The position numbers were made by a program, and so were the translations under genes. Below are positions 1 through 36,910 of a DNA stretch of 36,910 bases, piece by piece. A model generated the notes under the pieces. That model did not search any database, had not been told where the DNA came from, and saw only the letters and a program-made list of their open reading frames with translations. Each line of letters begins with the position of its first letter. The stretch's first letter is position 1. The DNA is taken from the NCBI GenBank assembly GCA_016281125.1, contig JAEEIA010000047.1, positions 1 to 36,910 of the forward strand. Direction: 5' to 3'. Source of the stretch: Oscillospiraceae bacterium (GTDB lineage Bacteria; Bacillota; Clostridia; Oscillospirales; Ruminococcaceae).

Positions 1-58
1 ACAATACTGCTTGTGATTATTATATCAAAGCGTACCGAAAAAGTCAATCACCTGAAAA

Positions 59-95
59 GAAAGAGCCTGATTCCATCATAAAATCAGGCTTTCTT
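59..95 (+). terminator. Rho-independent terminator of a gene left of the window
   Basis: A perfect 9-bp stem AGCCTGATT (64-72) / AATCAGGCT (82-90) is flanked by A-rich sequence on the left and TTCTT on the right, so it could work in either direction. It lies inside the stop-free frame that continues leftwards from the next CDS, which argues that this open frame is accidental and that a transcript from the left ends here. Confidence 0.6.
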
Positions 96-134
96 GGTTT
101 AACTATATTTGCCGATATAAGGTTCGCTCTGGAT

Positions 135-998
135 ATGTGTCCTAAAGTGAAGTGTAACAAGGAATACGAATTCCCCGGCAGTTATGTCAAGGGCGTCAGC
201 CTCGCGCTGGCAAATCGGATCGGCGTCACATTCTATGTCAAGTTAAACGATCAGGTGAAAAAAATCGTGCTGGCAGGCATTCCCGGTGAGCAGACCGTCA
301 CGGATCTCACACCGATTGAGAGCGGCGATTACAAAGGTTGTGTCAAGCTGGTATATCCGGTCAACGCCACGGAGGCGCGCCGCAGAATCACCCTGCGCCT
401 GTATGACAAGGACGGCAATCAGCTTCCTCTCTACAACAGCGGCCGCCGCCGCTTGCCCGACAATACAGTTCAATTCTCCGTGCAGGATTACATCGACCAG
501 GCACCGCAATATTATCCGGACAACGAAAAGGCACAAAAGCTGGCAGCCGCGCTCGGCAATTACTGCAACGCCGCAAGCAATTATTTCTGCGGCAAGGATT
601 ACACGGTCGAGGGCATCGGGGACGTCACGCTCGACAGTTTCGAGCCTTATAAGCAGCCGCTGCACGGCGCAAAGCTGTCGCTGATCCTGAATTCCCGGCT
701 TGAGCTCAGGCTGTACACGGATTTCGCGGCGCCGGGCATGATCCTTGCGGAGCGGGGTATCCTGCCGGATCTCTGGGGATCGGATCAGGGCTATTACAGC
801 ATAAACGGGATCACCGCAGCAAATATCGCATCGCAGGACAACTATGAGATCAACGGAACGACTTACACGCTTTCCCCGCTGACCTACGGATACTACGTCA
901 TGAAAAATTCCAACGATGAGGCGCTGAAAACCGTCGTCAGGGCGCTGTATGTTTATACAACGACTGCCAGAGATTACAGCGCCAGAGATTACGACTAA
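135..998 (+). CDS. Ruminococcal surface-protein domain, probably 5'-truncated remnant
   Basis: The product (287 aa from this ATG) resembles, from memory, a domain of about 150 residues found near the C-terminus of large secreted Clostridia proteins: a 'VKGVSLALANRIGVTFYVKL' start, a beta-rich middle, then 'FSVQDYIDQAPQYY', 'KLAAALGNYCNAASNYF'. Function is unknown. It has no signal peptide, no good ribosome binding site (only AAGG about 12 nt before the ATG) and no promoter in the 40 nt after the preceding terminator. The frame is stop-free leftwards to position 3, so an alternative is a gene entering from the left edge; the AT-rich composition and the terminator hairpin in that stretch argue against this. 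I read it as the 3' part of a larger secreted protein left after a rearrangement. It may still be co-transcribed with the small peptide gene 14 nt downstream. Confidence 0.55.
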   Translation: MCPKVKCNKEYEFPGSYVKGVSLALANRIGVTFYVKLNDQVKKIVLAGIPGEQTVTDLTPIESGDYKGCVKLVYPVNATEARRRITLRLYDKDGNQLPLYNSGRRRLPDNTVQFSVQDYIDQAPQYYPDNEKAQKLAAALGNYCNAASNYFCGKDYTVEGIGDVTLDSFEPYKQPLHGAKLSLILNSRLELRLYTDFAAPGMILAERGILPDLWGSDQGYYSINGITAANIASQDNYEINGTTYTLSPLTYGYYVMKNSNDEALKTVVRALYVYTTTARDYSARDYD

Positions 999-1012
999 AG
1001 GAGGAAAAAACC

Positions 1013-1123
1013 ATGAAATACATCGCACCGGAAATCGAAATCTTCGCCTTTGAAGCGGAGGATGTCATCACCGCAAGCTCCGTGAAGGATCCGACACTTC
1101 CCGCCATCGGCGAGGAAGAATAA
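1013..1123 (+). CDS. 36-aa acidic peptide of unknown function
   Basis: A strong AAAGGAGG ribosome binding site lies 8 nt before the ATG, starting at the stop codon of the preceding gene. The peptide begins MKYIAPEIEIFAFEAEDVIT, continues with a Ser-Ser/Lys-Asp stretch and ends in GEEE; it contains no Cys and no membrane segment. I recall similar tiny ORFs (MKY-x-x-PE-x-E..., E-D-V/I-hydrophobic-T-x-S) in other Clostridia, which suggests a real conserved family, but I cannot name it. A leader-like or RiPP-precursor role is conceivable but no modification enzyme is visible nearby. Confidence 0.6.
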   Translation: MKYIAPEIEIFAFEAEDVITASSVKDPTLPAIGEEE

Positions 1124-1149
1124 GGTGTTGCTGCACGATGATTGAGAAT

Positions 1150-1211
1150 GGGCTCCGCCCAACCCCGCCAAAGTGACATATGTCCCTTAAGCGGGGTTTG
1201 GGGCGGAGCCC
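1150..1211. repeat. Long GC-rich inverted repeat
   Basis: GGGCTCCGCCC (1150-1160) pairs perfectly with GGGCGGAGCCC (1201-1211), and the next inner block AACCCCGC pairs with GCGGGGTT. The inner loop is about 22 nt. It sits after the 36-aa ORF and before the next promoter, so it can end transcription or be a dispersed palindromic repeat; no T-tract follows on the plus strand. Confidence 0.6.
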
Positions 1212-1248
1212 CATCATTCATCCATCGGAGATACCTCTTTACTGCCCG

Positions 1249-1277
1249 TTGACAAAATCAGTCGAATGTGCTATAAT
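1249..1277 (+). promoter_or_regulatory. Sigma-A promoter of the zinc-ribbon/ispDF operon
   Basis: TTGACA at 1249-1254, exactly 17 bp, TATAAT at 1272-1277: a consensus match at every position, with the gene start 45 nt downstream. Confidence 0.85.
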
Positions 1278-1321
1278 ATTATAAACGCTCTACGGGCGTA
1301 TTGTTAAAAGGAGGAATTATC

Positions 1322-1921
1322 ATGGCTATTGATTTTTTTGACAGACTGACAGCATCGGTGTCCAAGACGGCAAAGCAGGTTTCGGACAACGCCAAATCCC
1401 TTGCTGACAAAAACCGCGTCCGCAGGGACATTGCCGCAATGGAAAACGAGCTGCGCAACCGTTTCCGTGATATCGGCGAAAAGTATTTCACCGAAACGCA
1501 GGACAGCCCGGCACCGGAGTATGCCGAGATGTTCTCCGCAATCACGGAGCTCCAGACAAATCTGGCAGCAAAGCAGCATGAGCTGGAGGCACTCGACGGA
1601 ACCGTCGCCTGCACCGAATGCGGCCGCCCGATCCTGCTGGGCTCCAAGTTCTGCCCGAGCTGCGGCGCACCGGCTCCCGCTCCTGTTACGCCTCCGCCTG
1701 CCGCTCCTGTTCAGCCGATCTGCCCGTTCTGCGGTCAGCCGGTCGTCCCGGATGCAGCCTTCTGCGCCGGATGCGGCAACCGTCTGCCCGAGCAGCCTGC
1801 AAATTCTGCTCCCGTGAATCCTGCACCGGTTTCCAACATCTGCCCGAACTGCGGCGAGGTGCTTGCACCGGATGCACTGTTCTGCGCTGTCTGCGGCACA
1901 AAGGCGCCCGGCGTAGACTGA
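1322..1921 (+). CDS. Zinc-ribbon protein with N-terminal helical region
   Basis: 199 aa from the ATG at 1322, chosen because AAAGGAGG precedes it by 6 nt. Residues 1-95 are predicted helical and charged, coiled-coil-like (Lys/Asp/Glu/Arg rich, no signal peptide). The C-terminal half has three CxxC...CxxC zinc-ribbon units, approximately CTECGRP..CPSCGAP, CPFCGQP..CAGCGNR and CPNCGEV..CAVCGTK, joined by Pro/Ala-rich linkers. Three stacked double-Cys ribbons of this type occur in cytoplasmic proteins of unknown role, often thought to mediate protein or nucleic acid contacts; no enzymatic function can be assigned. It is the first gene of an operon, 3 nt ahead of ispD. Confidence 0.85.
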   Translation: MAIDFFDRLTASVSKTAKQVSDNAKSLADKNRVRRDIAAMENELRNRFRDIGEKYFTETQDSPAPEYAEMFSAITELQTNLAAKQHELEALDGTVACTECGRPILLGSKFCPSCGAPAPAPVTPPPAAPVQPICPFCGQPVVPDAAFCAGCGNRLPEQPANSAPVNPAPVSNICPNCGEVLAPDALFCAVCGTKAPGVD

Positions 1922-1924
1922 TCT

Positions 1925-2632
1925 ATGTCAAATCGTGATACAGCCGCCCTTCTGGTCTGTGCAGGCAGCGCGACCAGAATGGGCGGTATCCATAAGATCC
2001 TGCACCCGCTCGGGAACACGACTGTCCTTGCAGAGGTGCTGCGCCGCTTTTCTTTGTGTGACGATATTGCGGAGATCGTCGTGATCTGCCGTGCGCAGGA
2101 TATTGCGGAATTCCGTTCTGCGATTGCGGATATGCAGCTTCCGGCAGAAATCTGCGTGACGGTCACTGCGGGCGGGGATACCCGTCAGCAGAGCGTCCGG
2201 AACGGGTTCCTCTCCATAAATACCGATGCGGAATATGCTGCGATTCATGACGGTGCGCGCCCGCTTGTGCAGCCGGAGGATATTGCGCGCGTCATTGCGG
2301 ATGCCCGCAGAAGCGGTGCGGCCGCACTCGGCGTTCCGGTCAAGGATACGGTCAAGGTTGTACGCCGCGGCATCATTGAAGAAACGCCCGACCGCTCTCT
2401 GCTGTATCTGACGCAGACCCCGCAGGTGTTCCGCCGCAGCATCTATGCCGATGCAATGGCGCTTGCCGCGGAGCAGGGGCGGGATTATACCGATGACTGC
2501 CAGCTGGTTGAGGCGCTCGGTCTTCGGGTGACCATGACGCAGGGCGATTATTCCAATATCAAGCTGACGACGCCGGAGGATTTCGCAGTTGCGGAAGCAC
2601 TTCTGTGTGCGCAGCAAAAGGAGGCATTCTGA
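1925..2632 (+). CDS. ispD: 2-C-methyl-D-erythritol 4-phosphate cytidylyltransferase
   Basis: Transfers CMP from CTP to MEP, the third step of the non-mevalonate isoprenoid pathway (family knowledge). The 235-aa length is normal. Visible IspD signatures: the N-terminal nucleotide-binding loop [10 protein letters not shown]...[42 protein letters not shown] and [14 protein letters not shown]. The usual KQ after the loop is KI here, a minor change. No clear ribosome binding site precedes the ATG, so it is probably translated by coupling to the zinc-ribbon gene that ends 3 nt before. Its TGA overlaps the ATG of ispF by one base, so IspD and IspF are likely made together. Confidence 0.93.
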
Positions 2633-3117
2633 TGGCTGATTTCCGGATCGGACACGGCTATGACGTACACCGTCTGACGGAGGGCAGAAAGCTCATCATC
2701 GGCGGCGTGGAGATTCCGCACCGTCTTGGACTGCTCGGGCATTCGGATGCGGACGTGCTGACGCATGCGGTCATGGATGCGATGCTCGGCGCACTGGCGC
2801 TCGGGGACATCGGCAAGCATTTTCCGGATACGGATCCGGCCTATGCAGGTGCGGACAGTATTGCGCTGCTCCGGCATGTGAATGCGCTGATCCGGGAGCA
2901 CGGCTGGCAGATCGGCAATCTGGATGCGACGATTCTTGCGCAGGCGCCGAAGCTGGCACCGCATATCCCGCAGATGCGGCAGATTCTGAGCGCGGCGACC
3001 GACACTGCGCCGGACTGCGTCAGCGTGAAGGCGACAACGGAGGAAAAGCTCGGCTTCACCGGTCAGGAGCAGGGGATTGCGGCGCACTGTGTTGTGCTGC
3101 TGGAACGTATTTCCTGA
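2632..3117 (+). CDS. ispF: 2-C-methyl-D-erythritol 2,4-cyclodiphosphate synthase
   Basis: Cyclises CDP-ME 2-phosphate to MEcPP with loss of CMP, the step two after IspD (IspE is not in the window). 161 aa, typical for this trimeric enzyme. The metal-binding residues are visible: D11 and H13 in GHGYDVHRL and H45 in [11 protein letters not shown]; the C-terminal signature [12 protein letters not shown] is intact. The start at 2632 is preceded by AAAAGGAGG and overlaps the ispD stop as TGATG. A hairpin terminator follows 18 nt after the stop, ending the operon. Confidence 0.95.
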
Positions 3118-3135
3118 TCAAACTGCATATGATGA

Positions 3136-3176
3136 CAGCGCCCGGTGCAAAACGCGTCCGGGCGCTGCTTTTGCTT
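3136..3176 (+). terminator. Terminator of the ispDF operon
   Basis: CAGCGCCCGG (3136-3145) pairs perfectly with CCGGGCGCTG (3158-3167) and is followed by CTTTTGCTT. Confidence 0.8.
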
Positions 3177-3197
3177 GCGTCGGCAAGTATCGGTATC

Positions 3198-3226
3198 TTG
3201 ACAAACACCGTGAACTATTGTATAAT
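3198..3226 (+). promoter_or_regulatory. Sigma-A promoter of the dockerin metalloprotease gene
   Basis: TTGACA (3198-3203), 17-bp spacer, TATAAT (3221-3226). The coding start is about 120 nt downstream, so the mRNA has a leader of roughly 110 nt in which I see no recognisable riboswitch. Confidence 0.8.
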
Positions 3227-3345
3227 GAAAATAACGGAGCAGCATGATTTTGCTGCGGCGTTACGGGTTGGGGAAATACAGTCGGAGCAAGAAATCATCA
3301 TTTACTGTAAAAATAATACAGGATACGGTTACAGGAGGAATGAAT

Positions 3346-4905
3346 ATGACGGTTGCAGCAAAAAACATATTCCGGAAAGCTGCCGCGCTGGTCATCGGGC
3401 TTGGTACATTCTGCGGCACAGGAATCTCAGCCGGTGCCGCCCAGACGCAGAAGGGAGCCGTGCAGCGCGGTGACGTCAACTGCGACGGCGCTGTCACACA
3501 TGCAGATGCCGAAATGCTGATCCGGCATCTGACCGGAGAAGCCCCTTTGAAAGATTTATCTTCGGCTGTCAATGCAGATATGAACAGCAACGGCATTGTG
3601 AACGTCACAGATTTGTCGGCGCTGAAACGCCTGATTCTCAGCGGTTCGGAGCATGAGCCGCAGAAAGGACATCCGGCGGGGTCATCGGATCCCGGAGCCG
3701 GTCTGCCGGAGCTTCCCTTACAGCCGCTGAATCCGGCGATGTGTTCGGTCGGGGAGCAGCGGATTCTGCTGGTTGCGGTCAGCTTTCCCGACTGCAAACG
3801 AACGGACGGCCTGACAGCAGAGCAGATACAGGAACGCTGCTTCGGTGCGGCGGATCCGCAGAGCAGCGCCTATCCGATGGAGAGCATTTCCGCGTTTTAT
3901 GAGCGTGCATCATACGGCCGCCTGAAGATCACTGGCGATGTGTATACTTACGAGGTACCGGAAGAACTCAGCACCTTTCAGAACAAGCCGGATAAGCTGG
4001 TGGAAGCCGTGCTGACCGGGCTGGATGCGGAAATTGATTACCGCACCTATGATGCGGACGGCGACGGCGTGATGAATCCGGTGATTATCGCGCTGCCGAA
4101 TGCGGCAGGGAATACCGACTGGGGGCCTGTGTGCGGAAAGTTCAGTCTGCAAAAGACCTTTGACGGGACAGCACCGGCAAAACGCTGCATCGGGTGTGCG
4201 CCGCTGGACAGTCAGCCGGAATTCAACCGGATCTGGATCCATGAGCTCGGGCACACGATGGGACTGCCGGATTACTACAAATTCACGAATACACAGAACG
4301 GCAGGTATGGCCTGAACGGCGATGCCGGATGGGAAATGCTTGACGATGCCAACGGCGATTTTTCCGCGTTCTCCAAGCTGATGTACGGCTGGATTCCGGA
4401 AACGGAGGTTCAGATCTATCAGGGAGGAACGCAGACCTTCCGGCTGGAATCTTCGCAGGCAAAGCCTAGCTGCATTGTGATTCCGCGCGGAGATCTGAAC
4501 GGGCTCCTCAGTGAATTCCTGGTGATTGAATACGCGACCGATACTGAAAACAATCAGGGCGGATTCACGAACCGGAAAGCGAAAACGCTGTTTACGGGCG
4601 GCGGTGTCCGTGTTCTGCACTGTGATGCAGAGGTATACGACAGTACGCGCGGCACGGAATTCAAATGGTATAATTACAGCAAATATTATGACAGCAGCAA
4701 CGAAAAGCAGCGCGTGATCCGTCTTGCAAATGAGGCCGAGGGCGGCGGATTCTTCGGCGCAGGCGAAACGGTGGACGGGAATATCAGCGGCTTCCGCTGG
4801 TATGACGAGGACGGCGGCCGGACGGTCGGAATCGGCCTGTGCATTACGGTGGACAGCATCGCAGACGGCGTCTGCACGGTCACAATCCGGCCGGAGGAAG
4901 GCTGA
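3346..4905 (+). CDS. Secreted M6-like metalloprotease with N-terminal dockerin
   Basis: 519 aa. The ATG at 3346 is preferred over the one at 3340 because AGGAGG is 7 nt upstream of it. Residues 1-30 form a signal peptide (basic start, hydrophobic stretch, AGAA). A dockerin occupies about residues 42-100, with two calcium-loop segments (GDVNCDGAVTHAD and ADMNSNGIVNVTD). The rest is a metalloprotease domain of the immune-inhibitor A (M6) type: a zinc site HELGHTMGLPD with H299, E300 and H303, and ISAFYERASYGRL upstream as in this family. It should be exported and attached to a cohesin scaffold, acting on proteins at the cell surface or in the substrate. Putting the dockerin directly after the signal peptide is uncommon; most enzymes carry it at the C-terminus. 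Transcribed alone between two terminators. Confidence 0.87.
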   Translation: MTVAAKNIFRKAAALVIGLGTFCGTGISAGAAQTQKGAVQRGDVNCDGAVTHADAEMLIRHLTGEAPLKDLSSAVNADMNSNGIVNVTDLSALKRLILSGSEHEPQKGHPAGSSDPGAGLPELPLQPLNPAMCSVGEQRILLVAVSFPDCKRTDGLTAEQIQERCFGAADPQSSAYPMESISAFYERASYGRLKITGDVYTYEVPEELSTFQNKPDKLVEAVLTGLDAEIDYRTYDADGDGVMNPVIIALPNAAGNTDWGPVCGKFSLQKTFDGTAPAKRCIGCAPLDSQPEFNRIWIHELGHTMGLPDYYKFTNTQNGRYGLNGDAGWEMLDDANGDFSAFSKLMYGWIPETEVQIYQGGTQTFRLESSQAKPSCIVIPRGDLNGLLSEFLVIEYATDTENNQGGFTNRKAKTLFTGGGVRVLHCDAEVYDSTRGTEFKWYNYSKYYDSSNEKQRVIRLANEAEGGGFFGAGETVDGNISGFRWYDEDGGRTVGIGLCITVDSIADGVCTVTIRPEEG

Positions 4906-4918
4906 ACGGAACTGCATA

Positions 4919-5101
4919 TCAAAACAGCGGCGAGGGATCATCCTCACCGCTGTTTTTGTGTTTGGTCTTGCGCGAATAATGCTTTTTGTCGGTATCCGCG
5001 ATGCGCATGACAGGGGATACCTGCCAGGTGCCGCGGCGCTTTTGATCCTGTTCGCGCTTTTGCTTCTTGCTCATTTTCTCATACGGTACAAAATTCTTCA
5101 T
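4919..5101 (-). CDS. Conserved small basic protein (60 aa) downstream of rtcB
   Basis: Starts with MKNFVPYEKMSKKQKREQDQ, is very rich in Lys/Arg, and ends SPLF inside the terminator stem. Its ATG overlaps the rtcB stop as ATGA, so it is translationally coupled to rtcB. From memory, proteins starting MKNFVPYEKMSKK are found in many Clostridia, with no established function; a highly basic, probably disordered protein could bind RNA. No hydrophobic segment or signal peptide. The coupling suggests a role with the RNA ligase, but this is inference. Confidence 0.8.
   Translation of the reverse strand: MKNFVPYEKMSKKQKREQDQKRRGTWQVSPVMRIADTDKKHYSRKTKHKNSGEDDPSPLF
4921..4958. terminator. Bidirectional terminator between convergent genes
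   Basis: AACAGCGG (4923-4930) pairs with CCGCTGTT (4947-4954), with the inner GAGG/CCTC also paired, A-run on the left and T-run on the right. It serves the protease gene on plus and the small gene downstream of rtcB on minus; the last codons of that small gene lie inside the hairpin. Confidence 0.8.
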
Positions 5102-6306
5102 GCCTCTGCACCTGCCTTAAAGTTGTAGATCGGACGGATGATTTCATTGATTTCCGCGGTTTCCCCGATGCAGCGGATAATCGCTTCCGCGGGCTTGTAG
5201 GCCATCGGGCATTCGTCCAGTGTGCCGCTGCCGACGGAGGTCGTATAAATTCCGGCCATCTGCTTTTTGAATTCAGAAACCGTGAACGAAGCCTTGGCAT
5301 CCGCGCGGGACATGAGCCGTCCGGCGCCGTGCGGGGCGGATTGATTCCAGTCATCGTTGCCCTTGCCCGTGCAGATCAGACTGCCGTCGCGCATGTTCAT
5401 CGGGATGAGCAGCTTTTCGCCGCGCCGCGCAGAAACAGCGCCTTTTCGCAGAATCATATGTTCCGTGTCGATATAATTGTGGATCGTGGTAAACTGATCC
5501 GTGACATGCAGCCCCATCCCGCGGATCAGCTCATCCATCATGGCCTGGCGGTTGCGCATTGCGAATGCCTGTGTCAGCTTCATGTCGTGAAGATACTGTT
5601 CAAACAGCGTTCCGACGGCATAAGCAAGATGCTTGGGGACGTCGGTGCGCTTCTGCTCTTTGAGCTTTTTCAGCGCCTTCTGGATCTGTTTTTCCTTACC
5701 CTCAGCTTTCAGCGCGCCGATCAGCGCCTGTACTTCGTCTTCGGAGGCGCGGTTGAGCTGCCGGTAAGCCTCCTCCTGATAATATTTTGCGACTTCAACG
5801 CCGAGATGCCGCGAGCCGGAGTGAATCACGAGGTAAATGCTGCCGTCCTCGCCCTGATCGGCTTCAATGAAATGATTGCCGCCGCCGAGTGTGCCGATGC
5901 TCTGCATCGCGCGCGGGACATGAATCTGCGGCGCACAGTGCAGCGCGGTCAGGTCGAAGTCCGCGGCGAAGCGGTGAACGGTATCTCTGACGGAAAAGCC
6001 GGAGGGTATGCTTTTGTAGATCAGCTTATCGAGCTTTTGCAGCTCAATATGTGTTTCTTTCAGCCGGACAGTTTCCATGCCGCAGCCGATATCGACGCCG
6101 ACCAGATTCGGAACGGCCGAATCCGTGACGGTCATCGTTGTGCCGACGGTACAGCCGGCGCCTGCGTGGACGTCCGGCATGATGCGGATTTTTGCGCCGC
6201 GGCTCACGGGCTGATTGCAGAGTGTGATGATCTGCGAAACGGCGCTCTCTTCTGCAATCTCCGCAAAAACCTTTGCAGAAGCGTATTTTCCATTGATTTC
6301 AAACAT
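5098..6306 (-). CDS. rtcB: RNA-splicing/repair ligase RtcB family
   Basis: 402 aa, a compact RtcB. RtcB joins 2',3'-cyclic phosphate or 3'-phosphate RNA ends to 5'-OH ends using GTP and Mn2+ (family knowledge). Seen here: the metal Cys motif VGVDIGCGMETV, TLGGGNHFIEAD, HSGSRHLGVEVAKYY, the guanylate-accepting His in APHGAGRLMSR and the C-terminal YKPAEAIIRCI. The start at 6306 (MFEINGKYAS) is chosen over upstream in-frame codons because AGGAAAGG lies just ahead of it and because the upstream part is occupied by a terminator hairpin. It is preceded by a leader with a short ORF and an intrinsic terminator, so expression is probably attenuated. No archease or RtcR regulator gene is adjacent. Confidence 0.93.
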   Translation of the reverse strand: MFEINGKYASAKVFAEIAEESAVSQIITLCNQPVSRGAKIRIMPDVHAGAGCTVGTTMTVTDSAVPNLVGVDIGCGMETVRLKETHIELQKLDKLIYKSIPSGFSVRDTVHRFAADFDLTALHCAPQIHVPRAMQSIGTLGGGNHFIEADQGEDGSIYLVIHSGSRHLGVEVAKYYQEEAYRQLNRASEDEVQALIGALKAEGKEKQIQKALKKLKEQKRTDVPKHLAYAVGTLFEQYLHDMKLTQAFAMRNRQAMMDELIRGMGLHVTDQFTTIHNYIDTEHMILRKGAVSARRGEKLLIPMNMRDGSLICTGKGNDDWNQSAPHGAGRLMSRADAKASFTVSEFKKQMAGIYTTSVGSGTLDECPMAYKPAEAIIRCIGETAEINEIIRPIYNFKAGAEA

Positions 6307-6331
6307 AAATAATCCTTTCCTGAGCGCCCGC

Positions 6332-6362
6332 AAAAAAAGCATCCCTGCGTATGCAGAGATGC
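6332..6362 (-). terminator. Intrinsic terminator in the rtcB leader (candidate attenuator)
   Basis: Read on the minus strand, GCATCtCTGC pairs with GCAGgGATGC around a 4-nt loop, followed by seven T. It lies between the promoter and the rtcB start, 26 nt ahead of the ATG, where it would stop rtcB transcription unless prevented from forming. Confidence 0.75.
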
Positions 6363-6393
6363 CTGAAACGATATGCTGATATCGCAATCGTGT

Positions 6394-6468
6394 TTAGTCA
6401 GTTGCTGCGGGCAAACTCCATGTACAGTATTGGCTTTGATATGAAATTGTGAATGTGCGGTATTGCAT
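6394..6468 (-). CDS. 24-aa leader peptide upstream of rtcB
   Basis: ATG at 6468 with GGCAGGTG ahead of it; 24 codons ending TAA at 6394-6396. The peptide starts MQYRTFTISYQSQYC and is rich in Thr, Ser, Tyr and Gln, with one Trp near the end. It sits between a consensus promoter and the terminator hairpin, 31 nt before that hairpin. No family is recognised. A GCCCGCA segment in its last codons (6406-6412) can pair with TGCGGGC directly after the terminator T-run (6326-6332), a possible alternative fold. Translation of this ORF could control rtcB read-through. Confidence 0.5.
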   Translation of the reverse strand: MQYRTFTISYQSQYCTWSLPAATD

Positions 6469-6501
6469 GGTGTTCACCTGCCTTTCTCAGAATTTGAATT
6501 T

Positions 6502-6530
6502 ATTATATTCGGTTCCGGTACATTTGTCAA
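6502..6530 (-). promoter_or_regulatory. Sigma-A promoter of the rtcB unit
   Basis: On the minus strand TTGACA (6530-6525), 17 bp, TATAAT (6507-6502). Perfect consensus, 34 nt before the leader ORF. Confidence 0.85.
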
Positions 6531-6576
6531 GCAGATTCGCAGAATTGTAACCGATTTGTAGTATCCCGAACGAAGC

Positions 6577-6612
6577 GAGCGCACAGCGTCCGTGGGGAAA
6601 CGCTGCGCGCTC
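6577..6612. terminator. GC-rich hairpin downstream of the GGDEF gene
   Basis: GAGCGCaCAGCGT (6577-6589) pairs with ACGCTGcGCGCTC (6600-6612), one mismatch. It follows the stop codon of the minus-strand sensor gene, but no T-run follows, so it may be a weak terminator or a palindromic repeat. Confidence 0.45.
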
Positions 6613-6638
6613 AGGAGGTTGAGTATTGTCTGATTGGA

Positions 6639-8189
6639 TTACTCGGTGAGGTCGGAGAAGTCGATCATACCGACAACAGCCTCGCCCTTGGCATTGGTCA
6701 TTTCCTTCAGGATCGTGATGATGGAAGCATCAATGCCGGTGTTCTTCTTGATCACGGCAACCTTGTACTTCGGATACAGCATGCCGACGCCGTCAATGTT
6801 CTGCGGCGCGGTCAGAATTCTCAGTGCATTGTCTACATCCGCGATCATTGTATCGGAACGCGGGCTGCCGTTTTCGGTGCGGACCATGACGACGAATTCG
6901 TCAGAACCGGTACGGAAGACAGAGCCGTTCGGGAACGAATCGGTCAGCTGTTTTGCGGTGCGGACGAGCATTTCGTCACCGGTATCGCTTCCGAATGCCG
7001 TGTTGATGCTGCTGAAATCAGCGAGGTTGAACATTGCGAAGAAGTACGGGTTGGTTTGACCGTCGGTGACGTCAGACAGGGAAATCGTCATCTTGACGCG
7101 GTTGCCGACCTCGGTGAGGACGTCATTGAACATTGCTGCATTCAGCGAATGCTTTGCCTGGTTCATACGCTCAACGGAAGCAACCAGCTTCATATTGACC
7201 TTTTCCTGCTTCTTGTTAAGGAATGCGAACAGGATCATGAGTGCGAGAATCAGCGCGGAGAAGATGCCGAGGAATGTTCTCATGGAGTACACCAGCTTGT
7301 AAACCTCAGACATCTGGTCGTTCATCATCAGAATCCAGTTGCGTTCCGGCATCCAGACAGATGCGCCGACAAAGGAACCGACATGCGGAAGTGCATATTC
7401 ATAGGTCGTGGAGATTTCGGTATTGATACCGTTGCGGTATTCATCACAGGTTCTGGTCAGGTCAGGGAGGACGACCGGCTGACCTGCGTTGTTCGGATCA
7501 TCCTGGTCAAACACATAAGCTGCTTTGACAACGTCCATCATGGTGTAGGTGGAATTTTCAAGACCCGGTGCCTTGATGCTGGACAGCTTGTTCATGATGA
7601 CGTCTGCGTCCAGTGCCAGACCGACGATGCCGAGCGGCTTGCCGCTGTCGCTGTAAACGCCCTTGTAGAGGGACATAACCTTATTGCTGGAGATCGGAGA
7701 AACAAGGATACCTGCATTGTAAATGACGTCCTTGTTCGCCATGATGCTGCTTTGCAGCTCGGAAAGATCCTCATCGGTGCGGAAAACCTTGCCGACCGCG
7801 CTGATGGAGCTGTGTGTCAGAAATTTGGCGGACCAGGTTGCGGTGTACAGACCTTCCACGCCGGTGATCTGCTGCGCAAAGCGCTCGGTACATTTCTGTG
7901 CTTCAATAACAGCATTTCTGTCGCCGGTGTTTTCCATCATCGCAATGATTTCCGGTGAGGTAGCAAACAGCTCCAGCTTGCTTTCCGCATTGCCGACGAA
8001 TTCCGAAACGATCAGCGCACGCTCATTTGCGATTGCACTGAGCTGCGCGGTTGCGCTTTCCTTTGTATGCTTGCTGACCTTTTGTGTGATAAAGAGAGAG
8101 AGAATCAGCATCAGCACAAACTGGACAATCATGATGCGGTTTAAGAAGCTGAAGCTCAGATCCTTCTTATTCTTATTGAGTTTACTCAC
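6639..8189 (-). CDS. Membrane Cache-type sensor with degenerate GGDEF domain
   Basis: 516 aa from a GTG start; AAGGGTGA lies 7 nt ahead. Transmembrane helix 1 at about 17-35, a large extracellular double-Cache-like ligand domain (about 36-300), transmembrane helix 2 at about 303-327, then a cytoplasmic GGDEF domain (about 355-510). GGDEF domains normally make cyclic di-GMP from GTP. Here the signature is R426-T-G-S-D-E-F432, so GG is GS, and the residue equivalent to the first metal-binding Asp of PleD (D327) is Asn388; N396 and D405 are kept. The pair of changes suggests a catalytically dead, perhaps GTP- or c-di-GMP-sensing, domain. Co-transcribed behind the deaminase-fold gene with a 30-nt gap. 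Confidence 0.82.
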   Translation of the reverse strand: MSKLNKNKKDLSFSFLNRIMIVQFVLMLILSLFITQKVSKHTKESATAQLSAIANERALIVSEFVGNAESKLELFATSPEIIAMMENTGDRNAVIEAQKCTERFAQQITGVEGLYTATWSAKFLTHSSISAVGKVFRTDEDLSELQSSIMANKDVIYNAGILVSPISSNKVMSLYKGVYSDSGKPLGIVGLALDADVIMNKLSSIKAPGLENSTYTMMDVVKAAYVFDQDDPNNAGQPVVLPDLTRTCDEYRNGINTEISTTYEYALPHVGSFVGASVWMPERNWILMMNDQMSEVYKLVYSMRTFLGIFSALILALMILFAFLNKKQEKVNMKLVASVERMNQAKHSLNAAMFNDVLTEVGNRVKMTISLSDVTDGQTNPYFFAMFNLADFSSINTAFGSDTGDEMLVRTAKQLTDSFPNGSVFRTGSDEFVVMVRTENGSPRSDTMIADVDNALRILTAPQNIDGVGMLYPKYKVAVIKKNTGIDASIITILKEMTNAKGEAVVGMIDFSDLTE

Positions 8190-8219
8190 AGTTCATTCAC
8201 CCTTTCCCAATACTTCTTT

Positions 8220-8846
8220 TTACTTTTTTCCGAACAGTCCGCCGAGCAGACCTTTTTTCTTCTGTGTGCTTTCGGTCAGTTCCTTCATGAGGGCAATATC
8301 CTCAGCTGACTCTTCCTCTTCCTTTGCAGCGGCCAGTAGGTTATTGACCTTGCCGCTCAGAAGCGCGCTTTTCGATCTTCCGGTCACAACCATGGATGAC
8401 CGGGTTGCAGATACCGGAATCTGCTGGAACTGTGCGTGCTGTGCCGAATTCCGATTGCTGGGCGTCTGCATCATCGGCGCACCCTGATTCTGCGCCATGA
8501 TTTCCTGGAACGGTACCGGACGGTCCGGCATGTTCACCATTGCCCCTGCATTGACCGGGTTCAGCGAGATGATGTACCGGATGCAGTTGATGCAGGGAAG
8601 CAGCGCAAGTCTGCTGTTTGCATCCACCAGAATCATCGCTTCGACCGCAGTTTCATTGAAGCCCTGCATGTTGCGGACGGCTTCTACCTCCGCATGTACT
8701 TCATTATGGCTGACACCGTTGAATACGCGCCCGGTCTTTGTCAGGATGACGCAGACCGTTGTATTCGGTTCGATGTAACCGCGGGATGAGATCATATAGT
8801 TGACCACATCCATTGCCATTTTGTAGATCTGATTGAAATCTACCAC
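8220..8846 (-). CDS. Cytidine-deaminase-fold protein of unknown substrate
   Basis: 208 aa from GTG at 8846; GGAGG lies 8 nt upstream. The N-terminal 105 residues have the zinc site of the cytidine deaminase superfamily: H51-A-E53 and P84-C85-x-x-C88, with 31 residues between the two blocks and the preceding TGRVFNGVSHNEV strand in the expected place. All zinc ligands and the proton-shuttle Glu are kept, so activity is plausible. The remaining 100 residues are low-complexity (Met/Pro/Gln/Asn, then Glu-rich and Lys-rich) and probably disordered, ending in GGLFGKK. Not a standard Cdd, which lacks such a tail. First gene of an operon with the GGDEF sensor; the substrate (nucleoside, base, nucleotide or nucleic acid) cannot be told. 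Confidence 0.72.
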   Translation of the reverse strand: MVDFNQIYKMAMDVVNYMISSRGYIEPNTTVCVILTKTGRVFNGVSHNEVHAEVEAVRNMQGFNETAVEAMILVDANSRLALLPCINCIRYIISLNPVNAGAMVNMPDRPVPFQEIMAQNQGAPMMQTPSNRNSAQHAQFQQIPVSATRSSMVVTGRSKSALLSGKVNNLLAAAKEEEESAEDIALMKELTESTQKKKGLLGGLFGKK

Positions 8847-9029
8847 GAAGCATTCCTCCTTTCCCTTTCCTAATCCCAAAAAGTGTACAACTTTTCAACG
8901 GCCGTATATCATCATGTCAAATATACAAACTGTAATATTTCCGACATAACCGTCTTCCGGCCGCCTGACGCCTCCGGGTGCTTCATGCTGCGTTGCAGGG
9001 CAGAATCATCCGGCTTGCCTTACACTTTT

Positions 9030-9058
9030 TTTATACCACAAAATGAAAGGATTGTCAA
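9030..9058 (-). promoter_or_regulatory. Sigma-A promoter of the deaminase/GGDEF operon
   Basis: On the minus strand TTGACA (9058-9053), 17 bp, TATAAA (9035-9030). The start codon is about 180 nt further on, so the 5' leader is long; I found no match to a known riboswitch in it, though it contains GC-rich blocks (around 8960-9020) able to fold. Confidence 0.75.
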
Positions 9059-9643
9059 GTCATTTTATGGATAAGTTTTCGCAAGATTTTACTACAAATT
9101 GCACAAATTAAAAGTTAATTAAGGCTAACATATATTACCTTGCTAATAGGCTAAACCGAAAGAAATACGCTGATAAATCACATGAAAACGAAGGAAATAC
9201 GTGAAAACAGCATCGGCCGAACGTCCGAAAGGAAAAAAGTAACGAATGCTTGAATTTTGTAATCAAAATGCAAAATAATACAGACTGTCAAAAATGTTTC
9301 ATAAAAAATATTTGAGCTTCAGCTGTCTGAAAATGTCATATATTGTCTGATTGTGTCTTTCGCTTTGCCCGGTGTAATACACAAAATAATAGATTGACTA
9401 TCAATTACAGATGGTATATTATTTCGCGAGGCTCAGAATCCGGAAAATCACTCCGGCGTGATCCGAAAGGATTGCTTGCGGACAACTTTTGCAGTCGCTT
9501 GTGCGTAACGAAAAAGAAAAAAAGACCGTTCCGTTCCGGGCGGAATGTGCCGCATCCGTGCGTTTTGTTCTGCATGTAAACGGCACACCGGAGGATTTCC
9601 TGCGCTTCTTATGGTGAGAATCCTTAAAAATCGGCTGTTTTGC
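9059..9643. other. Noncoding region with one orphan promoter
   Basis: This 585-bp stretch is AT-rich at its left and has no convincing ORF (no ribosome binding site with a matching start). A promoter-like pair TTGACT (9394-9399), 17 bp, TATTAT (9417-9422) points right. After it come short GC stems such as ATCC-GAAA-GGAT (about 9458-9469) and GTGCCG...CGGCAC (about 9547-9588). It could make a small RNA or a long leader for the S8 protease gene, which has its own promoter at 9644. Confidence 0.35.
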
Positions 9644-9672
9644 TTGCAGTGTTTGCTGATTTGTGCTATAAT
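9644..9672 (+). promoter_or_regulatory. Promoter of the S8 protease gene
   Basis: TATAAT at 9667-9672 with a weak -35 TTGCAG at 9644-9649, 17-bp spacer; about 80 nt before the ATG. Confidence 0.6.
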
Positions 9673-9752
9673 GGAAACAACAGATCATATTTACGGGTGA
9701 TCCGCGCCGTCAGAGCGGCGCCGTGAGTGATGAACAGAAAGGGTGAGATTCC

Positions 9753-12700
9753 ATGAAATATAAACGCGGCATCCGTGTGCTCAGCGCGCTGCTCTCGCTG
9801 GTACTGGCGGGCAGCAGCCTGAGCGGATATGCCGGCCGGATCGGCTTGGCAGCATCCGAACCGGCAGCGCAGACGGCGGCAGCTTCCGAAGCCGCAGGGC
9901 CGGAGGCGGCCGTTCCGGTGATTGTCACGCTGGATGCAGATTTTCTGCTGTCGGACGGCCGGCAGGCAGATTATCTCTGCACGCCGGAAGCGGCTGCACA
10001 GTGCGAAGAGCTCCGTGCAGAGCAGGATCGGATCATTGCCAGACTGACGGATCTTTATCCGCTGCTGAACGCGGATTACCGGTTCCTGACGCTGACAAAC
10101 GGCTTTTCCTGTTCGATGCCCACTTCTCTGATTCCGGAGGCGGAGGCGTTTCCCGGTGTCCGCAGCGTATCGCGTTCGCCCGTTATCGACTGTGTTCCGG
10201 ATATGTCCGATGCACTGGACATCGGCGGCATCTCCTCTTTCTATAATGATACCGATTGCCGCGGCGAAGGGCGGGTCATTGCGGTCATTGACTCCGAGCT
10301 CGATCTGAACCATCCGATGTTTGCGGCGCTGCCGGATCAGAAACAGACGAAGCTGACGAAGAATACAGTCAGCATGATTGCGTCCGGTGTCGGCTTTCAT
10401 GTGAATATTTCCGGTGAAGATGCATATTACAGCAGCAAGGTTCCCTATGCCGCGGATTATCTTGACAAGGATCCGCGCGCCGTCCGGAATCCGGATCCGC
10501 AGGAATACCACGGTACGCATGTGTCCGGCATCGCGGCAGGCAATGCCTTTCAGACCGATGACGGCGCGCTGATTTCCGGTGTTGCGCCGGACGCGCAGCT
10601 GGTGTTCATGGCGATTGACGGCCCTGCGCTGACGAATGCAGCCTTTATCGCGGCGCTGGAGGATGCTGTCAAGCTTCAGGCAGATGCAGCCAATATCAGC
10701 CTCGGCACTGCGATGGAGGTGCTTGACGCAGACAATCCGTTCCGTGACGCGGTCAATGCAGCGGAGGCGGCCGGGGTATCGGTCTGTATCGCTGCGGGCA
10801 ATGACGGCAACGGCGAGGATCTCGGGTTTATTCCGGAGCCGGATCAGCCCGATGTGTCCAAAATGAACGGCTTTATTACGGAGGACACGCGTGCGCTGGC
10901 CGTTGCATCTGCGGACAACAAATCGCAGATCCGGCTCCGCACGGCGGTGAATAACGGGCAGAGCATCGGGTATTCCGGCTATACGGATTCATCCGCTGCG
11001 GGCACCGGCGCACTCCGGTATATCGGGGATGTGCTTGGTGACGGGCCGTTTGAATATGAATACTGTGGGCTTGGATATGAAACCGATTTTCCGGGAAAAA
11101 ATATGAACGGAAAGATTGCACTGCTTGACCGCGGCATTATTTCCTTTACTGAAAAAGCGAAGAATGCTGCCGCTGTCGGTGCGGTTGGCGTGATCTGTAT
11201 TCAGAACAGCCCCGAGGCGCCCTCGGCCATGGTGAATGACGCATCCGTTCCGGTTGCAATGATTACGGTTGAGGCCGGTGAGATGCTGAAACAGGCGTGG
11301 GATAAGCGCATCAGCTTTACAGGCGGCTATACCTATGTGCAGCAGGATACCGGCGTGAGCGAGTATTCTGGATGGGGAGCGCATAATTCCCTTGACCTGC
11401 GCCCGGATATCATGGGCATCGGCGGAAATGTCCGCTCTGCCGCGTATGACAGTCAGACGTCGGTGCAGTCCGGCACGTCCATGGCGGCGCCTTATCTGAC
11501 GGGATGCACCGCGCTGCTGACGGAATATCTCCGCGAACAGGGCAGCTGGCTGACCGGCTCGGAGCGCGCACGGCGGATCCGCAATCTGCTGATGTCAACC
11601 GCAGTTCCTTATGAAAGTGGTGGGCTGCCGGTGTCGCCGCGGCGGCAGGGCGCAGGGCTTGTATCTTTGGACAATGCCGCCCGCACGCGGGTGATTCTGA
11701 CCGGGCAGGGCGGAGAAACCAAGATCAATCTGCGGGATCAGCTTGGCGCCGGATTCAGCTTCCCCGTGACGCTGAACAATTTCAGCAATGAGGCCGTGCA
11801 TTTTAACAGTGCCCGTCTTGTTCTGACGACGGATCACGCGTTTTATGATCAGGCATGTCAAAAGGTCAAGATTGAAGGGCAGCAGAAGCTGGACTGCGAA
11901 GCGGATCTCAGCGGCCTGCTGGATGCCCGTGCCTGGGAAACCCGCACGGTCAACGTACAGGTGACGCTGGACGGGCAGCAGGCGAATCAGATCCGGCAGA
12001 CCTTTGTCAACGGCTTTTTCATTGAGGGCTATCTCTATCTCGAGGGGTCACAGAACAATCCGGATCTGTCGATTCCGCTGCTGGGCTTTTCGGATGATTT
12101 TGCGGCGATTTCGATTTACGGCGATTCTGTCGGCGGCTTTGTATCGTGGGATGCGAACGGAATTCCCGGATACAAGAGCATCTCTGCGTTTCTGATGGAT
12201 CATCTGACAGAATTCCGCAAGGCTGCGAACTCCGGCAGCTACGAACAGCTGATGCAGTTCAATGCGTCTGCCGGGGCTGCTTCGGAACGGCTGTTTGTTT
12301 CCCCGAATGATGACGGGCTGGCCGATTTTCCGGGAATCCGGATGAATTCCCGCCGCGATGCACTGGTGATCGGCGGCGAGCTTCAGGATGCCGAGGGCAA
12401 TACCGTGGTTGAAGGATACGAGATGACTGAGAACCCGGTCAGTTCATTCAGCGCGAAGGAACTGACAGCTTTCCCGGTGACATTCGTTTACGGCACGAAG
12501 CAGCGCCTGAATGACCTGCCGGACGGCGATTACTCGCTGGCTGTCAGTGCGGGCATCACCAGAGAGGCGCTGACAGATGCGCCGCAGATCCGGAAGCTGC
12601 CCGTCACAATCGACAAGGCCGCGCCGCGGCTGGATATCCGGCAGACTGAGGCGTTCGGCCGTAAAATTCTCCAGATCCGTGCGCAGGACAAGTACCTGGA

Positions 12701-13913
12701 CAGCATTATGATACTGGGCAGCGGAACCGGAAAGCTGCGGAATGCCTGGGGCGTCCGCACCGCATCCTTTGAGGATTTCAACGCGCTGGTGATGGCGCTC
12801 ACGCTGAATGTCAGCAGCAGATCGGATACCGGCAGTGCATTCCTGAACTGGTATAATGACGCGTATCAGAAGGCGGCTGCCAGCCATCAGAATCTTCCGG
12901 ATTATGAATGCGAGAATTTTGCACCAATCGTCAATCAGCTGCGCGGCGATTATACCGATGAGGAATGGCTGGATCAGTACGATTTCACGGAATACATTGA
13001 AGCGAAACCGGATGCAAACGGCTTCTTCACCGTTGAGTATGACGTGACCGATATGGAACGCTACTATATTGCGGCGGCTGACCGTGCCTATAATATCACG
13101 GCGTCCGATCACGCAGACGAAACAGTGCGTCCGGATCAGATTGCGCTGGGTGTGTATGCCGGACAGTACGGCCTGTACGAGTTCAGGGACGGTCAGATGT
13201 ATGCGATCCCGCTTGGATACAGCGCTGCGCCGTTCCATGCGGATTATACAGTCAGAGTCGGCACGTTTGACAGTGTGGTGCAGATGCGCGCTGCTGACGG
13301 CGAAGCGGATTCCTTTGACTGGAAATGCAGGCTGACCGCTCCGGCGGAGGGCGAATATCTCCTTGATTTCTGCTATGCGGAGTATGCGGATGCGCCGCTG
13401 CGGATTCCCGATTTGCAGCAGGAGCATCTGAAAAAGACCGGCATTCCCACGCTGGAAGGGTATATCCGGATCAATACGGAGGATGCGGAGCGTGACTTTG
13501 TCAGGCCGGTGATGTATGAACTGACCGGCTGCGAACGCATTGACGCGATGTCCTATGCCTGTACGCAGGATGCCGTTGTGACGTTTTCCGCGGACTGCTG
13601 CAAGGGGCAGGGAGAACTGATCGAACATGTCAGCATTACGGTTGATCTCAAGACGGGCATTGCGACACTGCCGGACGGCAGTCAGCGCGATTTGCTGCAC
13701 CATGAGGTCAGGCTGACCGGTGACGTCGATTGCAGCGGACGCGTGGATGTTGCAGACGCGGTTCTGCTGGCGCGGTATGCCGTCAGCGACCGGACGGCGA
13801 CGATCTCGACGGTCGGCGTCCTGAACGGCGACTGCGACCATAACGGTCAGACGGAGGCTGCGGATATCGTACTGATTCTCCAGGCGATTGCAAGAATGAT
13901 TGAGCTGACCTGA
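9753..13913 (+). CDS. Cell-surface subtilisin-like (S8) protease with C-terminal dockerin
   Basis: 1386 aa, preceded by AAAGGGTGAG. Residues 1-33 are a signal peptide. The S8 catalytic triad is visible: D180 in AVIDSELDLNHP, H253 in HGTHVSGIAAG and S576 in SGTSMAAPYLTG; Asn of the oxyanion hole lies in AAGNDGNGEDLG. Between His and Ser there is a protease-associated insert (about 415-520), an architecture shared with lactocepin/C5a-peptidase cell-envelope proteases. The region after 620 looks like stacked beta domains (fibronectin-like), and residues 1323-1383 are a dockerin with loops DVDCSGRVDVAD and DCDHNGQTEAAD. There is no LPxTG anchor, so the dockerin is the likely attachment. Probable role: protein digestion or processing at the cellulosome surface. 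Transcribed alone. Confidence 0.9.
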   Translation: MKYKRGIRVLSALLSLVLAGSSLSGYAGRIGLAASEPAAQTAAASEAAGPEAAVPVIVTLDADFLLSDGRQADYLCTPEAAAQCEELRAEQDRIIARLTDLYPLLNADYRFLTLTNGFSCSMPTSLIPEAEAFPGVRSVSRSPVIDCVPDMSDALDIGGISSFYNDTDCRGEGRVIAVIDSELDLNHPMFAALPDQKQTKLTKNTVSMIASGVGFHVNISGEDAYYSSKVPYAADYLDKDPRAVRNPDPQEYHGTHVSGIAAGNAFQTDDGALISGVAPDAQLVFMAIDGPALTNAAFIAALEDAVKLQADAANISLGTAMEVLDADNPFRDAVNAAEAAGVSVCIAAGNDGNGEDLGFIPEPDQPDVSKMNGFITEDTRALAVASADNKSQIRLRTAVNNGQSIGYSGYTDSSAAGTGALRYIGDVLGDGPFEYEYCGLGYETDFPGKNMNGKIALLDRGIISFTEKAKNAAAVGAVGVICIQNSPEAPSAMVNDASVPVAMITVEAGEMLKQAWDKRISFTGGYTYVQQDTGVSEYSGWGAHNSLDLRPDIMGIGGNVRSAAYDSQTSVQSGTSMAAPYLTGCTALLTEYLREQGSWLTGSERARRIRNLLMSTAVPYESGGLPVSPRRQGAGLVSLDNAARTRVILTGQGGETKINLRDQLGAGFSFPVTLNNFSNEAVHFNSARLVLTTDHAFYDQACQKVKIEGQQKLDCEADLSGLLDARAWETRTVNVQVTLDGQQANQIRQTFVNGFFIEGYLYLEGSQNNPDLSIPLLGFSDDFAAISIYGDSVGGFVSWDANGIPGYKSISAFLMDHLTEFRKAANSGSYEQLMQFNASAGAASERLFVSPNDDGLADFPGIRMNSRRDALVIGGELQDAEGNTVVEGYEMTENPVSSFSAKELTAFPVTFVYGTKQRLNDLPDGDYSLAVSAGITREALTDAPQIRKLPVTIDKAAPRLDIRQTEAFGRKILQIRAQDKYLDSIMILGSGTGKLRNAWGVRTASFEDFNALVMALTLNVSSRSDTGSAFLNWYNDAYQKAAASHQNLPDYECENFAPIVNQLRGDYTDEEWLDQYDFTEYIEAKPDANGFFTVEYDVTDMERYYIAAADRAYNITASDHADETVRPDQIALGVYAGQYGLYEFRDGQMYAIPLGYSAAPFHADYTVRVGTFDSVVQMRAADGEADSFDWKCRLTAPAEGEYLLDFCYAEYADAPLRIPDLQQEHLKKTGIPTLEGYIRINTEDAERDFVRPVMYELTGCERIDAMSYACTQDAVVTFSADCCKGQGELIEHVSITVDLKTGIATLPDGSQRDLLHHEVRLTGDVDCSGRVDVADAVLLARYAVSDRTATISTVGVLNGDCDHNGQTEAADIVLILQAIARMIELT

Positions 13914-13935
13914 AAACGATAATATGTGTGCTGTA

Positions 13936-13963
13936 AGAGCCTTGCGGGAAACTGCAAGGCTCT
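13936..13963 (+). terminator. First copy of a duplicated terminator hairpin
   Basis: AGAGCCTTGC / GCAAGGCTCT with loop GGGAAACT. The stem and loop are repeated identically at 14179-14203, but this copy has lost a T-run; CAGACTG follows instead. Confidence 0.6.
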
Positions 13964-14178
13964 CAGACTGTCGATAAACTCGCAGAAAACCCAAAATAAA
14001 AGTTTTTGGTCGAGCTTTTTTCAAAAAGCTCGCGGGTCGAGGGCAGAGCCCTCGTCGCCCGTCGCAACGGGCGAAACTCCCCTGCGTTCAAGAGCTCGGC
14101 AGGCTTGGGGACCTGCGATAGAGGTCCCCATTCTTTAATAGCATCCGCGAAGCGGATACCTTTTTCGATAAACTGAAA
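13964..14178. repeat. Palindrome-rich insertion between duplicated terminators
   Basis: This 215-bp stretch holds at least three hairpins: GAGCTTTTT/AAAAAGCTC (around 14013-14032), CGAGGGC/GCCCTCG and CGCCCGT/ACGGGCG. TCGATAAACT occurs near both ends (13971-13980 and 14165-14174). It encodes nothing convincing. The layout fits a short nonautonomous repeat element (REP or MITE type) inserted at a terminator and duplicating it; similar sequence appears, from memory, in other Ruminococcus genomes. Confidence 0.5.
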
Positions 14179-14206
14179 GCCTTGCGGGAAACTGCAAGGC
14201 TCTTTT
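14178..14206 (+). terminator. Second copy of the duplicated terminator hairpin
   Basis: AGCCTTGC (14178-14185) / GCAAGGCT (14194-14201) with the same GGGAAACT loop, followed by CTTTTT, so this copy is a complete rho-independent terminator. Confidence 0.7.
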
Positions 14207-14211
14207 TCAGC

Positions 14212-14240
14212 TTGAAAACAGGATGCGTATATGCTATAAT
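14212..14240 (+). promoter_or_regulatory. Promoter of the AraC-hybrid regulator
   Basis: TTGAAA (14212-14217), 17 bp, TATAAT (14235-14240); the ATG is 70 nt downstream. Confidence 0.8.
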
Positions 14241-14251
14241 GAGCATATACG
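14226..14251. promoter_or_regulatory. Perfect palindromic operator over the -10 box
   Basis: CGTATATGCT (14226-14235), 6-bp centre ATAATG, AGCATATACG (14242-14251): a perfect 10-bp inverted repeat that covers the -10 element, so a bound dimer would block polymerase. Autorepression by the downstream regulator is the simplest reading; I saw no second copy in the window. Confidence 0.55.
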
Positions 14252-14310
14252 AACAGATCAGTCCGGATCTGACGGGCTGAAAGCATGATGCAGTGGGCGG
14301 TGTGAGAAGT

Positions 14311-16515
14311 ATGAAAAACAGCAATTACATCATCGGGGTGATCGCTGCGGAGGTCAGCAGCATTGAGCAGCGGCAGATTCTTTCCGGCATAGTCGCCCGC
14401 GCACAGGAATACCGTGCGCAGACCGTTGTGCTGTCAAATCTGTATAATCCCTTTGACGAGGATCTTGCCGACAGTACCGAAAACCGGATTTATGAGCTGA
14501 TCGCATCCGATTCCTTTGATGCGCTGATTTTTCTGCCGGAGTCCTTTGTCAATCCGGCGCTCCGCAGGAAAATTCTGATGCAGATCCGCAGCCGCAGCGA
14601 GCTGCCGGTGATTTTTGTCGGCTCGGAGCTGCCGGAGTTTACTGGCTGCCGTTTCCCGCACATCAATACCAGCGATGCGAATGATCTCGAAGCGGTTACG
14701 GATTATCTGATTGACGAATGCGGATTCCGGCGGATCTCTTTGCTGACCGGGCCGCTGTCCATGAGCATTTCCCATGCCCGTCTGAACGGTTACCGGCATG
14801 CACTGGAAAAGCACGGAATCCGGTATGATCCGGAGATGGTGATTGAGGGCAACTTCTGGCACGATGCAGGCCGAAAGCTCGCAAAGGAATACCTGAGCGG
14901 GGTGCGTGATGAGCCGGAGGCGCTGGTCTGTTCCAATGATTATATGGCGTTCGGACTGCTGGATACTTATGCGGAGGCCGGAGAGGACATCACAGCGCAT
15001 ATGGCGGTGATCGGATACGAGTTTATTCCGGAGCGCAACCTGCACACGCCGCTCCTGATGACGTATCAGCGGAACCGCGCGGAACTCGGTTCGTCTGCGG
15101 TTGATATTCTGATGCGCCGGCTGAACGGGGAACCGGAACAGCCCTTTGTCCCGCCGACAGGCCGTTTGATCGGCGGTCAGAGCTGCCCTTGCTTTCATAC
15201 GGCGATTCATCATAATGAGGAGCTTGCTGCTGCGCGTCTGATCCGGCAGTATTCGGAATGGAATCTCAGCTCGGGGATGGAATCCAAGCTGACAGAATGC
15301 CGCAGCATTGAACAGTTTGCAGAGATAATGGGGGAGTTTCTGTATCTGGTGCGCGGTGCAGCAGACATTGTGCTCTGTCTGTTTGAGGACTGGTTCCGTT
15401 CTGCGGAAACAGTCAGCCGGACGCTGGTCTGCCGGAATATCAATATCTGGGCGGATCATACCGTGTATTCCGCGGCACAGGAACAGCTGCCCGGCATCAT
15501 CCGTCGGTACAAGAAGGCCGCAGCCGGGTACATCACGCCGATCTGTTTCAAGGAACGGCTGCTCGGCTACTGCATGGCATGGTTCGAGCGGCCGGATACC
15601 AATGATGAAATCTATCTGCATTGGCTGAAATCTGTTGCAAACGGCCTTGAATTTCTGCGGCTGAAAGGGGATGTGCGTTTTCTGCTGCAATGCCGGACAC
15701 TGTCGCCCTCCTATGACAGCATGACGGGCGTGTTCAGTGCGGACGGCCTGCGGGATGCCTACCAGCTGATGCTGAATGCACAGCATCCGCAAAAGGTCAT
15801 GATGATCGCGTTCCGGTTCCGTTACAGCCAGAATGCGCTGAATACCACACACAGCGCCAAGGAAACCGTAAGCAGCTTGCTGGCGGCAGTTGCGGTCATT
15901 AAACGGTTTCACGGAAACGGCAGTATTATAGGCCGGATTTCGGAATATGAGATTCTGCTGATCTGCCGCGGCGGCGGCATATCTGCGAAAGAATTAGCAG
16001 ATGCCATACATACGGAAATTTTATACGATGCGGATTTTATCCGGTTATCTGACGGCGTGCAGGATCTGATATACGGTGCGGAATTTCCGGCCGGAACGAA
16101 CGATCTTTCCGGGCACATCGGTCAGATGACAGACGGCCTGACGCGTTTGCAGGAAGAACAGGAACAGATTCGCCGGCAGCCGCATTTTCATGAGCTGAAT
16201 ATTATGCATGAAAAGCTGTTCCGCGATCCGCTGTGCGAGGCGCGCCTGAAGGACGCCGCAGAAGCGCTGATGCTCAATCAGAATCATTTCAACCGGATTT
16301 ACCGGCAGTGCTTCGGCGTCAGCTTCCACCGGGATCATATTCTGGCGAAAATGCAGCTTGCTCGGCATCTTCTGATTGCGACCGAACAGACGGTTGCGGG
16401 AATCGCGGAATCCTGCGGGTATACCGACAGCAAGTATTTTATCCGTCAGTTCAGTGACGTCACGGGCTTTTCTCCGAAGTTGTACAGGCAGACTGTCCGC
16501 ATTTATTGCGGTTGA
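14311..16515 (+). CDS. AraC-family regulator with LacI-like sensor and degenerate GGDEF
   Basis: 734 aa from the ATG at 14311. The first 285 residues fold like a LacI/periplasmic-binding sugar sensor (NYIIGVIAAEV start, LVCSNDYMAFGLLDTYAEAG, AVIGYEF..TTYQ-type segments) without the LacI helix-turn-helix. A middle part (about 300-445) resembles a GAF-like input domain, followed by a GGDEF-like fold in which the motif is R542-I-S-E-Y-E547 instead of RxGGDEF, so it cannot be an active cyclase. The C-terminal 95 residues are an AraC DNA-binding domain with two helix-turn-helix units; TVAGIAESCGYTDSKYFIRQF and GFSPKLYRQ are its signature. Likely senses a sugar and controls the xylan enzyme gene 140 nt downstream; the link is inferred from position. 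Confidence 0.85.
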   Translation: MKNSNYIIGVIAAEVSSIEQRQILSGIVARAQEYRAQTVVLSNLYNPFDEDLADSTENRIYELIASDSFDALIFLPESFVNPALRRKILMQIRSRSELPVIFVGSELPEFTGCRFPHINTSDANDLEAVTDYLIDECGFRRISLLTGPLSMSISHARLNGYRHALEKHGIRYDPEMVIEGNFWHDAGRKLAKEYLSGVRDEPEALVCSNDYMAFGLLDTYAEAGEDITAHMAVIGYEFIPERNLHTPLLMTYQRNRAELGSSAVDILMRRLNGEPEQPFVPPTGRLIGGQSCPCFHTAIHHNEELAAARLIRQYSEWNLSSGMESKLTECRSIEQFAEIMGEFLYLVRGAADIVLCLFEDWFRSAETVSRTLVCRNINIWADHTVYSAAQEQLPGIIRRYKKAAAGYITPICFKERLLGYCMAWFERPDTNDEIYLHWLKSVANGLEFLRLKGDVRFLLQCRTLSPSYDSMTGVFSADGLRDAYQLMLNAQHPQKVMMIAFRFRYSQNALNTTHSAKETVSSLLAAVAVIKRFHGNGSIIGRISEYEILLICRGGGISAKELADAIHTEILYDADFIRLSDGVQDLIYGAEFPAGTNDLSGHIGQMTDGLTRLQEEQEQIRRQPHFHELNIMHEKLFRDPLCEARLKDAAEALMLNQNHFNRIYRQCFGVSFHRDHILAKMQLARHLLIATEQTVAGIAESCGYTDSKYFIRQFSDVTGFSPKLYRQTVRIYCG

Positions 16516-16551
16516 ATGCATATTTCGTCCACCTATTATTGATTTTATGAG

Positions 16552-16580
16552 TTGACGGCACCCCTTGAATATAGTACAAT
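16552..16580 (+). promoter_or_regulatory. Promoter of the xylan enzyme gene
   Basis: TTGACG (16552-16557), 17 bp, TACAAT (16575-16580). A CGGCCG/CGGCCG stem (16589-16594 and 16606-16611) lies in the 5' leader just after the start site. Confidence 0.7.
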
Positions 16581-16654
16581 ATGATTGACGGCCGAAAAAA
16601 GGGAACGGCCGCAGGGTATCTGTGACTGTATTATTTTTAAGGGGGTTATCAAGC

Positions 16655-19600
16655 ATGAAAACAGGCAAAACGATCAGGCATCTGCTGAGTGCCGTGCTTT
16701 CCGGCGCAATGCTGTTTCAGACAGCAGCGCTGATGCCGGTAACGGATGCGAAAGCAGCAGGTTTGTGTTCGGTCAACACAAACAAAACCTATCAGATGAT
16801 CCAGGGCTTCGGCGGCATCAATCACCGCGAGTGGACGGGATACGATCTGTCTGACAGTGAGGTGCAGAGAGCGTTCGGCAACGGGGCAAATGAGCTTGGC
16901 ATGAGCATTCTGCGTATCTATGTGAATGACGACAGCAGCCAGTGGAAGCTGGCAATCCCGGTCGCACAGAAAGCACAGAAGCTCGGCGCCACGGTGTTTG
17001 CATCGCCGTGGAATCCGCCTGCTTCGATGCGCTCCAACGGCAGCGGCGGTGCAAGAGGCGGCAAATATGTTCTGAACAACGGCGCAGAAGCGCAGTACGC
17101 CAGGCATCTGAACGACTTTGTCAAGTATGTCGAGAGCCAGGGCGTCAATCTGTATTCCGTTTCCGTTCAGAATGAGCCGGACTGGTCGGTGGACTGGACA
17201 TACTGGTCGCCGGAACGTGTGGCAAACTTCATCGCCAATTACGGGCAGACTGTCACTGCCGGCACAAATGCAAAAATGATGTCGGCGGAGAGTTTCAGTT
17301 ACAGCAAGGATTATTATAACGCGATTCTGAACAACCAGAAGGCTTTTGATAACTGCGGCATTTTCGGTACGCATTTTTACGGCACGCAGCGCAGCGCCAT
17401 GGATTTCCCAGCTCTGGAAACCTGCGGCAAGGACATCTGGATGACAGAGGTCTACTGCCCGGATTCCAACATCAGCTGTGAAGCGTTTCCGGAATCGCTG
17501 GATCAGGCGGAAAACATCCATAACGGCCTGGTCGTCGGCAACATGAACGCGTATGTTGTGTGGTATATCAAGCGCAGCTACGGCCCGCTCAATGAAAGCG
17601 GCCAGATTTCCAAGCGCGGTTACTGCTTTGCACAGTATTCCAAGTATGTGCGTCCGGGTGACGTCCGCATTGATGCGACGGAGCAGCCGAACAGCAATAT
17701 TCTGGTTTCGGCATTCAAGCACAGCCCGACACAGATCGAGATTGTTGCGATCAATAAGGGCTCCTCGGAGGTCACGCAGGAATTTTCCGTCAGCAACAGA
17801 AGCATTACCAATGTGGATCGTTACCGCACATCGGCGAACGAGAACATCGCACAGACAAAGGGCATGGAGTATTCCGGTTCCGGCTTTTTCGCTTCGCTGC
17901 CCGCAAAGAGCGTTTCGACCTTTGTGGTTTCGCTGGAAAGCGACGGCGTGGAGGTTCCTGAGAATCCGAATCAGCCGGTTGTTGTTGAACCGGAAAAGCC
18001 GGATGAGAACGGCTATTATTTCCACGACACCTTTGAAAACGGCACCTGTGAGTGGGAAGGCCGCGGCGGCGCGGGCGTGAGCCTCAGCAGCGATGCGTAT
18101 CAGGGTTCGAAGGCGCTTGCCGTCAGCGGACGTGAAAAAGCGTGGAACGGCGCGCAGAAAACGCTCAATTACGCAACCTTTGAAGCAGGCAAGGCGTACA
18201 GCTTCAGCGCCTGTGTCAAATCCGATACGGAACAGAAATTCATGCTTTCGCTCCAGTATACCGGTTCGGACGGTGAGGCAAAGTACGATCATATCGCGGA
18301 CGGCATCTCCGCGAACGGATATGTCCTGCTCTCCAATCCGAATTACACGATCCCTGCCGGAGCGAGTTCCCCGATTCTCTATGTGGAAACAGAGGAGGGG
18401 ACTGCCGATTTCGTTGTGGACGAGGTGATCGGTGCTGTTGCAGGAACAACGGTGCAGGGTCCGAAGCCCGTGCAGTTTATCCGCGGCGACATCAACAGCG
18501 ACGGCGTGATCAATGCGGCGGATCTTTCGCTTGCCAAGCAGGTGATTACCGGAAAGCTGACCGATGCAGCGGCAAAGCGTGCGGCGGACGTTGACCAGAG
18601 CGGTACGCCCGATGCGACCGACGCAGGTCTGCTCCGCGATTATATTCTGTCGAAAATCAAGGAATTCCCCGTCGCGGAAAAGCCGGTTCCGCAGGTCGAT
18701 TTTACGGAAATGGCTCAGAAATTCGGCAGCGTGAACCTTGCCAAATCCTATAAAAAGGACAATGAGCTGAATCCGATTCTTTCAACCTATTTCGGCGCCG
18801 ATCCCGGCGTCATGGAGTATGACGGCAGAATCTATGTTTACATGACCGACGATGCCCTGCAATACAGCGGAAACAATGTCGGTGAAAACGTCTATGGAAA
18901 AATCACGCATCTGCGCTGCATTTCCTCGGATGATCTCGTCAACTGGACGGATCACGGCCTGATCAATGCAGTCGGACAGAACGGCATTGCAAAATGGGCG
19001 GGCAATTCCTGGGCGCCGACCGCATGCCATAAAAAGATCAACGGCAAGGAAAAATTCTTCCTCTACTTTGCAAACAACGCAAACGGCATCGGCGTTCTGA
19101 CCTCTGACAGCCCGACCGGTCCGTGGACGGATCCGCTCGGCAAGGCGCTGATTTCCCGCAGCACACCGAATTGCAGCACGAATGATGTTGTATGGCTGTT
19201 TGACCCGGCCGTTCTGGTCGATGACGACGGCACAGGCTATCTGTATTTCGGCGGCGGCACGGACGGAAAGCCGACGGCGAATCCGAAGACGACGCGTGCG
19301 GTTCAGCTCGGTGATGATATGATCTCGCTTGCCGGTACGCCCGTCACGATTGACGCGCCGTATGTCTTTGAGGACAGCGGCATTCACAAGTATAACGGCA
19401 AATACTATTACAGCTACTGCACCAACTGGAATACCGGCGGCAACCAGTACGGTCTTTCCACTGCCGCAATCGACTACATGGTCAGCGACAGCCCGCTCGG
19501 CCCGTTCACCTATAAAGGCGAGGTGTTCAAGAATATCGGCAATTTCTTCGGAACGACCGGCAATAACCACCACACCATTATCGAATTCAAGGGACAGTTC

Positions 19601-20107
19601 TATCTGTTCTATCATGCACAGTATTTGCAGGATCAGATGGGGCTGAACGGACTCGGCTACCGCACCACGCATATTGATAAGATCACTGTCAACAGTGACG
19701 GTTCGATGAAGCAGGTGACCGGCACCAAGACCGGCGTTTCCCAGATCAAGGCACTGGATCCGTTTGAGGAGGTTCGTGCCGCGACACTGTCGCATCAGGG
19801 CGGCATCGAGATTACCGGCAGCGGAAATACGTCCGTCAAAGCAGACAAGGGCGACTGGTTCCGCGTATCCGGTGTTGACTGCGGAAGCAATGCCTCTGTG
19901 ATTACGGTCAGGGCTTCTGCATCAAACGGCAGCATCATCAAAGTATGTACGGGCAGTGCATCCGGCACGGCAGTTTCGTACATTGAGGTACCGGCGGGCA
20001 GCTCCGCGCAGGAGATTGTCGCCCCGGTACAGGGACTTTCCGGCAAGCAGGATCTGTATTTTGTGTTCAGCAACACGACATCCATGGAAAGCTGGAAAAT
20101 GAGCTAA
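16655..20107 (+). CDS. Bifunctional cellulosomal xylan enzyme: GH30-CBM22-dockerin-GH43-CBM6
   Basis: 1150 aa; the ATG at 16655 follows AAGGGGGTT. Signal peptide 1-37. Residues 38-430 are a GH30 xylanase (subfamily 8-like): QGFGGINHREWTG, acid/base E174 in VQNEPDW, nucleophile E265 in IWMTEVYC, and WYIKRSYGPL, close to the element that reads glucuronic acid side chains in GH30_8. A CBM22-type binding domain spans 452-600 (YYFHDTFENGTCEW). An internal dockerin spans 611-675 (GDINSDGVINAAD and DVDQSGTPDATD). Residues 705-1035 are a GH43 arabinofuranosidase/xylosidase with D716, D850 and E906 as the catalytic triad, and the last 115 residues are a CBM6-like domain. It should cut glucuronoxylan and trim side chains or oligomers. 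Exact specificity of each module is not provable by eye. Confidence 0.92.
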   Translation: MKTGKTIRHLLSAVLSGAMLFQTAALMPVTDAKAAGLCSVNTNKTYQMIQGFGGINHREWTGYDLSDSEVQRAFGNGANELGMSILRIYVNDDSSQWKLAIPVAQKAQKLGATVFASPWNPPASMRSNGSGGARGGKYVLNNGAEAQYARHLNDFVKYVESQGVNLYSVSVQNEPDWSVDWTYWSPERVANFIANYGQTVTAGTNAKMMSAESFSYSKDYYNAILNNQKAFDNCGIFGTHFYGTQRSAMDFPALETCGKDIWMTEVYCPDSNISCEAFPESLDQAENIHNGLVVGNMNAYVVWYIKRSYGPLNESGQISKRGYCFAQYSKYVRPGDVRIDATEQPNSNILVSAFKHSPTQIEIVAINKGSSEVTQEFSVSNRSITNVDRYRTSANENIAQTKGMEYSGSGFFASLPAKSVSTFVVSLESDGVEVPENPNQPVVVEPEKPDENGYYFHDTFENGTCEWEGRGGAGVSLSSDAYQGSKALAVSGREKAWNGAQKTLNYATFEAGKAYSFSACVKSDTEQKFMLSLQYTGSDGEAKYDHIADGISANGYVLLSNPNYTIPAGASSPILYVETEEGTADFVVDEVIGAVAGTTVQGPKPVQFIRGDINSDGVINAADLSLAKQVITGKLTDAAAKRAADVDQSGTPDATDAGLLRDYILSKIKEFPVAEKPVPQVDFTEMAQKFGSVNLAKSYKKDNELNPILSTYFGADPGVMEYDGRIYVYMTDDALQYSGNNVGENVYGKITHLRCISSDDLVNWTDHGLINAVGQNGIAKWAGNSWAPTACHKKINGKEKFFLYFANNANGIGVLTSDSPTGPWTDPLGKALISRSTPNCSTNDVVWLFDPAVLVDDDGTGYLYFGGGTDGKPTANPKTTRAVQLGDDMISLAGTPVTIDAPYVFEDSGIHKYNGKYYYSYCTNWNTGGNQYGLSTAAIDYMVSDSPLGPFTYKGEVFKNIGNFFGTTGNNHHTIIEFKGQFYLFYHAQYLQDQMGLNGLGYRTTHIDKITVNSDGSMKQVTGTKTGVSQIKALDPFEEVRAATLSHQGGIEITGSGNTSVKADKGDWFRVSGVDCGSNASVITVRASASNGSIIKVCTGSASGTAVSYIEVPAGSSAQEIVAPVQGLSGKQDLYFVFSNTTSMESWKMS

Positions 20108-20126
20108 GCCTTCCTCCCCCCTAACT

Positions 20127-20180
20127 TTGAATATGCGGATTCCGGCGGGGGAACCCGTGTGCGGGAATTCGCATATTCAA
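20127..20180 (+). terminator. Hairpin after the xylan enzyme gene
   Basis: TTGAATATGCG (20127-20137) pairs with CGCATATTCAA (20170-20180), with further inner pairing. No T-run, so it is either the mRNA 3'-end stabiliser or an auxiliary terminator ahead of the next one. Confidence 0.5.
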
Positions 20181-20190
20181 TGAAAGAAAT

Positions 20191-20241
20191 ACGGACATAC
20201 AGCTGAGCATCCCCTTCGCTCAGAAGTATGTCCGTTTTTTA
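20191..20241. terminator. Strong bidirectional terminator
   Basis: ACGGACATAC (20191-20200) / GTATGTCCGT (20226-20235) plus inner CTGAGC/GCTCAG, then TTTTTT; it ends both the plus-strand enzyme gene and the minus-strand ATPase gene. Confidence 0.85.
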
Positions 20242-20258
20242 TATGCTGTGGTCGGCGG

Positions 20259-22883
20259 TTATGCTTTGCCGCCTCTGCGCTGGAATGCCTTGACGCATTC
20301 CACAGTCGGAACAATCGCGGCAGCCAGCAAGATTGCGTACAATACCTGCATCCCGTTCAGCTGCACGAGTGAGAATACATTGCGCAGACCCGGGATAAAC
20401 ACCAGCGGGATGGTCAGCACAAAGGATACGAGCACAGAGCCCAGCAGGAAAGTGTTGCCGTGCTTCATTGTGAATACGGAACCTTTCAGGCTGCGCATAT
20501 TCCATGCATGGAGCATCTCACAGACGGCCAGCGTGATGAACGCCATGGTTGTTCCGGCTTCGGGAGAGGTTCGGTGACCGATCATGTAAGAGGCGAGCGT
20601 CAGTGCCGCAATGACAAAGCCCTGCCACAGCAGGTTGATGCCAAGGCCGTCCGAGAAGATGTGCGAGCCGCTGCTTCTGGGCTTGCGCTTCATGATGCCC
20701 TCCTCGGCGGCCTCCATGCCGAGGCCGACAGCCGGGAAGCAGTCGGAAACCAGATTGATCCACAACAGGTGAACCGGGCTGAATATGCTCTTTCCGCCGC
20801 CGATGGCCAGCGTTGCCATGAGAATGCAGAGCACCTCGCTCAGATTGCTGGAGAGCAGGAACTGAATTGCCTTGCGGATGTTGTCATAGATGCGGCGGCC
20901 TTCTTCCACCGCGCCGACGATTGTTGCGAAGTTGTCGTCGGTCAGCACCATATCGGCAACATTTTTGGTGACGTCCGTGCCGGTGATGCCCATGCCGACA
21001 CCGATGTCCGCGCTCTTGATCGACGGTGCGTCGTTGACGCCGTCGCCGGTCATGGCGGTTGTCATGCCTTTCTTTCGCCATGCATTGACGATGCGAACCT
21101 TATGCTCCGGCTGCACGCGTGCATAGACGCTGTATTTCTCAACCGTTTCGTCAAACTCGGCATCCGGGATTTTGGAGAGCTCCGCGCCGGTCAGAGCCTG
21201 CTGTCCCTCACCGAGGATGCCGAGCTCCCTGGCGATAGCGACCGCGGTGTCGCGGTGGTCGCCGGTGATCATCACAGGACGGATGCCTGCGGTGCGGCAA
21301 AGTCCGATTGCGTCCTTGACCTCCGGACGAACCGGGTCGATCATGCCGGTCATGCCGATGTAAATGAGCTCCTCCTCCAGCGATTCGGGAGAAATATCGG
21401 CAGGCAGCTTGCTGTATTCGCGGTAAGCGGCCAGCAGCACGCGCAGCGCCTGATCCGCCATTTCCTTATTTTGGCGCAGAATTTCCTTGCGGTCGGTTTC
21501 CGTCATGGAGCGCACCTTTCCGCCGTCGAGGATATAGCAGCAGCGGCGGAGTACCTCGTCCGGTGCGCCCTTCGTATACTGAATGAAGCCGTCCGCGGTC
21601 TGATGCACCGTGGACATCATCTTGCGGAGCGAATCAAACGGCGCTTCGGCCACTCTGGGTGCTTCTGCTTCCAGTTCATATTTTTTCAGGCCGTTTTTGT
21701 TTGCGTATACAACCAGTGCGGCCTCTGTCGGCTCACCGGTGACGGATTCGTCCGGATTGAGCACGGCATCGCAGCAGAGCGCCATGGCCTTTGCAAGCAT
21801 CTGCTTGTCAGCAGTGTTCTCCTGCACGACGGTCATTTTATTCTGCGTCAGCGTACCGGTCTTGTCACTGCAAATGACCTGTGCGCAGCCGAGTGCCTCG
21901 ACGGCGGTCAGCCGTCTGATGACGGCGCCGCGCTTTGACATGTTCGTCACGCCGATGCTCAGCACGACGGTCACGACCGCAGCCAGCCCCTCCGGGATTG
22001 CAGCAACGGCCAGACTGACGGCAACCATAAAGGATTCCAGGAATCCGGGCAGCGTGACCGAACCGTTCCGCACGAGCATCTGAATCACGTTGAGGCCGAG
22101 GATGAACACGCAGATGCACAGCACGGCAACCGAAAGGATTTTGCTGAGCTGATCGAGATTCTTTTGCAGCGGCGTTTCGTCGTCGTCCGCCTCCGTAATG
22201 GCACCTGCGATTTTGCCCATTTCTGTCTGCATGCCGGTTGCAACGACAACGGCTTCTGCACGGCCGTATGCGACGCTGCTGCCCATGTACAGCATATTCT
22301 TTCTGTCACCGAGCGGTACCTCCTCGCCGGAGAGGACTGCGCTGTCCTTTTCGGTCGGGACGCTTTCGCCGGTCAGCGCGGATTCTTCGGCTTTCAGCGA
22401 GGCGGCCTCCAGAATGCGGCAGTCTGCCGGAATGTTGTCACCGGCTTCCAGGGTGATGACGTCACCGGGCACGAGCTCAGAGCTGTGGATGACGACCAGT
22501 TCCCCGGAGCGGTAGACTTTGCTGTTGGCGGCGCTCATCGCCTGGAGCGCCTCAATCGCGGATTCCGCCTTGTTTTCCTGATAAACGCCGAGCACCGCGT
22601 TGGCGAGGACGACGAACAGGATGATGAAGACATCCGCGTCCAGCTTTCCTTCTGAAATGATGCCGGTGATCGCGGAAACGACTGCTGCGGCAATCAGCAC
22701 AAGAATCATCGGGTTTTTGAACTGCGCAAGGAACCGCTGCATCAGTGTCGGCTTCGGCGGTTCGTCGAGCTTGTTGGCACCAAATTCGGTGAGCCGGCGT
22801 GCAGCCTCCTCAGAGGTCAGTCCGCCTGCGCTGCTGTTGACCTCCTCCAGAACCTTTTCGGCAGATACAAGATAGTGTTTCAT
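20259..22883 (-). CDS. P-type calcium-transporting ATPase (PMCA/SERCA-like)
   Basis: 874 aa from the ATG at 22883, chosen for AGGAGG just upstream; the upstream in-frame extension is noncoding-like. Order of features: cation-ATPase N-terminal domain, two transmembrane helices (around 60-105), actuator domain with ALTGESVPTEKD, helices 3-4 containing AIPEGLAA (the calcium-coordinating M4 motif), phosphorylation site D340 in CSDKTGTLTQNKM, nucleotide domain with KGAPDEVLRRC, hinge GDGVNDAPSIKSADIGVGMG, and six C-terminal helices. It pumps Ca2+ out of the cytoplasm using ATP. Transcribed alone. A link to calcium supply for dockerin folding is an attractive idea but only an inference from neighbours. 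Confidence 0.93.
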   Translation of the reverse strand: MKHYLVSAEKVLEEVNSSAGGLTSEEAARRLTEFGANKLDEPPKPTLMQRFLAQFKNPMILVLIAAAVVSAITGIISEGKLDADVFIILFVVLANAVLGVYQENKAESAIEALQAMSAANSKVYRSGELVVIHSSELVPGDVITLEAGDNIPADCRILEAASLKAEESALTGESVPTEKDSAVLSGEEVPLGDRKNMLYMGSSVAYGRAEAVVVATGMQTEMGKIAGAITEADDDETPLQKNLDQLSKILSVAVLCICVFILGLNVIQMLVRNGSVTLPGFLESFMVAVSLAVAAIPEGLAAVVTVVLSIGVTNMSKRGAVIRRLTAVEALGCAQVICSDKTGTLTQNKMTVVQENTADKQMLAKAMALCCDAVLNPDESVTGEPTEAALVVYANKNGLKKYELEAEAPRVAEAPFDSLRKMMSTVHQTADGFIQYTKGAPDEVLRRCCYILDGGKVRSMTETDRKEILRQNKEMADQALRVLLAAYREYSKLPADISPESLEEELIYIGMTGMIDPVRPEVKDAIGLCRTAGIRPVMITGDHRDTAVAIARELGILGEGQQALTGAELSKIPDAEFDETVEKYSVYARVQPEHKVRIVNAWRKKGMTTAMTGDGVNDAPSIKSADIGVGMGITGTDVTKNVADMVLTDDNFATIVGAVEEGRRIYDNIRKAIQFLLSSNLSEVLCILMATLAIGGGKSIFSPVHLLWINLVSDCFPAVGLGMEAAEEGIMKRKPRSSGSHIFSDGLGINLLWQGFVIAALTLASYMIGHRTSPEAGTTMAFITLAVCEMLHAWNMRSLKGSVFTMKHGNTFLLGSVLVSFVLTIPLVFIPGLRNVFSLVQLNGMQVLYAILLAAAIVPTVECVKAFQRRGGKA

Positions 22884-22917
22884 GGTATCCTCCTGATCAC
22901 AATATTCTAAACAATTT

Positions 22918-22946
22918 ATTATACCATTGTACAGATAGAAAAGCAA
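22918..22946 (-). promoter_or_regulatory. Promoter of the Ca2+-ATPase gene
   Basis: On the minus strand TTGCTT (22946-22941), 17 bp, TATAAT (22923-22918); the start codon is 35 nt downstream. Confidence 0.65.
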
Positions 22947-23136
22947 GATATTCTCTGTGTCCAAAAGATGAAAGTGAAGTGATAAATCTGTGAACAGTGT
23001 TGCTTGCATCCGTCAATTACCGCTGAAAAGTGCGCTTTGTTCCGTATGCAGGCATGCTGTTTTTCATACATCTGCGCGGCGAATCTCCGCAAATCGTGAA
23101 AGATGCTGTATTTTTTGCGGATTCAGGGATAAGCAC

Positions 23137-23165
23137 TTGATTTCTTGCGGAAATAATGGTATAAT
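23137..23165 (+). promoter_or_regulatory. Promoter of the NifU-like/GGGtGRT operon
   Basis: TTGATT (23137-23142), 17 bp, TATAAT (23160-23165), 95 nt before the first ATG. Between 22947 and 23136 I see no gene. Confidence 0.75.
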
Positions 23166-23260
23166 AGGAAAAGCGGTGTCCGATCCGGTCAGTGCTCCGA
23201 CGATCCGGCCGCCGAAATCAATCAATTTTTCTCGCTTTAATGCCAGAAAGGAGTATTTGA

Positions 23261-23953
23261 ATGATCTATTCGCACGAAGTAGAAACGATGTGCCCGATCG
23301 CACAGGGCGTCGCACACGGCGCGGCTCCGATCCCGGAGGAAGCCAAGTGGGTAAAGGCTAAGGAGATTAAGGATATTTCCGGCTTTACGCACGGTGTGGG
23401 CTGGTGCGCTCCGCAGCAGGGTACATGTAAGCTGACGCTCAATGTCAAAGAGGGCGTGATCCAGGAGTGCCTCGTTGAAACGATCGGCTGCTCCGGTATG
23501 ACCCATTCCGCTGCAATGGCTTCTGAGATTCTGCCCGGCAGAACGATTCTGGAAGCACTGAATACGGACCTCGTCTGCGATGCGATTAACACTGCTATGA
23601 GAGAGCTGTTCCTCCAGATCGTGTACGGCCGTTCGCAGTCTGCCTTCTCCGAGGGCGGTCTGGTTGTCGGCGCCGGCCTTGAGGATCTCGGCAAGGGTCT
23701 GCGTTCGCAGGTCGGTACCATGTACGGTACGCTCGCAAAGGGTCCGCGTTACCTCGAAATGACTGACGGCTATGTCACAGGCCTCGCTCTGAACGAGTAC
23801 GATGAGATCATCGGTTATAAATTCGTCAACTTCGGTAAGATGATGGACTTCATTAAGGCTGGCGATGATGCCAACACCGCATTTGAGAAGGCACAGGGTC
23901 AGTACGGCCGTGTCGCGGATGCAGTGAAGATCGTTGATCCGAGAAAGGAATAA
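23261..23953 (+). CDS. NifU/IscU-like iron-sulfur scaffold-type protein
   Basis: 230 aa; AAAGGAG 8 nt before the ATG. The segment ETIGCSGMTHSAAMASEILPG followed by RTILEAL matches the second Cys region of IscU/NifU scaffold proteins, and further conserved-looking Cys are C11, C49, C56, C70 and C77. It is longer than IscU (about 130 aa), with a C-terminal extension containing DEIIGYKFVNFGKMMDF. It is probably a cytoplasmic Fe-S-binding protein working with the protein encoded 13 nt downstream; the pair recurs in Clostridia, from memory, and no biochemical role is established. Confidence 0.75.
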   Translation: MIYSHEVETMCPIAQGVAHGAAPIPEEAKWVKAKEIKDISGFTHGVGWCAPQQGTCKLTLNVKEGVIQECLVETIGCSGMTHSAAMASEILPGRTILEALNTDLVCDAINTAMRELFLQIVYGRSQSAFSEGGLVVGAGLEDLGKGLRSQVGTMYGTLAKGPRYLEMTDGYVTGLALNEYDEIIGYKFVNFGKMMDFIKAGDDANTAFEKAQGQYGRVADAVKIVDPRKE

Positions 23954-23966
23954 GGAGGTTTGTTCA

Positions 23967-24965
23967 ATGGCATTGTTTGAATCGTATGAAAGACGTGAGA
24001 AGCAGATCCTCGCTGTGATCAAGGAATACGGCATCAACTCCATCGAGGAGTGCGCCGATGTCTGCAAGGCAAAGGGTCTGGATATCTACAAGCTGGTCGA
24101 GGGCATTCAGCCGATCTGCTTTGAGAATGCAAAGTGGGCTTATACCGTCGGTTGTGCTATCGCAATCAAGAAGGGATGTACCAGAGCTGCCGATGCTGCT
24201 GCTGCAATCGGTGAGGGACTTCAGGCATTCTGCATCCCGGGCTCTGTTGCTGACCAGAGAAAGGTCGGTCTCGGCCACGGCAACCTCGGCAAGATGCTGC
24301 TTGAGGAGGAAACTGAGTGCTTCGCATTCCTCGCAGGTCACGAGTCCTTCGCTGCTGCTGAGGGTGCAATCGGTATTGCGGAAAAGGCCAACAAGGTTCG
24401 CAAGAAGCCGCTCCGTGTCATTCTGAACGGTCTTGGCAAGGACGCTGCACAGATCATCGCAAGAATTAACGGCTTCACCTATGTTGAAACCGAGATGAAC
24501 TATCAGACCGGCGAGGTCAAGGAAGTATTCCGCAAGGCATATTCCGACGGCCTGCGCGCAAAGGTCAACTGCTACGGCGCAAACGACGTCGTTGAGGGCG
24601 TTGCAATCATGTGGAAGGAAAACGTCGATGTTTCCATCACCGGCAACTCCACCAACCCGACCCGTTTCCAGCATCCGGTTGCCGGCACCTATAAGAAGGA
24701 GCGCACCGATGCAGGCAAGAAGTACTTCTCTGTCGCATCCGGCGGCGGTACCGGCCGTACCCTGCACCCGGACAACATGGCAGCAGGTCCTGCTTCCTAC
24801 GGCATGACCGATACCATGGGCAGAATGCATTCCGATGCACAGTTCGCAGGTTCCTCCTCCGTTCCGGCTCACGTTGAGATGATGGGTCTGATCGGCATGG
24901 GCAACAACCCGATGGTAGGTGCTACCGTTGCTTGCGCTGTTGCTGTTGAAGAGGCTATGAAATAA
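23967..24965 (+). CDS. GGGtGRT-family protein
   Basis: 332 aa, ATG at 23967 with AAGGAGG ahead of it. It contains the family-defining GGGTGRT at 259-265, in SVASGGGTGRTLHPDNMA, and MGMGNNPMVG-like glycine-rich C-terminal segment (GLIGMGNNPMVGATVACAV). The family (named for this motif) has no proven function. Codon usage is strongly biased to preferred codons compared with neighbours, suggesting high expression. Cotranscribed with the NifU-like gene; a terminator follows. Confidence 0.9.
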   Translation: MALFESYERREKQILAVIKEYGINSIEECADVCKAKGLDIYKLVEGIQPICFENAKWAYTVGCAIAIKKGCTRAADAAAAIGEGLQAFCIPGSVADQRKVGLGHGNLGKMLLEEETECFAFLAGHESFAAAEGAIGIAEKANKVRKKPLRVILNGLGKDAAQIIARINGFTYVETEMNYQTGEVKEVFRKAYSDGLRAKVNCYGANDVVEGVAIMWKENVDVSITGNSTNPTRFQHPVAGTYKKERTDAGKKYFSVASGGGTGRTLHPDNMAAGPASYGMTDTMGRMHSDAQFAGSSSVPAHVEMMGLIGMGNNPMVGATVACAVAVEEAMK

Positions 24966-24996
24966 GCTGAAAACAGCGTAAATTCGTTTATATGAG

Positions 24997-25035
24997 AAAT
25001 CCCGGCTGACTTTGCGGTTTGCCGGGATTTTGCTT
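24997..25035 (+). terminator. Terminator after the GGGtGRT gene
   Basis: AAATCCCGGC (24997-25006) / GCCGGGATTT (25021-25030), followed by TGCTTTTTG. Confidence 0.8.
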
Positions 25036-25205
25036 TTTGATGCGAAAACAGCGATTTGTCACCCGAAATCTGAGGTGGAATGACAGGGTGGGTGACAAAA
25101 ATGAATTCGCTGAGCTTTGCTATCAAATATCTACAGCGTGTCGAAGCCTTATTATCATGACACATATTCTAATTGTCAGTAATAAGGCATTGAGGTGGAT
25201 ATATT

Positions 25206-25390
25206 AGAGCGGGGCTTGCCCCCTCTCTTTTGTGTGCAGTAAGCTAAAGCAACAACTAAACAAACGTATTTACGCTGTTTTTTGATCTTAGGAAGAGAAA
25301 GACTCGGAAACTCTCTAGCATACTGCAAAATCGCCGTAAATTCGTACTTTCTGCAGAATCTATTTTGAAGCGTGTGCGATTTCGTGTGCA
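25206..25390 (+). repeat. Dispersed repeat, copy 1 of 3
   Basis: It starts with a terminator-like hairpin (AGAG-x-GGGG/CCCC-x-CTCT then TTTT, 25206-25231) with no gene of its own on the plus strand, and ends with GTGCGATTTCGTGTG at 25374-25388. In between it shares GAAA.CTCTCTAGCAT-type and GTAAA blocks with copies 2 and 3. Read on the minus strand it gives LHTKSHTLQ..., similar to the other copies. The flanking sequence 25040-25205 holds only an imperfect GTCACCC/GGGTGAC repeat. Confidence 0.6.
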
Positions 25391-25490
25391 GAAAATTGAG
25401 CGCCGCCAAGGGCAATGATCAGCCCATCCTGTCAATCAGACATTGAAAAAGATCTCCGTATCACTTCTTGTTTCGATACGTCAAAAGCCA

Positions 25491-25516
25491 GACGCCCTCA
25501 GATCACTGAGGGCGTC
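25491..25516 (-). terminator. Terminator of the LRR/dockerin gene
   Basis: GACGCCCTCA (25491-25500) pairs with TGAGGGCGTC (25507-25516); on the minus strand a TGGCTTTTGAC stretch follows. Confidence 0.7.
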
Positions 25517-25554
25517 ATGCATTCTATCAGGATGATCGCAGCTGCCGGACGATC

Positions 25555-27216
25555 TTACTCGGCGTTCGTAATTGCTTCAAATGTTTTGTCGTATTCTTTC
25601 GCATAGTTTTCCGCTGTCGAGCCTGCATAGCCGCGGATCACCTGACATGAATACGTTTCAAAGCAATCCCTAGCAAGTTGGCAGTTTTTATTCAGTACCG
25701 TAACAGTTTCCAGCGCGTCACAGCAGGCGAATGCAGCTTCACCGATGCTGGTGACACTTTCCGGGATCGTGACAGAAGACAGCGCTTGGCAGTAGAAAAA
25801 CGCATGATTCCCGATATTTGTGACACCGTCCGAGATTGTAACGGAAGTCAGAGTTTCACAGTCAGCAAATGCCCATTCACCGATGTTTGTAACGCTGCCG
25901 GGAATCGTAACGGAGGTCAGAGCAATACAGTTGTAAAACGCATTTGAACCGATTTCAGTGACACTGTCCGGAATCGTTACGGATGTCAGAGATTCGCAGT
26001 ATGCAAATGCCTGTTCACCAATGCTGGTAACACGCTCCGGAATCGTGACAGAAGACAGCGCTTGGCAGTAGTAAAACGCATAATTTCCAATGCTCGTGAC
26101 ACTGTCAGGAATCGTGACAGAAGTCAGAGATCCACAGCCGAAAAATGCCCGTTTACCGATACTTGCCGCATTTGCCGAGATCCTGACGGATTCCAGTGCG
26201 CCGCATTCCTCGAATACGCGATCGCCGATGCTGGTGACACTATCAGGAATCGTGACAGAGGTCAATGCGGAACAGCTGTAAAACGCTAGCTCACCGATGC
26301 TGGTCACACTGTCGGGGATCGTAATAGATGTCAGCGCTTTGCAGTAGGCAAATGCTTCGTCACCGATATCGGTGACACTGCCGGGAATCGTGACAGATGT
26401 CAGAGCATCGCAATCACAAAATGCAGAATCGCTGATGCAGATGATACTGTCAGGAAGCGTCACAGAACGCAGATTGGTACAGGCGGCAAATGCACTGTCA
26501 CCGATACTGGTTACACTGTCTGGGATCGTGACAGAGGCAAGATTGTAACAGCTGGAAAATGCGTTTTTACCAATACTTGTTACACTGTTCGGAATCGAAA
26601 CAGATGTCAGATTGGGGCAATGTGTAAATGAATGATCACCGATGCTGGTGATTCCTTCCTTGATCACAATTTTTTTGATATTATTGACTTTCGAAACCCA
26701 CGGCACCTGATATTCCGCGCGTGAGAAGTTGTATTCCCAGTTTTTCATCCTGCCCGTGCCGGAGATCGTCAGCGTACCGTCCTTGTCGAGCGTCCATTGG
26801 AGATCCTTTCCGCAGGTCTGAAGAATTGAATCCCATGTTATATCCTTGCCTGCGACAATCTTTTCTGTATAGTATCTGAGGATAGACTGCGCATCATCGA
26901 CGGACAATTCTTGATCACCATTGACATTTGCTGCCATGATCTGGCGTTCAGATAAGCCCGTTTCAAGGCCGGCAATCCGCTTGGTATATGCTTTCAGAGC
27001 AAGCTGGGCGTCTACAACACTGATTTCGCCGTCACCGTTTACATCCCCGGCCAGAACTTCCGGTTCGGACAACGTGGTATCTGCTGCTGTATCTGCTGTG
27101 GTATGTACGCTCCTGATGCTCATATCAGAGACGGTCTGCTGCGAAACTCCGCAGTAACTTACGTTTTGCATCATCATTGCAGCGGTCATGAGTGCGATCA
27201 TTGTTTTACGGTACAT
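25555..27216 (-). CDS. Secreted LRR_5 (BspA-like) protein with N-terminal dockerin
   Basis: 553 aa from ATG 27216 (MYRKTMIALM), with AGGAAGGG just upstream. Signal peptide about 1-25. A dockerin directly follows at about 57-130: DVNGDGEISVVDAQLALKAY and ANVNGDQELSVDDAQSIL, then VAGKDITWDSIL. Residues 135-175 carry a TLTISGTGRMKNWEY segment. From about 175 to 530 come roughly fifteen 23-residue leucine-rich repeats of the BspA (LRR_5) type, consensus LTSVTIPDSVTSIGxxAFxxC, and a closing STAENYAKEYDKTF cap. Such repeats form an extended solenoid used for protein or surface binding. There is no catalytic domain. Likely docks on a cohesin and serves as an adhesin or recognition module. Confidence 0.9.
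   Translation of the reverse strand: MYRKTMIALMTAAMMMQNVSYCGVSQQTVSDMSIRSVHTTADTAADTTLSEPEVLAGDVNGDGEISVVDAQLALKAYTKRIAGLETGLSERQIMAANVNGDQELSVDDAQSILRYYTEKIVAGKDITWDSILQTCGKDLQWTLDKDGTLTISGTGRMKNWEYNFSRAEYQVPWVSKVNNIKKIVIKEGITSIGDHSFTHCPNLTSVSIPNSVTSIGKNAFSSCYNLASVTIPDSVTSIGDSAFAACTNLRSVTLPDSIICISDSAFCDCDALTSVTIPGSVTDIGDEAFAYCKALTSITIPDSVTSIGELAFYSCSALTSVTIPDSVTSIGDRVFEECGALESVRISANAASIGKRAFFGCGSLTSVTIPDSVTSIGNYAFYYCQALSSVTIPERVTSIGEQAFAYCESLTSVTIPDSVTEIGSNAFYNCIALTSVTIPGSVTNIGEWAFADCETLTSVTISDGVTNIGNHAFFYCQALSSVTIPESVTSIGEAAFACCDALETVTVLNKNCQLARDCFETYSCQVIRGYAGSTAENYAKEYDKTFEAITNAE
25720..26650 (-). repeat. Tandem 69-bp coding repeats in the LRR gene
   Basis: About thirteen units of 69 bp (23 codons) with high nucleotide identity, e.g. 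the recurring GTCACCAGCAT..., ATCGTGACAG, GAACGCATTT words on the minus strand. The near-identity in DNA, not just in protein, makes slippage or unequal recombination likely. Boundaries are approximate. Confidence 0.7.
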
Positions 27217-27329
27217 AAGAACCCTTCCTTTCGTCACTTTAATGGTGTTAGAATTTGAAGCTCAGCTTTCCGGGATGCCAAAACAGTACTGTTCCTTTCC
27301 ATTCTCAGGTCCTGCCTGATAATATCCTC

Positions 27330-27358
27330 AGTATAGCAGGTTTGACGGACATTTGCAA
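27330..27358 (-). promoter_or_regulatory. Promoter of the LRR/dockerin gene
   Basis: On the minus strand TTGCAA (27358-27353), 17 bp, TATACT (27335-27330), about 115 nt before the ATG. The interval 27359-27609 to the next element holds no gene that I can support. Confidence 0.6.
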
Positions 27359-27609
27359 TGCGCAGCAAAACCAGCTACCCTGTTTATTTGAAAGAAATCC
27401 ATGTTTTTCTCTTGATTCCTTTCATTTTCTTTCATTTCCAAACTTTCACGCAACTGCAGCGAAACAGCACGATTTGCCTGTAAATACGTACAATACATAT
27501 GTATTTGTATATGATTGCATCTGAAGCAGGGAAAAGGGCATAAAGTATCTTGTTGGGGAAATGCAGAATCTTCAGCTTGATTCAAAGGAACATGTTATTG
27601 ATGAAAGCG

Positions 27610-27839
27610 AATGCCTGGCGGTTGCCGGGCATTTCGCTTTCCATTTTATCACGATTTATTTTGCTTTTGTATTCCGATAATTGAAAAAACTTCCGATGTA
27701 AGATAGAGAGCAATTTGAAATCTCTCTAGTTTGATATAAAAGCATTATAAATGTGTGCTTTCTAAGGCGCTGATTTCAAGGCGCGTGCGATTTCGTGTGA
27801 AGTAAAAAGAGCAGTATGCTGTTGCCATGCTGCTCTTTT
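27610..27839 (+). repeat. Dispersed repeat, copy 2 of 3, with orphan terminators
   Basis: Begins with hairpin AATGCCTGGC (27610-27619) / GCCGGGCATT (27624-27633) then TTCGCTT, almost identical to the terminator at 31982; ends with GTGCGATTTCGTGTG (27785-27799), followed by a 14-bp perfect stem (27805-27818/27826-27839). No gene on either strand ends here, since the flanking LRR genes diverge, so both hairpins are orphans. The distance from the first hairpin to the GTGCGATTTCGTGTG word is 175 bp here and 176 bp in copy 3. Confidence 0.65.
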
Positions 27840-27925
27840 CTGTTCCTGATGATGAAAGGATACAATTTATATTATAGATATGCATAAACCGGCGTAAACG
27901 GCAGAGAACCAATTTGCAAAAATGA

Positions 27926-27954
27926 TTGACAAAGCAGTGCTTTCGTGATATAAT
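27926..27954 (+). promoter_or_regulatory. Sigma-A promoter of the large LRR/dockerin gene
   Basis: TTGACA (27926-27931), 17 bp, TATAAT (27949-27954), about 85 nt before the ATG. Confidence 0.85.
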
Positions 27955-28039
27955 AAAAATAGATTGCACAGAGTGCACATGCTTTTGTGCACTTTGCGGA
28001 CCACCCGGAATATGTTTTGCTTTGGAAAGGAGTTGTGCG

Positions 28040-31000
28040 ATGATGAAACCGAAACGAATCCTCACTTTGCTGACAGCTGCGGGAATGTGCCTTGCGAACA
28101 TTCCGCTTGCGCCGGCGGTCATGCCGGCAACCGTCCTGACGGCAAGCGCGGCTGAAACGACCGATCGGGGGCTAAAGTACGAGATAACGGACGGGAAAAT
28201 ATGCATTACCGGTCATACAGATGACCTACCCGCCGAAGTAGTGATTCCCGCTGTGATCGGGGGCGTGCCCGTGACAGGCATCGGCGATAATGCATTCAGT
28301 TGGTGCGAGAAGCTGACAAGCGTTACCCTTCCGGACAGCCTGACACGCATCGGCGTCGGTGCCTTTGCGGGTTGCACGCATCTGACAGGCATCACGATTC
28401 CGAAAAACGTGACAAGCATCGCGTCTGCGGCACTGTTCAACTACTGCGATGCGCTGCGCTCGATTGAGGTAGATCCGGATAATACAGCCTACGCTTCTGC
28501 GGACGGTGTATTATTCAGCAAGGATCTGACGCAGCTTCTGCGGTATCCGATCGGGAAAGGCGGAACGCAGTACTGTGTTCCGGAAAGTGTGACCTCGATC
28601 TATTCGTATGCGTTCTCAAAATGCAAAAGTCTGACAGACATCACGGTTCCGGAAAGTGTAACAAGCATAGGAAAGGGTGCGTTTGATGCATGTACCGGGC
28701 TGACAGGCTTCACCATTCCGTCCGGTGTGACAGAAATCAGCGAGTTCATTCTTGCCAACTGCTCCGGTCTGACAAGCATTACCATTCCGGACGGTGTAAC
28801 AAGCATCGGGGAGGCTGCGTTCGCAAGCACCGCTGTGACCGCGCTCAGCCTTCCGGCAAGCGTCACCTCACTCGATGTCGGCATACTCTTCAATACCGGG
28901 TTCACCTCCATTACGGTGAATCCGGAGAATCCGGTATATTGCTCTGTGGACGGCATTGTATTCAGCAAGGATATGACCCAACTGGTGTGTTTCCCGGAGG
29001 CATATGCGGAAACCGAATACACGATTCCGGACACTGTGACCGAGATCTGCGACGAAGCCTTCAACCTGTGTGATCTGGCTTCCGTCATTATTCCGGACGG
29101 CGTTGAGATTATCGGCGATCACGCCTTCTCGCACTGCTCGGAAATCGTTTCGCTCGATCTTCCGGACAGCGTGACTGTAATCCGCGACGCTGCGTTCTGC
29201 GGGTGCAGCGCATTGCAGCATGTCACCATGCCGCCGGAGTTAGACGAAATGGGCGAGGCTGTGTTTGCTCTCTGCCCCGATTTGCGGCATGTTGAGCTGC
29301 CGCAAAACCTGACCGGCATTCCCGATGAAACATTCGATCATGCAGAAAAGCTCAAAGACTTTTTGATTCCTGAGTCAGTGAAAACAATCGGATTTGCAGC
29401 CTTTGATCTCTGCAATTCCCTGAAGCATATCACGATTTCCGCAAACGTATCGAAAATCCGAGAAGCTGCATTTCATAACTGCCGGGCAATGAAATACGCA
29501 GTCGTGATGAACCCGGACTGCGAATTCTATCCTGAGGACACCATTTTCAACGAAGGAACAGTGATTTACGGGCATCCCGGCTCCACGGCGCAGACCTATG
29601 CCGAAACCTACGGCTTCCCGTTTGAGGATCTGGCAAACCTGCCGGAGGAAAGAACATCCGGCGGCATGATCTATACGATTGAAAACGGCAAAGTCACCAT
29701 CACTGACTATACGAATGATCTGCCCGCAGAGCTGGTCATCCCGGCAGAAATCGACGGCATGCCCGTCACATGCATCGGCGGCAGCGCGTTTACCAACTGC
29801 ACTGCGCTGACCGGTGTGATGGTTCCGGACAGCGTGACAAGCATCGGGGAATATGCGTTTTCCGGCTGCTCCGCGCTGAAAAGCATCACAATTCCGGATA
29901 CCGTGACCGAAATCGGTATTGATGCATTCTCCAAGTGCGATCATCTGACAATTTATGCGAGTTCAGGCTCATTTGCGGAGAATTACGCAGATGAGAACGG
30001 CATCGCGTTTGAAGTGCCGGGCGTTGCTGAACAGCTTGTACTGGACAGCATAACGTATTCCGAAGAAAACGGCGCTGTCACCATCACCGGATTTACCGAC
30101 GGCATTCCCGCAGATCTGGTCATTCCCGCAGAGATCAACGGTATGCCTGTGAAAAGCATCGGCGAGCGCGCATTTGACATGTGCGATACGCTGACGAGCG
30201 TTGTGCTTCCGGACAGTGTGACAACCATCAGCGATTCTGCATTTGAAAGCTGCACCGCGCTGAAAAGCATCACAGTGCCGGACAGCGTGTCGCGCATCGG
30301 CGACTATGCGTTTTACGATTGCCCGAGCCTGACGAGCTTCAAAATTCCGGACGGCGTGACTTCCATCGGCCGGTTTACATTCTACGGCGGCATAGCGCTG
30401 GCCAGCATTACCATTCCGGAAAGCGTGACAAGCATCGGCAATTATGCGTTTGACAACTGCACCAATCTCACAATCTGCGGCAGCACAGGCTCCTATGCGG
30501 AAACCTACGCCAAGAAGAACAATATCCCGTTTGAAGCACCGAAACCGGAATACAAGGTTTATCAGGGAATGAAATACATGACCGAAGACGGCGGCGTAAT
30601 CCTCACCGGTTTTACCGATGACCTGCCTGCCGTGCTGACCATTCCCGCAGAAATCGACGGAAAGCCCGTGACCGGCTTTGCGCAGTTTGCATTTGCACAG
30701 TGCGACAAGCTGAAAGAAGTCACGCTGCCGGATTCCCTGACATCGTTCGGCATGCAGACTTTCTGGGGCTGCAAGAATCTGGAAAAGGTCACGCTGCCCG
30801 CCAAGCTGAAAAATGTATATGAAGCAGCCTTCGCGCAGTGTACCTCTCTGAAATCTGTCACCATCCCGGACGGCTGCGAAACAATCGGAGATCTGGTGTT
30901 CTCCGGCTGCACTGCGCTCAGTGAGGTCAATATACCAGCATCCGTTCAGAATTTCTATGAGCCTGCATTCTCCGGGACGCCCTGGCTTGCCGCACAGCAG

Positions 31001-31969
31001 GCGAAAAATCCGCTTGTTTCCGTCAATGGGATCCTGATTGACGCTTCGGCTGCTTCCGGCGAAGTAACCGTTCCGGACGGCGTCAAGGTCATCAATCCAT
31101 ATGCGTTCATGGACTGTGACACGATCACAAAGATCACTCTGCCGGAGAGCGTTGCACAGATAGACGGAATCGGCAGTGCTGCGCTGACGGACGTCACGAT
31201 TCTGAATCCGGAATGTGTGATCAAGGATGATGCGGGAACGATTACCAACGGCTATGACGACAAGGCCGGAAAGGCGACCTTCCGCGGTACAATCCGCTGC
31301 TATGATGGTTCCACAGCGCAGGCATATGCAAAGAAATACGAATACAAATTCGAGGCACTGAAAGAAGCAGTCCAGACAACAACAACTGCTGCGAAAGCCA
31401 CTACTACAACGTTACAAGTGACCACCACGACGGTCAAAGCGACCAACACAACCACCAAAGCTATCACTACAACAGCGAAGGCGACCACCACGACGGCAAA
31501 AGCGACTACAACAACAGCGAAGGCGACCACCACGACGGCAAAAGCGACTACAACAACAGCTAAGGAAACAACCACAACTGCCAAGGCAACGACCACGGCA
31601 GCGCCGGGCACCACGACGATTCCGACAGAAACGACGCCTACCGTGACGACCTCGGCCGCCCCTGCGCCGCTGCGCGGTGACATAAACGATGACGGCGAGG
31701 TCAGTGTCGATGATGCACAGCTGACGCTGAAAGCATACACCAAGCGGGTCGCGGGTCTTGACATGGAGCTGACGGAACGGCAGATTCAAGCTGCAAATGT
31801 CAACGGCGATGCGGAACTGTCTGTCGATGACGCGCAGAATATTCTGAAATATTATACGCAGAAAACAGTCGCAGGTAAGGATATCACATGGGAGGATATT
31901 CTGGGGAACAAAACGAAGAAACTGCCGCGAGTGATCAAAAAGCGAATCTTATCTTTCTATAAGAATTGA
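28040..31969 (+). CDS. Large secreted LRR_5 (BspA-like) protein with C-terminal dockerin
   Basis: 1309 aa; the ATG at 28040 has AAAGGAG 7 nt ahead. Signal peptide about 1-37. Four modules follow, each starting with a beta-strand header of the type ENGKVTITDYTNDLPAELVI then PAEIDGMPV: about 38, 543, 670 and 843. Each header is followed by 23-residue LRR_5 repeats; some modules end in a GSTAQTYAETY-like cap. Residues about 1115-1210 are a Thr/Ala/Lys linker (TTTTAKATTTTAKA), and 1213-1285 a dockerin (GDINDDGEVSVDDAQ and ANVNGDAELSVDDAQNILKYY, then VAGKDITWEDIL), ending in a basic tail (KLPRVIKKRIL). No catalytic residues seen. Likely a cellulosome-borne binding protein. Confidence 0.92.
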   Translation: MMKPKRILTLLTAAGMCLANIPLAPAVMPATVLTASAAETTDRGLKYEITDGKICITGHTDDLPAEVVIPAVIGGVPVTGIGDNAFSWCEKLTSVTLPDSLTRIGVGAFAGCTHLTGITIPKNVTSIASAALFNYCDALRSIEVDPDNTAYASADGVLFSKDLTQLLRYPIGKGGTQYCVPESVTSIYSYAFSKCKSLTDITVPESVTSIGKGAFDACTGLTGFTIPSGVTEISEFILANCSGLTSITIPDGVTSIGEAAFASTAVTALSLPASVTSLDVGILFNTGFTSITVNPENPVYCSVDGIVFSKDMTQLVCFPEAYAETEYTIPDTVTEICDEAFNLCDLASVIIPDGVEIIGDHAFSHCSEIVSLDLPDSVTVIRDAAFCGCSALQHVTMPPELDEMGEAVFALCPDLRHVELPQNLTGIPDETFDHAEKLKDFLIPESVKTIGFAAFDLCNSLKHITISANVSKIREAAFHNCRAMKYAVVMNPDCEFYPEDTIFNEGTVIYGHPGSTAQTYAETYGFPFEDLANLPEERTSGGMIYTIENGKVTITDYTNDLPAELVIPAEIDGMPVTCIGGSAFTNCTALTGVMVPDSVTSIGEYAFSGCSALKSITIPDTVTEIGIDAFSKCDHLTIYASSGSFAENYADENGIAFEVPGVAEQLVLDSITYSEENGAVTITGFTDGIPADLVIPAEINGMPVKSIGERAFDMCDTLTSVVLPDSVTTISDSAFESCTALKSITVPDSVSRIGDYAFYDCPSLTSFKIPDGVTSIGRFTFYGGIALASITIPESVTSIGNYAFDNCTNLTICGSTGSYAETYAKKNNIPFEAPKPEYKVYQGMKYMTEDGGVILTGFTDDLPAVLTIPAEIDGKPVTGFAQFAFAQCDKLKEVTLPDSLTSFGMQTFWGCKNLEKVTLPAKLKNVYEAAFAQCTSLKSVTIPDGCETIGDLVFSGCTALSEVNIPASVQNFYEPAFSGTPWLAAQQAKNPLVSVNGILIDASAASGEVTVPDGVKVINPYAFMDCDTITKITLPESVAQIDGIGSAALTDVTILNPECVIKDDAGTITNGYDDKAGKATFRGTIRCYDGSTAQAYAKKYEYKFEALKEAVQTTTTAAKATTTTLQVTTTTVKATNTTTKAITTTAKATTTTAKATTTTAKATTTTAKATTTTAKETTTTAKATTTAAPGTTTIPTETTPTVTTSAAPAPLRGDINDDGEVSVDDAQLTLKAYTKRVAGLDMELTERQIQAANVNGDAELSVDDAQNILKYYTQKTVAGKDITWEDILGNKTKKLPRVIKKRILSFYKN
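31373..31660 (+). repeat. Low-complexity Thr-linker coding repeats
   Basis: Repeated ACxACx codons for Thr/Ala/Lys, with several exact 33-bp-scale internal duplications around 31475-31560. The same linker type is encoded on the minus strand around 32600-32870. Confidence 0.65.
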
Positions 31970-31981
31970 AGTGATATAGTG

Positions 31982-32174
31982 AATGCCCGGCGGTTGCCGG
32001 GCATTTCGCTTATCAGTTTTCTCCGATTTGCCATGCTTTTATTTTTCGATATTTGAAATGAATTTCCGAATTGGGAAAGAGAATGATTCGAAAGCCCTCT
32101 AGCATGATACAAAAGAATCGTAAAAGCGCACTTTTCATGGTTGCTTTTTTGAGACGTGTGCGATTTCGTGTGCA
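31982..32174 (+). repeat. Dispersed repeat, copy 3 of 3, starting with a terminator
   Basis: Starts with AATGCCCGGC (31982-31991) / GCCGGGCATT (31996-32005) and TTTCGCTT, which is also the rho-independent terminator of the large LRR gene 13 nt upstream, and ends with the word GTGCGATTTCGTGTG (32158-32172). Shares CCCTCTAGCATGATACAAAA-like text with copies 1 and 2. Read on minus it gives SLHTKSHTSQKSNHEKC. Confidence 0.65.
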
Positions 32175-32181
32175 ATGAAAT

Positions 32182-32213
32182 AAGCACCGTCTGAGTTCGA
32201 TCAGACGGTGCTT
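32182..32213. terminator. Terminator of the DUF285 gene
   Basis: AAGCACCGTCTGA (32182-32194) / TCAGACGGTGCTT (32201-32213), a perfect 13-bp stem. On the minus strand it follows the DUF285 stop codon by 64 nt and is trailed by ATTTC. Confidence 0.7.
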
Positions 32214-32277
32214 GGGTATTAGAATGTTATCTTGCTGAAGAAAATGTTTCTTTTAAGCAAGTCAATTCAGAAGCAGA

Positions 32278-35200
32278 TCAGATAATCTCTCTGCGCTTCA
32301 GCATAGCCGGATGCGGCTGTGCCTGCGGCTTTTTTCCGAGAATATCCTCCCATGTGATATCCTTACCTGCGACTGTTTTCTGCGTATAATATTTCAGAAT
32401 ATTCTGCGCGTCATCGACAGACAGTTCCGCGTCTTCATTGACATCGGCTGCAAGGATCTGGCGCTCTGTCAGTCCCATGTCTATGCCGGCAACCCGTCGG
32501 GTATAGGCTTTCAGCGCCAGCTGTGCGTCCTCAACACTGACTTGGCCATCGAGGTTCACGTCGCCGCGGAGCGGGGCGGGCTCGGCAGAGGTCGTAACAA
32601 TCGGAGTCGTTTCAGTCGGTGTCACGGTGGTAACTGGTGCTGTTGTAGTCGTTGCGATTGCCGTTGTGGTTGCAGCCTTAGCAGTTGTGGTGGTCGCCTT
32701 AGGGAGTATGGTGGTTACCTTTGCAGTTGTAGTGGTCACCTTCGCGGGTGTGGTGGTTGTCTTGGCAGTTGTGGCAGTCTCTTTTGCCGTTATTGTAGTT
32801 GCTTTTGCTGTTGTTGTGGTAACCTCGGCGATTGTTGTCGTTGTCTTTGCCGTTGTTGTGGTGGTTACAGGCGGAGCAACCGTATTTTTGCCGGTAAAGT
32901 AACCGGGTGCGGCAGCGGTGTCAATGCGTGCATAGTCACCGTCAAGATGTGCTGTGCTGAATGCAGTTCCGTTTCCTCCGACAATCGACGTACAGTCTCT
33001 GAACATGTTTTTGAAATTCATACTCGCAGTCTGTTCTGAAATATCCCATTTATCAGAAACATAGACTGTTTTTAGTTTCTCACAGCCGTAAAACAGGTCT
33101 CTGGCGGAAATCAGGGAAACGGTGTCAAACGCAGAAAGGTCGATCGACTCCAGTTCCAGACAGTAGCAGAACATGCTGGCAATGCTGCTAACCTTTGAAA
33201 TATCAATTCCGGTAAAATTGACACTGCTCAGGGAATTGCACTTATAAAATACTGTGTTTATCTTGGTAAGTTTCGGCGCATTAATATTGGAAAGATCTGC
33301 TGTTTTCAGCGCCGGACTTTTTTCAAACAAATTGCTCATGGAATCCAGATTCGGCAGATTCATACCGGACAGATTTGCAGAAGTCAGGTTACTGCACTCT
33401 GAGCAGATCCGATCCATGGTCTTAAGGTTCGGAAAAGAACATCCGGAAAGATCCAGTGTTTCCAGTCCGGATCCAGAGAAAAGGGCGTTGATGGTTTCGA
33501 CTGAAGAAAGATCCAGCTTGGAAAGGTCTGCCGATTTCAACGCTGCGCACCCGCTGAACATCGAGCTCATGTCCTTCACGCGGGAGGTATCCCATGCATC
33601 AAGTCCACTGATTTCTTCCAGAGATTTGCATTGACCGAAAAAGCTGCTTATATCCGTGACATTTTCCATGTCCAGATCTGCAAGTCCCTTGATGTCTTTC
33701 AGGGATCCACAGTTCAAGAACAGACCATTCATTTCTGTCGCATTCGGCGTACCGATGCCGGTCAGATCAACAGTTTCGAGCGCGCTGCAGCTTAAAAACA
33801 ATGTTCCGAAGTCCGTGGTGCCGGAAAACTCCAGACCGGAAAGATTAACTGTTTTCAGGTTCTTACAGCCATAGAACATCGAGCGGCAATCATTTACACC
33901 GGATGCATCCGCCTTGGAAAGATCAATGGATTCCGCCGTAAAATCCTTGAACAGTTCATAGCATTTCTCCGGAAGGATCGTGCCTTCTGCCGCAACAACA
34001 GATTTGACAGCTTCATTCTTCGCATAATCCGTGATATCAAGGTTATAGTACGGGAAGTGGAACTGCCAGTCGTAAGGCGTGAAATCGCCGAAAATCGTCA
34101 GAACACCGGTTTCTTCATCCAGCTCTGTACCGAATGCCGGTTCAGGCGGCTGCACAGAACCGTCTCCAAGCGTCAGATAACCGGGCGTCTCAGTGCTGTC
34201 GATCCGGAACATATCCATTTTGCAGGATTCGGCATCAAATGCCGTTCCGTTTCCGCCGGTCAGCTTTTCGCAGTCGGAGAAGACAAAGGCGCTGCGGAAA
34301 ACATTGCTGACGCCGTCGCTCTGTGCGGTCAGTCTGTCGTAGATCCAGTTATCGGAAACATAAATCTTTTCCAGAGCCTTGCATCCGGCAAACATTTTGG
34401 TAATATCGCAGTTTCTGTGCTGCGTCTGAACAAAGCTGCTGAGATCCAGTTCTGTCAGCGCGGCACAGTCCATAAACATTCCGCTCATCAGCGTTACATG
34501 TCTGGTATCGAAATGTGAAACATCAATGGATTTTAAGTTCTTACAGTATGTAAACATATACTGTATCGTGTTTGCTCTCGGCGTGCGGAAAGAACTGATG
34601 TCAACCGTTTCCAGCAGTTCACAGCCTTTGAACATGCAGTCAAAATCGCTTGCATAGTTCGTATCAAAATTGTGAAGATCCAGCGCAGTCAGCAGAACGC
34701 AGTCCTCAAACATGCCGTCAAACGTATCTGCTTTTGCTGTATCAAAATTCGACACGTTCAGCGATGTCAGCGATTTGCAGCATCTGAACATGCTGTTAAA
34801 CGCCACAACATTTTCTGTGTTGAACATGGAAACATCCAGTGACGCAAGCTTTTCGCAATTATAAAAGGCAGAGCCCATATCCGTGACTTTGGATGTATTA
34901 AAGCCGGAAAGATTGAGCGAAACCATGTTTTTGCAGTCCTGGAACATCTGCCGCATGCTCGTAACATACGAAGTATCCGCATTGGACAGATCAATCTCCT
35001 CTGCCTGCATCTGCGAGAACATTTCTCTGCAGTCCGGCGGAAGAACCGTACCTGCCGAGGCAATGATCTTTTTGACTGCATTATTTTTTCTGTACTGCGC
35101 AACATGCGAAAAATTGACCTTCCCGGAAAGCGTCAGCGTGCCGGTCGCTTCATCAAATGCCACGTCGGTAATCGGCGGCGGCGTCAGACTGCCGGCAGCA

Positions 35201-36300
35201 TCCGTGAAATAGCCTGCTTTTTCAAAGGTGTCCACATTTGCAAAATTATAATCCGCGGGACCGGAATTCATGAAAAGCGTATGATTTCCGCCGACAAGCG
35301 CAGTGCAGCCCTTGAACATATTGAATGCACCGGTGCCGGAAATGCTTTCCATGCTCCAGCTTCCTGTTGCGAGAATCGTTGTCAGCAGGGAATCACCGCT
35401 GAATATTTCTTCGATCTTTGTGACCTTGGGCGTAGAAAACTTTGCGAGGTTCAGGAACTGAAGTGATGTGCATTCCTTGAACATATTCTGCATCTCGGTC
35501 ACGTTGGCAGTCTCAAAACACGAAAGGTCAAGAGTCGTCAGCGCCTTGCACTGGTAGAACATATAATCCATTTTCGTGACATTTGCGGTATCAAAGCCGG
35601 AAACATTCAAAGATGTCAGTGCGGTGTCTCCGTAGAACATGGAGCTCATTGTCCGCACATTGGATGTATCAAAGCCTGAAAGGTCAAGCGTTTCAAGCTG
35701 CTTCATGCTGCTGAACATGCTGCTCATATCCGTGACATTGGATGTATCGAGACCGGATACATCCAGAGCAGTCATGCTTTGCATACCAGAAAACATCGAG
35801 TTCATTTTTGTGACTGCAGATGTGTCAAGTCCGGAAAGATCCAGTTTCGTCATGGCACTTTCCCCGCTGAACAGACCTTGCATATTCGTGACATGAGAAG
35901 TATCAATGCCGGAGATGTTCAGATCTGTCAGTGCAGTGCAGCCTGAAAACATCAGGGACATATCATTGACATGAGATGTATCCGCCTGCGAAAGATCAAT
36001 CGTTTCCGCCGTAAACTTGGAAAACATGCCGTAACAGCTCTCCGGCAGGACTGTTCCCTTGGCAGCAATGACTTTTTTGACTGCCTCGTTCTGGGCGTAG
36101 GCTTTGACATCTTTCAGCACGACTGTGCCGGAGAGCGTCAGCGTACCGGACGTCTCATCGAGCGTGATCGTGCCGGCTGTTTCCTCAGCCTGTGTGCGGA
36201 CTGTCGGCATTGCAGCGGCAGTAATCTCCTGCGGCAGCATTCCGCTGCTGAACGAGAGCAGCAGTGCTGCGGATGTCAGAAATGCTTGGGTTCTTTTCAT
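32278..36300 (-). CDS. Secreted DUF285 (BspA-like) repeat protein with C-terminal dockerin
   Basis: 1340 aa from ATG 36300 (MKRTQAFLTS), AAGGAGG just ahead. Signal peptide about 1-30. Three blocks follow, starting near residues 40, 373 and 717; each begins with a header (DETSGTLTLSG ... NEAVKKVIAAKGTVLPESC) and then 23-25-residue repeats with the DUF285 signature (LDLSGFDTSNVTDMSSMF). A Thr/Ala-rich linker spans about 1143-1237, then a dockerin (GDVNLDGQVSVEDAQLALKAY, ADVNEDAELSVDDAQNIL). Its C-terminal 70 residues are nearly the same as in the two LRR_5 proteins. DUF285 repeats form beta-solenoid surfaces and are common in adhesins; target unknown. A short tail KPQAQPHPAMLKRREII ends the protein. 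Confidence 0.92.
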   Translation of the reverse strand: MKRTQAFLTSAALLLSFSSGMLPQEITAAAMPTVRTQAEETAGTITLDETSGTLTLSGTVVLKDVKAYAQNEAVKKVIAAKGTVLPESCYGMFSKFTAETIDLSQADTSHVNDMSLMFSGCTALTDLNISGIDTSHVTNMQGLFSGESAMTKLDLSGLDTSAVTKMNSMFSGMQSMTALDVSGLDTSNVTDMSSMFSSMKQLETLDLSGFDTSNVRTMSSMFYGDTALTSLNVSGFDTANVTKMDYMFYQCKALTTLDLSCFETANVTEMQNMFKECTSLQFLNLAKFSTPKVTKIEEIFSGDSLLTTILATGSWSMESISGTGAFNMFKGCTALVGGNHTLFMNSGPADYNFANVDTFEKAGYFTDAAGSLTPPPITDVAFDEATGTLTLSGKVNFSHVAQYRKNNAVKKIIASAGTVLPPDCREMFSQMQAEEIDLSNADTSYVTSMRQMFQDCKNMVSLNLSGFNTSKVTDMGSAFYNCEKLASLDVSMFNTENVVAFNSMFRCCKSLTSLNVSNFDTAKADTFDGMFEDCVLLTALDLHNFDTNYASDFDCMFKGCELLETVDISSFRTPRANTIQYMFTYCKNLKSIDVSHFDTRHVTLMSGMFMDCAALTELDLSSFVQTQHRNCDITKMFAGCKALEKIYVSDNWIYDRLTAQSDGVSNVFRSAFVFSDCEKLTGGNGTAFDAESCKMDMFRIDSTETPGYLTLGDGSVQPPEPAFGTELDEETGVLTIFGDFTPYDWQFHFPYYNLDITDYAKNEAVKSVVAAEGTILPEKCYELFKDFTAESIDLSKADASGVNDCRSMFYGCKNLKTVNLSGLEFSGTTDFGTLFLSCSALETVDLTGIGTPNATEMNGLFLNCGSLKDIKGLADLDMENVTDISSFFGQCKSLEEISGLDAWDTSRVKDMSSMFSGCAALKSADLSKLDLSSVETINALFSGSGLETLDLSGCSFPNLKTMDRICSECSNLTSANLSGMNLPNLDSMSNLFEKSPALKTADLSNINAPKLTKINTVFYKCNSLSSVNFTGIDISKVSSIASMFCYCLELESIDLSAFDTVSLISARDLFYGCEKLKTVYVSDKWDISEQTASMNFKNMFRDCTSIVGGNGTAFSTAHLDGDYARIDTAAAPGYFTGKNTVAPPVTTTTTAKTTTTIAEVTTTTAKATTITAKETATTAKTTTTPAKVTTTTAKVTTILPKATTTTAKAATTTAIATTTTAPVTTVTPTETTPIVTTSAEPAPLRGDVNLDGQVSVEDAQLALKAYTRRVAGIDMGLTERQILAADVNEDAELSVDDAQNILKYYTQKTVAGKDITWEDILGKKPQAQPHPAMLKRREII

Positions 36301-36370
36301 TTTTTCCTCCTTATGATGTGCATGGTTTGATGTCAGTTGTATACCGTACTCAGGAAAGTATACTTTAGTT

Positions 36371-36399
36371 ATTATACCATAACAGACTATTGATTTCAA
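36371..36399 (-). promoter_or_regulatory. Promoter of the DUF285 gene
   Basis: On the minus strand TTGAAA (36399-36394), 17 bp, TATAAT (36376-36371); about 70 nt before the ATG. Confidence 0.75.
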
Positions 36400-36539
36400 G
36401 CGTGTTTTTGCATAAAGAAGCATCACATATTCAATGACTAAACATATAAAACAGCAATCATTCCCCAAGCCGCCCCGCATCCCAAATGCTCATGCGGTCT
36501 TCGGATTCGGATGCCGTCAACTGTAAAGGAGATAAGAGT

Positions 36540-36623
36540 ATGAAGAAGCGTTTCAGTCACAGCAGCAGCAAACTACCATCCTACGACGGTTTTGAAAAGC
36601 CTGTATCGAAAAGTCAGCGATAA
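36540..36623 (+). CDS. 27-aa basic peptide, possibly frameshifted fragment
   Basis: ATG at 36540 with AAAGGAG 8 nt upstream. The peptide MKKRFSHSSSKLPSYDGFEK then stops at 36621-36623. In the adjacent frame the sequence continues open as SLYRKVSDKEKKAVRPGTKW and a few more residues up to a stop near 36670, so a single-base shift around 36600 would give a protein of about 43 aa. No family recognised; low confidence that it is translated. Confidence 0.35.
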   Translation: MKKRFSHSSSKLPSYDGFEKPVSKSQR

Positions 36624-36736
36624 AGAAAAGAAGGCAGTCAGACCGGGTACAAAGTGGCATCATATGATGCTGATCTAAAAGAAAAGTTCGTCTTTAAAGG
36701 TATGCGTCAAATAATCAACGTCCCATAGTAAAGCAT

Positions 36737-36760
36737 CAGGCTCACCGCGAGGTGAGCCTG
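36737..36760 (+). terminator. Hairpin terminator near the right edge
   Basis: CAGGCTCACC (36737-36746) / GGTGAGCCTG (36751-36760) with a GCGA loop. The nearest T-run is only at 36789, after a small GCG/CGC stem, so it may act with that. Confidence 0.5.
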
Positions 36761-36817
36761 TTACTCTGATATGTTAGCGGTTTACGCCTTTTTTTTGTGT
36801 GATAGATTCATTCCCTA

Positions 36818-36846
36818 TTGTGTTCTGTATCTCCCTATGCTATAAT
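36818..36846 (+). promoter_or_regulatory. Promoter for a gene beyond the right edge
   Basis: TATAAT at 36841-36846 with a weak -35 (TTGTGT, 36818-36823) at 17 bp. AGGGGGAA (36873-36880) may be the ribosome binding site; candidate starts (TTG 36891, ATG 36898) are too close to the end to judge. Confidence 0.5.
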
Positions 36847-36910
36847 GAAGAAAAAAGCACCGTACAACTTTCAGGGGGAATGCAAAGAGATTGATCAATG
36901 CTTGGGGAGG

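Follow-up and report, generated by a model that had tools for sequence, protein, structure and literature searches.

The window, by which we mean the whole analysed stretch of 36,910 nucleotides, raises the question of what the short repeats are that lie, all in one orientation, around its genes for LRR and dockerin proteins. A preliminary description had taken them for three copies of an element of about 190 bp, and offered that they may be cassette borders, a recombination or attachment site, or a degenerate coding fragment such as an integrase 3' end. Here we set out the anatomy of these sites, their relatives in other genomes and the units that lie between them, and we weigh the explanations that this evidence bears on.

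Three sites in the window and their relatives

The three plus-strand copies lie where they had been placed. On both strands of the window, the 15-mer GTGCGATTTCGTGTG has just three exact occurrences, with start positions 25374, 27785 and 32158 (Table 1). Copies 2 and 3 are indeed near full-length versions of the described element, copy 2 aligning to positions 1-191 of the 193 of copy 3 with 79% identity across 81 bp of the left part. Copy 1, however, shares only the right ~105 bp (match 25293-25390; model positions 87-193), leaving the left part homologous between copies 2 and 3 only and the right half common to all three. Likewise, the terminator-like hairpin described at the left is present in every copy, but in copy 1 its sequence is different from that in copies 2 and 3. 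The hairpin-to-word distances of 175 and 176 bp given for copies 2 and 3 agree with the coordinates, and the two orphan terminators ascribed to copy 2 correspond to two hairpins at places where, judging by sequence and open reading frames, no gene is likely to end. The left side of copy 1 recurs in three contigs of other genomes (G028:C411, G025:C169 and G004:C44); the view that it is ordinary chromosomal sequence following the GGGtGRT gene was weakened by this occurrence in other surroundings.

Table 1. Positions of the sites and cassettes in the window
Feature	Positions	Strand	Description
Site 1 left side, type B	25206..25289	+	Hairpin GCGGGGCTTGCCCCC, lone GTGTGCAGT at 25232-25240, ACGTATTTACG; no relation to the type A left parts
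Site 1 core-like segment	25290..25318	+	AGGAAGAGAAAGACTCGGAAACTCTCTAG
Site 1 arm	25371..25392	+	CGTGTGCGATTTCGTGTGCAGA
Cassette 1	25393..27605		One gene, 25555-27237 (-): LRR (BspA type) protein, weak dockerin match
Site 2 left part, type A	27606..27700	+	Hairpin TGCCTGGCGGTTGCCGGGCA, then TTCCGATAATTGAAAA
Site 2 core-like segment	27701..27729	+	AGATAGAGAGCAATTTGAAATCTCTCTAG
Site 2 arm	27782..27803	+	CGCGTGCGATTTCGTGTGAAGT; hairpin at ~27808-27840 after the arm
Cassette 2	27804..31977		One gene ending at 31969 (+): LRR protein, ~1309-1347 aa depending on start
Site 3 left part, type A	31978..32073	+	Hairpin TGCCCGGCGGTTGCCGGGCA, then TTTCGATATTTGAAA
Site 3 core-like segment	32074..32102	+	GGAAAGAGAATGATTCGAAAGCCCTCTAG
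Site 3 arm	32155..32176	+	CGTGTGCGATTTCGTGTGCAAT; hairpin at ~32184-32215 after the arm
Cassette 3, cut by contig end	32177..36910		Gene 32278-36480 (-): DUF285/LRR protein, weak dockerin match

Copy 3 has 13 matches across the genome, part of them only partial, and when up to 2 mismatches are allowed the 15-mer is found 21 times versus 5 for its reversed control. Further copies, on whose presence in related genomes the cassette reading had been made to depend, were found: the consensus of the shared half matched 12 of the 30 genomes of the genus (own genome included), and 7 of the 30 at E below 1e-12. Another search matched 13 of the 30, where at least G002, G003, G010 and G021 match the hairpin only. 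Our alignment of sites has 28 rows, a few of which are not true copies, and the counts given below refer to 20 or 21 sites. In a family survey the arm pattern appeared in 2 of 297 genomes, both from this genus, and copy 3 gave no match in phage and plasmid collections. Of the 18 stretches given by the exact 19-mer, 9 belong to unrelated groups, a larger number than chance would lead us to expect, and the weak model matches there cover little beyond the arm. The titles and abstract openings that we searched, a scope outside which subscription journals mostly fall, held no description of these sites.

Anatomy of the shared half

Judged from its sequence, the shared half looks like a tyrosine-integrase attachment site, with a core that resembles the 3' end of tRNA-Ser(GGA) and a direct-repeat arm (CGTGTGCGATTTCGTGTGCAGT). 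The array core is similar to GCGGAAAGAGAGGGATTCGAA, the reverse complement of the tRNA-Ser(GGA) 3' end at G000:C6; identity with this 3' end is complete in L111, G028:C243 and G029:C38, while the array cores are close to it but differ, and the only places in G000 that come within 2 mismatches of the core are the tRNA itself and the C28 site. Arm-type direct repeats stand at a fixed distance from the core in all 20 array copies, at 69 bp in 16 of them and at 68-71 bp in 20 of 20. These distances were taken from the alignment and are unaffected by a core anchor that is off by 16 bp at three sites (G000_C95_1, G000_C87 and G008_C46_2), where it touches the core, P and spacer identities. Identity averages 0.91 across the arm and 0.65 across the spacer, whose length is still nearly fixed, and such a conserved arm, with its spacing kept within 3 bp despite the divergent spacer, suggests continuing constraint.

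A coding role for the shared half was rejected on the frame counts and codon-position counts in 20 copies. Its minus frames are open across 35 codons in 12, 1 and 9 of the 20 copies, without clear codon periodicity, and the minus-strand LHTKSH start that had been read in the window copies, though present, is the arm motif in one frame. The idea of a degenerate integrase 3' end was not upheld either, for the sequence has no coding look and resembles instead the non-coding region that adjoins integrase 3' ends. Nor does the shared half look like structured RNA. Regulatory RNA genes or promoters between surface-protein genes, to which the hairpins flanking sites 2 and 3 on both sides, some of them with T-rich tails, might point, are very improbable given that the consensus fold of 20 copies reached -2.38 kcal/mol, its covariation term being 0.07, that RNA folding of stretches with the shared half was no better than that of shuffles (z 0.20, -0.36 and -0.33), and that an Rfam scan of window positions 20000-36910 yielded nothing above the gathering score. 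Against structured RNA also stand the single-strand DNA folds of the three window sites, which were inconsistent across both strands (z -1.78 to 1.23 in six folds, the lowest at site 2). This folding, proposed at the outset as a check, gave no consistent attC-like fold on either strand of the three sites.

Sites of comparable build, with a tRNA-like core and repeats in a helical register similar to that of the arrays, are present at integrase loci of the genus and in three viral contigs, and the integrases linked to them are tyrosine recombinases. In the integrase-bearing loci G028:C243 and G029:C38, the exact tRNA-Ser(GGA) core lies near the integrase stop. At seven integrase loci, which were chosen from 12 for having CGTGTG between core and stop, this motif stands 56-59 from the core in all seven and again at 67-70 in five. 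Of the ten island loci that possess a core, L147, L156 and L170 lack CGTGTG in the interval up to the stop, two of these three carrying GTGGGAACT repeats in its place; L144 and L161 have no such core. In the three viral contigs CGTGTG lies 47 and 59 from the core. Six of the seven viral relatives were read, and arms similar to the array arm were seen at these three of the six integrase loci, where both L200 arms and one of the L201 arms match GTGTGCRATTTCGTGTGCAGT exactly. Relative to the core, the viral contigs have their integrase on the hairpin side and the genus islands on the arm side.

The arrays themselves carried no integrase-like ORF at any of 22 array or site loci when ORFs of at least 60 aa were scanned; the same scan detected one at L101, which is an island locus, and at each of five controls. 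The genome holds 12 PF00589 matches, and at none of the 12 loci of G000's own integrases was the arm pattern found. A large serine recombinase beside one G008:C30 site was considered as the missing integrase and rejected, being seen at this single site only. Intact tRNAs were not seen next to any array site, an absence that broken contigs make weak evidence. Taken alone, an attachment-site origin of the sites is, we believe, highly likely.

Arrays, cargo and shared cassettes

The proposal that the copies act as cassette borders agrees with the layout of the arrays, in which neighbouring sites, some of them partial, lie head-to-tail in 12 of 13 pairs and so bound, in the same orientation, both ends of units of 1.3-8.1 kb, as in CIMEs. 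The site positions behind the pair counts and the identity ranks were entered by hand, and the pair count leaves out the G013:C60 array, a 99.9% duplicate of G015:C21, while it includes partial or weak sites (the third of G008:C46, G015:C21, G000:C95 and G000:C11, and the first of G015:C21 and G001:C33). That the element travels with surface-protein genes proved too narrow a description: LRR and dockerin genes are part of the cargo, but so are two-component, zinc-ribbon, transporter and Cas1e/Cas2e genes. An enrichment of dockerins in the cassettes was not supported, because dockerin matches in the genome number at least 150 (308 candidates, 150 scored, 150 matched), or about 1 per 26 kb, and dockerins near the sites are to be expected anyway. 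Such rows of cassettes with mixed cargo between one-orientation sites recall a true integron, whose attC-like sites would be recombined by IntI, but we find this hardly credible, as the core is tRNA-like and followed by a direct-repeat arm, the three window sites lack a consistent single-strand fold on either strand, and cassettes carry genes on both strands, often several.

Two pairs of cassettes are shared between genomes. A cassette in G000:C11 and one in G001:C33 are 97.3% identical over 3,968 bp, as compared with 78% for the ATPase gene of the same genomes, and their neighbours differ; G008:C46 and G013:C38 share 94% over 3,222 bp and 86% over 1,915 bp. From these alignments, at least one cassette appears to have moved between species. 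The earlier suggestion of a recombination or attachment site is supported by this cassette in differing company as well as by the tRNA-3'-end-like core, the arm at fixed distance and the similar anatomy beside integrases.

Two right ends of shared stretches fall at +26 (24-29) and +27 (6-61) from the core start. In a one-breakpoint scan, which is rough and in which the pair G000_C28/G025_C73 reflects a common IS-like sequence, the breakpoint of the second pair came out at -15, that of c1/G028 at +99 and those of three others at +73, -83 and -111; only 2 of 7 are thus on the core's right side. On the left, both shared cassettes seem to end close to the arm and not at the core. The core-arm spacers of these two pairs have identities of 0.75 and 0.67 (ranks 9 and 67 of 190) versus 94-97% for the cargo, and spacer plus core reach 0.73 and 0.71 (ranks 28 and 56), while three sites with different neighbouring cassettes have spacers that are 0.88-0.92 identical (ranks 1-2 of 190). 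By these comparisons, the spacer does not travel with the cargo, and a single crossover point fails to explain the pattern.

Two other explanations draw on this shuffling. If the 105-bp right half were a small MITE-like mobile element that inserted repeatedly, its joining to three or more left sides that bear no relation to one another (types A, B and C) and to several unrelated right sides, and a spacer that seemingly moves independently of both flanks, would fit; this is improbable, however, with an anatomy and spacing that resemble integrase-linked attachment sites, neighbouring sites that lie head-to-tail, a left side that varies between copies and no terminal inverted repeats visible by eye. 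Somewhat unlikely, but to be taken more seriously, is that the sites are inert relics, attachment sites that decayed after old integrations, and that the present shuffling is homologous recombination or gene conversion between repeats. The conserved arm and fixed spacing around a divergent spacer argue against relics, as do the two right ends that fall at the core; for them speak the lack of an integrase across the scanned loci, the difference of the array cores from the tRNA core, the part of the breakpoints that lies away from the core, and the shuffling of the spacer independently of cargo, as gene conversion would produce.

A possible route for cassette traffic and its known counterparts

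We propose that each site is a phage-type P-O-P' site, in which O would be the tRNA-Ser(GGA) 3'-end-like core and P' the side arm, a putative integrase-binding repeat at fixed distance. The sites would then be junctions in a row of small islands, inserted in tandem, from which an integrase gene was lost or was absent from the start, and an integrase provided in trans, from a related island or phage of like core-arm geometry, would insert and excise cassettes at O, whereby arrays could grow, shrink and exchange cargo between species. The anatomy, the spacing, the head-to-tail order, the lack of an integrase at the scanned loci and one cassette in differing company are observed; we infer that an integrase acts on the sites, that O is the point of strand exchange and that the arrays are still active. 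The simplest form of the proposal sits uneasily with a spacer that is not carried along with the cargo, with arrays that have no tRNA alongside and with dockerin genes that show no special association. Array cores unlike the tRNA core, G000 integrase loci devoid of the arm pattern and island loci lacking CGTGTG count against the proposal as well. As a whole, the statement that these are tandem, integrase-less, att-bounded islands mobilised in trans seems to us probable, with some reserve, since the islands used to measure distances had been chosen, the viral integrase lies on the other side of the core and the relic explanation shares the same evidence. More tentatively, and on balance doubtfully, the genus may have turned phage-type att sites into reusable, integron-like cassette junctions that have no integrase of their own and are served in trans by phage or island integrases that target tRNAs, with the spacer separately shuffled and surface, sensor and defence genes moved between species.

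The host bacterium is a relative of rumen cellulose degraders, and its rows of small cassettes resemble an integron that is seemingly based on tRNA-targeting integration. If active, the arrays would offer dockerin-rich gut bacteria a route to trade single surface-protein, sensor or defence genes across species, and they would allow one to test, on a natural example, how ordinary tRNA-targeting integration can give rise to an integron-like array. The succession of core, 69 bp and arm gives a simple mark by which such cassettes can be mapped in metagenomes.

Among known systems, integrons consist of cassettes with similar sites between them, all oriented alike, an outline which the arrays share, although site anatomy and cassette content differ. 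CIMEs are att-flanked DNA without an integrase of their own, mobilised by the integrase of a partner, and ICEs and IMEs accrete in tandem; the units described here are likewise att-bounded and without integrase but, unlike CIMEs, they are repeated, measure 1.3-8.1 kb and have no integrase-bearing partner visible in the arrays. The ssrA-specific islands of Dehalococcoides are reported to be tandem and bounded by a direct repeat of an RNA-gene 3' end, with conservation beyond the repeat in an 84-bp alignment, accessory cargo, and integration genes in 16 of 31 islands (PMC3146451). Tandem arrangement, repeats resembling an RNA-gene 3' end and accessory cargo are common to both. Their integrase, as given there, is a serine recombinase and their repeats lie downstream of ssrA itself (PMC3146451), whereas here tyrosine recombinases are linked to the sites, arrays were not seen beside the tRNA and 0 of 22 loci had an integrase. 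Tycheposons, according to two reports, have tRNA borders, a tyrosine recombinase and cargo, and span 4-200 kbp (PMC11389934, PMC10872708); our units are mostly smaller or near the lower end of this range, and no recombinase was found in them. Similar in growing additively at recurring tRNA-3'-end repeats and in their variable cargo are the additive flexible genomic islands of Methylophilaceae, where the mark is reported as a recurring 20-bp tRNA-Lys repeat (PMC10872708), whereas here ~105 bp of core, spacer and arm stand at each full junction.

Three plus-strand sites and their conserved blocks

As read from the sequence, the LRR/dockerin-like genes of the window are bordered by three plus-strand sites, each composed of a left hairpin, a core, a spacer and a CGTGTG-bearing arm. 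Alignment showed that the right half, some 105 bp long, is common to all three, while the left part with its hairpin is common to sites 2 and 3 and the left side of site 1 is different; the window contains three exact copies of the right-hand 15-mer, all on the plus strand. Mean pairwise identity was 0.91 for the ATTCGAAA block and for the 22-base arm and 0.68 overall, and the observed autocorrelation exceeded that of every one of 2,000 column permutations, indicating conservation in blocks. The core-arm spacer has an identity of only 0.65 and an almost fixed length: from core to CGTGTG we counted 69 in 16 of 20 array sites, 68 in two, 70 in one and 71 in one.

Coordinates of the sites and associated features
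Feature	Location	Position	Strand
Site 1	window	25206-25390	plus
Site 2	window	27610-27800	plus
Site 3	window	31982-32174	plus
Inverted repeat of AAAACAGCGTAAATTCGTTT motif	window	24970-24989 / 25262-25281	
IS-like sequence GTATGCGTCAAATAATCAACG...	window (contig end)	36699-36910	
tRNA-Ser(GGA) gene	G000:C6	4420-4509	
Inspected tRNA-Ser(GGA) locus	L069 (G000:C6)	4292-4509	
Cas1e + Cas2e genes	L073 (G008:C46)	12515-13845	
Large serine recombinase gene	L075 (G008:C30)	607-2301	minus
GTGTGATTTCGTGTG near tRNA-Lys	L071	1717-1944	
GTGTGATTTCGTGTG near tRNA-Trp	L067	4844-5060	

The preliminary description had offered a degenerate coding fragment or a recombination or attachment site; the feature proved real, and the right class was among these options. 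Tried as coding sequence, the shared half displayed no clear codon periodicity, with minus frames open in 12, 1 and 9 of the 20 copies. Its consensus fold as structured RNA was negligible, the RNA folding of stretches holding it resembled that of shuffles, and Rfam returned no matches over gathering; as a folded DNA single strand, both strands gave inconsistent results (z -1.78 to 1.23).

Two further observations concern the window. A 20-base inverted repeat (95%) lies 3' of the GGGtGRT gene, and its AAAACAGCGTAAATTCGTTT motif resembles the spacer motif CGTAAATNCGT. At the contig end, the GTATGCGTCAAATAATCAACG sequence, which we guess to be an IS and which may have caused the assembly break, was also found after sites in G000:C28 (G000 being the source genome) and G025:C73.

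A tRNA-like core in the sites and in integrase loci

Read in reverse complement, the first conserved block is similar to the 3' end of a tRNA. In G000, the gene for tRNA-Ser(GGA) ends in GGGTTCGAATCCCTCTCTTTCCGC, and one locus of the genus (L111, G028:C68) carries GCGGAAAGAGAGGGATTCGAA, the exact complement of that end, followed by an array-type right half. Among 19 intact tRNA-Ser(GGA) loci, one per genome, with hairpins judged by eye, 14 had a downstream hairpin of the type found beside integrase-locus cores, one was doubtful (G020) and four had a different hairpin (G005, G017, G022, G024); the gene therefore appears to be a hot spot of integration that is occupied.

A PF00589 integrase fragment beside the arm of a viral contig (L118), used as query, found matches in 17 of the 30 genomes of the genus. 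Inspection of the 3' ends of 12 of these integrase loci revealed the order hairpin, tRNA-3'-end-like core, integrase stop in ten (not in L161 and L144), with CGTGTG repeats between core and stop in seven of the ten (not in L147, L156 and L170); the cores of G028:C243 and G029:C38 are exactly the tRNA-Ser(GGA) core. Seven viral relatives were fetched and six inspected, and in three (L200, L201, L202) the hairpin and tRNA-like core are flanked on both sides by arms that equal or closely resemble the array arm. Viral contigs and genus islands thus have the order hairpin-core-arm in common but differ in where the integrase sits: in the former it is found to the hairpin side of the core, in the latter to the opposite side. 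CGTGTG stands 56-59 from the core in all seven islands that bear it, and again at 67-70 in five, and at 47 and 59 in all three viral contigs; such steps of about one helical turn would fit related proteins on one DNA architecture. Two results do not fit this picture: matching arms were absent from all 12 integrase loci in G000 itself, and no array adjoining a tRNA gene has been found so far.

Among ORFs of at least 60 aa in 22 array or site loci, a model search found none resembling an integrase. It recovered the integrase of one island locus (L101) and those of five control loci, of which two had been part of the model. In one instance, the gene immediately right of an array site (G008:C30) encodes a large serine recombinase and occupies the position that the integrase has in genus islands.

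Cassette arrays, their distribution and sharing

Neighbouring sites on one contig share their orientation in 12 of 13 pairs, the sole exception being two G008:C30 sites 36 kb from each other, and the 12 same-orientation units measure 1,303 to 8,147 bp, with genes on both strands. Cargo in or beside the arrays comprises LRR and dockerin proteins, a histidine kinase with response regulator, zinc-ribbon proteins, chromate and ArsP-type transporters, Cas1e and Cas2e genes inside a cassette and a type IV restriction enzyme, the last lying on the left side of the G000:C28 site. Dockerin enrichment was not supported: G000 has at least 150 dockerin matches, and among those listed one falls within its closed cassettes (23.3 kb in all), which is about chance level, the weak matches of the window genes (22.5 and 19.9 bits) standing outside that list.

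Using copy 3 as query we found 13 places in G000 and matches in 13 of the 30 genomes of the genus, G000 included, several being the hairpin alone. The shared-half consensus matched 12 of the 30, seven of them at E below 1e-12 (G000, G001, G008, G013, G015, G025, G028). Allowing up to two mismatches, the arm pattern occurred in 2 of 297 genomes sampled from the family, both of this genus, and in none of the 292 genomes of other genera. The exact 19-mer arm CGTGTGCGATTTCGTGTGC appeared in 18 stretches in a collection of 84,980 species: nine belong to records with Oscillospiraceae, Clostridiales or Ruminococcus in the title (sheep rumen or goat omasum is named in three), and nine to unrelated groups (L102-L104, L109, L112-L116), which is more than expected in random sequence and where weak model matches span little beyond the arm. 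Separately, the tRNA-Lys and tRNA-Trp genes each have GTGTGATTTCGTGTG some 130-150 bp away from their 3' ends, and such arms may therefore also act at further tRNA sites.

The cassette between the first two G000:C11 sites has a counterpart in G001:C33 with 97.3% identity along 3,968 bp, compared with 78% over 2.6 kb for an ATPase gene of these genomes, a thin baseline of one gene. Mis-binning is unlikely here, since each cassette is embedded in a long contig (119 kb and 60 kb, respectively) and no similarity was detected in the outer flanks. A G008:C46/G013:C38 cassette (94% over 3,222 bp and 86% over 1,915 bp; left sides differ) and a G000:C87/G008:C46 stretch (88.6% over 1,174 bp up to the core; right sides differ) are not clearly above the level of the more conserved GGGtGRT gene, which was 88-93% identical in eight pairs measured, none with G001. 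Of 14 loci 3' of that gene, two have a site (G000 and G028, with different first cassettes) and 11 have none within 420 bases read by eye, G013 being unreadable. A 6-kb array stretch is 99.9% identical between G013:C60 and G015:C21 (L077 versus L078-L079), where the GGGtGRT gene is 90% identical, reflecting either a recent transfer or a mis-binned contig.

Were exchange to occur at the core alone, the spacer would be expected to travel with the cargo on its right. Spacer identity was 0.75 and 0.67 in the two shared cassettes with testable left ends (overall mean 0.65), and 0.88-0.92 in three sites with different neighbouring cassettes; a parallel comparison gave similar results. Since the spacer does not travel with the cargo, shared stretches seem to end at the arm on the left, and at the core (+26, +27) on the right; a one-breakpoint scan placed five of seven pairs elsewhere (-15, +99, +73, -111, -83). 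The spacer pattern would be accounted for if sites underwent gene conversion with one another, limited to their homologous stretch.

Relation to known tandem islands

No description of these sites was found in the literature, as covered by titles and abstract openings, mostly outside subscription journals. Tandem islands at RNA-gene ends are already known: according to excerpts of PMC3146451, Dehalococcoides carries several tandem islands whose borders are ssrA or its 20-bp repeat, with extra conservation in an 84-bp alignment and an integration module in 16 of 31 islands, and an excerpt of PMC10872708 describes an additive Methylophilaceae island marked by recurrent 20-bp tRNA-Lys repeats. 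We conclude that the sites probably represent a variant within the known class of att-bounded tandem islands, with putative mobility. The Dehalococcoides ssrA islands are the nearest published case compared; relative to both cases, as far as these excerpts describe them, the present arrays consist of small units with no tRNA gene seen next to them, no integrase was found in the arrays, and core, spacer and arm are kept at each full junction.
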